Shown one piece after another: positions 1 through 64,000 of a stretch of DNA of 64,000 nt. Source of the stretch: Humulus lupulus (lineage: Eukaryota; Streptophyta; Magnoliopsida; Rosales; Cannabaceae); contig NC_084795.1 in the NCBI RefSeq assembly GCF_963169125.1, forward strand, positions 145,861,766 to 145,925,765. The letters run 5' to 3'. The translations under genes were made by a program, and so were the position numbers. Each line of letters starts with the position of its first letter. Within the stretch, counting starts at the first letter, position 1. Below the pieces are notes generated by a model. The model was not told the DNA's origin and searched no databases. It saw nothing but the letters and a program-made list of their open reading frames with translations.

Positions 1-560
1 TAAGCACCAGTCCTACAAGCCCAGGTTCACCAAATATATTGTCCTGACTACAAAAAGGGCTGAGATTTACTTGGCAACATACCAGGAGGTACTATACCAT
101 AAACCACCACCCTTGCACTCAGAGGGAAAGAAGGACAAGAACAAGTTTTTTCGGTTCCATAATGATTAAGGGAACGACACAAATGAGTGCTAACAACTGA
201 AGGATGAGATAGAGTTTCTCCTTCGATCAGGAAAAGTCTCGAGGTACTGAGTCAAGAACAAAACCCCAAGTAGGAATCCAGAGTTCTAAAGGCAAAGGAG
301 TCCACCATTGGATCCAGCGGTCGTGGACTTCACATTGGACACCATATGTGGAGGGCCCCACATAGCAGGCAACAGTAACAATTCTTGTGAGTGATATGCA
401 AGGACCCTAAAACATGAGGTAGGGGAGTCTTCCCAGTGCATGACAGTCGAGGAGCGGTCTCCAAAGAATTCGAAGTATGAAAGTGAAACTTTCACTTTTA
501 CGGAGGATGACTCCAGGCACGTGAGGTACCCCCACAATGACCCTCTGGTCCTTACCATTC
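1..560 (+). pseudogene. Element F gag 3' end (degraded, truncated by window edge)
   Basis: Broken reading frames translate to the C-terminal part of a Tat-lineage Gag. They include the conserved stretch before the zinc-finger-like motif and an F-H-x-D...N-D-T-N-E-C...L-K-D-E-I-E-F-L-L-R-S-G-K region at about 140-240. Homologous segments occur in C (near 40200-40310), B (near 29000) and G (near 62400). Gag would form the particle and bind the element RNA. In-frame stops (for example TAA where the second finger residues should be, near 165) show that it is not functional. The N-terminal retrotransposon gag domain lies off the window. Confidence 0.75.
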
Positions 561-577
561 ACATCGCAAATGCCTGA

Positions 578-979
578 GTGAAGAGATGCTTGGTGGATAC
601 GGGAAGCTCAGTAGATGTCATCTACAAATCATCCCTCGAGAAGATGAAGCTCACGGTCAAGGACCTGACACCTTGTTCCCAAGTGATATATGGGTTCACA
701 AGAGAATGCCTTGCACCAGCAGGAACTATCAAACTACCAGTCACTGTGGGGGATTCCCCTAGGCATGAGACTGTGATGACAGAGTTCCTGGTGGTAGATA
801 GCTCATCGGCTTACAACGTAGTGTTCGAGAGACCCCTCCTGATGGCATTACACGCAACAGTGTATATCTGGCATCTGTCTTTGAAGTTCCCCACAAGCCC
901 AGGGCAAGGATACGCACAAGGTAACCAAAGGGAGGCAAGAGAATGCTATAACACGTCGGTGGTCAAAGTAAAGAAATGA
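578..979 (+). pseudogene. Element F aspartic protease region
   Basis: This 133-codon open stretch contains the retroviral-type aspartic protease core L-V-D-T-G-S-S at its start, followed by the Y-K-S-S-L-E-K-M-K-L and A-Y-N-V-V-F-E-R-P segments typical of Tat elements. The enzyme would cut the Gag-Pol polyprotein inside the particle. The catalytic Asp-Thr-Gly survives, but the glycine of the usual I-I-G-R-P flap-side motif reads F-E-R-P. The frame ends in a stop at 977-979 instead of continuing into RT, so this is an open fragment of a broken polyprotein, not a free-standing gene. Confidence 0.8.
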
Positions 980-1171
980 CCATGTGTAAACAACATGGTG
1001 GTGACCTATTGCGAAGGGAATGAAGGAACCGATGAGGTTTTCAATATGGAAGATGACATTGAAGGAAACACTCTACTGGAGCCAGGGACTCCTTTTAACG
1101 AAGATTTGTTATCATAACAAGTTTCCCAAAGCGAGGGAAACGACATCAATCATCACTTTGGGGATGACGTC

Positions 1172-3255
1172 ATGGGGGTAGGACCAATCGAAGATCTTGA
1201 AGAAAACCTACTAGATGAAAAGGACCCGACTAGAGTAATCAAAGTCAGGAAGGAACTAACGGTGGAAATTAAGGCACGATTGGTAGAACTTTTGAAGAAG
1301 AACCAGGACGTCTTTGCCTGGTCACATAAGGACATGGTTGGAATTTCTCTGTTTGTGATAAGTCATGCCCTCAATGTGGACAAAAACTACCCACCGGTGC
1401 AACAACAGAGGATACTTCTTGACAAAGATTGATCTCAAGCCTTGAAGGAGGAGGTCGAGCAGCTCAAGGAAAATAATTTTATTAGGGAGGCCTACTACCC
1501 AGACTGGGTATCAAACCCTGTGCTGGTCCCAAAACCAAATGGGAAGAGGAGGACATGCGTGGAATTCACAGATCTGAACAAGACCTGCCCCAAAGAATGC
1601 TCCCCACAACCCATAATAGACTCATTGGTCGATGCAACTGCAAGTCATGAAATACTCTCATTCATGGATGCATATTCTGGGTATAATTAGATAAGTATGG
1701 ACCCTCCCGACGAGGAATATACTAGCTTCTGGACAGACAAGGGATTGTACTGTTATAAGGTAATGTCATTCAGCCTAAAGAATGTATGAGCCACCTACCA
1801 GCATTTAGTGAATGGCATGTTCCGAGACTTGATCGGCAAAAATATGGAGGTATATGTGATGACATATTGGTCAAGTCCAAAGAAGCAGGAGGGCATGTTC
1901 TATACTTGGAGGAATGCTTTGCAATACTTAGAAAGTATCACATGAGGTTAAATCCTCTCCAGTGCTCGTTTGGATTTGGTTTCAGTAAGTTTCTCAGATA
2001 CATAGTAAATTCTCATGGAATCGAGGCTAACCCTGAGAAGATCAAAGCATTTATGGACATGAAGTCACCTACCACAATCAAAGAAGTACGAAGCTTAATA
2101 GGGAGAGTTGCTGCCCTCAGTAGGTTCATATCGAAGTCTACGGACAAGTGTGTCCCCTCCTTTAACTTACTGGGGAGCAGCAAGAAGATCCAATGGACCG
2201 AGGAATGTGAGAAAGCTTTCCAAGCCTTGAAGGATCATCTCACTCAACCTCCCATCCTAGCAAAGCCAATAGATGGTGAATTTCTATTCATCTATTTGGC
2301 AATCACCGAGCATGCAATCAACGTTGCTTTGGTGAAAGAAGAGAATAGGGTACAACACCATGTGTACTATATCAGTAAAAGACCAGTAGGTGCGGAGTCT
2401 AGATATCCCCCTCTTGAAAAGCTAGCCTACTGTTTAGTAATCGCCTCTCAGAGGCTGCGTCCATACTTCCAAGCTCACTCGATCTGAGTCCTAACCAATC
2501 AACTGCTACGGCAAGTTCTTCACAAGTCAGAGGCCTCAGGACGGTTACTCAAATGAGTGGTGGAGTTAAGACAGTTTGACATCACTTATCATCTGAGAAC
2601 GGCAGATAAAAGGACAAGCATGGCCAGAATTCATAACCGAGGGCACCAACCTTGAAGACCCTTCCTACCAATCAGAGAATGGAGATACCAAGAAGGAAGG
2701 AGACACTCCCATATGGAAGCTATATGTTGATAGAGCATCCAATGAACACAACTCAGGCGCAGGAATCACTGATCACTCAAGAGAATCATCGAATCCACTA
2801 CTCTATCAGATTTGGATTCAACACTTCAAACAATGAGGCTAAGTACGAGGAATTGCTAGCATGATTATACTTATCTCGGGATGTGCATGCACAATCCCTG
2901 GAGATATTCAGTGATTCCCAACTAGTAGTGTACCAGGTACTGGGGGAGTATCAAGCCAAGGGAGATGGTGCAATACTTGAACAAGGTGAAGGACTTGTTG
3001 GCATAGTTCAAGAGATACTTGATTACACAAGTCCTAAGGGAGCAGAATGTCACTGCTGATGCCTTAGCCAAGCTTGCCAGTGCCAAAGACGCGGACACCC
3101 TAAATGTCGTTCCCGTCGAATACTTGGTGGAAAGAAGAAAAATCGAGCAGCAGGCACTACCTCTTGAGTTAGGAGATACATCGATGACTGCTATTATTAA
3201 CTATCTCAACCAAGGAGTCATACCCAGTGATCAAAACAAAGCAAGGAGTTGGTGA
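1172..3255 (+). pseudogene. Element F reverse transcriptase and RNase H (frameshifted)
   Basis: Fragments at 1172-1432, 1442-1690 and 1786-2487 together cover the RT palm and fingers ([28 protein letters not shown]) and the start of RNase H. Fragments at 2652-2864 and 3019-3255 cover the rest (S-N-N-E-A-K-Y-E, A-D-A-L-A-K-L-A-S-A-K-D-A-D-T-L). The catalytic Y-V-D-D is broken near 1850, where one G appears to be missing, so the frame reads I-C-D-D. Stops at 1430 and 1688 and several other lesions separate the pieces. The order and spacing match the open gag-pol of element B. Confidence 0.8.
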
Positions 3256-4413
3256 GACAAGCTGCATGATATATGATAGTCGAAGGGGTCCTGTACCGAC
3301 GAGGGTACTCCCTACCACTGCTAAGGTGTGTTACACCAAACCAGTCAAAGCTGTTAATGATTGAGGTACACGGGGGGTTTATGGAGATCATGCTGGGGGG
3401 CAGAGCCTATCAAAGAAAATCTTAAGGCAATGATACTTCTAGGTGACGATGAACGAAGACTCGATGGAGTATGTCAGAAGATGCAACAAGTGTTAGATGT
3501 TCTCCAAGATATCTCGGGCGACGCCTAATGAATTAACATAAATGTAAAGCCCTTGGCCATTGGCTGTATAGGGAATCGATCTGATCGGGAAGCTACCCAC
3601 GGGAAGGGGAGGAGTCCAATTTTTTGTTGTATCCGTAAACTACTTCACCAAATGGACTAAAGCAGAACCGCTCGCCACTATCACCTCAAAGAAAGTCTTA
3701 GACTTTGTGGTGAAGAATATCATATGTCGATTCGGTCTACCAAAGAAGATAGTCTCAGACAATGGGACTCAATTCGACAGTGATATGTTCACTGAATTTT
3801 GTACGACGCATGGAATCACCAAGAGTTTTTCCTCAGTAGCACACCCCAAGCTAATGGTCAAGCAGAAGAAGTGAACAAGACTATCAAAGACACTCTGAAG
3901 AAACGCCTTGAACAAGCCAAAGGGGCCTGCCCATAAATACTTCCGGAGGTCCTATGGTCACATCGAACAAAGGCTTGAACAACAACAAGCCATACACCAT
4001 TCTCTTTGGCGTTTGGGTATGAAGCCATGTTGCCAGTTGAACTCACTCCTCCATCGCATAGACGAGAGACATATGATCAAGGGAGGAACCATCAACTAAT
4101 AGAAGATTTTCTTGATTTAATTGAATAAAGGCGAGAAAAGGCAAGTCTCAGAGTAGCAGCACACTAGTGAAAAGTGGCCAGATACTTCAACTCCAGGGTG
4201 AAAGATTGAAAATTCCTAGTTGGTGACTTAGTATTCAGGAGGGTGTTCCTAAACACTAAGGACACTGCAGCAGGGGTACTAGAAACTAATTGGGAAAGGG
4301 CATACCTTGTGGAGGAGGTGATCCCACCAGGGACATATAAGATAGCTCGACTGAATGGAGAACTAATAAAAAACTAATGGAACGGCGAATACCTCCGCCG
4401 GTACTATCAGTGA
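3256..4413 (+). pseudogene. Element F integrase (heavily degraded)
   Basis: Conceptual translation in shifting frames gives the zinc-binding half (a C-N-K-C remnant near 3487), the core G-I-D-L-I-G-K-L-P-T-G, F-T-K-W-T-K-A-E-P, I-V-S-D-N-G-T-Q-F-D-S and A-N-G-Q-A-E-E-V-N-K segments, and the C-terminal N-G-E-Y-L-R-R-Y-Y-Q end with a TGA at 4411-4413. The first two acids of the D,D-35-E triad and the Glu region are recognisable. More than ten stops and frameshifts are present. The pol end matches those of G (58258) and B (24690), which fixes the end of F pol. Confidence 0.75.
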
Positions 4414-4549
4414 AGCTGTTAGCAGTGACACAAATTTTAATTTGCAAGTGTATTGTTTTTTAATTATCTATGTAATAGCCATTGTGATGGTGAATGGATG
4501 AATTTAATTTCTTAAGTTTTGCTTAATTTTTTAAATTTCTTTCAACAAG

Positions 4550-5075
4550 GGACTGGTCACTTTAGACCTGTCAACCCCATAGGATCATGTTCGACTTTGG
4601 TCCTTGAGGGACCTATCGACCCATAAGATCCAAATAAGAGATTGGTCCAAGGACCTGTCACCATTATGGAACATGTTCGATCTTGGTTCTTGAATAGCCT
4701 ATCGAACATACGATCCAAAAGAGAGACTGGTCCTAGGACCTTGTCACCAAATTATTTGATCATGTTCAATCCTGGTTCATGAGGAACCTATCGACCCACA
4801 CGATCAACATGAGAGATCGATCCTGGACCTTGTCGCCAAATTATTTGATCATGTTCTATATTGGTTCTTGAGGAACCTATCGATCCATACGATCAACAAA
4901 AGAGACTCGTCCGAGGACCGGTCACCATTATTTGATCATGTTCGATCATGGTTCTTGAGGAACCTATCAACCCATACGATCAAAAAAGAGACTGGTTCGA
5001 AGACCATTCGCCATCATCATATCATAATTGAATCTGGTCATTGAGGAACTGATCAATAATTTGATCTAAGACTCG
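4550..5075 (+). repeat. Tandem repeat of about 88 bp in the post-pol spacer of F, about 6 units
   Basis: The word GATCATGTTC (or a one-base variant) recurs at about 4583, 4669, 4758, 4847, 4934 and 5022. That is a period of 86-89 bp, and the words 'cctatcgacccatacgatc' and 'gagactggtcc' recur in phase. Units are diverged from one another. Tandem arrays in the 3' non-coding part of Tat elements are known to be hypervariable. I see no coding signal here. Confidence 0.85.
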
Positions 5076-5340
5076 TTATAGGCTCGATTAGCCCATCAAT
5101 ATCCGATTGCTCCAACTTATACACTTCTGTCTACAATCATTATAACGAGTACATGAGAGATTACGTAGATCGTGATAGACACTTGCTACACAATCTACAT
5201 CTATGTATAGGTATCATTACTACTGAGTATGAAACCATCACCCAATTACTAATGAGGGACAAGCATTTGCTGCTTGCATCATTGGGTGAAAAGGATAGTA
5301 CTATGTGTCTAAACACTGAGGCAAGGCATGGTCAAGTAGC

Positions 5341-5381
5341 AAGTGACCAAGGCTTTTAAACCCATGATCACTTAGGGGGGC
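5341..5381 (+). promoter_or_regulatory. Conserved inverted repeat plus internal G-run after pol (F copy)
   Basis: AAGTGACC at 5341-5348 faces GATCACTT at 5366-5373, followed by AGGGGGGC. The same arrangement lies after pol in B, C and G. The G-run resembles the element's own 3' polypurine tract. A solo LTR sits directly after it. The function is unknown; candidates are a second plus-strand priming site or a 3'-end or structural RNA signal. Confidence 0.6.
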
Positions 5382-6750
5382 TGTTGACGGTGAGAACTCG
5401 TCAACGAAGTTAAGTTGGAAAAATTATCAAATTGAAATCGCTAATTGGAAAGCTATGAAAACTTCAACAATGACTCAAGAACAATGGAATAACAGCAATG
5501 GAGAATTCAGTATCTCATTCACACTAATGTCTCTGCTACAGTAAAATTTCCAACCCCCCCTTCAGGTGGCCTTGGAATTTCATTTATAGTAGGCTCTAAC
5601 GGCCTTAGGTACATAGTGGTCCAGGGGACCAAGTGGTACAAACGTACTGTACTAGGGAAGTGGTTTCAGAGGTTGTGGCTGTACATCCCGTACAGGAGCA
5701 GGTGTCAGGAGGATGTCTCCACTACTTGTCTGTACCCCTTCCTGAGGCGTGGTAGCAGGCGTGTTGGCGCAGGAGGTAGTGGTGTCGGCTCTGACCTATG
5801 ACCGTAGACGTACGGACCATGATCCTCACTGGCACTGGCATCCGTACCTGGTACCTGGTCGTAAAAATATGTCTCACTCGACTCGTACCGGATCTCCTAA
5901 ACATGGGGATCCCGAGATGTAGGGAACGGAACCCTTGGTACAGGATGCCTGGGGCATTCTAAGGTTACCCACGGGCGTGGGCGATAAATGCTTGGCCTTG
6001 CTCTACGTCTTAGCATATGAGGCAAGACGCCTCTGGGCCATGCGTGTCAAGTTACGGGGCGTCGGCACCCCGAGAAGATGGTGGGTTGATAGACCTTCAG
6101 GGATGCGCGCGCGGGGCCTTGCGCGGCCTCGCATATGGGATGCTGTTGATGGCCTCGCGCGGTTGGAGTGACCTAAGGGCCCCGTGAGATAGGGGGATCT
6201 TGCCCATGCGACGGCCTCGCGAAACGGCCTCGCGGGATGGGCCTCGCGAGATGACCTCGCGAGACGACGGGGCTCCGCGGGACGGCCTCGCGAGATTGCC
6301 TCGCGGGAGGGCCTGACTTCGCCCACGCAACGGCCTCGCGAAATGGCCTTGCGGGACGGGCCTCGCGAGATGGCTTCACGGAACGTGGCCTGACTTCGCC
6401 CACGCAACGGCTCCGCGAAATGGCTTCGCGGGATGGGCCTCGCGAGATGACCTCTCGAGACGACGGGGCTCCGCGAAACGGCCTCGCGAGATGGCCTCGC
6501 GGAACAGGAGGTGTGGTCTACCTGAGGGCCTCGCGGGATGGCTTCGCGAGATGGCTTCACGGAACGTGGCCTGACTTCGCCCACGCAACGGCTCCGCGAA
6601 ATGGCTTCGCGGGATGGGCCTCGCGAGATGACCTCGCGAGACGACGGGGCTTCGCGGGACGGCCTCGCGGAACAGGAGGTGTGGTCCACGTGAGGGCCTC
6701 GCGGGACGTTGGTCTTGCATTTCCTCTTGATGGGATTATGAGCATTAGCA
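5382..6750 (-). mobile_element. Solo LTR (about 1.37 kb) inserted in F spacer
   Basis: The segment begins TGTTGACGG and ends ATTAGCA, so it has TG...CA ends on either strand. Flanks are ggggc (5377-5381) and tgggc (6751-6755), which match at 4 of 5 bases. F-like sequence resumes at 6751: the post-G-run sequence of C (40966 on) resembles 6751 on. A TATA-like CTATAAAT on the - strand near 5590 and the Tat-like end GTCAACA suggest - orientation, with U3 on the right. No internal region remains. Boundaries rest on an imperfect duplication, so treat them as provisional. Confidence 0.55.
6185..6715. repeat. CpG-rich minisatellite inside the solo LTR
   Basis: Short variants of GGCCTCGCGAGATGGCC and GGCTTCGCGGGATGGGCC are repeated, giving many TCGCGA palindromes. 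A larger block containing 'gcctgacttcgcccacgc' starts at about 6311, 6388 and 6569. Long ORFs on both strands here are by-products of the repeat. It lies in the presumed U3 of the solo LTR. Confidence 0.85.
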
Positions 6751-6755
6751 TGGGC

Positions 6756-7326
6756 ATATAGTACATACCGACTAGGGTATACACAAGCAACAAGGATGTG
6801 ACCCTAAGTACTAAGAAAGCTCAAGTTTTTCTAGGACATTTGTTCAACATGTGTTCCGAAAGTGCAAAAAACAAAAACAAAAAAAGCATTGGTAGGGAGA
6901 CTCCTAGCCATATCCCTTATAGGGTGGTCGGCCAGACCATCAACCCTATAGGGCAGTCAGCCTATCACCCATGGGGTGGTCGACCTGACCATTTTTTCGT
7001 GGTACTTGGTGAAGTATCATACTACTCACATTACCATGGTTGTTAGCATGAAAACATAAAGGAGTAAGGTCGGTGTGGTGCATGAAATACATGTGTTCAG
7101 AGTATACTGATACCTGAACCAATGAGGGTTGTGAGTTGATATACTTAGTAAGCATTGGAAATAAAAAAATTCAATCAATACGCTGAGTACTCATAACAAA
7201 AAAGCATAAAGGCATAAAATGTCATATGTAGAAACTGTCAAGTACAAGGTGCCCCACCAATGGCACAAAAGGAAAGACAAAGAATAAAAGAGCAAAAGAA
7301 GACTAACTAGGGAGAGGATTATCATC
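6756..7326. other. Element F spacer between the solo LTR and the aORF 3' end
   Basis: This is non-coding F sequence. It holds copies of the 'gggtggtcggcc' word (about 6923-6990) that recur elsewhere in F, in the spacer near 12000-12240 and 36580-36720 and in the 3' LTR near 51945-52050. I see no gene. Confidence 0.6.
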
Positions 7327-10300
7327 TTAAAGACCGCCTTGAGCCTCAGCAACCTCACGGGCCAGACACTTCTTAAGCTCCTTCGCTCACATCTTCTCGA
7401 GGAGGAAATCCAAGTTCAAATTTTTGTTGGACTTCCAGATCAAGTAGAAGCAAGAGAAGGCAGTCTCTGAATACTCCTCTCGTGCCTTGTCCTGGGCTGC
7501 CTTGACCTCTTGCTCCTTCTTGACAAGAGCATCCTTCTGGAGTTAGTCCATTTCAGCAATCAACTTCTCTTTCTCAGCTTCAGACTGTTTAAGCTGATCG
7601 GCACGTTTCCCTCCACCTGGGTTACCCTGAGAGTCAACTCGGTCACTTCCTGTTGTTTGAGCTCCACGGTTCTATGGAGTGTCCTCATCTCTTCATCTTT
7701 CAAAGCAATGTTCGCATCCCTAGAGCCAAGAACGCGCCTAAGGTCCAGTACCTTCTGGCGGACAACTTCAAACTTAGAGCGAAGGTTGGAAAACGTAGAG
7801 GTATACTCCACAAACCTATCACGGACATGGGAGACCAACATCAACACCTATAAAAAAACATACAAGTGCTAGATAACATCAACACACAAGCTAACCAGAC
7901 AAAAAGTAAACTTTAGAGGACTTACACTCTGAATGTCAAGGAGTGACTTCGTGAGGATGATTCTCAAGTTCTCATTCTTAATCCCATTAAAGGTCATTGT
8001 CATCTACTCCAGATGGGATGCTTGGTCCATAATGGCACCTAAATTCCATATGGAAGACTGGTATGGCTCAGATAAAGGAGCAGGCACAGAGGAGGAGGCA
8101 CCCACATCAGTGATACTTGGAGGAACCGGCATGGGCAAGGATGGCTCTACCTCAGCGACAGGACTAGACGCCAGTGGAGCCGAAGGAGGCACCTCGAGAG
8201 GGACCTCCGTTAGCAGCCCAGGCTCAACCTTGACCCTTTTGGCTGCTCGAACGGAAGTGCTAGTCTCGGTTAGAGTCGACCTTTGTTGGGTGTGAACAAA
8301 GCCAAACATATCTGAGCCTGCAAAGGAAGATCAAATATTAGCAAGATATCAAACACAGACGAAACATAAAGTAAAGATGATAAAAGTGTCGAACCTTCTA
8401 AATAAGATTCGGGTTCGAACATGGCTTCATCAAAGTCATTTGAAGCAAGCAGTAACGGTGAGGATGCACCCACCTCATCACCCTTCTGTCCAGCTAGCAC
8501 GGACGAAGAGGGTACCCTCTTGATATGAAAAGGCCCTGGGGATTCTATGGCATTCACGGGCTCGGTACCATCTGTTGGGGTTTTATGCCCTAATTAAAAC
8601 CCAAATTCTTTGTAATCTCATTTTATTATCAATAAAATAATAGAAATCATTTTTTGACTTGGTCAATCACTTTGCTCACATGTTTTATTTTCATGATTAT
8701 TTGTTTAATATAAACTTCTATTAAATCCCGAGCATATAGCTAATCTTATTTATAGTGACATAATCACAGTGGAATATAAATATGATTATATGTTCAAAAT
8801 AAGTTAGTCCTAAGATTAGTCAGTGCACAGGATTTACACTGACTTGCCAATCTATGATATGATCTACTTACACATTGTAGTGTTATGTTCTTTCCAGAAC
8901 ATTAGCAAAGTAGATAAGATCGGATGTATTTGTTACATCGGACTGGACCGATATTGACAGTTGATAAGATAAGTAAACATACCGTTATTATCTATTCTAG
9001 TCATATCATATAGTTGACTATAGGTCAATTCAATCTCAATTCTGAGTGGTTAGTATTTTAATTGATTGTATTATTTGAGTTCTTTGACTTGTTCATTACC
9101 AGCTTACGCTACAGACTAGCCCATACTTACATCTTGGGAACTCGGTAGTATAATTGAGTGGGAGTGTTAATCATAGATATGAACATCTATAGCTTCTGAT
9201 GAAGAAGTGAAACAATGGTTTCCTTTTAGTTTGGTTCAATGAGTTAAATGATAGAGATCTCATTTCAGTAATTAAATTAGTTTACTAAAATATCATTTAC
9301 AAGGAACTAAGTGCTTTAAGGATAAAATACAATGAGGGGTAAAACAGTATTTTAGTCCTATCTCATTGTAGACCGTCTATAGAGGATTGAGTGACAATTA
9401 TGGTTGTAACAATGGATAATTAATAGCGTTCTATATTTTTTATAGAGCGTTCTATGAATTCAGGAGTGCAATGCCGAGTCTATAGTGGAGTCACGAGGAA
9501 TTAATAAGTTAGTAAATTTATTTGTTAGATTTATGATAACTTATTGGAGCTTGATTTCATAGGCCCATGGTCCCCATTGTACCTTAGATAAAATCATCTA
9601 GATAGTCTCAATTAATTGATTTAATTATCAATTAGAATTATCAAAGTTGACCAGGTCAATTTTGGATAGTTTCATAGAGTTATGTATTTTTTAGATGAAA
9701 AGAGAAATTAGGGCAGATTTATTATTTAAGATAAATTGGTATCTAAATTAATAAATAAGTTTAAATAAATGTTCAATTTATAAATAATTAATTTGATAAA
9801 GGATTTAAATGATTATTTAATTAATTAAATCAATAGAAAATAATACATGCCTAGATTAAGTCCAATGGGCTTATAATCAAATGGGAAATTTCACGGGCCT
9901 AAAGCCCATGATAATTTCGACCTAGGGCTTTAAAATGGCTACTATTTTATTTATTTTTTAAGTAAATTAAATGGCTTAATTGAGTCTATAAAAGGAGTGC
10001 TTAGAGAGAAGTCATAAGTTTATATTTCTGAGACGATAGATAAGTTTAATCATTGGTTTTCTGATAGTTTTAGATTCTCTATAAACACAAGTCCCTTTCT
10101 AAGACTCTTTGTTATTTTCTCTTATTCTCTCTGTATCTATCTCATGTGTTGATAATTGCCCACACTAGTCTAGGTGATTTTAAGGATACATTGGAAGATT
10201 GTGAAGAAATTAGAAGAACGATTCAGTTTCTTGATAATACTCTGTGGCAGAAAGGATACAAGAGTTAGAGAAACTGAAGGGAGGACTCTTTCATTCCGCT

Positions 10301-11795
10301 GCGTATACTGTAAGTATTCTTATTTTTGTTTCTCTTTGAATTCAATTCTAGAAACATGTTCTAGTTTATCTCATATTAATTTTTTTAATATTAGATCTAC
10401 ATGCAAATAAATAAAGATACTGTATAAGTTTTTCCCAACACCATCTTCATCCGGAACATCGACGACAGTAGAAGGAAACTGCCCGACCTACCTAAGGTTT
10501 TCTGAAGTAATGAGAACCTTGACATTATACTCCTCAGGGGTCATGGAAATCAATGCATTGGCCCTAATAAGTCATGGCATGGGTCGGGAGCAGTCTATAA
10601 AAGGCTCGACGTGCTTGAACTTGGAGTAGTTGGTCTCTGCATCTTTAGTGAAGAAATATTTGTCAGCATATATAAACACCTTGTTGTTGCCAGAAATCTC
10701 TTCCAAGAAGGTGTCGGTACCCTCGCTCGTATAATGGTGGAAGTAGAAGTACCCTGAGTTGCGCTGAGAAGGGTTCATCTTTAGATCAAACAAGTATTGG
10801 ATCTCATGAGGTACTGGAGCAGCCCATTTCTACGATGATAGATAATGTACAACACAGATAACACCAAGAAAGTGTTGGGAGCCAACTGAGAGGGACTAAT
10901 ACTAAAATAATCTACCACGCTCCGAAAATATGGATGAAGAGGAAGTAGGGTGCCAGACTTAATGGCAGAGCATGTCTAAGCGCACACACCAAAAGGGGGG
11001 TCCTCAGCTCTGTCATCCGGACCAGGGATAGTGATGGAAATACCAAAAAGGTCGAATGCCTTCCTTAAGTTCTTTACCTTCTCTTCAATCATGTTAGAGG
11101 CAGCCTCTTTCAACCAAACCAACTCGTAATCAATAGGGAGAGGCTTCTCAACCAGTTTCCATATGATCTCTCTTGCAAAGGTGGCCCCAGAATCTTATGC
11201 ATGGAACTCTTTCTGTCGTCTCTTCTTCTGCTGCACAGCTGGTGAGACTATCTTGCTCTTGGGAGAAGTACGAGCCACCTTAGGCTGGAACTTGTGAATA
11301 GAACGCTCCTAAGGGTGAGTAGCCTGGCGAGGAGAACCCTTGCTATACTCTCGCTGAGAAGAAGAGTGATGGGGAACCCGACTGGTATCCCGATGAGAAG
11401 GGCGTTGCGAGGAGTCTCACTGACTAGAGAAACTCCGATGAGAAGAATGATCTTGATGTATTGAAGTACCACTAGGCAGAGGGTACCATGTCGGAGAGCC
11501 TGAGATGCACCTCAATGAGATGTGCCCTGAGAGCCACGGGGAGTACTATACTGAGAAGAGATCTAAGAAGAGTCAAGCGAAGAACCATGAGTGATATGCC
11601 TGGCAATGTGAGGATCATCTTCAGAAGGTTACTGAGTTGTCTGTTTTACTCTCGCCATTGGGCTATACCTTTCAAGAAATCTTCTTCACTGAATAAATAT
11701 AGAGCAGAGCGAGGAAGAGTCCTTTTCACCCTTTCCAACAGCTCTTGGGGAGTACGCTCGCATAATGACTTGTCAGACGAAGAGGAGCTGGACAT
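7327..11795 (-). pseudogene. Element F antisense additional ORF (aORF), broken and split by a solo LTR
   Basis: The gene runs leftward, opposite to F gag-pol. A plausible start ATG at 11795 lies directly after a splice-acceptor-like TTTGTTGCAG, as in B and G. The N-terminus is Ser-rich. The conserved domain is recognisable at about 10935-10795 (L-P-L-H-P-Y-F-R-S-V-V-D-Y-F) and at 10793-10572 (D-L-K-M-N-P...F-H-H-Y-T). A coiled-coil C-terminal part follows at 8557-7327, ending in TAA at 7327-7329. Several stops and frameshifts are present, and the 8573-10440 solo LTR interrupts it. The family resembles the 'putative gypsy-type transposon' domain annotated in plants (name from memory). Molecular function is unknown. 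Confidence 0.7.
8573..10440 (+). mobile_element. Solo LTR (1868 bp), possibly Ty1/copia, with perfect TSD ccatc
   Basis: It begins TGTTGGGG and ends CCCAACA, which are inverted ends. It is flanked by ccatc at 8568-8572 and 10441-10445. A TATA box (TATAAAAGG) at 9987-9995 on the + strand supports + orientation. It contains no coding region, primer site or polypurine tract, so it is an LTR left after unequal recombination. Copia assignment is a guess from its ends and AT-rich character. It splits the F aORF. Confidence 0.85.
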
Positions 11796-12294
11796 CTGCA
11801 ACAAAGAAATGATAAAAAGTAAAGTTAGTATATCAACATAATGAAGCTCCCTACCACGAACCTTATAGGCCAGTAGCTGGGGGCATATCCTTTACTAAGG
11901 AGCAAAAGTGAAGAAATAAAAGGAAAAATTGACCGAAGTCACAAAGGAGGGTCGTCCTAGGCCCTAAGCTTACAAAATGATAAGGAAATGTCATAGGTGG
12001 TCGGCCTACCACCTTAGGCCAACCATCCTAGGATGCAAACTTCAAAAAGATGCCAGAGGGCTAAGGTTCAAGTCTCCAATAAATCATACAGAACAAGGAA
12101 AACCCTAAGGAGATCAATAAAAAGGAAGAAAAAAAAAAGGGTCCCGGGTGGTCTGCCTATGATTGGCCCAACCACCCTAGATTTTGGGTCCGTGGAAATC
12201 GCCCAGGGAGTATGGTAGTCGGCCTATGCTAAGGTTTGGGCTGACCACCCACCCAGGCCTGGGAACCCTGGAAATCGCCCAGGGCATGGGAAAT
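11796..12294. other. Element F: 5' leader/intron region of the aORF, left part
   Basis: This is non-coding F sequence between the aORF start and insertion A. It holds degenerate copies of a unit around 'gtggtcggcctatgat...gaaatcgcccagg' that continues at 36455-36720 on the other side of A. It would lie in the leader intron of the antisense gene. The last five bases (12290-12294, gaaat) are the target-site duplication of A. Confidence 0.6.
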
Positions 12295-14596
12295 TGTAGC
12301 GTCCCAAATTTGCTAATAAGGCTTAGGGCCTTGATTAGCGTGCCTGGAGGGCAATAAATGATTTATTATATTAATGTGTGAATTTTATGAGTATGTGATT
12401 AGAAATGTATGTTTAGGTGAATTAAATATGCATGTGGGCCGTATTTGGTTATTAAGGGCATGTTTGTAATTTTTAGCCCATTGAGGGCATAAATACAATA
12501 TTTGTGTGTATTGTGAGTGTTACCACGTGTGAGTGGTGATATATTTGTGATGCACGATCTGAGACATTCCTAAAGAGTATTTTAGCTAGAAAGTCACAAC
12601 TGGGTCAAATGCCCAACTCGGGAGAAGCCTGGGGATATTTTGGGAACGTAAAATGTGTTCGGGATTTATGGAGTAACGGGTAGTAGTTTGGTAATGATTT
12701 GGACATATTGGGATTAATGGGGACTTAGCGGGATATGTCAAATGAGAAAATTGCCCTTGGTGGCACTTAAGGATTTAAATAAGCTTAAGGGGTAATTTGG
12801 ACCTTTTGTTTAGGAGGGGATTTTGATCACATGGACAGCTGTGATTCCTGGGTTATGTAGAAGGAATCAAAAGGAAGAAAATTGAAAAAAAAAACACAGA
12901 AGCTCTATTTCTCTCTATATTTCTCTCGGTTATCTCTCTCCCTTTAGGGGACTTGGTGGATTTTGAAGTTTTGAAGGAGAAATTCATAACTAAACTTGGG
13001 ACTTGGGGAGGATAAGCCTAGGGTGCTGGAGAGCTGAATTAAACCCGAAATCTTCATTGAGGTAAGGTTTCTTTCAAGATTTTGAGGATCAATTCTTCTT
13101 AAATTGAGTATAGTTGAGTTTTGAGCTTAAGATTGAGGTTGGTGTGAATTGGGATGGGTTAGTTAGTTTCTAGGATACTAGAACTACTTAAAGTATATTA
13201 GGTTGATTATGGGACTCAATTCTGGTGTTGGGGTGCATTTGGAATGATTTTCAGGGAAGTTAGCTCGTAAAATTTGCATGGGATTTCTGGGTTTCGAGAC
13301 CGCATCGCGGCCCTGTTCATCACCGCCGCGGCCTGCTTGAGTTTTTAGGCCAGAGGGACTTTAGGGAATTGCCAAGGCACCGTAGCCCGTGTCTGTCAGA
13401 TGAGAGGCATTTTGCCTTTGATTTGGGGCGCGCCGCGACCCTTAAGGGGGGCTGGGCCGCGGCCCAAAAGAAGAATTTGGTAAATTGAGGGTTTTTAGCT
13501 TGGGAACTTGAACGTTAGGGCTCAGGAAGGTTTCTACTACCCAGTTTGGTAGAAACCAAGGTCCTAGAGGCTAAAGTTATGTCTCGAAGCTATTTAATGG
13601 ATTAGAACTTGATAGTTGATTTTTACTCATGCGTTGTGACTAGGATTTGATTTAAGGCTCGGATTAGAGGACTGTGCTCGTGATCACAGTGCTCGTGATC
13701 ACAGTGCTCGGATAGCTTGGGAGATAGGTAAGAAAGTTGTTGTACCCGTAGAGCAGGGCATGGTCCTATAGTTTGTATTGCAGGGCACGACCCTATGTGA
13801 TTGTGTTGCAAGGCGTAGCCCTATTGATTAAGTTTATATTTGTTTAAGTATTTGTTAAATTTATGCTATGTGTTGCATATTTGTGAATGAACGGCAAGGG
13901 CCGAGAATGGCGAAGGCCAAGAACGGTAAGGTCTGGGAATGGCGAAGGCCGATAATGGCAAGGGCCAAGAACGGCGAAGGACGAGAACGGCAAGGGCCCC
14001 GGAGCAGCGTTAAGCACATAGAGTGCAAGTCACTAGGGTGAGACCTTTCTCGGATGCTTGGGACATCCTCACGGTGTAGACCGCGAACCCAGGGCCTGGT
14101 AAAGCACCTGGGACGACATGGTCGATATGTGTTTAGCATGTTGACGACTTTGTTATATGCTGATTGATAGTTATGCATATGTGATTGCTTGTGTGGAGTT
14201 TTCCTGCTGGGCTTCGGCTCATGGGTGCTCTATGGTGCAGGTAAGGGCAAGGGAAAGGTTGACCAACCATGAGTATGGAAAGCATGAAGCAGCGTGTACA
14301 TGTTCGGCCTGCCTGGCGGCCATAGCCAGGGGTATTTGTTGGGAGATGCTATGTATTAATCCGAATTTTGTCGTTTAGTCGACTTTAATCATATTTTTGA
14401 GTTGTAAATATTTCTAAACAGTATTTTGGGATCCCAAATGTATAACGCTTTATAATTTTAATGAATGACTACATTTTCAAATTATATGACTTTTTATTAC
14501 AGTTTAGCTACACTTTAAACCTAAAACCTCGATTAGCGAGTTAATTGCACGTTTAAAAATCACTTAGTAACAGCTCTAAGGAAATAGGGCATTACA
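12295..14596 (+). repeat. Element A 5' LTR (2302 bp)
   Basis: It starts TGTAGCGTCCC and ends GGGCATTACA, and pairs with 34139-36449. It contains a short duplicated TGATCACAGTGCTCG near 13680-13712 and a degenerate minisatellite of 'aacggcaagggccgag'-like units at about 13890-13995, which is also present in the right LTR and in the LTR of D. The 3' part is followed directly by the primer site. Confidence 0.95.
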
Positions 14597-14599
14597 ACT

Positions 14600-14611
14600 T
14601 GGTATCAGAGC
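14600..14611 (+). promoter_or_regulatory. Element A primer binding site (tRNA-iMet type)
   Basis: TGGTATCAGAGC lies three bases after the LTR end. This is the classic plant initiator-methionine tRNA complement used to prime minus-strand synthesis. Confidence 0.95.
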
Positions 14612-14934
14612 GAGCCAAGGCTTATGGTTCCTGAAGATTGACTGAACATGCACGCTCGCTGCCAATGACAAGCTCGACTCATGGTTGGTTGGTAAATGAT
14701 TTAATTATGTGTCTGATTATGTGTTTAAGTGCCCTGTTTGCCTGGTTATTTTATATAGAGCACGATGAATGTGTTAACATATGCATGATGCCAAGGCATG
14801 GCCCTTTGAGTGTTGTATGCTATTTTTTTCTTGTGGATTTTTGTTATGGTTGGTTGATGTGAATTGGGAAGTGGTTTTGGATGTTGTTATCATGCCTGAT
14901 GAGCGGCATCGTTGATTGCAGGCATATTGTTGAG

Positions 14935-16080
14935 ATGCCTCGACAATCAGCCAGACTCCACGGCAGTAGGGCCGAGGATGACAACCAGGGTCAGGACCCT
15001 CCACCTACCCCATAGAATTGGCAATAGATGTTTGCCGACATGGAAGCTAGACTGCACCGCACGGAAGAAGAGCTTCAACAGCTGAGGCAACAGGCCCCTC
15101 CTCAGGGCACTAGGTTGCAGGTTCAGATGGCTGTGGCGCCAATGTCAGTTCAGCATGTTATGGAGAATAGGTGGGAACCTTTATATGAGAGGTTTAGGAA
15201 GTAGCATCCTCCCACCTTTGAAGGTGGACCAGACCCACTGCGGGCAGAGCAGTGGATGAATATGATTTCCTCCATCCTGGATTTCATGAGGGTGGAAGGG
15301 AACGAGAGGGTAGCTTGTGCTAGCTACATGTTCAGAGAGGATGCCCACATCTGGTGGGATGTAGTGACTCAAAGAAGAATTGTTGCAGTTATGACCTGGG
15401 AAGAGTTCAGAAACATTTTCAACGAGAAATATTACATTGTTGTTGTCCGAGCTGCGAAGGTTGACAAGTTTATCAACCTGGCTTAGAACCGGTTGACAGT
15501 TACTGAGTACGCCTTGAGATTTGTCCGGTTGGCGAAGTTCACGCCGGATTTGGTGCCAACTAATGTAGCAAGAAGGGATAGGTTTGTGCGGGGGTTGAAT
15601 GTTATGATTGCCCATGATGTGAAGATTACTTTGGATCCAGAGACTACTACGTATGCCTAGGTAGTGGACAAGGCCCTTACAACTGAGGGGGCCGAGGATT
15701 AGATTTGGAGAGAGGGCACTGCTAGGCACGATGCCAGGAGGACGGTGCCTCCTTTTACCAGATCCAATCGGGGTAGTGGCCCTAGTGAGTACAAGAGAAA
15801 GGCCCCAGATTCTTTCGTTCCTCCTAGCTCGAATAGGAGGGCACAGAGTGCTTTTAGTGGCCGTTAGGGCGGAGGTTACAACTGGAGGAGTTTTCCAAAG
15901 TGTCCTCGATGTAGACGATGACATCAGGGAGATTGAAGGATCAGGGCCTACTCTATCTGTGGGAGTGTCAATCACTTGAAGAAGGACTGCCCGCAAGCTG
16001 AGAAAGAAGAGCCAAAGCAGAGCGACAGTCTCGCTCCTGCCAGAGTATTCACCTTGACTTAGACTGAGGCTGAGGCTATC
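14935..16080 (+). pseudogene. Element A gag (stops throughout)
   Basis: The frame begins at ATG 14935 (M-P-R-Q-S-A-R), the same start as D gag. The retrotransposon gag domain is at about 15256-15640 (F-R-E-D-A-H-I-W-W-D, W-E-E-F-R-N-I-F-N-E-K-Y-Y). A degenerate zinc-finger region follows near 15900-15990. Stops interrupt it, including TAG at 15484-15486, most readable as former CAG codons. Gag would make the particle. D gag at 44807 is the closest homologue in the window. Confidence 0.85.
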
Positions 16081-17230
16081 CCCTCGGTTGTGACAGGTCA
16101 GATTTCTAGTGCAGGTTCTTCTTATTGTGCATTGATTGATTCAGGCGCTACCCATTCATTTGTGTATGCTAGAGTGATAGATCGGCTATGTAGACCTAGT
16201 GATTTGTATGCTAGGGGATTTCAGGCTTTGTTGCCGACTGGGAAACTGGTAGTCTCTAGGAGATGGATTAAAGCATTGCCAGTAGAGATAGACGGTAGAG
16301 AGTTTTTTGTTGATCTGATTGAGTTAGCGATGGATGACTTCAATATGATTCTAGGGATGGATTGGTTATCGAAGTATGGGGCAACAATTGACTGCAAGCG
16401 CAGGATGGTAACTTTTGAACCAGAAGGGGAGGTACCCTTTGTATTTGTGGGGACAGATAGTGGACCACGAGTACCTATGATTTCAGCACTGAAGGCTAGA
16501 GACCTAATGCAGGAAGGTTGCATAGGATTCCTAGCGAACATTGTGGATACCTCTAGAGTTGTATCGGTTGGACCGAGTGAGACCAGATTAGTATGTGAGT
16601 TCCAAATCTATTTCCAGCGGATTTTCTAGGGTTACCGCCACAGCAGGAGATCGAGTTTGTTATAGAATTGGCGCCAAAGGCGGAGCCAGTATCTAGGACA
16701 CCTTATAGAATGGCTCTGGCAGAGTTGAAGGAATTGAAGATTCAATTGCAGGAGTTACTGGATCTGGGGTTCATCAGACCGAGTTTCTCGCCATGAGGTG
16801 CTCCAGTGTTGTTCGTTAAGAAGAAGGATGGATCTCTTAGGATGTGTATTGACTATAAGGAGCTAAACAAGTTGACCATTAAGAACAAGTACCCACTACC
16901 TAGGATCGACGATTTATTTGACCAATTACAGGGGAAGACAGTGTTCTCTAAGATTGATCTCGGGTCAGGTTACCATCAGATAAGGATTAAAGAGGAGGAC
17001 ATACCAAAAACCGCTTTCCGCATGAGATATGGACACTATGAATTCCTGGTTATGTCCTTTGGATTAACCAACGCCCCAACTTCTTTTATGGACATGATGA
17101 ATATGGTTTTCAAGGACTATTTGGACAAGTTCGTGATTATGTTTATTGATGACATATTGGTGTACTCTCAGTCAGAGACGGAGCATGAGCAGCATTTACA
17201 CCTAATATTGCAGCGGTTGAGAGAGCATAG
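16081..17230 (+). pseudogene. Element A protease and reverse transcriptase, first part
   Basis: Protease: [11 protein letters not shown] near 16130, with the catalytic D-S-G intact. [34 protein letters not shown] and the catalytic F-I-D-D-I-L-V-Y-S near 17145. A one-base deletion near 16605, judged against D at 46470-46495, shifts the frame between protease and RT. RT is cut at 17235 by element B, and the reading resumes at 31886 in the same frame. Confidence 0.9.
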
Positions 17231-17235
17231 GTTAT

Positions 17236-18123
17236 TGTTTACCGAGTTTTTCGGAAACGAATAACTAACAGAATAATAAAAAGATAAGAACTGTAGAAAT
17301 GCTGAAATGTAACTAAACAAACAGTGTTTTTACGTGGTTCAGGCGTTAACAAGCCCTAGTCCACGAGTCGATGTTATTATACTTGGAAAAGGTTACAGTA
17401 AGATGGCTGGTGCACAAGAACTTCACACACTCACAGTGTTTCTCTCAGGTTCTCTTGAAGAAGATGAAACTAGAGAGATTTTAGTAGAGTTTTTGCTATA
17501 TATCCTTTGTCCGTCCCTCTTCTTGTAAAATGAAGGGGTCTTTATAGCTAGGGTTTTGGATTAGGGTTTTTCTCTACGTACATGAGTCTTAATTACACCA
17601 GCCATAAATAGGGATACAATTACTGTAGTAGCATGGCTACAAGACTCTATGTGGGTATATTTACGTGAAAGTATGGGGAACACACAAAGTCAGCCGTCTT
17701 TTCCAAGTTGTCAGCGGAACAGTAGGCGAAAAGGTACCCTTAGGCGTGCTGGGATGTGTGCGGCTTTGACCTGACGGGCGTGTCAGGCGGGATCCTGTGT
17801 CAGGTGGATATCATTCCAAATATGCCTCCTCCAGGACTCGACCGTTTGGCTTTGTTCCGTGCGAGGCACGGAACTGCTTCCACGGAGACCACTCGAAGAG
17901 CTTTTCCTGGAAGGAGCTTCCCCGAAGGATACCCCTTCGGGAGTCCGGGAGAGTTGACGAGTTTCCGTATTGTGTCTGCTTGGAAGAGTAATCCGGACAC
18001 TAAACGGGAGAGGCGAAGCCTTTCTGTTCATCCGCGAGCTCTGGTCACCTACCGTGAAAGACATCGATAATTCTGCTTCCCCGAGGTCATCAATCTAAAC
18101 GCTATCCGGAAATCTGGATAACA
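17236..18123 (-). repeat. Element B 3' LTR (left copy)
   Basis: On the + strand it runs TGTTTACCG...GGATAACA. Read in element orientation it begins TGTTATCC. A TATA box (TATAAAG on the - strand) lies at 17540-17546, with two telobox-like AACCCTA words directly upstream of it in element orientation (about 17549-17573). Confidence 0.97.
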
Positions 18124-18137
18124 TTTACCCCCCAAGG
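18124..18137 (-). promoter_or_regulatory. Element B polypurine tract
   Basis: On the - strand CCTTGGGGGGTAAA abuts the 3' LTR. It matches the tracts of C, F and G. Confidence 0.9.
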
Positions 18138-18578
18138 TCGCGGAGCTTTGAGAGATCCGGGAGCTTGTACAATCGGTTTCTTAGACTAGGTGAGGGGGCA
18201 CCTTCTGTGTTCCCGGGAGGGTTCCTTTTTCCCGCCTGAGTATTAGTATGAAAAAGAAAGGGAATTTCTTCTGTTTGAGATCAAGTACTCAAGTGCGGCA
18301 AGGACCACGTGTCATTCTGGGAATGGTTCTGCGACCAAGACGTGTGCGTGAGGCGACTGGTTGAGGATGCGTGCGTCAGTCATCTGACTAATGATTTGAT
18401 GGTTTTTAATGGTACTCAGGGCCCGAGGTGGTGTAATGATGGGAAATAAATACTTTATTCCCATCCGAGGAGTCATAAATAGGATCGTCGCTTCCTCTCC
18501 AGCCGTTGGATCTGACGCACACGGAATGGGAAGATCGGGACCGTCCACTTGAGGAATTCGAAACGGCTTCTTCCCTGC

Positions 18579-18713
18579 TATAAAAACGAGGGAAAGGACC
18601 TTTCTTCCTCTTTACGCTTTCAGATTCTCCATCTTTAGGATTTTCAGATTTCCAAACCTTCGAACTCTCAGGCTTCCCAGCTTACGTTCCCCCGAACTTG
18701 CCATTTCTTTTGG
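18579..18713 (+). promoter_or_regulatory. Promoter and leader exon of the element B antisense gene
   Basis: TATAAAAA at 18579-18586 on the + strand is followed by a pyrimidine-rich leader and a splice-donor-like GGTAAGTAT (GT at 18713). An acceptor-like TTTTGTCCAG ends at 19320, four bases before the aORF ATG. A small extra leader exon around 18799-18867 is possible. F (near 36990) and G (54261) have the same plan. Confidence 0.6.
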
Positions 18714-19323
18714 TAAGTATCTGGAAACTTTTCTTTTTGATTTGGCAGTGGGTTTATTCCCCGAAGTTCCTGGTTTGAATCGCCGTTCGTCTTTGCAGCT
18801 TTTACTTCTCGCGATCGTGCTGTGCAGTGATCCAGTTACTTCTTCAACCTCCAACTACCCGAATATCAGTAAGTATTTCTACTTTGCTCTTTCCTCTCAG
18901 ACCTTAGGTTGTTGGTAGTTGTTAGAGTAGAGGTTTCTGCCATTATTGCTTATGTGCATGCGTGAATAGGGCTTTGGTAGGCATGTGATCGATTGTGAGT
19001 CGATAAGTAGCCTTTTCTGCATGCTTTGGCGATTTGCGTTTGGAAAGTCGTCCCTTGTTTTGCTGTTTTAGGGCATAAGCATGAACGCCTTTAGGGTGTC
19101 TTTCTCTGGAAAAACACTTCTTTTGGTGGGCTTAGGCTCGGGGTCTGAGTCTGGTTCCTTGCTGCCCTTCGGGTGGCATGGTGCCAACCCCTCGGTAAGC
19201 TCGGTGGGAGCCTCTCCAAGCAGTTTTCGGGGAGGGTCTCCCCGACGCCTTTGATACCACTAGGGTATGACAAGGGTGCTGACTGCTTAGAGTGTTTTCT
19301 TCTTTCTTTTCTTTTGTCCAGTG

Positions 19324-22300
19324 ATGAACATCTCAAAGGAACAACTCCTTGCTGTGGGGGAGGCTGATTCTGCCCAAGAGAAGGGCTCTCCTGTTGCTGG
19401 TGGAAAGGGGAAAGGAAAGGCGAAAGTGGTCGCGGCTAGCCCACCAATCTCCAATAGTTCCATCTGGGAGATGGACCAAAAGCCGAACCTTTTCAGGAAT
19501 TATGGCATGCTGGAGCTGTATTCCTCTGAGGCAGGCCTGAAGAACATCCCAGGTCTAATGTGGCACCGTCTGTCGGTGCTGGGCGAGTCAGCTAGCCAGA
19601 GTCACGAGGGCTTTGGTGCCTGGAGTTGGGCACACATAGTGTGTGGGGCGCACTTGCCCCTAAGGAGTTACTTCGCCAATTTCTGTGTGAAGGCGGGGAT
19701 TGCCCCCTTCCAGTTAATTCCTCCCAGCTACAAGCTCTTAGCAGGGTGGTTCGTCTTTTGCAAGTCCCGGAGACTGGAAGCTCCTACCCCGGAGGAGGTG
19801 CTGTACTTTTACGGGTTGAAGTCTCAGCCTATGAGGGGTCATTCAGACAAGGTGGGGTTTTACAGGCTAGAAAGGCACCCGGACGTGATGTGCCCCACTT
19901 GTCATACCGCGAGGGTTCCAGACCTCCGGGAATACTGGTTCCTGACGACTGGCTTCCCGCTGAAGAGGGTGCCAGCCCTATCTTTGGACTTCAAAATCCC
20001 TGGTAAGTGCTCCTTCTTCTCCTTTTCAACTTTGTTTCTTTGCGTTTGATTTGCCTTTTGGGAGGATCTCTAACGCTTGTATTTGATTTTTGCAGAAGTC
20101 GTTCCACGGACACCTCGCTGCGCGGAGATGATAAGGAGGTCCAAGTTCTACGAAGGGCTTTCTGAGGAAGAGTTGAAAGTGGAGGGACTTGTGACCTCCG
20201 AATCGTTGAGGGAGTATGGGTTACTCGCCTCCTTCCAAAATATCGAGCCAGTAAGTGGCAGGGGGCAGACTCAGGTGTCGGCTGACATCCGGGAGCAGAT
20301 TGCCCTGGAGCTGTCTAAGGTAATCACCCAAGCAACCCGAGACGAAAATACTATATCTCCTAGTTGGGCGGAGAGGTTCCCCGACCCCCAGCCGGAGGAA
20401 GAGGAGATCGAGGCTCGCCACGCCGCGGCTTACCCTGACATAGGGGCTCCGGGGGCTAGTACCTCCGGGAGAGGTAAGACTAGTTTTCGGTTGATTCACA
20501 CCCCCAGCCTGTCTGAGGTTTCCCGGACCTCTCAGATGGAGTTTGATCCCCGTTTCCTTAGGCTAGATCCGCGTAGGATACCTTTCCACAGGTATTGCGA
20601 TAGGGTAGATGAGCTCCTCTGGTGTCTGAGTGACGGTAGTCTGCCAGAAGGTGTCATCATGGTTGACCCTTCTTCTCTCAGCATGTCATTCCCGAACTTC
20701 AAGGAGTACGGGAGTTTCCTGGAGCAGGAAGCGATGTTTTGTTTTGCTCGGGGAAGGCCATCCACGTTTCTCGTGCATGGTCGTCCCTTTCAAACTTTTC
20801 TTTTTCTCGTTTCTTGTTCCCTGCTGGCGCGCTTGCTTGTGCTTTTTTGTTGATTGCCGCTTCTTACTTATTTTCTTTCTCATTGCTCGTTGGTTCGTTA
20901 ACCTTGCTTTGTACGTTTCTTGCAGAGTATCCGGAAGCCAAGATGTTGGGGAGAGTGACTTTGCTCATTAAGAAGGCTGCCACTAGCCAAGACCCGTCCA
21001 CGGGGAAAGGACGGAAGACCAAGGCTGGTAGGGGAGGTAAAACTGCCTCCCCCAAGAAGACGAGTGGCGAGGCGCAAGTGTCTCCGAGGGTAGAGAAGTC
21101 TCCTGCTGACGGGCCTTCCGAGACCATGATGGTCTCGAGTAGCAGCAGCGACGGGGAAGGGCTTGTGTTCCCCGTGAAGACAACTGGGGTGAGCAAGCGT
21201 CCGGGAGAAGATGCTGAGGGTGCTAAGAAGAAACGCCTTAGACACTCTTCTCCTGGTCGAAGGCAACAACAACAGCAACGACAGCAAGCACAACTACAAC
21301 AACAGCAGCAACAAGAACAACAGACACAATCACCATCGTCACAGCTATAGCAACCACAACATCCAAACCAGCAGCAGCAACAAGGGCAATTACTTCTGCT
21401 GCCGCAGCAGCAAAAGCAACAGACCGGGGCCTTAATACCCCGCCTGCCTCCTCCCCCAGCTCAAAGGGGGTCCACCCTTCCGGGGTCTCCTTCTTCTCAG
21501 ACAACTAACCTTCCCCTGCCTGGCCTGAAGTTCCACTTCCCACGGAAGCCAACCAGTTTCCCCGCTGCCCTCCTGGAGGGTGTAAGACGGGCCGATAGCT
21601 TTTTGAAGAGGCGGTTAGAGGCGGAGAAGGCTGTTACTCAGGGAAGGGCAGATAACTTGTCTGCCGTGAAGAGAGCTGAGCTGGCCGAGGGGGTGAGATC
21701 TCTTCACCCGGCCGGAGCGGTTCTGGATGGTCCAGCCTTGGAGAAGAGGCTGGTGCCTAGGCTCGGACATGCATTGGCGCCGTTCGGAGCTGAGATGATG
21801 GAGGACATGGCCCTGAGCTTATGCGAGCTCAATTTTGAGAAATGGGCCATCAGTAGCAGCAAGGATCCGCTGTTGCTGACACACGCTGTGAAGCAGCAAC
21901 TGTCCGGGGTAAGCCGTCAGTTGTTATTTTTTGGGATCACCTGTCTTTTGGTCCGGCTTTAGCTCATTCTGTTGTCTTTCCTTGCAGGCCTCTATGATCG
22001 CGGAACGCTCGTTCCGGGAGGTTGGTGCAGCTCTGGTTCAGCTGGAGGAGAGCCAACTGGCTCGCCAGGCCTTGGAGGCGGAGAAACAGAAACTGACCCA
22101 ACAGGCCTTGGGGGCTTCGGAGAAGATTGATCAGGCCCGGCGCACGGCTGAAGAAGAGGCGGAGAAGAAATATCTTGCCAAATATCAAGAGTACCGGGCC
22201 AAGGCAGAGAATGAGTTTAGACAGCGGTCGGATGGGATGAAGGCCGAAAACTCCAAGCTCCGGGAAGAGCTGTCCCAAGCCAAGGTGGAGAAGGATACCC

Positions 22301-23010
22301 TGGAAGCCCGCTTGCAATCAAAAAACGATCTCCTACTTAAGCGGCAAGAGGAATATTCCACTCTTCAGAGTAAGCTGCACGAGGAGGAGCAACTCCATAA
22401 GAGGAGCAGGGATCTCGTGTCTATGCTGCAGTTGGGGCTCGCCGAGAAGGATAAAGAGATCGGGGCCTTGCAATTCACTGCCATGGGGCATGTGACCGAG
22501 AAGCAATCCGTGCTGAACCAAAATAGGGAGCAGCGCAAGGAGATTGATTCTCTTAAGGGGGAGCGGGATGCCTCCAAGGCCGAAATGGAAAAATTGAGGG
22601 CCCAACTAACTGTCGCGGAAGCACAGCTGGCAACCTCCGAGGCGGAGCGCTTGAAGGAGAAGGAGGATGCTGAGGTGATACTGAACAGGACGATTAATAT
22701 ATCGCATGTGGTCCTCATGCATCAACTCTGGAAAGTGAACCCGGAGGTATTAGGCTATCTGGGAGATGATGCCGAAGCCATGAGGGAGAAGCTACTCGTG
22801 TGGGATCAGGGCCCAGAGGCGTACGTCCAAACTTACAACATTGACGAACGTGCTGAAGCTCCTGAGGCGGGAGATCCCGGAGAGGCGGGGACCTCTGAAC
22901 CTTCTCATGACCAAGTTCCTCCTTCCAATGAGCCGACTCCGCCAGCCTCCGTTGAAACCGATGCCCCCGAAGCTGCGGTCGTGGAAGCTGTAGTTACCCC
23001 CAATGCTTGA
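19324..23010 (+). CDS. Element B antisense aORF, four predicted exons, one internal TAG
   Basis: Predicted exons are 19324-20002, 20096-20779, 20926-21908 and 21988-23010. Each intron has GT...AG ends and every junction keeps frame (split codons GAA and GAG). The product would be about 1122 residues. The N-terminal domain in exon 1 holds L-P-L-R-S-Y-F-A and Y-G-L-K-S-Q-P-M; exon 3 is basic and then Gln-rich; exon 4 is a long charged coiled coil (about residues 785-1030) with an acidic, Pro-rich tail. A single TAG at 21348-21350 (codon about 596) lies in the Gln-rich stretch and is probably a mutated CAG. It resembles plant 'putative gypsy-type transposon' proteins and Tat aORFs such as those of Grande. 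Function is unknown. G and F carry homologues. Confidence 0.75.
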
Positions 23011-23479
23011 AGGGGTTTTATCTTTAATTATTTTTCATTTTGAGTTTTTCATTGCGGACATTTTTGCCATAATCATAGCATTCTCCTTTCTTTTCTGCCG
23101 AGTTCTTTATTTATCTTTGCGCTTAGGGTAGACATTTATACGGTAGAAACTGTTGTAGGGGCGTATGGGGTTTTGGTTCCAACGGCCAAAACCTATGCAC
23201 TTCCCACTTGAAGCTTTAACGGATGATGTCTTTTCCCATGTAGTTTCTAGGTTACGAAGGTTTCCTGGTTCCAACGGCCAGGCTCCTTTCACCGTATTTT
23301 AGCTTTCCTGAGGCAAATAGCCAATCCCGGGACTTGTAGTTATACTGTTCGCTGGGATTGCTAAGGTGAGTCGTTCCATTGTTTGGAACGGGGGTTCTTT
23401 TGGTGAGCGTCGCTAGACTTAAGGTTAGATCTTTGCGAAGCAAAACTAACTGTTGTTGCGAACCTCATGGTGGCGGACT

Positions 23480-24140
23480 TCAGGGACCTGGCATGGAGCC
23501 CTGCGAGGCAAGGCTTATTGCTGTCGGGGAAATCGCCACGCCCACCAGGTGTGATCCTGGAGCAGGGGCTTTGCGAAGCAAAGCCGGCTGTGAGTGGGGG
23601 GATCAAGCATGTCTGCTTCTGGAGCTGAAACTTGCAATGGCCATGGAGCTTGCCATGCATTATTTTGTGAGATCCGGAGTTGGAGCCTGCGAAGCAAGGC
23701 TTACAACGGTCGCGGATCTTGCCATCTTTTGCCTCGCTGGACCCGGAGCTGGAGCTTGCGAAGCAACGCTCTACAGCGCTCGCGGATCTTGCCAACTTTC
23801 GCCTTGCGGGACCCGGAGCTGGAGCTTGCGAATCAAAGCTCTACAGCGCTCGCGGATCTTGCCATCTTTCGCCTTGCGGGATCCGGAGCTGGAGCTTGCG
23901 AAGCAAAGCTCTACAGCGCTCGCGGATCTTGCCATCTTTCGCCTTGTGGGACCCAGAGCTGGAGCTTGCGAAGCAAAGTTCTACAGCGTTCGCGGATCTT
24001 GCCATCTTTCGCCTTGCGGGATCCGGAGCTGGAGCTTGCGAAGCAAAGCTCTACAGCGTTCGCGGATCTTGCCATCTTTTGCCTTCCGAGACCCGGAGCT
24101 GGAGTTTGCGAAGCAAAGATCTACAGCGATCGCGGAGAAT
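23480..24140. repeat. 70-bp tandem repeat in the element B post-pol spacer
   Basis: The word 'ccggagctggagcttgcgaa' or a variant recurs at 23741, 23811, 23881, 23951, 24021 and 24091, exactly 70 bp apart. A copy at 23672 and more diverged ones lie to the left. Because 70 is not a multiple of three and no unit carries a stop, all three + frames stay open across the array. Those ORFs are artefacts. Confidence 0.92.
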
Positions 24141-24466
24141 TCTGCAAAGGACTTGTCAGGGAGTTGGGGGTGTTTTGGCGTAGCTCTATGAACGTGCCTC
24201 AACCCCCAGTCCCGTCCATCGCTGGGCTACACAGGAGATAATTCTCATGATACATAATGGCGGGCATTTCCATGGCAATTTTCACATAAGCACATAATGC
24301 ACATATGACACGTAATGCAAGCATGTTCATGGCAACAAATAAACCTAAGCTTAACAATTTAAACATTTCAAACAATTTAAAAATTTCAAACACAATGCTA
24401 GCACACAAGTGGTGTTCTGTGTACGTTTTGTTCAAGGGGCGTATGGCTATGCCTTAGCCATGTATA

Positions 24467-24516
24467 CCCCCCAAGTGAGCGTGGGGTCCGGACGTCTCCG
24501 GACCGCGTGGTCACTT
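24467..24516 (-). promoter_or_regulatory. Conserved inverted repeat plus internal G-run after pol (B copy)
   Basis: On the - strand AAGTGACC (24516-24509) faces TCACTT (24478-24473), which runs into GGGGGG (24472-24467). Between the arms lies a second, perfect GGTCCGGA...TCCGGACC inverted repeat. It sits between the pol end and the repeat array, as in F, C and G. Confidence 0.65.
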
Positions 24517-24689
24517 GTTAAAACGCAGCTTTGAACACAGGGATAAAAAGTGCAGTAAAAGCGGAGTGAATCTCTCCGTGTTTCATTAAATTAGCCTGCT
24601 AGGCGTGAGTTTTACAACAGGGAGGATTATTTCCACATTTTTCACTTTTGCTATTTTCACCAAGGACTTCCGACTGGATGGTCCGGGGC

Positions 24690-27600
24690 CTACTGGTAGT
24701 AACGGCAGAGGTGCTCCGCGTTCCAGGCGCGCGGGACTTTAGATCCGTCGAGTCTCTTTAAGTGATACGTCCCATGGCCCACTTTTTCTTGGACTTCGTA
24801 GGGGCCTTCCCAGTTGGGTCCGAGGACTCCTACTCCCGGATCCTGCGTAGCAGGAAATACTCTCCGTAGGACAAGATCCCCAACTTCGAATGTACGGCTC
24901 TGGACTCTCATGTTAAAGTGTCGGGCTATCTTGCCTTGGTACATTTTTAGTTGGACCTGCGACTGCTCCCGGAGCTCCTCGATCATGTCCAAGGACTCCT
25001 GGAGGAGGGCATGGTTCCGGGTAGGATCGTAGGTGTCTTGCCTGTGAGAGGGGATCATAGCTTCTACTGGGATGACGGCCTCACAACCGAAGGTCATGGA
25101 ATAAGGCGTGTGCCCCGTCGAAGTTCTCTCTGTTGTGCGATAGGCCCAAAGTACTCGCGGAAGTTCTTCCGGCCAGTGAGCCTTGCAGGCTTGGAGTTTT
25201 TTCTTCAACGTGGTCTTTAATATTTTGTTTACAGCTTCCACTTGCCCATTAGCCTGGGGTCTGGCGACTGGGGAAAAGCTTTTGATAATTCCATGCGAAG
25301 CACAGAAGTTCGTGAAGTGTTCACTGTCAAACTACTTTCCGTTGTCGGACACAATTTTCCGTGGAAGCCCAAAACGACACACTATATTCCTGATGACAAA
25401 ATCCAGTGCTTTTTTTGATGTGACCGTGTTCATAGGTTCAGCTTCAGCCCATTTGGTGAAGTAGTCTACCGCGACTATGGCGTACTTCACTCCACCCTTT
25501 CCAGTTGGGAGGGAACCTACTAGGTCAATGCCCCAAACGGCGAACGGCCAGGGGCTGGTCATTAGGGTAATTTCTGTAGGCGGCGCTCGCGGAACCTTGG
25601 CGTACCTCTGGCACTGCTCACACTTCCTGACATAATCCACACAATCCTTCTTCATGGTGGGCCAGAAGTATCCTTGTCGAAGGATCTTTTTGGAGAGGCT
25701 CAGCCCGGAGGTATGATCGCCACAGAAGCCTCTGTGAATCTCATGGATGATGGTGCTGACTTCGGTTCCGGCAACACACCTAAGGAAGGGTATGGACAAC
25801 CCCCTGCGGTAAAGCTTTCCATCCATAACCACGTATCGGGGAGCTTGATATTGGAGCTTCCTTGCGTCAGCTTTATCAGTGGGGAGCTCTCCGGTGGTGA
25901 GAAATCTGAGGATGGGCCCTATCCAGGAGTGGGAATGGTCGATGATGGCGTTTATCCTTCGTGTCTCAGTACTGGGGGCTTCTAAGTGCCCGATGGGGAC
26001 TAAGCCATACTGTTCAATCTCCGGGTCCGTTGCAAGCTTGGCCAGCGTGTCCGCGAGTGAGTTCTGGTCCCGGGGGACCTGGCGGATTTGGTAGCCTTTG
26101 AAATGCTGCAGTAGGTCGCGGGAGAGAGACACGTAGGCAGCCATCCTTTCGCCTTTCGTCTGGTATTCCCCGGATATTTGGTTTACCACAAGTAGGGAGT
26201 CGCTGTATACTTCGATTTTTTGGGCTCCGACTTCTCTGGCCAGTCGTAACCCAGCTAACATGGCTTCGTGTTCTGCCTCGTTGTTGGATGCTGGGAACGC
26301 GAAACGGATGGCGCTCTGGAGCTGATGCCCTTGGGGAGATATTAGGATGACCCCCGCTCCAGCTCCTTTTTCATTTGAGGCTCCGTCTACATAGACCTTC
26401 CAGGTGGGAAGTTCCGGGACAGGATCTTCCGGGAGGTCATTCATTCCCGAGCATTCCACAATAAAGTCCGCGAGAGCTTGACCTTTTATGGAAACACGCG
26501 GTTGGTAGTGGACGTCGAACTGGCTCAGTTCCATGGCCCACTTAAGCAATCTGCCAGAAGACTCGGGCTTCTGCAGGACTTGTCGGAGAGGGTGGTTGGT
26601 GAGTACTTTGATGGTGTGCGCCTGGAAATATGGCCTCAGCTTCCGTGAAGCGATCAGCAAGCAGAGGGAGAGTTTCTCGATCATCGAATATCTGGACTCG
26701 GCGTCCAATAACCTCTTGCTTACGTAATACACAGGGAGCTGGATACGGCCATCTTCCCGGACGAGAGCGGCACTTACTGCGTGCTCAGTCACAGCTAAGT
26801 ATAAGAACAACGCCTCTCCTTCGACAGGTTTGGACAGAATGGGAGCTCGGGTTAAATGTTCTTTGAGGTGTTGGAAGGCTGCTTCGCATTCGGGGGTCCA
26901 TTCGAACTTCTTGTTCCCTCGCAACACATTGAAGAAGGGGATACACTTGTCAGTGGCCTTGGATACGAAGCGGCTGAGAGCAGCTATCCTTCCGGTAACG
27001 CTCTGGACATCCTTATGCTTCCGGGGGGAAGGCATATCTATGAACGCCTTTATTTTCTCAGGGTTGGCTTCCACTCCGCGGGAGCTGACAATAAAACCGA
27101 GGAACTTCCCAGACGAGACCCCGAAAGTACATTTCTTTGGATTTAGTTTCATCCCGTACTTTCGGATCACGGCGAAAGCTTCCTCAAGGTCGTTACTGTG
27201 GTCCCCGGAGGTCTTGGACTTTACCAACATGTCGTCCACGTACACCTCCATGTTCCTCCCCAGTTGGTCCTTGAACATTCTGTTTACCAGACGCTGGTAC
27301 GTCGCCCCAGCATTCTTCAAACCGAAAGGCATGACCACGTAACAGTAGACACCCTTATCCGTGAGGAAACTGGTGTGTTCCTGGTCCGCGACATGCATCT
27401 TGATCTGGTTGTATCCGGAGTACGCATCCATGAAGGATAAGAGTTCGTACCCGGAAGTAGCGTCTACCATCTGATCGATTCGCGGGAGAGGGAAACAATC
27501 TTTCGGGCAGGCCTTGTTTAGGTCCGTGAAGTCAATGCACATTCTCCAGGACCCATCGGGTTTCGGGACCAGAATTGGGTTGGCCAACCACACGGGATAG

Positions 27601-30600
27601 TGCGACTCCTGGAGAAAGCCTATGGACATCAATTTGTCCACTTCAGCTTTGACGACTTCGGCTCTCACTGGGTCCAGCGGCCTCCTCTTTTGGCGAATTG
27701 GAGTTGCAGATGGGTCTATGTTGAGTGCGTGGCACGCAACATTGGGATTAATCCCCGTCATATCAGCGTGGCACCATGCCAGGATATCCTGATTATCCTT
27801 CACAGTGGCCACGATCTTATCTCGAACGGCCGACGGCAGGTTTTTCCCCACCTGAATGACCTTGGTGGGTTCTCCCGGGTTGAGGATCACCTCTTCGACT
27901 TCCTCCATCGGCTCTATTGCTTTCTCGATTCCCACTCTTGGGTCGAGTTCGTCAAAGTATGCCTCCTGAGCACCCCCAGTTTCTGGCAATACTTCCGCCA
28001 AAGGAATGGCAGCAAACGTCTCTCGGACCGTGTAGACGGCTCGGACGGAGACGTTATAACAGCTCCGTGCACTTCTTTGGTCTCCTCGGAGGGTGCCAAT
28101 ACGCCCATCGTCGCATGGAAACTTCAAACATAAGTGGTGTATCGAGGTTATGGCCCCACAATCGATCAGGACCGGTCGGCCTAAGATGGCATTATACGCC
28201 GTGGGGCAGTCGACCACCACGAATGTGCTATGCTTGAAGGCACAAGCGTCGCTTTCTCCTCTGAGGGTGACTGGAAGTTGAATTTTGCCTAATGGCATGA
28301 GTGCGTCCCCATTGAAACCTTGAAGCTGGATGGGGCATGGGGCCAGGTCCGTCTCGGTCAATCCGATCGCGTGGAAGGCCGCTTTGAAGAGGATGTTCAC
28401 GGAGCTTCCGTTATCGATCAAGATCTGTGAGACCTTCTTATTGGCAATCTGGGCTTCCACCACGAGGGGATCGTTGTGGGGGAAGTGCACATGTCGAGCA
28501 TCATCCTCCGTGAAGGTGATGGGAAGATCCATCATTCGGGGACGTTGAGCAGGTGATTGGACCAAGGCGCACATCTCCTTGGCGTGCTCTAACTCCCTCA
28601 AGTACCTCTTCTGGGAGTTGCGGGTGCTTCCGGCAAGGTGTGGTCCTCCGGAAATGGTGGCGACGTGTCCGTCAACGGGTGGCGGAGCAAGGCCGGGCGG
28701 ATATGGGTTACCTGGTCCTGGAGCCAACAAGGCAATGGGCGCCGGAGCGGGTGGAGCAGGAAGTGCGGGGAACTGAGACCCGGGAGTTTGGGGGTGACCG
28801 GCTCCAGGAGCGCTAGCGGCCCCCCTCTGTCCCGGGGAATATGCAGCTCCGTGAACTATCCCCTGTCCGGGATAGATAATGGGTATCCTCACCCACTGAC
28901 CGAGGTGTCCCGCTCTTGCCAGGGACTCGATCTCATCCTTCAGCTGAAGGCACTCGTTTGTGGTGTGCCCCACGTCTCCGTGGAACTCACACCTTTTATT
29001 GGAGTTTCGCGGACGCCTTCCTCCGTGAGACACTTTCGGGGGCTTCCTGTAGTTGACCATATTACAGGTCGCCCGATAGACATTCTCTCGCGAGTCTATC
29101 AAACTGGTATATTCCGTGAACTTGGGCTCATAGTCCTTCTGGGGTTTCTTTGAATGGTCTCCCCGGTTGGAGTTTCTTCCGCTTCGTTTGCTCCGCGATT
29201 GGCTCAAATTTCGTTCTGGAGCTTCCGCTTGTGGCTGCGGCATGCCAGGAGCGATACTACATCCGGTTTGTACTGCTCCGTACCCAGAGAAATGGGTTTG
29301 ACTCGGCGTCTGAGCAGACGCGGAAGGCCCATACACACTTGGAGTGAATCGGGCTCCTGGAAGCGTGAGGGCTGGTGCGGGAGCTTGCGAAGCAAAGCTC
29401 GGCGCTGTTACGGAAGGCGTTGGAGCCGGGGGAACTCCGAAGGCCTGCTGGTAGGCATCCTCAAGGTTGATGATTCCCTGAGCTTTTGACATGAATTCGG
29501 ACAGCGTTTCTGCCCGTCTCCTTTGCATTTCCCCCCATAGCAGGGAGCCGACAGTAAGGCCCGATTGAAGGGCGATCAGCTTCATGTCATCGCTGACCTT
29601 GGTTTTTGCAGCAGCTTCCATCATTCTCTGAATGAAAGCTTTGAGGTTCTCAGTGGGTTGCTGCTTGATGTTGGTTAAGGAGCCAACCTCCATGTCGTGG
29701 TCGCGGGCAGCAATAAACTGCCTCCTAAACGCGGACTGTAGCTCCTTCCAACTGTGGATTGATCCGGGAGCTAATCTTTTCCACCAGTCCTCCGCGGACT
29801 TGGTAAGGGTGAGTGAGAAGCACATGCATTTGGCGTCCTCACTGACACGCGCCACTTGCATCATTTTATTGTATTTAGCTAGGTGGGTACGCGGGTCTGT
29901 CCTCCCATCATATAATTCTATGTGAGGCATTTTGAAGTTATCCGGGAGGGACGTTTCCGCGATCCTCCTAATACATGGTTCCAGATCTTCCTCCTCAGAG
30001 TCTGACAGGGCCCCACTTTGCTTCCGGACCAGCTTGGTCAAGGCAGCAATCTGTTCCTCGAGCCTCTTCGTATCACTTTCCGGGAGGTCACGTCCTCGGA
30101 GCTTGTCATTAATATGATTTCGGAGCTCATCTCCGCGAGGCCGGGCCTTTTCTCCTTTGGCCTTTTCATACTTGGCCTCCAACCTTCTTCTTAGGTCCAC
30201 CGTGGACCAGCTATCTTCGGAGTGCGAGTTCGCAGCCCGACCGTCCTGATTGACGGAATCACTGGGGCGGTTGTTCCTTCCCCTAGGCCTGGGTGCCTTA
30301 GCACCGGGCCCTTTAGGCACAGAGTGCCCCCTTGGGGCTGAAGGACGTCTGGGCTTAGGAGCGCCAGAGACCTTCTGCGCGCGGGGGGGGCAGTCGGCCT
30401 GGTGATTCACGCCTTTAGGAGGTGCAGGGGCGTCAGCGCGCACAGGCTCTCCAACTTTTTCTTTACCCTTGTTAGGGGCGGCTTTGGATGGTCCAGCAGC
30501 GGCTGGATCCGGCATGGGGGCATCAGCACCACCTAGAACAGAGGCATCCTCGTCCGAGTCGCCTAGATCTCCAAACTTACTTTGGAGGCGTTCCATCATG

Positions 30601-30929
30601 CGTTGCATTCTTTCGGAGACGCGCTCCTGCTCAGCAAGCTTGGCCTTAGTGGCCACCAGTTCTTCGGCTACTTGGACCAGTTCTGGGTCCTTCTCATAGT
30701 AGCAGCCGTCCTTGTAATAACTGTCTTGGACATACTCTTCTTCGTCTTCTAAGTATGTTGTATCTTCGGTACTGACCCGATCCTGGCGGGATGTCGGGTC
30801 TTCACCTTGGTAGTCTAAGGGTTCGCTTTGCACCACATCTTCCATCACGGTATCGGGGTTGACCGTAGCATTTTTGTCAACAGCGGATTTTCTCGTAGTC
30901 ACCATCTCTTTAGCACGAAGTGAATACAA
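24690..30929 (-). CDS. Element B Gag-Pol polyprotein (one internal TAG)
   Basis: A single frame of about 2079 codons is interrupted only by TAG at 25334-25332. The start at 30929 (a second Met is eight codons in) follows the primer site by about 40 bp. Approximate residues: gag domain 328-460; CHHC-type knuckle C-E-F-H-G-D-V-G-H...C near 643; protease I-D-N-G-S-S near 838; RT Y-V-D-D near 1231; RNase H V-D-G-A-S-N near 1515; integrase zinc-binding H...H...C-E-Q-C near 1735-1770; core Asp near 1800 and 1863 and Glu near 1897. The stop replaces the Gln after S-D-N-G, beside the second catalytic Asp, so integrase would be truncated without readthrough. No other lesion was seen. It would drive capsid formation, reverse transcription and integration. 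Confidence 0.95.
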
Positions 30930-30971
30930 AAAACGTACACAGAAAAAGAGCTGACTAACAACTTCCTACAG

Positions 30972-30989
30972 CTCTCAATGAAAGCACCA
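30972..30989 (-). promoter_or_regulatory. Element B primer binding site, tRNA not assigned
   Basis: On the - strand TGGTGCTTTCATTGAGAG lies three bases inside the 5' LTR. The same 18 bases follow the 5' LTR of C (38215-38232). I cannot name the matching tRNA with confidence. Confidence 0.75.
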
Positions 30990-30992
30990 AAA

Positions 30993-31880
30993 TGTTTACC
31001 GAGTTTTTCAGAAACGAATAACTAACAGAATAATAAAAAGATAAGAACTGTAGAAATGCTGAAATGTAACTAAACAAACAGTGTTTTTACGTGGTTCAGG
31101 CGTTAACAAGCCCTAGTCCACGAGTCGATGTTATTATACTTGGAAAAGGTTACAGTAAGATGGCTGGTGCACAAGAACTTCACACACTCACAGTGTTTCT
31201 CTCAGGTTCTCTTGAAGAAGATGAAGCTAGAGAGATTTTAGTAGAGTTTTTGCTATATATCCTTTGTCCGTCCCTCTTCTTGTAAAATGAAGGGGTCTTT
31301 ATAGCTAGGGTTTTGGATTAGGGTTTTTCTCTACGTACATGAGTCTTAATTACACCAGCCATAAATAGGGATACAATTACTGTAGTAGCATGGCTACAAG
31401 ACTCTATGTGGGTATATTTACGTGAAAGTATGGGGAACACACAAAGTCAGCCGTCTTTTCCAAGTTGTCAGCGGAACAGTAGGCGAAAAGGTACCCTTAG
31501 GCGTGCTGGGATGTGTGCGGCTTTGACCTGACGGGCGTGTCAGGCGGGATCCTGTGTCAGGTGGATATCATTCCAAATATGCCTCCTCCAGGACTCGACC
31601 GTTTGGCTTTGTTCCGTGCGAGGCACGGAACTGCTTCCGCGGAGACCACTCGAAGAACTTCTCCTGGAAGGAGCTTCCCCGAAGGATACCCCTTCGGGAG
31701 TCCGGGAGAGTTGACGAGTTTCCGTATTGTGTTTGCTTGGAAGAGTAATCCGGACACTAAACGGGAGAGGCGAAGCCTTTCTGTTCATCCGCGAGCTCTG
31801 GTCACCTACCGTGAAAGACATCGATAATTCTGCTTCCCCGAGGTCATCAATCTAAACGCTATCCGGAAATCTGGATAACA
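30993..31880 (-). repeat. Element B 5' LTR (right copy, 888 bp)
   Basis: It has the same length and nearly the same sequence as 17236-18123. The TATA box on the - strand is at 31297-31303. Confidence 0.97.
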
Positions 31881-31885
31881 GTTAT

Positions 31886-34103
31886 ATACTAAGTTCAGCA
31901 AGTGCGAGTTTTGGCTACCGCAAGTCACATTTATGGGCCATATTATCAGTAAGGAGGGGATTCTGGTTGACCCAAGTAAGATTAAGGCAGTGAGAGATTG
32001 GCCTAGACCGAGCAGTGTTTCAGAAGTTAGGAGTTTTCTGGGATTGGCAGAGTATTATCGGCGGTTTGTTAAGGGATTCTCTAGGATAGCCACACCGTTG
32101 ACTGAATTGACGAGAAAGAAGACTAAGTATGTGTGGACAGACAGGTGTGAGAACAATTTCAAGGAATTGAAGCGGTGACTGATCATCGCTCCAGTGTTGA
32201 GTCTGCCGACAAACAATGAGAAGTTTGTGGTTTATTGTGATGCTTCCAGACAGGGTTTAGGGTGTGTGTTGATGCAAGCCAGAAAGGTGATAGCCTACGC
32301 ATCGAGATAGCTAAAGGTGTATGAGCAGAGATATCCCACGCATTATTAGGAGTTGGCAGCGGTGGTATTTTCACTTAAGATTTGGAGACATTATCTATAT
32401 GGTGAGAAGTGTGAGATATACACCGACCATAAGAGTTTGAAGTACTTCTTTACTCAAAAGGATATGAATATGCGCCAAAGACAGTGGCTCGAATTGGTAA
32501 AGGATTATGATTGTGATATCCTATACCATCCTGAGAAGGCTAATGGAGTAGCTGATGCATTGAGTCGGAAGGGCCCAAGACAATTGTTCTGTTCGAGGCA
32601 GATATCTGATGAGTTAGCTGAGGAGATGACTAGAGCGGGTATAAAGTTGATGGTTGGTCAGTTAGCCAACATCACTCTTCAGTCTACACTTCTTGAGAGG
32701 ATCAAGGAAGCGCAGGGGGAGGATCCCTAGTTGAGAGGGCACAAGGAGAGTGTCTTAGTCGGAGCGATTAAGGACTTCTCTATTTTGGAGGTGGGACTAT
32801 TGAAGTAGAAGGGTCAGATCTATGTTCCGATGGATTATGATATCCGGCAAGAGATCTTGGATGAATCTCATACCACTCCTTATTCTTTACATCTAGGTAC
32901 AATGAAGATGTACCAAGATTTAAGAGCTTTGTATTGGTGGTCGGGAATGAAGAGGGATGTGGTGGATTATGTGGCTAAGTGCTTAACTTGTCAGCAGGTA
33001 AAGGCTGAACATCAGAGGCCAGCAGGGTTATTGCATCCTCTAGGGATTCTAGAGTGGAAGTGGGAGGATATCACCATGGACTTCGTGGTTGGTTTGCCGA
33101 AGATCGTGGGACATCATGATTCAATGTGGGTGATTGTGGATAGGTATACCAAGTCTGCCCACTTTTTACCTGTAAGGACAACTTATACTAGGGAGCAGTA
33201 TGCCGAGCTGTATGTGAAGGAAATTATTCGACTTCATGGGGCTCCGAGGTCGATAGTATCCGACAGGGACCCCACCTTCACCTCCAAGTTTTGGGAGAGT
33301 CTGCAGAAGGCTATGGGCACGCAGTTGCAGTTTAGTACTGCTTATCATCCTTAGGCGAACGGACAGTCTAAGAGAACAATTCAGATACTGGAAGATATGC
33401 TACGAGCATGTGTGTTGGATTTTGGGGAATATTGGAGTAAGTATCTCCCTTTGATTGAGTTTTAGACAACAGTTATCAGGTGACTATCAGAGTGGCTCCG
33501 TATGAGATGTTATATGGGAGGAAGTGTAGATCACCTATCAATTGGGATGACATGGGTGAGAGAAGGTACTTAGGTCCTGAGATGGTTCAGAGGACCAATG
33601 AGGTGATTGAAAAGATTATGGCTTGAATGCTCGCCTCCCAGAGTCGCTAGAAGAGTTACTCTGACTTGAAATGCATGAGCGTGGAGTTTCAAGTCAGTGA
33701 CCATGTGTTTCTTAGGGTTTCTCCCTTGAGAGGGGTGAAACGGTTTGGTGTTTGGGGCAAGTTGAGCCCTAGGCTTGTTGGCCCCTTTGAGATTCTGGAA
33801 CGGGTTGGAGAGGCAGCTTACAGATTGGTGATGCCTTCAGCTCTATCAAGGGTTCACGATGTATTTCACGTGTCCATGTACGTATCAGATTCTACACATA
33901 TACTGAGTTATAAGAACTTGGAGCTAGACCAAGATTTATCATATGAGGAGAAGCCGATTTAGATTCTCGACCGGAAGGATAAAGTCTTGCGGAGCAAGAC
34001 CATCTCCTTGGTGAAAGTACTGTGGAGGAACAGCAAAGTTGAGGAGGCAACGTGGGAACTTGAATCAGATATGCGAGAGCGGTATCCAGAGTTATTCAGG
34101 TAA
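31886..34103 (+). pseudogene. Element A RT end, RNase H, integrase and chromodomain
   Basis: After B the frame resumes at [11 protein letters not shown]. RNase H ([18 protein letters not shown]) is at about 32220-32560. The integrase zinc-binding part is near 32870-33010 (C-L-T-C-Q-Q). The core has D-F-V-V-G-L-P and S-D-R-D-P-T-F. The third catalytic position reads S-K-R-T instead of S-E-R-T (near 33370), so the catalytic Glu appears lost. A frameshift lies near 33464. The chromodomain (L-V-K-V-L-W-R-N...E-E-A-T-W-E-L-E) ends at TAA 34101-34103. Several TAG and TGA stops are present. Confidence 0.9.
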
Positions 34104-34124
34104 TTTCGAGGATGAAATTTCTGT

Positions 34125-34138
34125 AAGGAGGGGATAGT
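34125..34138 (+). promoter_or_regulatory. Element A polypurine tract
   Basis: AAGGAGGGGATAG directly precedes the 3' LTR at 34139 and would prime plus-strand DNA synthesis. Confidence 0.85.
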
Positions 34139-36449
34139 TGTAGCATCCCAAATTTGCTAATAAGGCTTAGGGCCTTGATTAGCATGCCTGGAGGGCAATA
34201 AATGATTTATTATATTAATGTGTGAATTTTATGAGTATGTGATTAGAAATGCATGTTTCGATGAATTAAATATGCATGTGGGCCCCATTTGGTTATTAGG
34301 GGCATGTTTGTAATTTTTAGCCCGTTGAGGGCATAAATGCAATATTTGTGTGTATTGTGAGTGTTATCACGTGTGAGTGGTGATATATTTGTGATGCACG
34401 ATCCGAGACAGTCCTAGGGAGCAATTTAGCTAGAAACGGGGTCAAATGCCCGGCTCGGGAGAAGCCTAGGGGTATTTTGGGAACGTAAAATGTGTTCGTG
34501 ATTTATGGAGTAACGGGTAGTAGTTTGGTAATGATTTGGACATGTCGGGATTAATGGGGATTTATAGGATTAATCGGGGACTTAGCGGGATATGTCAAAT
34601 GACAAAATTGCCTTTGGTGGCACTTAAGGATTTAAATAAGCTCAAGGGGTAATTTGGACCTTTTGTTTAGGAGGGGGTTTTAATCACATGGACAACTGTG
34701 ATTCTTGGGTTATGTAGAAGGAATCGGAAGGAAGAAAATAAAATAAAAAACACAGAAGCTCTCTTTCTCTTTATATTTCTCTCGGTTATCTCTCTCCCTT
34801 TAGGGGACTTGGTGGATTTTGAAGTTTTGAAGGAGAAATTCAGAACTAAGCTTGGGACTTGGGGAGGATAAGCCTAGGGTGTTGGAGAGCTGAATTAAAC
34901 CCGAAATCTTCACTAAGGTAAGGTTTCTTTCAAGTTTTTGAGGATCAATTCTTCTTAAATTGAGTATAGTTGAGTTTTGAGCTTAAGATTGAGGTTGGTG
35001 TGAATTGGGATGGGTTAGTTAGTTTCTGGGATACTAGAACTGCTTAAAGTATATTAGGTTGATTATGGGACTCAATTCTGGTGTTGGGGTGCATTTGGAC
35101 TGATTTTCAGGGAAGTTAGCTTGTAAAATTTTCATGGGATTTCTGGGTTTCGGGATCGTGCCACGTCCCTGTTCATCAGCGCCGCGGCCCACTTGAGTTT
35201 TTAGGCCAGAGGGACTTCAGGGAATTGCCCAGGCGGCACAGCGCAAGTTTGGGCGCCACGGCTCGAGTCTGTCATATGAGACCTCTGATTTGGGGCGCGT
35301 CGCGGCCCTTAAGGGGGGCTGGACCTCGGCCCAAAAGAGGACTTTTGGCAAATTGAGGGTTTTTATCTTGGTAACTTGAACGTTAAGGCTCGGGAAGGTT
35401 TCTACCACAAAGGTCCTAGAGGCTAGAGTTATGTCTCAAAGCTATTTAATGGATTAGAACTTGATAGTTGATTTTTACTCATGCGTTGAGACTAGGATAT
35501 TCTTCAAGGTTCGGATTAGAGGACTGTGCTCGTGATCGCGATGCTCGGATAGCTTGGGACATAGGTAAGAAAACTATTGTATCTGTAGAGCAAGGCGTGG
35601 CCCTATAGTTTGTATTGCAGAGCATGACCCTATGTGGTTGTGTTGCAGGGTGTAGCCCTATTGATTAAGTTTATATTTGTTTAAGTATTTGTTAAATTTA
35701 TGCTATGTGTTGCATATTTATGAATGAACTGTAAGGGCCGGGAATGGCGAAGGCCGAGAATGGCAAGGGCCTGGAACGATACAGGCCGGGAACGGCGAAT
35801 GCCGGGAACGGCCAATGCCGAGAACGGCAAGGCCGAGTACGGCAAGGGGCCAGGAGCGGCGTTAAGCACGCAGAGTGAAAGTTGCTAGGGTGAGACCCTT
35901 CTCGGATGCCTAGGACATCCTCACGATGTAGACCGCGATCCCAGAGCCTAGTAAAGCGCCTAGGACACCATGGTCGTTATGTGTTTAGCCTGTTGGTGGC
36001 TTTGTTATATGTTGATTTATAGTTATGCATATGTGATTGCTTGTGTGGAGTTTTCTTGCTGGGCTTCGGCTCACAGGTGCTCTATGGTGCAGGTAAGGGC
36101 AAGGGAAAGGTCGACCAACCATGAGTATGGAGAGCGTGAAATGGTATGTATATGTTCGGCCTGCCTTGCGGCCACGTCCAAGGGTATTTTTTGGGAGATG
36201 CTATGTATTAATCCGAATTTTGTCGTTTAGTCGACTTTAATCATATTTTTGAGTTGTAAATATTTCTAAACTGTATTTTGGGATCCCAAATTTATAACGC
36301 TTTTATAACTTCAATGAATGACTACATTTTCAAATTATATGACTTTTTATTACAGTTTAGCTACACTTTTAACCTAAAACCTCGATTAGCGAGTTAATTG
36401 CACGTTTAAAACTCAGTTAGTAACGGCTCTAAGGAAGTAGGGCGTTACA
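34139..36449 (+). repeat. Element A 3' LTR (2311 bp)
   Basis: It starts TGTAGCATCCC and ends GGGCGTTACA, followed by the duplication gaaat. It is similar along its length to 12295-14596, with numerous substitutions and small indels. Confidence 0.95.
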
Positions 36450-36454
36450 GAAAT

Positions 36455-37204
36455 GCTGCCTAGGCTTGGATTTGTAACCTTGGAAATTGCCTATGCCTGG
36501 ATCTGAAACCCTAGAAATTTCCCAATTATAGGGTTTATAAGCCTGGAAATCGCCCAGACTAGGGAAACCCTAGGGTGGTCGGCCTATGATGGGATTTGTA
36601 GGCCTAGAAATCGCCCAGGCTAGGGAAACCCTAGGGTGGTCGGCCTATGATGGAATTTGTAGGCCTAGAAATCGCCTAGGCTAAGGAAAATCTAAGGGTG
36701 GTCGGCCTACATACCTCTAAATCCTAAAGCATCACGCAAAAAGAAACAAGGATCTAGCCAATCTTTTATTGAAAACAAGTTTTTTTATTCAAACAAGTCA
36801 GTTTTTTTAAAATCAAAATAGAGCAAATCTAGGAAATTTAGACACATTCATCAAAGAAGTAAAGATAGGGAGATAATACTTACCCAAGAGAAGATATGCA
36901 GAGTTGACGAAGAGTTGGAGAATTTCACAGCTTAGAATTTCCCTGAAGTATGCGCATAGGTCAGGGATATGATGTGTGAGTCCCTACTTATAGCCTCTCA
37001 GGCTAACCATATTTTTAGGAATTCAAATTTTTTTAAAAATATCTTGTATTTTTAGGAATTCAAATTCCTTGAAAAATATCTTATATTTTTAGGAATTCAA
37101 AATTTCTTGAAAAATATTTTGTACTTTTAGGGATTAATATCCTTGAAAAATATATTATATATTTAGGAATTCAAAATTCCTTGAAAAATTTATTAGATTT
37201 TTAG
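36455..37204 (-). promoter_or_regulatory. Element F: aORF promoter, leader exon and repeat-bearing leader intron
   Basis: On the - strand TATAAGTAGG (36992-36983) is followed by a leader and a donor-like GTAAGTATT (36883-36875), then an intron into which A inserted, ending at the acceptor before the ATG at 11795. G has TATAAGTAGG at the same relative place. At about 36535-36715 there are about three units of roughly 61 bp containing 'gggtggtcggcctatgatgg'. AT-rich imperfect repeats ('tttttaggaattcaaa...cttgaaaaatat', 40-50 bp) fill 37010-37200 and continue at 51463-51620 beyond C. Confidence 0.6.
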
Positions 37205-38211
37205 TGTTATCCCCAAAATTTCAGTTTGATGACATGGCAATCAGAAGTGACAAGTGGCAATGCATGGTCAGTAAATGGCGCATTAATAATCAATAAATGT
37301 GTTGGCTCTTCGGAGTTGTGATAAAGTGATCGGACCGACCTGATAGAATTTATGTCCGACTGGTGAAGATTTTTGACTGACTAGAGAAGTGTCATACTAG
37401 ACAAGATGTTAGACCAGAGATGTGCCATGTTAGACCAGAGAAGTGTCATGTTAGACCAGAGATGTGCCATGTTAGACCAGAGAAGTGTCATGCTAGACAA
37501 GAGATGTGCCATGTTAGACAAGAGAAGTGTCATGTTAGACCAGAGATGTGCCATGTTAGACCAGTCGAGTGCATGGCCGACCAGTCAGGTGCTTGGCCGA
37601 CCGGTGAGGTGCTTGACTGACCGGTCAAGTGTTTTGGCCGACTAGTTTTTCTCCAAGGAGTGACGTCGACTTACTGAACAAATTATTGTTATGCAAGCGA
37701 AGTTCCAGCAACGGCTTAGACTAGAATCAGTTGTGCCTACGCGGAAATCTCTCAGATTATTCCGAAGAAGTAGTGTATTGTTGTATTTTAAATGTTATTA
37801 CTAATGAAATATTGTGAGAGTAACATAAAGGACCCGGTCAAAGGGAATATCTGATGTACGATCCATGAGCCTATAAATAGAAGGCTCATGGCATCATTTT
37901 GAGGAATCTGATCTTTTTGGACTGAGAAAAACTCTCTAGTTTTGAGACTTTGGGACTGTTACTTGGGGCATTTTCTGAGAGAGTTTAGAGAGAGAAACTA
38001 TGTATTCTTCTACTTACACTTAAGAAACTCAGTTGACTCAAGCTCATCTAATCTTAAGTGTAGGATATATATATCACAATTCCAAGTGGATTAGGCTATT
38101 ACCAATAAATTGGGGCTGAACCACTATAAAATTATCTGTGTCGTATTTTTCTCTTGAAGGTTCATTATAGTTTTGACGTCTACTCGTCGTTGGCTAAAAT
38201 CGTGGTCAACA
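37205..38211 (+). repeat. Element C 5' LTR (1007 bp)
   Basis: It runs TGTTATCCCC...GGTCAACA. A TATA box TATAAATAG at 37872-37880 lies between CCATGAGCC (37863-37871) and its perfect inverted copy GGCTCATGG (37883-37891). A 21-bp tandem repeat ('agaccagagatgtgccatgtt' type, about nine units) fills about 37390-37565. Confidence 0.96.
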
Positions 38212-38214
38212 TTT

Positions 38215-38232
38215 TGGTGCTTTCATTGAGAG
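38215..38232 (+). promoter_or_regulatory. Element C primer binding site, tRNA not assigned
   Basis: TGGTGCTTTCATTGAGAG, three bases after the LTR, is identical to that of B. Confidence 0.75.
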
Positions 38233-38267
38233 CTTGAAGAGAAGAAACACACAACTACCATATCAAG

Positions 38268-40500
38268 ATGGCGCCCAAGAATACCAATCTGGCATCCAAA
38301 AAGTCAGGCACGTCAAAAGAGCCTGCTAGATCAGAAGGTCCTAGACCATAGAACCCAGAGACTGAGCCCAGGGTCTTTCTCGAGGAGACCACTCCAGAAG
38401 TTGAACAACTCCAAGAAGCAATAGGCGCATTCCAAGAGGAGATGATGCAATTCAATGCTTGGAAGGAGTCTTTCGCTGAAGAAATGGCCAGGCAAAGAGC
38501 TGCGTTAGAGCAGCGAAGGCGTGATATGGAGGCCAGAAGAGAAGAGCTCAGACAGCGACAGGAAGAAGCTGACTGAAGACATCGCAAAGCAGCACTTTCT
38601 CTAGAAGTGGCTACCCATTGGCCCAAGCCAATGCTCAAGCCGCGGCACAAGAAGCCACCCAGGGAGCAAGAAATAATAATGCTGGTCGGAGGACCACTGA
38701 CAGAGCCAATTCTCAGGGACCGGACAAAAGTAGGAGTAACCCCCCTGGTCGGGAAGATGACAGAGTCCGCTCTAGAACTGCATCAACATAGAGGGAGAAC
38801 TCTAGAACTCCCTCCAGGAGTCACCAATCAGAAACTTCTAGATCAAAGAGTCACAGATTGGGCAGTAAAAAGACTCCACCCAGGCAGGATCGGACTAGGA
38901 CTCCTCGAGATAAGAGGACTTCATAGTTCAAAGATGGGCATGGTCGTGATGAGGCTGATAGTCATCACACCGACCAGTCAAAGGATAAAGAAGACAACAA
39001 CCCACAAGGAGGAAAAGACTGCTCGGGACGTACCGAAAAGCCTCCACTGCACCCCGGCCAGCAGCGTAGCAGGAGAGAGCAAGTCCCACGTAGTAAGCCC
39101 TCTGAAAAATCGAAGAGTACAGTGTTTGATTGGGCAAGAGCGGATGCTTCCCGGAAGGATCTAAGGGACGTTATCACCAACAAGAGGAGGACCGTCCCAG
39201 TCGAAGGGCAAAATCTGAACCGCCCTGCCAGTCAAGTAGAAATACTTGACGGCAGTGCACCAGATGGTAATGCCCGACCAGGCGGTCAAGACCTTGGAAC
39301 TTCGTCAGTTGCACCAGTCATCCAAGCCCAGCTTGACGTGCTAAAGGCTGCAGTGCAAGGTTTGTCAAAATGACCTTCCGGGATGGATGCGATAGACCAC
39401 CGAAGTGGTAGCCCATTTTGTGCCCGGATTAGAGCAGCTCAGTCGCCGGCAAAATATAAAGCATCGGTTCTGCCAGTATATACAGAAAAGGCAGATCCCA
39501 TTAGACGTGTTGGGAAATTCGAGGACCAGATGGAACTGCTCGGGGTAAGTGACGATTATCGGTGTAGAGTTTTCCGGACTACTTTGTCAGATACTTCCCA
39601 GGAATGGTATTGGAAGTTTAAGTCGAACTCCATTACCTCTTGGGAAGCATTCAGGAAGGAGTTTTGTAGACAATTCAACACTGCCCGGACTCCACCAATT
39701 TATGCCAACCACTTGGCAGATATCAAACAAGGAAAATATGAGTCTTTAAAGAGTTATATACTGAGATTCATGAGAGAAGCCAATAGAGCAGCTGCTGTAG
39801 GAGACGGGGGGAAGATGGTTTCCATATCCGCTGGGATAACTTATCGGAGCCCTTTGAGGGATAGTATACATAGAAATCCAATTTCAACACTTCAACAATT
39901 TCTTGACTGAGCAGACAAGTATATGAAATTGGATGATGCAATTGAGAAAGAGGAGAATGACATTAACAATCCGGGCAGATTAATTGACCCTCCTAAGAAT
40001 GATGGAAAGAAACGTGGAAATAACTAGTCTGACCACCATGAGGAAAAGAAAGCAAAGTTGAGTTCAAACGAAAAGCCAACCAAGTATGAGCCTCAGTTCA
40101 CTAATTACACCACTCTCTCAGCCAGCCGAGAGGAGATATATCTTGCTAGTCATGAAGAGGTTCCCTACAAGAAGCCTCCCCCCATCATGAAAGAGATGAG
40201 GAAGAGAGATATGAATAAGTTTTGTCGTTTCCATGGAGATTATGGTCACGACACAAATGAATGCAATCACCTTAAGGATGAGATAGAATTTTTTCTCCGG
40301 TCGGGCAAGTTGAGGAAGAACCGGGCAGAGCACCCCAGGAGAAGGAGGCAGCAGCAATTCTGGGTTCGAATGACAAAGATCTCCGCCCTTGCAGCCTGGG
40401 CCTGTGGACTTTACCTTAGACACTATATGTGGATGTCCACACTTGGCTAAGGATAGCAACAAAGCAAGGGAGAGGTATGCTGAGACACGTCGACATGAGC
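38268..40500 (+). pseudogene. Element C gag, followed by a large deletion of pol
   Basis: The start ATG is at 38268 (M-A-P-K-N). A Gln/Arg/Glu-rich coiled-coil stretch is at 38400-38580. A frameshift lies near 38610. The retrotransposon gag domain is at about 39430-39910 (W-Y-W-K-F-K, W-E-A-F-R-K-E-F-C-R-Q-F). The knuckle C-R-F-H-G-D-Y-G-H-D-T-N-E-C is near 40230. Sequence just before the protease (T-I-C-G/C-P-H-L-A-like) is near 40430, and then homology ends at about 40540, where non-coding 3' sequence begins. Stops occur at 38349, 38574, 39371 and 39908. No protease, RT or integrase follows. Confidence 0.85.
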
Positions 40501-40928
40501 GGGAGTGCTAGAATCAGGAGCCACTGGAACGGCAAGCGTCTGTGAATATATTATTTCTAAATACCGCTTTCAGAGTGGTAGTTTAATTTCAAGTTGTTTA
40601 ACTTGTTATTTAAATTTGGTTTATGAGCTGGTTATTTGCTGACTAGTCATCTATTTTTGAACAATTTTTGTTGTTTAAGACTCGTTATTAGACACGTTTT
40701 GTCCTTTTTAATTTACGAGTAATAAAAGAGACTACGCGCAGCGTGGTCGATTCTTGCTACAAATGTTCATGTGTGTTAATTGTTCGAACAGTGTTCAACT
40801 AGTCGGTAAAATTGGATAGTGTTCAACTGGTCGATACGTTTGAGCAGTGTTCAACTGCTCGAGTATTTTCAATATATTCTATGTGTTTCATGAGCAATTA
40901 ACTGCTCGAACAGATTCGGTCAAGTAGC

Positions 40929-40968
40929 AAGTGACCCAGGATCTTTCAACCCTCGATCGATTGGGGGG
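40929..40968 (+). promoter_or_regulatory. Conserved inverted repeat plus internal G-run after the pol position (C copy)
   Basis: AAGTGACC at 40929-40936 is followed by a degenerate right arm (TCGATT at 40957-40962) and GGGGGG (40963-40968). It is retained although pol and the aORF are gone. Confidence 0.6.
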
Positions 40969-41859
40969 CACATGGGGTATACTGGTACATAATTTAACAC
41001 AAGCAATAAGAGCACGAGTAAACATATTTGTTTTTAGGCTGACTTGTAAAATTTTGACGTAAAAAAAGGCCATTAAGCTAACTTGTTTGACAAAGCTTAA
41101 GTAACTTGGAATTTTTCAAAATTTCAAGTTAGAAGCAAATATTCGTGTGACAATAAACATTATGCTCATAAAATGCTAGAGCAATAAGAGTGTGAGAAAG
41201 TATACTTAGCAGGGACTTATGAAATGTCTAGAATTTCTAAGTTAGAAAACTAAGTACTCATGCGAAAATATAAGGCATACATTAGAGTGACTTTACTATT
41301 CACAAAAAACTTATAACTTTTTAAGTCTAAAAAGACTTAGAATGTTTCAGGTTAACAAAGAAAAGTAAAGTATAATTGCCAATAACTCGGCTGTACAAGA
41401 AAAATATCAAAGCTGCTATGCAACAATTGTCTTCACAAGAATAAAGAGTAAACTACTAGCCAGGTACAAGGTTTAGCTGATCAGGTGCAAAGTTTTCCTG
41501 GTCGGGAGAGTAGATACAACTTCCCTGGTCGGCTGAGCATATATCACTGGTCGAGTAGGAAACTCTGTTGTTGAGCATGACTAACAACGATGAGTCCTTG
41601 GAGTGAATCAAACAAACACAAACAAATGAATGCAAAGTAAAAACTACGTAGTGAAAAAATGTCTTTAAGGAGAGAAGTCAATTTTTCCCCAAGATTGATT
41701 GAGAGAAATCAATATCTCAAAATACTTTTGGGAGATTCAAACAAGGTGTTTTGATGGTTTTCGAAGGGATAAGTTTTAGGCATATGCTTGAGTAGCTATG
41801 CCATATGCTCGATCGGTTGGGTGATGGCCGAGCAGATGCTGAATGTGCCCAAGCAGGCC

Positions 41860-42235
41860 CGCACGCGCGTCTGAAGGCTGGTGTCTAAGCAGCTGGGGCT
41901 GCGTCCGATCATTTGGCTAGGTGCCCAAGCAGGCCCGCGCGCGCGTCCGAAGGCTGGTGTCCGAGCAGCTGGGGTTGCATCCGAGCGGGTGTGGGCTACG
42001 TCCGATTGGTTGGCTGGCATGTCCGAGCGGCTGGGGCTGCATCCGAGTGGGTGTGGGCTGTGTCCGAGCGGTTGGGGCTGCATCCAATCGGGTGTGGGCT
42101 CCGTCTGAGCAGCTGGGGCTGCATCCAAGCGGGTGTGGGCTACGTCCGAGCAGGTGTGGGCTGCGTCCGAACGGGTGTGGGCTGCATCCGAGTGGGTGTG
42201 GGCTCCATCCGAGCAGGTGTGGGCTGCATCTAAGC
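41860..42235. repeat. 21-bp minisatellite at the D insertion site
   Basis: Units such as 'catccgagcaggtgtgggctg' repeat every 21 bp, best at about 42060-42235, with longer diverged units to the left. Because 21 is a multiple of three, frames across it give seven-residue G-V-G-x-x-R-x repeats that are not a gene. Related sequence resumes at 50131 beyond D. Confidence 0.85.
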
Positions 42236-44480
42236 TGTAACGACCCGAATTTGCTAATCGGGCTTAGGGCCTTGATTAGGGTGCCTGGAGGGCAATAAAT
42301 GATTTGATATGCTTATATGTTGATTTATGTGAATATATGATAATGATGCATGTTTAGTTGAGTTAAATGTGCATGTGGGCCCCGTCTCGATATTAGGGGC
42401 ATAAATGTGATAAATGTGATATATATATGTGATATGTCTGTGCAGCACGATCCGAGACAGTCCTTGGGAGCGGTTAGTCGGAAAGTCACACCAGGGTTGA
42501 GATTCGGACTCGGGGTGAGTCGAGGGGTAATTTGGGTACTAGGTGTGTTATGGGATTATCAAGATATGAAAATGAATATTTGGAGATATATTTGAGGATA
42601 GAATGTCTAGGCGGGAATATTTGGGAAATTTACCATTTTGCCCTCGGGGACGTTTTGGTTCCCCGAGCATTGAGGTAACCACATAGACTTAAGCTAAATA
42701 AAACAAAAAGGAAGAATTAATTAGGAGCTTTGGGAACCGACTTACACCTTTCTTCTGAACTAAGGATAGCTTCTCACCATTCCTATCTCTCTCTCCTTCA
42801 TTCTCTAAGAAACAACTCAAGGAAATTTTGGTGTAAGCTAGCTTAAGCAAGGATTTGGGCTGAGAAAACTTAGGAGCTTGAAGCTTGGGGATTGAGGATC
42901 AACTTCAGAGATTGAATTCAGCAAAGGTAAGCTTTAATTATAGGGATTATGTTGGGATTTCAGTTGTGTTTTTGGGTTATGCATGTGAGTAGAACTTGAT
43001 CTGTTTTTGGGTGTCTTAGCTGAGTTTTGGAGCAGATTTTAATGGGGTTTTGGTGCTGTTATTGAGCTGAAATAACTGTGTTGGTTATCTAGGATTGTTA
43101 GCCAGGTTTAGGGTGGATTGGATTGAGGAAAGATGTGGAAAGATGGTGAGGAAATCTGGGTTCGGAGGTGAGGGCCGCAGCCCTAGGATGGGCGCGCCGC
43201 CGCCCGTGTGCGCGCGCGACCGAGTGTGGCTGAAGAGTTCATGTGCGTTGTGGTGCTTGGTGCGCGCGCCGTGGCGCTTGGTGTGCGCGCCGCCGCCCGT
43301 GTGTGTTGTAGGGGTGTGCTAGCCTCTGTTTTAAGGCTAGCTGCGGCTCTTGAGGGTGGGGCCGCGGCTCTTAGTGCCAGTTTGTGTTTTTAGGGGTGTT
43401 TAGGTTTGGGAACTCAATGGTTAAGGCTCGGGATGGATTTTATCACCCGGATTAATAGAATTCAAGGTCCCGAAGGTTAGGGTTTTGGCTCGAATTTATT
43501 TATTGAATTAGAACCTGATGGATGGATGTTGTTAACGTGTTGTGACTAGGGTTTCGGAGAGGCTCAAGTCAGAGGACTGTGCTCGGGACATCGGTGCTCG
43601 GAGAGCTCGGGACTCAGGTAAGAAAACCCTTGTTCCCATAGAGCTTGTATGGAGGGCTGAGCCCAATGTGTCTGAAAAGAACTGGTATGCAGGGCTGAGC
43701 CCAAGGTGTTTAAGTTGCAGGGCGTAGCCCTTTGATTGAATTAGCTAGAATTCTGTATTTGCTTGTTATGCTATGACTGTTATTGTGTGAATGATCGGCA
43801 AGAGCCGGGAATGGTGTAGGCCGAGGACGGCAGAGGCCGGGAACGACGAAGGGCATGCTGAGTGCAAGGCCGAGAACGGCAAAGGGTCGGGAGCAGCGTT
43901 GAGCATGTGGAGTGCGAGTTGCCAAGGCGAGTCCCTAAAAGGATACCTGGGATATCCTCACGGCATGGTCCGCGAACCCAGGGCTTGGTAAATGCCTTGG
44001 ATGGCTAGGCCGTATGTGTTTAGCCCATTGGTGGCCTGGTTATATGCTTGATATATGTGTTGCATAAGTTATCTGTTTGTGGGTTTTCTTGTTGGGCTTC
44101 GGCTCACAGATGCTCTGTGGTGCAGGTAAGGGTAAAGAGAAGGTCAACCAACCATCAGTACAACAGGCGCGAGGCGGCGTGTACATGTTTGGCTAGCCTG
44201 GCTGCCACAGCCAGAGAATTTTTTGGGAGATGCTTGTAAATAAACCTAGATTTTGTCGTTAGTCGACTTGGTTCAGTTTATATGTTGTAAATGTTTCTAA
44301 ACTGTATTTTGGGATCCCAGAAGTCAAACTTTTATGATTTTCAATGAAATAAAGTTATTTCTAAAGTTTTTCCTCTGTTTATAGCTTAATTACACTGTTT
44401 TCTCTAAAACCTCGATTAGCGAGTTGAAAGCACGTTTTTAAACTCACTTAGTAACAGCTCTAAGGAAGTAGGGCGTTACA
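42236..44480 (+). repeat. Element D 5' LTR (2245 bp), unpaired
   Basis: It starts TGTAACGACCCG and ends GGGCGTTACA. It is similar over its length to the LTRs of A, including the 'ctaagg-gcaataaatgattt' start region and the 'gggcttcggctcacag' region. It has no partner in the window. Confidence 0.92.
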
Positions 44481-44483
44481 ACT

Positions 44484-44495
44484 TGGTATCAGAGC
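44484..44495 (+). promoter_or_regulatory. Element D primer binding site (tRNA-iMet type)
   Basis: TGGTATCAGAGC lies three bases after the LTR end. Confidence 0.95.
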
Positions 44496-44806
44496 GAGCC
44501 AAGGTTATTGGTTCTGGAGATTGACCGAACATGTACACACACTGTCAGTGACAGGATCAACTCAAGGTTGGTTGGTAAGATTGGCTAATATGTTTGAATA
44601 AGTGTTTGAATGCCTGCTTGCCTGCTTATGTTATATAGAGCATGATGAATGAGTTAACATCTGCATGATGCTAGGGCATGGCCCGTTGTGTGTTACATGT
44701 TATATGAGATATTATTTGTGGGTGACTAATGTGTTTGGGAGGTGGTTTTGGATGTTGTTATCATGCCTGATGAGCGGCGTCGTTGGTTGCAGGCATATTT
44801 GTTGAG

Positions 44807-47800
44807 ATGCCTCGACAATCAGCTAGACTCTGCGGCAGTAGGGCCGAGGATGACAACCAGGGTCAGGACCCTCCACCTGCCCCACAGAATTGGCAAGAGA
44901 TGTTTGCTGAGATGGAAGCAAGATTACAGCGAATAGAGGAAGAGTTGCGATAGTTGAGGCGGCAGGCCCCGCCTTAGGTTACTGGGCTGCCAGTGCAACA
45001 GGTTGCAGCACCAGTGCCAGTGCAGTCTGCTATGGAGAATAAGTGGGAACCTTTGTATGAGAGGTTCAGGAAGCAGCATCCTCCCACCTTTGAGGGTGGA
45101 TCAGACCCACTGTGGGCAGAGTAGTGGATGAATATGATTGCCTCAATTCTGGATTTCGTGAGAGTTCAGGGGAATGAGAGGGTAGCCTGTGCTAGCTACA
45201 TGTTTAGAGAGGATGCCCGCATCTGGTGGGACGTGGTGGTTCAGAGAAGGGATGTATCAGTTATGACCTGGGAAGAATTCAGAAACTTGTTTAATGAGAA
45301 GTACTACAGTGTGGCAGTACGAGCTGCGAAGGTTTATGGGTTTATCAACCTGACCCAGAATCGATCGACAGTGACAGAGTATGCTTTAAAGTTTGATAGA
45401 TTGGCGAAGTTTGGGCCAGATCTAGTGCCGACAGATGCGGCCAGGAGGGATAGGTTTGTGCGGGGGTTGAATGTTATGATCGCCCGCGATGTGAACATTA
45501 CCTTGGATCTAGAGACTACTACTTATGGCCAAGTTGTGGACAAGGCCCTTACTGCGGAGAGTGCCGAAGATCAGATTTGAAAGGACAGCGCTATTAGGCG
45601 TGATGCTAGGAGGACAGTGCCTCCTTTTGTTGGGTTCAATCGTGGTGGTGGTTTTAGTGAGCAGAAGAGGAAGGCCCCAGATTCTTTTGTTCCTCCCAGC
45701 TCAGATAGGGGGGCACGGGGTGCTTCTACTGGCCGTCAAGGTGGCAGTGACAACTGGAGGAGTTTTCCAATGTGTCCGCGGTGCAGGCATCGACACCAGG
45801 GTGAGTGCAGGATCAGGACCTACTTTGTTTGTGGGAGGGCTAGTCATCTGAAGAGGGATTGCCCTCAAGTTAAGAAGGAGGAGCAGAAGCAGAGCAACAG
45901 TCTTGTTCCTGCCAGGGTATTCACTTTGACACAGACTGAGGCGGAGGCTAGTCCCTCAGTTGTGACAGGTCAGATCTCTAGTGCTAGTTCTTTGTATACT
46001 GCATTGTTTGATTCAGGGGCTACCCATTCATTTGTATCTGCTAGAGTGATAGATCAGCTTTGTAGACCTAGTGGTGTGTATGCTAGGGGATTTCAGACTT
46101 TGTTGCCAACAGGGGAATTGGTAGTCTCTAGGAAATGGATTAGAGCATTGCCAGTAGAGGTAGATGGTAGGGAGCTGTCTGTGGATTTGATTGAGTTAGA
46201 GATGGATGACTTTGATATGATTCTAGGGATGGATTGGCTATCCAAGTATGGGGCAATGATTGATTGCAAGCGCAGAATGGTGACTTTTGAACCAGAAGGG
46301 GAGGTACCCTTTGTGTTTGTGGGGTCAGTTAATGGACCGTGTGTACCAATGATTTCAGCCCTAAGGGCTAGAGACTTGATGCAGGAAGGTTGCATAGGAT
46401 TCCTGGCAAGCGTTGTGGATACCTCTAGGGTGGTGTCGGTTGGACTGGGTGAGACTAGATTGGTGTGTGAGTTTCCGGATTTGTTTCCAGCGGATTTGCC
46501 AGGGTTGCCGCTGCAGCGGGAGATTGACTTTGTTATAGAGTTTGTACCAGGAGCGGAGCCAGTATCTAGGACACCTTATAGAATGGCTCCAGCAGAATTA
46601 AAGGAATTGAAGATTCAGTTGCAGGAGTTACTTGATTTGGGGTTCATCAGACCGAGTTTCTTGCCATGGGGTGCTCCGGTGTTGTTCGTTAAGAAGAAGG
46701 ATGGGTCCCTTAGGATGTGTATTGATTATAGGGAGTTGAACAAGTTAACTATTAAGAACAAGTATCCATTGCCTAGGATCGATGATTTATTTGATCAGCT
46801 ACAGGGGAGAACAGTGTTTTCCAAGATAGATCTCCGATCAGGTTACCATCAGTTAAGGATTAAAGAGGAGGACATACCAAAGACTGCTTTCCGGACGAGG
46901 TATGGACATTATGAATTCCTGGTTATGTCCTTTGGATTAACCAATGCCCCAGTAGCTTTCATGGACATGATGAATAGGGTTTTCAAGGATTATCTGGACA
47001 AGTTTGTGATCGTATTCATTGACGACATCCTAGTGTACTCCCAATCAGAGGCAGAGCATGAGCAGCATCTGCGGTTGGTTCTACAGCGGTTGAGGGAGCA
47101 TAAGTTGTATGCTAAGTTCAGTAAGTGTGAGTTCTGGTTGCCACAAGTTACATTTCTGGGCCATATCGTCAGTAAGGAGGGGATTCTGGTTGACCTAAGT
47201 AAGATTGAGGCGGTCGGAGATTGGCCTAGACTGAGCAATGTTCCTGAAGTGAGAAGCTTTCTGGGTTTAGCAGGGTATTATCGGTGATTTGTTGAGGGGT
47301 TCTCTAGAATAGCTACGCCATTGACAGAACTAACAAAGAAGAAGACAAGGTATGTCTGGATGGACATGTGTGAGAATAGTTTTAAGGAACTGAAGCGGCG
47401 GCTGATTACTACGCCAGTGTTAAGCTTGCCGACAGAGAATGAGAAGTTTGTGGTTTACTGTGATGCATCAAGACAGGGATTGGGGTGCGTGCTGATGCAA
47501 GCTGGTAAGGTGATAGCCTATGCATCGAGACAGTTAAAGGAATATGAGCAGAGATATCCTACGCATGATCTGGAGTTAGCAGCGGTGGTGTTTGCACTTA
47601 AGATTTGGAGGCATTATTTGTATGGTAAGAAGTGTGAGATATACACCGACCATAAGAGCCTAAAGTATTTCTTTACACAGAAGGACCTGAATATGTGCCA
47701 GAGACCGTGGCTGGAGTTGGTTATGGATTATGATTGTGATATCCTATACCATCCTGGGAAGGCTAATGTAGTGGCTGATGCATTGAGTCGGAAAGGCTCA

Positions 47801-49279
47801 GGACAGTTGTTCAGTTCGAGGCAGATATCTGATAAGTTAGCTGAGGAGATGACCAGAGCAGGTATTGATTTGGTGATTGGACAGTTATCCAACATCACTC
47901 TACAGTCTACACTCCTTGAGAGGATCAAGGAAGCACAGGGGAAAGATTCCCAGCTGCGAGGTCATAGGGAGAGTGCCTTAGTCGGAGCGACAAAGGACTT
48001 CTCCATCTCAGAGATGGGGTTATTGAAGTACAAGGGTCGGATATGTGTTACGATGGATTCTGATATTCGGCAGGAGATCTTAGATGAATCACATACCACT
48101 CCCTATTCTTTGCACCCGGGTACGACAAAGATGTACCAGGACTTGAGAGCTTTGTATTGGTAGTCGGGCATGAAGAGGGATGTAGTGGATTATGTAGCCA
48201 AGTGCTTAACTTGCCAACAGGTTAAGGCTGAGCACTAGAGGCCAGCAGGGTTGTTGCAGCCTCTAGGGATCCCATAATGGAAGTGGGAAGATATTACTAT
48301 GGACTTCATGGTTGGTTTACCGAGAACTGTGGGACAGCATGACTCAGTCTGGGTGATTGTGGATAGGTACACCAAGTCCGCCCACTTTTTGCCTGTTAAG
48401 ACAACTTATACCATGGAGCAGTACGCTGAGTTGTATGTGAAGGAGATTGTTCTACTTTGTGGGGCTCCGAGGTCGATAGTATCCGACAGAGACCCCTCCT
48501 TCACTTCCAAGTTTTGGGAGAGTCTGCAGAAGGCTATGGGCAAGCAGTTACGGTTTAGCACCGCTTATCATCCTCAGACGGATGGGAAGTCTGAGAGGAT
48601 GATTCAGATATTGGAGGATATGCTGCGAGCCTGTGTGCTTGACTTTGGGGGATCGTGGAGTAAGTATCTCCCTTTGATTGAGTTCTCGTACAATAACAGT
48701 TATTAGGCGACCATTGGTGTGGCTCCGTACGAGATGCTTTATGGAAGGAAATGTAGATCACCTATTCATTTGGATGAGACAGGTGAGAGGAGGTATTTGG
48801 GTCCAGAGATGGTTTAGAGGACCAATGAGGCGATTGAGAAGATTAGAGCGCGTATGCTCGCCTCCCGGAGTCGACAGAAAAGCTATTCAAACCTGAAACG
48901 CAGGAGTGTGGAATTTCAGGTTGGTGATCATGTGTTCCTTAGGGTTTCACCCATGAGGGGTGTGAAACGGTTTGGTGTGGTAGCTTACAGATTAGCGATG
49001 CCTCCAGCTTTATCAGGGGTTCATGATGTTTTCCATGTATCCATGCTTCGGAAGTATATGTCAGATTCAACGCATGTATTAAGTTTTGAGAATCTAGAGC
49101 TTGATCAGGATTTGTCCTATGAGGAGAAGCCGGTTCAGATTCTTGACCGAAAAGATAAAGTCTTGTGGAGCAAGACCATTGCCTTGGTGAAAGTGCTGTG
49201 GAGAAACAGCAAGGTTGAGGAGGCGACGTGGGAACTTGAGTCAGAGATGAGAGAGCGGTACCCCGAATTGTTTAGGTAA
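44807..49279 (+). pseudogene. Element D Gag-Pol with chromodomain: ten stops, no frameshift
   Basis: One frame runs from ATG 44807 to TAA 49277-49279. Order: gag (F-R-E-D-A-R-I-W-W-D near 45215), degenerate knuckle (first Cys reads Tyr, near 45825), protease [11 protein letters not shown] near 46005, [11 protein letters not shown] near 47020, RNase H Y-C-D-A-S-R near 47458, integrase C-L-T-C-Q-Q near 48205, S-D-R-D-P-S-F near 48480 and S-E-R-M near 48590, then chromodomain near 49160-49275. Stops start at 44951, 44975, 45122, 45578, 47285, 48161, 48236, 48275, 48704 and 48815. An in-frame deletion of about 20 codons lies near 48980 relative to A. The integrase triad residues are otherwise present. 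Confidence 0.92.
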
Positions 49280-49298
49280 TTTCAAGGATGAAATTTTT

Positions 49299-49310
49299 GT
49301 GAGGGGATAG
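49299..49310 (+). promoter_or_regulatory. Element D polypurine tract
   Basis: GTGAGGGGATAG corresponds to the tract of A at 34123-34137. In A the LTR starts within two bases of it. Here five bases (tcatt) precede the first base of Cassandra. Confidence 0.75.
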
Positions 49311-49315
49311 TCATT

Positions 49316-49687
49316 TGTGACGCCCCACGTCACTATGGCTGCTTTCTGGAATGATGGCTGGCTTTACAAACCAATACGAGTCTTTTCAGCATGCTTTTTC
49401 CTCACTCACATGCTTCCTAGGAAAACTTCCCAGGAGGTCACCCATCCCTAGATTACCCCAGGTCAAGCACACTTAACTTTGGAGTTCTCAAGTGATGGGC
49501 TACCGAAAAGAAGATGCATCTTGTTGATATAGGTAGTACCCATCAATCCATTTAAGCCCTCTTCAACTGTGTAGTCCCATACCTACACAGTCTTAGAATC
49601 ATCACACTTGACCTTCCCCAGGCGGTGTGGGATTGCACAGCTTACCCGGTCTTTCCCCTTACGGATCACGGGATTCTGACTGTCACA
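49316..49687 (-). repeat. Cassandra 3' LTR (left copy)
   Basis: 372 bp, TGTGACGCC...CTGTCACA on the + strand. It pairs with 49759-50130. Confidence 0.95.
49425..49520 (-). other. 5S rRNA-like domain in the left Cassandra LTR
   Basis: On the - strand the order CCCATCA...GAACTCC-AAGTTAAG-GTGCTTG...GATGGGTGACCTCCTGGGAAG follows the second half of plant 5S rRNA, including its internal box A and box C promoter elements. It is a diverged domain inside a transposon LTR, not a ribosomal gene. Confidence 0.85.
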
Positions 49688-49689
49688 AT

Positions 49690-49756
49690 CACCCCCCCTT
49701 ACAGGCCCGACGTCCCCGTCGGCCACACTTCCGGCTGGGTCAAGGCTCTGATACCA
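49690..49756 (-). promoter_or_regulatory. Cassandra primer binding site and polypurine tract
   Basis: On the - strand TGGTATCAGAGC (49756-49745) is the primer site, and AAGGGGGGGTGAT (49700-49688) is the polypurine tract. The primer site equals those of A and D. Confidence 0.9.
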
Positions 49757-49758
49757 TT

Positions 49759-50130
49759 TGTGACACCCCACGTCACTATGGCTGCTTTCTGGAATGACGA
49801 CTGGCCCTACAAACCAACACGAGTCTTTTCAGCATGCTTTGTCCTCACTCACATGCTTCCTAGGAAAACGTCCCAGGAGGTCACCCATCCCTAGATTACC
49901 CCAGGTCAAGCATGCTTAACTTTGGAGTTCTCAAGTGATGGGCTACCGAAAAGAAGATGCATCTTGTTGATATAGGTAGTACCCATCAATCCATTTAAGC
50001 CCTCTTCAACTGTGTAGTCCCATACCTACACAATCTTAGAATCATCACACTTGACCTTCCCCAGGCAGTGTGGGATTGCACAGCTTACCCGGTCTTTCCC
50101 CTTACGGATCACGGGATTCTGATTGTCACA
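49759..50130 (-). repeat. Cassandra 5' LTR (right copy)
   Basis: 372 bp. Its 5S-like block is at about 49868-49963. Its right end directly abuts tgagc, the presumed duplication partner of taagc before element D. Confidence 0.95.
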
Positions 50131-50451
50131 TGAGCTGTTGGGGCTGTGTCCGAATAGCCTGGAGTGTGCATCCAAGGAGCTGCTGTCTGCGTGTCTGAGG
50201 GGCTGGCATGTGTGCATCCGATGGGCCTGGCACATCCACAGAGTTGTGGTTTGTGTGTCCGAGGAGCCAGGCAGGCGTCTGAGCAGCAGGAAACAACGCA
50301 CCCAAGGGTCAGCAGTTAACAAATTATTTGGATCCCGATGACCGAATAGGCATTTCCAATCAGCTAAGTAAGCACAAGTTTACTCAAAAACATTTTGCTA
50401 GAGAAAAAGTTTATCATACGAGTAAATCATATAATAAACTTGGGGGGCAAA
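50131..50451. other. Element C 3' spacer, right part, with polypurine tract
   Basis: The sequence continues the minisatellite-like spacer interrupted at 42235. The tract AACTTGGGGGGCAAA (about 50437-50451) abuts the 3' LTR of C. No gene seen. Confidence 0.75.
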
Positions 50452-51462
50452 TGTTATCCCCAAAATTTCAGTTTGATGACGTGGCAATCAGAAGTGACAA
50501 GTGGCAATGCATGGTCAGTAAATGGCGCATTAATAGTCAATAAATGTGTTGACTCTTCGGAGTTGTGATAAAGTGATCGGACCGACCTGATAGAATATAT
50601 GTCCGACCGGTGAAGATTTTTGACTAACCAGAGAAGTGTCATGCTAGACTAGAGATGTGTCATGTTAGACTAGAGATGTGCCATGTTAGACCAGAGAAGT
50701 GTCATGTTAGACCAGAGATGTGCCATGTTAGACCAGAGAAGTGTCATGCTAGACCAGAGATGTGCCATGTTAGACCAGTCGAGTGCATGGCCGACCAGTC
50801 GAGTGCATGGCCGACCAGTCAGCTGCTTGGCCGACCAGTCAGGTGCTTGACTGACCGGTCAAGTGTTTTGGCCGACCAGTTTTTCTCCAAGGAGTGACGT
50901 CGACTTACTGAATAGATTATTGTTATGCAAGCGAAGTTCCAGCAACGGCTTAGACTAGAATCAGTCGTGCCTACTCGAAAATCTCTCAGATTATTCCGAA
51001 GAAGTAGTGTATTGTTGTATTTTAAATGTTATTATTAATTAAATATTGTGAGAGTAACAGAAAGGACCCGGTCAATGGGAATATCTGATGTACGATCCAT
51101 GAGCCTATAAATAGATGGCTCATGGAATCATTTTGAGGGATCTGATCTTTTTGGACTGAGAAAAACTCTCTAGTTTTGAGACTTTGGGACTGTTACTTGG
51201 GGCATTCTTGGGGCATTTTCTGAGAGAGTTTAGAGAGAGAAACTATGTATTCTTCTACATACACTTAAGAAACTCAGTTGACATAAGCTCATCTGATCTT
51301 AAGTGTAGGATATATATATATATATCACAACTCCAAGTGGATTAGGCTATTACCAATAAATTGGGGCTGAACCACTATAAAATTATCTGTGTCGTATTTT
51401 TCTCTTGAAGGTTCATTGTAGTTTTGACGTCTACTCGTCGTTGGCCAAAATCGTGGTCAACA
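50452..51462 (+). repeat. Element C 3' LTR (1011 bp)
   Basis: It pairs with 37205-38211. The TATA box at 51106-51114 is again enclosed by CCATGAGCC (51097-51105) and GGCTCATGG (51117-51125). The 21-bp repeat (about 50635-50775) has fewer units than in the left LTR. Confidence 0.96.
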
Positions 51463-51785
51463 TTTAGGAAATTAATTTTCCTTGAAAAATATGATTATTT
51501 TTAAGAATTACAATTTTCCTTGAAAAATATTATCATTTTTAAGAATTAAAAAAAAATTCCTTGAAAAACATATTATGTTTTTAAGAGTCAAATTCTTTAA
51601 AAATGTAGTTATTTATAGGATCAGAATCCTTGAAAAATACATGCTGAGAAAATGATTGATAGTTGATAAAGTACTATGTAATGTCCTGAGGAACTATGCT
51701 GTTAGAGTACTGCTACGATATGTTTCTCGGGCCAAATCAAGTTTACCGTAATGTTGGACATAGTACGATAAACTTGGGGTGCAAA
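51463..51785. other. Element F 3' spacer and polypurine tract
   Basis: AT-rich repeats ('ccttgaaaaatat') continue from 37200. AACTTGGGGTGCAAA at 51771-51785 is the polypurine tract before the F 3' LTR. Confidence 0.8.
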
Positions 51786-52697
51786 TGTTATCCCTCAAAA
51801 TTCAAGAGATGAGGTGGCAAATGAGAAAGTTGCACGTGACATCACAAGTCATGGAAAAAATAACAAAGTATTGAAAAAGATCGATGAACAAAGATGGATA
51901 GGTCCAAGACCCATAGGGAAGTCGACTAGGCCTAAACCCCCTAGGGGTGGTCTGGTCGGCCTGACCCCAACCCCTAGGGGTGGTCGGCCTAACATGTCTA
52001 AGAACCACATGGGGTGGTCGGCCCACCCTATTCTTCATAGAGTGGTCGGCCTAAACTCCCAAATACACTTCGCTGGATAAAATTCATGCTCGTTCAAGTT
52101 GACATCAACATGCTTAGCACCCAAAAGATCAATAGGCCTAGCACCCAAGCTCTAACGGGTCATTGGGCCTAGCACCTAAGTCTCATAGACCAACCAAGAC
52201 TTAGCATTTTCCCGAAGGTTTCAATCGTGCACGGTCAACCATGATCCAGAGAACGACGAGAAGACCCATGATCTCACAATCATGGGAAGGTGGACACGTG
52301 AATCCACTCCCAATGATCGTGTACCAAACCATGATCCCAATCTTGATTATCATGTAACAACCCCTGGGTACTATAAATAAAGGACCCAGGGCTTCATTTG
52401 AAGGGAGAGAGAGGAGGACGAAAGGAGAGACTTTTGGATCGATCATTTGGATTAACTTTTGGGAAAATCTGTGACAAGTGAACTCTTCAGTTCATCTTTG
52501 TAATTGTCAATTGAGTGATTCAATACTAAATAATAAGTGGATTAGGTTATTACTGTTCATCAGAACAGGGCTGAACCACTATAAATTTCTATGTGCTTTG
52601 TTTAGATATTTGTACTATGTCGTATATTTACATTTATATCGTTCAAAAGGTGTCGTATATCGTACATACGACCATTGGCCAATTTCACAGATCAACA
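51786..52697 (+). repeat. Element F 3' LTR (912 bp)
   Basis: It runs TGTTATCCCTC...GATCAACA after a Tat-type polypurine tract. The TATA box TATAAATAA at 52372-52380 lies between CCCTGGGT (52362-52369) and ACCCAGGG (52384-52391). The partner LTR is outside the window, so the 3' boundary rests on the terminal ...ATCAACA and similarity to the ends of C and G. Confidence 0.75.
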
Positions 52698-52805
52698 ACG
52701 GTCATATATAAAAAATTAGGTTATAATTTCTCCAAGTTCCAAAAATAGAAAATGCACTTACGTAGGGGCAACATAAGAAACTCACAATCTATATATATAT
52801 ATATA
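52698..52805. other. Unassigned flank between F and the MITE
   Basis: Short AT-rich sequence ending in a (TA)n run. No gene or repeat family recognised. Confidence 0.5.
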
Positions 52806-53219
52806 GGGAAATTCTCCTATAGGGGCTTCCCTTTAAGCCCTACCGGTGGGGCTCTCAGTGTTCTCGACCCATGAATAGTTTTCGGCATGATTATTTTTAT
52901 GACCATGTATATTGTAGCTATTTAGAGAATCCTGTAAATTTTCAGAAAATTCTAAATAGTTTATAGTACCGAAAACTATGTTCAAATATGTCGTTGCACG
53001 CGTGATTAATTTTTTTTATGCATGTGGAAAGTAACATGTTTGAACCTAGTTTTCGATACTGTAAACTATTCAGAATTTTCTGAAAATTTGCAGGATGCTC
53101 TAAATAGCTACAATATACACAATCATAAAAAAATTGCACCGAAAACTGTTCACAGGTCGAGAAACATTGAGAGCCCCACCGGTAGGGCTTAAAGTGAAGC
53201 CCCTATAGAAGAATTGTCC
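52806..53219. mobile_element. Foldback MITE with about 185-bp terminal inverted repeats
   Basis: The left end GGGAAATTCTCCTATAGGGG matches the inverse of the right end with few mismatches. The complementarity continues through 'taagccctaccggtggggct' to about 52990 on one side and 53035 on the other, so nearly the whole element folds on itself. Flanks on both sides are TATATATA, which hides the exact duplication length. It has no coding capacity. The superfamily is unresolved; the long inverted repeats suggest Mutator-like or a Tc1/mariner relative. Confidence 0.85.
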
Positions 53220-53424
53220 TATATATAATATCTAGGAATAAATGCAAAGAACATAACATGGATATATATCAAAATAATATTGTAAAAAATAAGATGATAA
53301 TAAGATACAACAAAGAAAATTAACCTTATAAGATTGCCCTTATATGTATTTTTTTGGCAAGGAAATTAACCTAGAGTAATTTATAAAAATAAGATGGTTA
53401 CGTCAATTTCATATTATTATTGCT
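53220..53424. other. Unassigned AT-rich flank between the MITE and G
   Basis: I see no gene, repeat or motif. It may be original host sequence. Confidence 0.5.
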
Positions 53425-54027
53425 TGTTGACCCAGATTTTGGCCAACTGACACGAAGTCAAAATACGCTTGACGTGGATGAATACGTTGAAAAGAACGTG
53501 ATGACGAAAATAATAAGAATACAAGATTTTATAGTGGTTCGGCCCCAGGATCTGGTAATAACCTACGTCCACTTGAATTGTTATTGAAATAAGATTCAAA
53601 GGGGTGATCAAAGAACTGGGGTTCAATGAGTTTCACTAACCTCTGAAGAAGAAAATACAATTATTCTCGTGTAATCTCTCTCTAATCTCAAATGATCTTT
53701 TTTGCTCAAAAGAAAAGGATCCCCTTTCCCTGAGCCCTCTTCCTCTATTTATAAGCTCAGGGAAGATTTACATTGATTTGTTACAGATATTCTTTCCTAA
53801 ATAATCGGATACTCAGGAAATCATGGGAGATAATTTCGGATTCCATCATAACTGCCTAAGATTTCCTCCGCGTATAATGTGCGTACGACCAGGCTGGTCG
53901 TATGAAGAAACCGATCGCATGATACTGGATGTCTTCCTGGTCGATAGTGGAACACAGATTCTGCCAGGTGTCAGCCACGTGTAATTAATGCCTGCCATGT
54001 CATTCACTTCTGATTTCAGGGATAACA
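53425..54027 (-). repeat. Element G 3' LTR (603 bp)
   Basis: On the + strand it runs TGTTGACCC...GGGATAACA. The TATA box TATAAATAG on the - strand (53753-53745) lies between the perfect inverted arms TCCCTGAGC (53727-53735) and GCTCAGGGA (53755-53763). The polypurine tract CTTGGGGGGCAAA on the - strand (54040-54028) abuts it. Confidence 0.85.
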
Positions 54028-54260
54028 TTTGCCCCCCAAGTTTGTTTAGTGCGACCAGCAATAAAGAAACTTAAAGGAACAACCGTTCACATCCCCATGA
54101 TGTCTGTCAGAATCCCCGTGCATTTTCGAAAACTGTGACATAATTATGTCTAATCAAGCCTTTTCAATTTCCAAAAAGGCAATTTGACGGCTTATACACT
54201 TCCCCACCTTTTGAAAGTGGGAAGTGATTATTACTGCCTTTTGGCTTTCCCTTCGATCCC

Positions 54261-54863
54261 TATAAGTAGGCTTTTCTTCCCCTTTAAGAAATTTTTATTC
54301 ACCATCTTTGCCAATATTTTCAAGAACTTGCACCAGAGTTCAGAGCTTCGAAAACCAGTCTGACGTCTAGCCGAAGGTCTTCTGGTTCGAGTTTTCATCT
54401 TCTTCCGAATCTACATCTTCGCACAGGTAAGAACTCCAATCTTTAAGCTCTCTATTACGCATGCATGCCGTTTTTATGCTCTGCGACTTCTGTGTTCTTG
54501 AGTAGGGTTTTTTGGTATAAACCACCTATTGCTTGGTAAAAATGCATTTTTATGCTTTGTATAGGTTAAGACTATAGTTTGATAGTTAGGATCTCTGGTT
54601 TGGGATGTTGGGTTGACGAAAGATTCAACCTTTAAGCAAGGTGAAAAAACCGAAAAAAAATTTCGCCCCTTAGGAGTCGAAAAAGTTCTCTTTCCAGAAA
54701 ACAGTTTACTTTCCTTTTTGTTTTTATCCGTCTTTCAAACTACCCACGTTGAAGTTAACGTAGGATTAGGATTCTGCTGGTTATTTAGGCAAGAGCAACG
54801 TTATCCCAATCTTCCACACTACTTCGTGGATTGTGTCTTATCTCCTCCATTGTTTGTTTGCAG
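54261..54863 (+). promoter_or_regulatory. Promoter, leader exon and leader intron of the element G antisense gene
   Basis: TATAAGTAGG at 54261-54270, leader, donor-like CAGGTAAGAA (GT at 54427), acceptor TTTGTTTGCAG ending at 54863. The ATG is at 54869. F has the same TATAAGTAGG word upstream of its aORF. Confidence 0.6.
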
Positions 54864-54868
54864 TTCAT

Positions 54869-57528
54869 ATGCAAGACCCTTGGGGGGGAGAAAGACCTAT
54901 TGAAGACGAACTCTTGGCCCAACTGCTCGAAGGCGAAGAGAATCCATACACACTGATTCCAGAAATCCTCTTTTCACGTCCTAACCCAAATCCTCCACCA
55001 ATTCCCAATCAGAAAATGGCCAGAACAAAAACCAAAGCTAGAAAAAGACACAACCTTAACTCTCCAAGTCAGCCTTCTGCTGATGCCCCCTCGACCAGTG
55101 GTCGAGGTGAATTCCCCCCTGAAACCGAAGTTCAGAGGCGTGCCCGTCCTCGTCATGCCGACCAGCCGGCTGTCGAGTGGCACGTCGTTTCCCCAAGTTC
55201 GGCGACACTTCGCATGATCACCAACTATTTAAACAAATACAATCTGACGGGGGTGACCCTGGTCAGACCTTCCATCGACCAGCGAGCCAACTTGCCAGGG
55301 GGGCTTATAGCGCCTGGTCGAGGTACCATATCGAGGCGGGTGCCACCCTGCCTCTTCCTTCATTCTTTCAAGGGGTGGCAAACTACTTTGGGGTGGCCCC
55401 TTTTTCAAATCACCCCAAATGGGTATAGGATGCTGGCCGCGCTCTATATCCTATACAAGCTCAAGAAATGGCCAGCTCCTTCTCCTCATGAGGTTAATTT
55501 TCTGTTCGACCTCAAGTCCAACCCCAACCAGGATGGTACGGGGTTCTTTCATTTCTGCCACCAGGAGACTGGACGCACCTTTCTGTCCGACACCACTTAT
55601 ATCTCCAACGTGGGGAAGTACCATCAAGAGTACTTCCTTATGCTCGACATTGCCGCGGATAATCTGGCCTTCACTCGAGGAGGTAAAGAAAATAATAATC
55701 CTTAAACCAGTAGTTTCTGTACTTTAATTCTTTCTTGTCGTAATACTTCGCTGTTCCATTGTGTTCCAGGTCCATGGTTACGCTCGACCCCCACTCCAGG
55801 AATGGAGTCGAGGGCAGCACTCTTAGCCAGTATGTCAAATGATGCTAAGAGTGTAAAGAACTTAATTAATGAGGCTAACCTTAGGTTGGCTGGCCTTTGG
55901 GGCTCCCAACCTGCGACTAACAAACCAGCGGTGGGTGGTGTCCATGCTGATGTGGAACCTGAGCGGGGACCTGAGCAGCAACCTCAGGCACCCCCTCCTC
56001 GGAGGAGGCCAACTGGGGTTACAATCAGGGAACTTGTTATTCCCCACTGAGCAGCGGAATCATCGGTCCCTAAGGGCAAGGGGAAACAAAAGGCTGCTGA
56101 GCCTACCGAACCATCTGACGACTCATCGGATATAAATGGTACATCATTCTCGTTTTTGAATAATCTGCCAATTCCTTCTCATCTATTTGATGGGGATGGC
56201 AACTTTAGGAACGCCCCTTCTTTAAATTCAGATTTCTTCTAGGAACTAGGTAGTTCAGTAGATAATGTTACGACCAGTAGGTGTAGCTCGGGTACCTTAC
56301 TTTTGTAATCCTTCTACTCTAATCTCTGTTTTCCCGCAACCCTTTAATCTCATCGTTTGAATTGTTTCTCTTTGTGCAGGTATGGACTCCGAGGACTTCT
56401 TTGACCATTACCAAGCTGCCACTGACTCTTCTGTCCCGAAGAAGGACAGTAAAAGGGCTCGAGGGGAAAGTAGCAAGACCCCTTCGAAGAAGGCCCAGAC
56501 AGAAGATGCTCCCATCGACGCCCCTTCCAAGGAGGACTTACCACATCCACCTGCCCCCGAGCAGACGACCCCCACGCCCGTTAATCCTCAGCCTTCCTCA
56601 AAGGCCGCAGACAAAGAGACTTTGGACCACTTGTCTGAAGGCTCCCTGTCCAGCCACATAGTTGGCATGGCCAGGGAGAGAATATATCGGCTCTCGAAGC
56701 ATAGACGCAGCCAGACCGCCATCAATGACACTGCTACTATGGACGTCGACCAAATCATCAACAGAGGGTTGAATGAGATAGCCAGCGTAAGTCATCTTTT
56801 GCTACTTCATGGTTTATATTATACTTCTTTCCCTAACCTTCTCATTTTTTCTTCAGGGGCTGCTGTCTTTGACTGCTAGCTGGCGCCGCGCTGGGGCGCT
56901 GGTCTCCCGAGAAAAGAACTACGACTCCAAGCTGGCCCAGGCCAAGCAAGAGCTTGAGGCTGATAACACTAAGCTGCTCGAGGATAACAATAAGCTGCTT
57001 ATGGAGAACAAGGAGCTGTCCAAGCTAAACGAGCAACTATGCGAGGACCAAGCCACTCTCACCCAGGAGCTTCAGGAGTCCCAAGAGGCATTGAAGAAGG
57101 CCAACGAGGAGCGTAAGACATGGAGGGAGAGTGTTGTACTCGTCACCCAAGAATGTAAGCAGGCCAAACTTGATCTGACTGGCAGCATGGAGGAGACAAA
57201 GAGGCTCGAGGGACGGGTGCAGGAACTTGAGGGGCGCGTTCAGGAGCTTGAAGGGCGCATTCAGGAGCTCGAGGAGGACGGGGCCAGAAATCTGAAGAAG
57301 TACAAGGAAGCCACCTTCCTCAGTTTCTATGATTTCTGGAAACACAACCGGGGGGCCAAAATTAACTACCTCTCTGAGAAGTTGCAAAGGACGCTGATGG
57401 TGCAGTGCACTGCTCGGTTAGAGGCAGAGGAGAGAGCTAAGGCCAAGACCGATGCTGCCGACGCCAAGACTGATCCTCCGGCTGATAAGAGCGCTCCTCA
57501 TCCAGAAGACCCTCCTGCTCCCCAGTAA
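54869..57528 (+). pseudogene. Element G antisense aORF, four exons, two stops and two frameshifts
   Basis: Predicted exons are 54869-55682, 55770-56291, 56380-56786 and 56857-57528, with GT...AG introns and frame-preserving junctions. The product would be about 800 residues: a basic disordered N-terminus; the conserved domain (L-P-L-P-S-F-F, F-L-F-D-L-K-S-N-P-N in exon 1); a disordered middle; a coiled coil of regular Leu/Lys/Glu heptads (57000-57300); and a Pro/Asp tail. TGA at 56048-56050 and TAG at 56240-56242 break exon 2. In exon 1 the domain reads in another frame from about 55295 (a GGGGGG run) to about 55415 (CCCC). It is homologous to the aORFs of B and F. Function is unknown. Confidence 0.75.
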
Positions 57529-58257
57529 TTCTCTTTTTATCTCATAGTTTTTATGACCCACGGGTCTATTTGTAAAGACAATTTACTTTTTATTGCTGCG
57601 AGGGCAGCTTTTTACTTATACTTGAACGATTACATCCGAGCAGTACTGCTCGCGGTGTAAAAGGTTTTTCCTTTTAATTACATATTTACATCCGAGCACT
57701 AATGCTCACGGTGTAAACGATTGCCTTACTGATATTATAATGTTTCTTTTATTATAATACCTATTTGCATGACCGAACTTAGCATAGTACTTTGGTTTGA
57801 TTTTACAAAACATAAATTTTGAAAAATGCTCTAAGTACCGTAGCATGCTTTTACTCATTTTGTTCATGTGTTTACATACCTTATGGTACGCTTTGCTATC
57901 GATGTACCTTATATGCCCCCCAAGTGATCGAGGAGTTTTAGGTCCTTGGTCACTTGCCCTGACCACGACTTGTTCGAACATTACTGCTCGTTACAGAATT
58001 CAACACTTGTAATACAGCAAAACAACACACGTAATGAACAAATACTTGTAAAAATAAATTTACAAAGGTTGGCAAGAATGAATGGCTGCGCACAGTCCCT
58101 TATAATCTCGTATTAAAATGGACTAAACATGTCTGTACGAGGGATCTTAAAAAAGATCTTACACTTATAAGCGATTAGCCATACAACGTGGCTAACCCTT
58201 TTTCGAAACTTGTAAAAAGTAAGAATTAATACAAGCCAGTCCTTTAAGAAGGACTGT
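57529..58257. other. Element G spacer between the two facing genes
   Basis: AT-rich, with 'acatccgagcactaatgctcgcggtgtaaa' given twice in variant form (57632-57660 and 57688-57715), and the conserved inverted repeat at 57916-57955. No gene seen. Confidence 0.6.
57916..57955 (-). promoter_or_regulatory. Conserved inverted repeat plus internal G-run after pol (G copy)
   Basis: On the - strand AAGTGACC (57955-57948) faces TCACTT (57927-57922), which runs into GGGGGG (57921-57916). This is the best-preserved copy beside B. Confidence 0.65.
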
Positions 58258-60422
58258 TCATTGGTAGTACTTGCGCAGGTGTTCTCCATTCCAGTAGCGT
58301 GGAACGAGATCTCCATTTAAGCGTACAAGTTTATAGGTGCCCGGGTGAAGGACTTCTTCGATCTGGTACGGTCCTTCCTAGTTTGGTCTGAGTACTCCAG
58401 CAATGGGGTCGCGGGTATTCAAGAAAACTCGTCGTAGCACTAGATCTCCGACATTGAATTTTCTTTCTTTTACTTTTGAATTAAAGTACCGGGCGAATTT
58501 TTGCTGGTACGCAGCTACTCGGAGTTGGGCTTTTTCTCGTTTTTCTTCTATTAAGTCTAGGGACTCCATCATCAATTGGCTGTTCTGATCCTGGTCGTAT
58601 GTAATTCATTGATGCGAGGGCGGATCTAACTCGACTGGAAACATGGCTTCATATCCGTATGTTAAGGCAAACGGAGTATGACCTGTCGTTGTTCGGTGAG
58701 AAGTTCTATACGACCATAGGACTTCAGGTAGCTGTTCTGGCCATGCTCCTTTAGCGTCTTCAAGTATTTTCTTCAGGGTGTCCTTAAGCATTTTATTCAC
58801 TGCTTCGACTTGCCCGTTCGCTTGTGGATGAGCAACTAAAGAAAAGCTTTTGATAATCCTGTGTCTTTCGCAGAATTCGGTGAACAGATCACTGTCAAAT
58901 TGGGTGCCGTTGTCTAAGACAATTTTTCGAGGCAAACCATATCGGGAAACAATGTTCTTGATGACAAAGTCAAGAACTTTCTTGGTCGTTATGGTAGCGA
59001 GTGGTTCAGATTTGGCCCATTTAGTGAAGTAGTCAACTACTACGACTGCATACTTCACTCCACCTTTTCCCGTTGGTAGGGATCCAATCAAGTCTATTCC
59101 CCATATTGCAAAAGGCCAAGGACTCTGCATCTGTTTTAATTCATTTGGAGGTGCTCGTGGGATTTTGGAAAATCTTTGACACTTATCGCACTTCCGCACG
59201 TATTCCGCAGAGTCTTCGTTCATAGTTGGCCAGAAATAACCCTGCCTTAGAATCTTTTTCGCCAAACTTTTCCCCCCAGCATGATCTCCGCAAAAGCCTT
59301 CATGTACTTCCTTCATCAGTTCCTTAGCTTTCTCGGGCGTAATACATCTGAGCAGTGGCGTGGAATATCCCCTTTGATATAAAACACCATCGACCAGTAT
59401 ATATCTCGCGGCCTGCCTTTGAAGAGTTCTGGCTTTGTTCCTATTTGTCGGCAATGTACCGCTGGTCAGATACTCCAAGTATGGCGCCATCCATGTATCT
59501 TCCATCCGGATTTCCATGCTAGTCACATCTGTTCGTATGCTCGGCTCGCTCAGTCTTTCTACTGGCACAATGTTCAAAGTGTCAGCATCTTTCGCGCTTG
59601 CGAGTTTGGCTAAGGCATCTGCATTCGAATTCTGGTCTCGAGGTATCTGCTGGAGGGTATACTTCTGGAACTGTGCCAATAGATCTCTAGTTTTATTTAG
59701 GTAGGCTCCCATTTTGAGACCCCGTGCTTGATATTCCCCTAGAACTTGATTCACCACCAGCTGTGAATCGCTGTAAATATCGAGCACTTTTATATCCATG
59801 TCTTTTTCCAATCGTAATCCAACGAGGAGGGCCTCGTATTCTGCTTCATTGTTCGAGGCTACGAAGTCAAACCTAATGGCGCAGTGAAATCGATGCCCTT
59901 CTGGCGTTATCAATATCACTCCTGCTCCCGCGTGAGATTCGTTTGATGACCCATCCGTAAACAACTTCCATGAGGGAGCTTGATCATGAGGCTCAGGCGC
60001 ATTATATTTTTCGCATTGCTCGTCGTCTGGGAGTTCGGTAAACTCTGCAATGAGATCGGCCAAGACCTGTCCTTTACTGCTGCTCGCGATGAATACGTAA
60101 TATCGAATTGCCCTAGTTCGACTGCCCATTTTAATAGATGCCCAGCCGCTTCTGGTTTCTGGAGGACTTGCCGAAGGGGCTGGTCGGTTAAAACTGTGAT
60201 AGGATGGGCTTGGAAGTAAGGACATAGCTTCCTTGAGGCCAGGATTAAACAGTATGCTAACCTCTCGATGGGAGGATACCTCAGTTCTGCTCCGATTAGC
60301 TTCTTGCTTATATAGTAAACTGCCTTTTGCACGCCTTCTTCTTCTCGTACTAGGACCACACTAGCAGCAACTTCAGTGATCGCCAGGTAAATGAACAAAG
60401 TTTCTCCTTCGATAGGTTTCGA
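58258..60422 (-). pseudogene. Element G RNase H and integrase
   Basis: RNase H (T-D-G-S-S-N-E-S-H-A-G-A-G near 59945; A-D-A-L-A-K-L-A near 59610) and integrase are read leftward. The integrase zinc-binding H...H and C-D-K-C lie near 59310-59190. Core residues D (G-I-D-L-I-G), D (L-D-N-G-T-Q) and E (V-E-A-V-N-K) are all present at about 59095, 58910 and 58800. A frameshift near 60070 separates RT/RNase H fragments, another lies near 58607, and a TAG occurs near 58378. The reading ends Y-Y-Q with TGA at 58260-58258. Integrase itself is the best-preserved part of G. Confidence 0.88.
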
Positions 60423-61800
60423 TTAAATAGGAGGCTGTGCCATATGGGCTTTCAAGGCCTGAAAAGCTTGCTCGCAGTCTCCTGTCCATTCAAATTTCTT
60501 GTTGCCCCTAAGTAGATTGAAGAAAGGGACACACTTGTCCGTTGATTTGGAAATAAATCTACTTAGGGCCGCTATTCTCCCAGTCAAACTTTGTACATCC
60601 TTGATCTTTTCTGGCGATTTCATATTGATCGGGGCTTTTATCTTGTCGGGGTTGGCCTCAATTCCTCTTGAATTAACAATAAACCCCAAAAACTTCCCTG
60701 ATCCAACTCCGAAGGAACATTTGAGAGGATTTAGTTTCATCTGGTACTTGTTCAATACATCGAAACACTCTTGCAAATCCTTCACATGTCCTTCCGCCTT
60801 CTTCGACTTTACCAGCATGTCATCCATGTATACCTCCGTGTTTACGCCAATCAACTCTTTAAACATGTGGTTAACTAATCGCTGGTAAGTCGCACCTGCG
60901 TTTTTCAGTCCGAAGGGCATTACTTTATAACAGTATAATCCCGTATCGGTCCGAAAGCTGGTGTGATCCTCGTCAGGGGGATGCATGCTTATCTGATTGT
61001 ATCCCAAATATGCATCCATGAAAGAGAGGATCTCGTGTCCTGCAGTAGCATCGACCAACTGGTCGATCCTTGGGAGTGGGAAACAATCCTTCGGGCAGGC
61101 TTTATTGAGGTCTGTAAAATCCACACAGGTTCGCCACTTGCCATTAGGCTTGGGAACCAGTACTGGATTGGAGACCCACGATGGATAAAATGCCACCCTG
61201 ATGAACCCATTCTCCTTTAATCTCTCAACTTCTTCTTTTAAGGCTCTCGACCGATCCTTATCGAGAAGCCTTCTTTTCTGTTGCACGGGCGGAAAACTCT
61301 TGTCTATATTCAGGACATGGCTTATGACTGCAGGATCTATCCCAGCCATGTCTTTGTGCGACCAGGCAAAGACTTCCTGGTTCTTCCGCAAAAATTCCAC
61401 CAGTGCATGTTTCGTAGTGGGCTCTAAGTTTTTCCCGACCTTCACGACTCTGGTCGGGTCCTTCTCGTTAAGTTGGACCTCTTCCAGGTCCTCGATGGGC
61501 CCAACATTTTCCTCAAAATCCCAAGCGAGGATCTAAATCTCTATCCTCACTTTGGGCAACACCCTATTTGGTGACTCCTTCACCGGATTGGGCTTGTGTA
61601 TCAATTGCCATCTGCAACCTCTCAGAGGGAGTACTTTTTGACGTTCCCTTCTTCGCCTTTGTGATTGAGGCGTTGTAGCATTCCCTGGCTTCCCTCTGGT
61701 TTCCTAACACGCGTCCTACCCCTGCGTCTGTCAGGAATTTCATGGCTAAGTGCCATATGGAGGTCAACCAGTATGGGTCTTCCAATGATGGCATTGTACG
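60423..61800 (-). pseudogene. Element G reverse transcriptase
   Basis: An open frame at 61445-60423 covers the [39 protein letters not shown] and the catalytic Y-M-D-D near 60820. The region 61800-61564 holds the preceding linker in another frame. A stop at 60425-60423 (in place of the codon after P-P-I) ends it. It is highly similar in order to the RT of B and F. Confidence 0.88.
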
Positions 61801-62410
61801 CCGAGGGACAATCGACCACTATGAAAGTAGCGTGTAATGTCCTGGTAGCAGGCGTTGTACCTGCTGTCACTGGAAGTCTGATTGACCCTGCGGGGGCGAG
61901 TCCCTCGCCAGAGAAGCCGTATATTGTTTGGTTGCAAGGCTCCAAGTCCTTAACGGACAACTTCATGCGTTCCAGAGAAGATTTGTACAGGATGTGTTCA
62001 GTGAGCACTCTCTTCACCATCATATTGGCCATTTGGATGTCCACGACCAGCGGATCGGAGTGTGGGAACCGAACATGCTGGGCATCGCTATCAGAGAAGG
62101 TTATCTCGCCCTCTTCTGATCGAGCCTTTTTCGGCGCGCAGTCCTCCACAGCCATCATCTCGATATCCTGGTCGTGGCGCAGGGTCTGAGCATATCGTTC
62201 CCTGGCCTTGCCGCTGTTTCCCGCGAGGTGCGGGCCTCCGCAGATGGTTAATAGGGTGCCGGCTACGGGATCAGGCTGCAAAGGTGGCGAGCGTTGGCGT
62301 GTGGGCGCTTGCTCGTTGCCACCTGGAGCTTCTCGTTGGGAATTTCCCGAGGCCCGTACATATCTTCTCAAGTGTCCTTGTCTGATAAGGAACTCGATCT
62401 CATCCTTCAA
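61622..62410 (-). pseudogene. Element G gag C-terminus and protease lacking the active-site motif
   Basis: The frame includes L-K-D-E-I-E-F-L (gag end), I-C-G-G-P-H-L-A-G, F-S-D-S-D-A-Q-H-V-R-F-P and protease segments Y-K-S-S-L-E-R-M-K-L and A-Y-N-A-I-I-G-R-P. Where F has L-V-D-T-G-S-S-V-D-V, G reads L-T-E-H-I (near 62005), so the catalytic Asp-Thr-Gly is absent through a small in-frame deletion/replacement. A frameshift near 61750 ends the domain. A TAG near 62415 separates it from the knuckle N-E-C-N. Confidence 0.88.
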
Positions 62411-64000
62411 CTAGTTGCATTCATTGGTGTCATGTCCGTAGTCGTTGTGATAACGACAGAACTTGGTAGTGTCTCTCCTCGAAATATCCTTTCGAATGGG
62501 GGCAAGCTTCTTGTAAGGCACACAGGAACTCGTGGCCTGATATACCTCTCCCCGAGACTCAATAAGGGCAGTATAGTTAATGAACCGAGGTTCATAACGA
62601 TTACCCTTGGTCCTTTTGTTGTCAGAGGTGGAAGGCTCGTTGTGTGGCCGTTTTCCACCATTCTTGCCATTGCCGTTCCCGTTGCCTTTGTCGTTGCCGT
62701 TGGGCTTGGACCCATTGGCGGGCTCGGCTGTCTCCTTATCTTTGCCTGGGGCTTTCCTTCATTGGCGATGGCGTCTTCGAGCTTGATGTAGCGATCAGCT
62801 CGATCTAAGAATTCCTGGGTAGTTCTAACCCCATGCTTTCTGAGGCTCTCCCAGAGAGGGGTACGGCGCTTAACCCCTGCCGTTATGGCCATCATTTTGC
62901 CTTCATCACCCACCGTTTTTGCTCCGGCGGCTGCTCGCATAAAACGCTGAACGTAGTCTTTCAGCGATTCAACATTTTGCTGGCGTATCTCGACCAGCTG
63001 ATTTGCCTCGGTAGGGTGCACGCGACCCGCATAGAACTGCCCGTAAAAATCTTTCACGAACATTTCCCAGGAAATTATACTTGCAGGAGGGAATTTAAAA
63101 AAACCACTCCTGTGCAGCGTCAGAAAGTGTTGCAGGAAAGATCCTGCACCGAGCGTCTTCGGACACTTTCTGAATGTCCATTTGTATCTCAAACTTGTTG
63201 ACATGAGATACCGGGTCACCATACCCATCAAAGTTTGGAAGCGTAGGCATCTTAAACTTGCTAGGAGTTTCCGCCATGGCTATCCTCTGGATGAAAGGAG
63301 TACCTTTTCTCCTATCATGGTCGATATAAGATGTTCTTCCCCCGACCAGCTGCTGCACTGCCTGGTTGAGGGCATCTATCTGGGCCTGCACGGCGCTAGG
63401 AATCGCTAAGGCCTCTGCAGTTGGGGGGACATACTCGTCGTGCTGCTCGCGGCGATCGTTGAGTACATCTCTCAAGTCCTCATCCCTCCTCCGCTGCTCG
63501 CTAGCTCCGAGTCGGTTGAAGATGTTATTTTGTCTGGGCTGCCCCCCAGCGTCCCGTCTGTCGGGTTGGTCATCCTGAGGTAGCTGGCTTCTGCCTCCAC
63601 CCCTTTCTTCATTTCTCCGACCGGCATTCCCTCTGACTGAGTCGGCCTCATTATAACCATTGCCATCTCTGAATCTTGATTGGCTATGGTGGGATCGACT
63701 GTTCCCTCTGTTGCCTTCCCGGGCTGGAACCTCCCGAGCGTTAGAGGGTGGTCTGTGTTGGTCATTAGGTCCCCGTGCATTATCATGCCATGGGGGGCCT
63801 CGGACCGCAGAACCTAACTCTGAGTTCCTCCTGTTACCAGGAGGATGCTGTCCTCTGTTCGGAAGGTTTGGCTCATCGCCCCTATGGCGTCTAGGACTAT
63901 GAGACTGCTGCCCGGTCCTATTCTGCCTCTGCTGCGGGGGATTGCTGCGACCAGCCTGTGAGATAAGTTGTGCTTCAGTATCCCTTGGTGGGAAATCTTC
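62411..64000 (-). pseudogene. Element G gag (continues past the window edge)
   Basis: Reading leftward: an Arg/Gln-rich disordered N-terminal part (64000-63480) with stops, the start of the gag domain (F-K-M-P-T-L-P-N-F-D-G near 63240; A-Q-E-W-F-F near 63100), its second half after a frameshift (W-E-M-F-V-K-D-F-Y-G-Q-F near 63060), and the knuckle Y-G-H-D-T-N-E-C near 62430. A frameshift lies between about 62720 and 62440. It is homologous to C gag. Confidence 0.8.

What the first reader, a model, noticed from the sequence alone, without database searches (positions are those of the whole stretch)
42231..50135. A Tekay element whose 3' LTR is exactly replaced by a Cassandra TRIM, both inside one target-site duplication
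Seen: element D has a 5' LTR, primer site, gag-pol and polypurine tract, but directly after the tract (five bases, tcatt) a complete Cassandra element begins, in opposite orientation. Its far end abuts tgagc, matching taagc before the 5' LTR of D at 4 of 5 bases. The flanking minisatellite closes up when D, Cassandra and one 5-bp copy are removed: the joined site aligns without gaps to a neighbouring unit near 42070. Cassandra's own flanks do not match each other. Known: TRIMs need proteins in trans, and Cassandra shares the tRNA-iMet primer site with D. Inference: D and Cassandra DNA were joined before or during integration and inserted as one molecule by a chromovirus integrase, which would point to Tekay as a helper of Cassandra.
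Basis: partly seen in the sequence, partly recalled or inferred. Interest (0 to 1): 0.88.

Follow-up and report, generated by a model that had tools for sequence, protein, structure and literature searches.

The report
Tekay–Cassandra fusion inserted as one
In a plant genome, a Tekay-like retrotransposon lacks its right-hand repeat and runs through four extra bases into a complete, inverted Cassandra mini-element; the two were likely joined as DNA copies and inserted in one event, which would hint that Tekay-type enzymes help Cassandra move.

Summary
Element D has one 5' LTR (42236-44480), primer site, degenerate gag-pol and polypurine edge (to 49311), no 3' LTR, and runs into a complete inverted Cassandra (49316-50130). 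Outer flanks are TAAGC and TGAGC. Two corrections. (1) The minisatellite "closing up" is weak: several joins do as well or better, and a 4-of-5 flank match arises in 2.7% of position pairs there. (2) The first base of "tcatt" belongs to the Tekay-like edge; the extra four, CATT, are the bases between Cassandra's own LTR and primer site, as if Cassandra entered as cDNA with a primer-site remnant. New support for a shared integrase: outside Cassandra, its U5-end 13-mer has only two matches within two mismatches in the window, both Tekay-like U5 ends. Ages are compatible: Cassandra LTR distance 0.036, D about 0.039 to 0.045 from stop codons, host element E 0.043. I favour joint insertion of two reverse-transcription products (0.55) over two insertions plus a deletion (0.22). 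The genome search did not complete, so this rests on one locus. Same-family complexes within one duplication are known; a heterologous, inverted Tekay/TRIM pair is a new variant.

The parts
37205..51462 (+). host LTR element E (LTRs 37205-38211 and 50452-51462, flanked by TTTAG on both sides) whose internal minisatellite carries the D-Cassandra insertion
   Evidence: LTR distance 0.043 (one search used end coordinates up to 4 bases off)
41845..42230 (.). minisatellite (about 21/41-bp units) on the left of the insertion; similar but more diverged sequence follows at 50131 to about 50340
42231..42235 (+). left copy of the probable target-site duplication, TAAGC
42236..44480 (+). only LTR of element D, TGTAAC...GTTACA
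44481..44495 (+). ACT spacer and tRNA-iMet-type primer-binding site TGGTATCAGAGC of D
45125..49276 (+). degenerate gag-pol of D in one reading frame (gag, protease, RT, RNase H, integrase, weak chromodomain; 7 internal stops in this stretch and one more just before it)
49301..49311 (+). polypurine tract and inferred native LTR edge of D, GAGGGGATAGT
49312..49315 (.). CATT, extra bases at the junction; same as the bases next to Cassandra's 5' LTR (AA plus TG of its primer site, read on the minus strand)
49316..49687 (-). 3' LTR of Cassandra (degenerate 5S rRNA at 49405-49519)
49688..49758 (-). internal region of Cassandra with polypurine tract and primer-binding site (49745-49756)
49759..50130 (-). 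5' LTR of Cassandra (degenerate 5S rRNA at 49848-49962)
50131..50135 (+). right copy of the probable target-site duplication, TGAGC

Best explanation
A Tekay-like element D without its 3' LTR abuts a complete, inverted Cassandra TRIM, and the two were likely joined as reverse-transcription products and inserted in one event by a Tekay-type integrase. Shown: D ends at GATAGT, the edge that its relative A has just before its LTR; four bases CATT follow, then Cassandra is complete in opposite orientation; the outermost ends are the U3 end of D and the U3 end of Cassandra, flanked by TAAGC and TGAGC. Inferred: D and Cassandra DNA met in one particle or preintegration complex. The Cassandra cDNA kept AATG beyond its U5 end (the two bases before its primer site plus the first two bases of the site). 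That end was joined, by end joining or a template jump, to a one-LTR form of D that ended at the polypurine/LTR edge. The two free U3 ends were then inserted together with a 5-bp stagger. The integrase would be that of D or a relative, because Cassandra codes for none and its U5 end closely resembles Tekay-like U5 ends here.
For: (1) One 5-bp flanking repeat at 4 of 5 around the pair, none around Cassandra alone. At Cassandra's LTR distance of 0.036, exactly one mismatch in five is expected in about 16% of true duplications, against 2.7% of position pairs in the two arrays (my arithmetic; about 6-fold). (2) CATT at the junction equals the bases at Cassandra's primer-site/LTR edge, the only other CATTTGT[AG]AC in the window; chance for four given bases is 1 in 256. 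[quoted passage not shown] (3) D stops at its inferred LTR edge and Cassandra is complete to its last base, as expected of reverse-transcription ends. (4) The U5 13-mer of Cassandra's 3' LTR has 4 places with at most two mismatches among 127989 13-mers on both strands: Cassandra's own two LTR ends, the U5 end of D, and the U5 end of A's 3' LTR. (5) Rough age agreement: Cassandra LTRs 0.036; D 7 stops against 17 in A over 1370 codon pairs, with A's LTR distance 0.0955, gives about 0.039 for D; upper bound from host E 0.043. (6) Precedent: complexes within a single duplication explained by co-packaging and template switching (PMC1950507, both parts of the text read), and tandem LTR elements inside one duplication, with Tekay over-represented in rice (PMC11899658, passages).
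Against: One locus only; no empty allele, no second copy, no raw reads. The duplication is imperfect while the three other insertions I checked have perfect ones. The array closes equally well or better at other joins. A stop-codon model calibrated on Cassandra's divergence expects 2.3 to 3.7 stops in D; 7 or more come up in 1.3% to 8.6% of runs, and my range starts just after an eighth in-frame stop (45122) that I did not count; with it the calibration on A would give about 0.045, slightly above host E's 0.043. So D may be older than Cassandra, or its template already carried stops. Some of A's 17 stops may come from small alignment shifts (indels listed). A's 5' LTR U5 end matches Cassandra's at only 9 of 13, and the U5 end of Cassandra's 5' LTR matches D at 10 of 13. 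In published Triticeae data recombination complexes outnumber template-switch complexes 20 to 2. The outer ends are both U3 ends, an unusual pair for an integrase (general knowledge). The native D edge is inferred from A, whose LTR shows no blastn match to D's in its middle part.
Confidence: 0.55

Rival explanations
1. Two independent insertions into neighbouring minisatellite units, then a deletion that removed D's 3' LTR, the units between, and the inner flanks. The likeness of the LTR edges (TGTAACGACCC in D, TGTGACGCCCC in Cassandra read on the plus strand) would guide the break; CATT would be repair filler, possibly copied from Cassandra's own primer-site edge.
For: Recombination complexes are the common kind (20 against 2 in Triticeae, PMC1950507). 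The repeat array makes flank likeness and closure partly expected. The LTR edges share 9 of 11 bases (read). The stop-codon load allows D to be older than Cassandra.
Against: Annealing of the two LTR edges would leave no CATT. Break repair without annealing would have to hit both LTR edges exactly. A 4-of-5 flank match is a 2.7% event in these arrays.
Confidence: 0.22
2. D inserted normally; later its 3' LTR was broken and replaced by a Cassandra cDNA captured in repair (integrase-independent), helped by the shared ends TGT(A/G)AC and GT(T/C)ACA, so the flanking duplication is D's own.
For: Explains the duplication, the exact replacement and CATT. Integrase-independent insertion at primer-site and polypurine sequences is described for Tf1 (PMC12786077, passage). 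Cassandra's end at 50130 and the end of D's LTR share GT(T/C)ACA.
Against: Needs two exact micro-homologous joins and loss of a whole LTR of about 2.2 kb with no remnant found.
Confidence: 0.13
3. Assembly error that joined D to an unrelated Cassandra copy.
For: Both elements are repeats in a repeat array; no reads could be checked.
Against: A join between random repeat copies would rarely fall exactly at both element edges and inside similar flanks; the host element E has both LTRs and a perfect duplication on both sides of the region.
Confidence: 0.05

Closest known systems
Template-switch complexes (Angela, Squiq, Opie) of Sabot and Schulman 2007, PMC1950507 (text read)
   Same: Two element bodies inside one 5-bp duplication, explained by co-packaging and joining during reverse transcription
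   Different: Theirs are same-family, with a shared middle LTR and like outer LTRs; here the partners are unrelated, inverted, share no LTR, and one lacks its 3' LTR
Tandem LTR-retrotransposon insertions, PMC11899658 (passages)
   Same: Several element units within one duplication of about 5 nt; Tekay over-represented in rice
   Different: Tandem units of one family, not a TRIM joined to an autonomous type
Cassandra TRIMs and their tandem arrays, PMC7215508 and PMC10853983 (passages)
   Same: 5S-bearing LTRs, tRNA-Met primer site, no coding; autonomous partner called unknown
   Different: Known arrays are Cassandra with Cassandra; here Cassandra is joined to a chromovirus-like element
Tekay (Del) chromoviruses, PMC3605345 and PMC6317226 (passages)
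   Same: tRNA-Met primer site within three bases of the LTR, gag-pol order, chromodomain-like end before the polypurine tract
   Different: D lacks the 3' LTR and has Cassandra in its place

Membership tests
Cassandra TRIM | 5S rRNA-like sequence inside the LTR | tested here: met
   Rfam 5S over full model length in both LTRs on the minus strand, 24.0 and 20.1 bits; sub-threshold (gathering score 38), as a degenerate copy would be (no gathering-level match)
Cassandra TRIM | two short LTRs, tRNA-Met primer site, polypurine tract | tested here: met
   372-bp LTRs, TGGTATCAGAGC, AAGGGGGGG tract
Cassandra TRIM | no retrotransposon coding region | tested here: met
   71 bp between the LTRs
Tekay chromovirus (element D) | Ty3/gypsy order gag-protease-RT-RNaseH-integrase | tested here: met
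   Pfam on five stop-to-stop pieces; gag, protease, RT, RNase H above cut-off, integrase core 29.8 bits just under its cut-off of 32.6; the RNase H piece matches Ty3 in the PDB
Tekay chromovirus (element D) | chromodomain at the integrase C-terminus, upstream of the polypurine tract | tested here: inconclusive
   PF00385 at E 0.0011 and 19.3 bits against a cut-off of 25.1
Tekay chromovirus (element D) | place of the RT in the Tekay clade of a phylogeny | not tested
Joint (single-event) complex insertion | one target-site duplication around the whole complex | tested here: inconclusive
   TAAGC/TGAGC, 4 of 5; 2150 of 79722 position pairs by chance
Joint (single-event) complex insertion | empty site in other accessions or element copies | not testable with these tools
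   The genome search did not complete in 15 tries

The most novel reading that the evidence does not exclude
Tekay-type chromoviruses are a mobilising partner of Cassandra: here one integrase complex took a Tekay end and a Cassandra end at the same time and inserted both cDNAs into one target, leaving a primer-site remnant (AATG) at their inner joint as a fossil of the shared particle.
Probability: 0.35. Interest if true: 0.8.

Novelty: new variant of a known kind. Interest (0 to 1): 0.6.

Why it matters
The papers I saw name no autonomous partner for Cassandra: "we have no indication" (Kojima 2024, PMC10886601, passage) and "(unknown) autonomous retrotransposon partners" (Kalendar 2020, PMC7215508, passage). 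A junction that seems to keep a reverse-transcription remnant, together with matching LTR ends, makes that open question directly testable by genome-wide search and by sequencing extrachromosomal DNA. It would also show that unlike elements can be inserted as one molecule.

Tried and rejected
The minisatellite closure was tested as proof of a single event and set aside: several joins score as well or better. Dating D from synonymous and non-synonymous change against A gave no usable answer, since it turns on an unknown constraint value. The stop-codon age test gave a mild tension in a model and agreement when calibrated on A; both are reported, with the uncounted eighth stop. Relatives of D were sought in viral contigs by protein (8 pattern matches, none a relative) and by LTR-end/primer-site patterns (31 + 39 = 70 loci); none of the 70 contexts carried a U5 end like D's or Cassandra's. 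Whether some are other plant LTR elements was not examined. Priming of Cassandra by D's own tract was considered for the mechanism; GATA is shared by both but the bases between do not fit exactly, so it is left out of the statement. A normal nested insertion of Cassandra at the D edge is rejected because its two flanks match at only 2 of 5. A remnant of the D 3' LTR beyond Cassandra was sought and not found. The comparison of E's U5 end used shifted coordinates and is not used. Eight paper searches gave listings of 0 to 20 rows each; I opened 10 papers in all or in part. None showed a Tekay-Cassandra junction. One search listed 11 papers that hold both names; of these I opened only PMC11899658. 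That is no proof that none is in print.

Full report
What is there. The window is rich in LTR retrotransposons and comes from a plant: it holds a Cassandra element, and the named hits I saw among the 120 listed relatives of a D piece were plants. Host element E (37205-51462) has two LTRs (distance 0.043 over 984 aligned bases, end coordinates up to 4 bases off) and perfect TTTAG flanks. Its internal region holds a minisatellite of about 21/41-bp units. Inside that array lies element D: one LTR (42236-44480), an ACT spacer, a tRNA-iMet-type primer site, and a degenerate gag-pol in a single frame with 7 internal stops in 45125-49276 and an eighth just before. Pfam recognises gag, protease, RT and RNase H; the integrase core is just below its cut-off, and a chromodomain is weak. 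D ends at GAGGGGATAGT, then CATT, then a complete Cassandra in opposite orientation (49316-50130), then TGAGC. The 5-mer before D is TAAGC.

Is the junction special? The related element A (12295-36449, flanks GAAAT) shows the edge GATAGT|TGTAGC. D's own LTR is followed by ACT, the complement of the AGT before the LTR in A, which fits a symmetric cDNA end, so D's native edge was probably GATAGT|TGTAAC (inference). Beet chromoviruses likewise have the tract immediately before the LTR and the primer site within three bases of it (PMC3605345, passage). CATT is therefore extra. In the window CATTTGT[AG]AC occurs twice: here, and where Cassandra's internal primer site meets its 5' LTR. Read in Cassandra's sense, the LTR end is followed by AATG in both places: two spacer bases and the first two bases of the primer site. 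A Cassandra cDNA with an incompletely trimmed U5 end would carry exactly that. This is the strongest sign that Cassandra entered the junction as a reverse-transcription product rather than as chromosomal DNA. The same bases could in principle be repair filler copied from Cassandra's own edge some 440 bp away.

One insertion or two? The flanking 5-mers match at 4 of 5. Among 79722 pairs of positions in the left array and right flank, 352 match fully and 2150 at 4 of 5. The three other insertions whose ends I worked out have perfect duplications. Taken alone the duplication favours one event about six-fold (my arithmetic). With CATT and the exact edges I judge the odds to favour one event, against a published background in which recombination complexes outnumber template-switch complexes 20 to 2 in Triticeae (PMC1950507).

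Ages. Cassandra's LTRs differ at 13 of 372 sites (distance 0.036). D has no second LTR, so I used stops: 7 in D and 17 in A over 1370 codon pairs. A's LTR distance of 0.0955 then puts D near 0.039, below the 0.043 of host E. The counts are small, the counted range begins just after an eighth D stop (with it about 0.045), and some of A's stops may reflect small alignment shifts. A model calibrated on Cassandra alone expects 2.3 to 3.7 stops, and 7 or more arise in 1.3% to 8.6% of runs. The ages are compatible with one event but do not prove it, and D may be somewhat older.

Shared ends. The last 13 bases of Cassandra's 3' LTR, GTGGGGCGTCACA, have four places with at most two mismatches among 127989 13-mers on both strands: the two Cassandra LTR ends, and GTAGGGCGTTACA at the LTR end of D and at the 3' LTR end of A. 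A's 5' LTR end is less alike (9 of 13). The U5 end is a site an integrase binds (general knowledge), so this is largely independent of the junction and points the same way. The tRNA-Met primer site is less telling, since 39% of analysed plant LTR elements use it (PMC6317226, passage).

Mechanism. I propose that D and Cassandra nucleic acids met in one particle. D was present as a one-LTR form ending at its polypurine/LTR edge; such content also equals a one-LTR circle opened at the LTR's U3 edge (inference). It was joined to the untrimmed U5 end of Cassandra cDNA, and the two outer U3 ends were inserted together with a 5-bp stagger. Whether the inner joint formed before or just after strand transfer cannot be told from the sequence. 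Steps shown: structure, extra bases, end likeness, flank likeness. Steps inferred: shared particle, joining, single integration, identity of the integrase.

Known or new. Same-family complexes inside one duplication are described (PMC1950507; PMC11899658). A joined pair of a chromovirus-like element and a TRIM did not appear in the listings of my searches. Papers on Cassandra state that its partner is unknown (passages). I rate this a new variant of a known kind, of real interest because it makes the helper question testable, and held back by resting on one locus without genome access.

Noticed in passing
17236-31880: Young nested LTR element inside element A (LTRs about 17236-18123 and 30993-31880, distance 0.008, flanks GTTAT on both sides).
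   Followed up: partly
12295-36449: Element A, a Tekay-like relative of D split by the nested element; perfect GAAAT duplication although its LTRs differ by 9%, and 17 in-frame stops in the part aligned with D.
   Followed up: partly
37205-51462: Host element E: about 1-kb LTRs, a coding-like start after the primer site, and an internal minisatellite; it may be a non-autonomous gag-bearing element (guess from reading).
   Followed up: no
52798-53227: Long near-palindrome: arms 52894-52991/53034-53131 (98 nt, 90%) and 52798-52862/53163-53227 (65 nt, 92%).
   Followed up: no
48963-48978: D appears to lack a short stretch of the integrase C-terminal region that element A has: the local alignments of D and A break here.
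   Followed up: no
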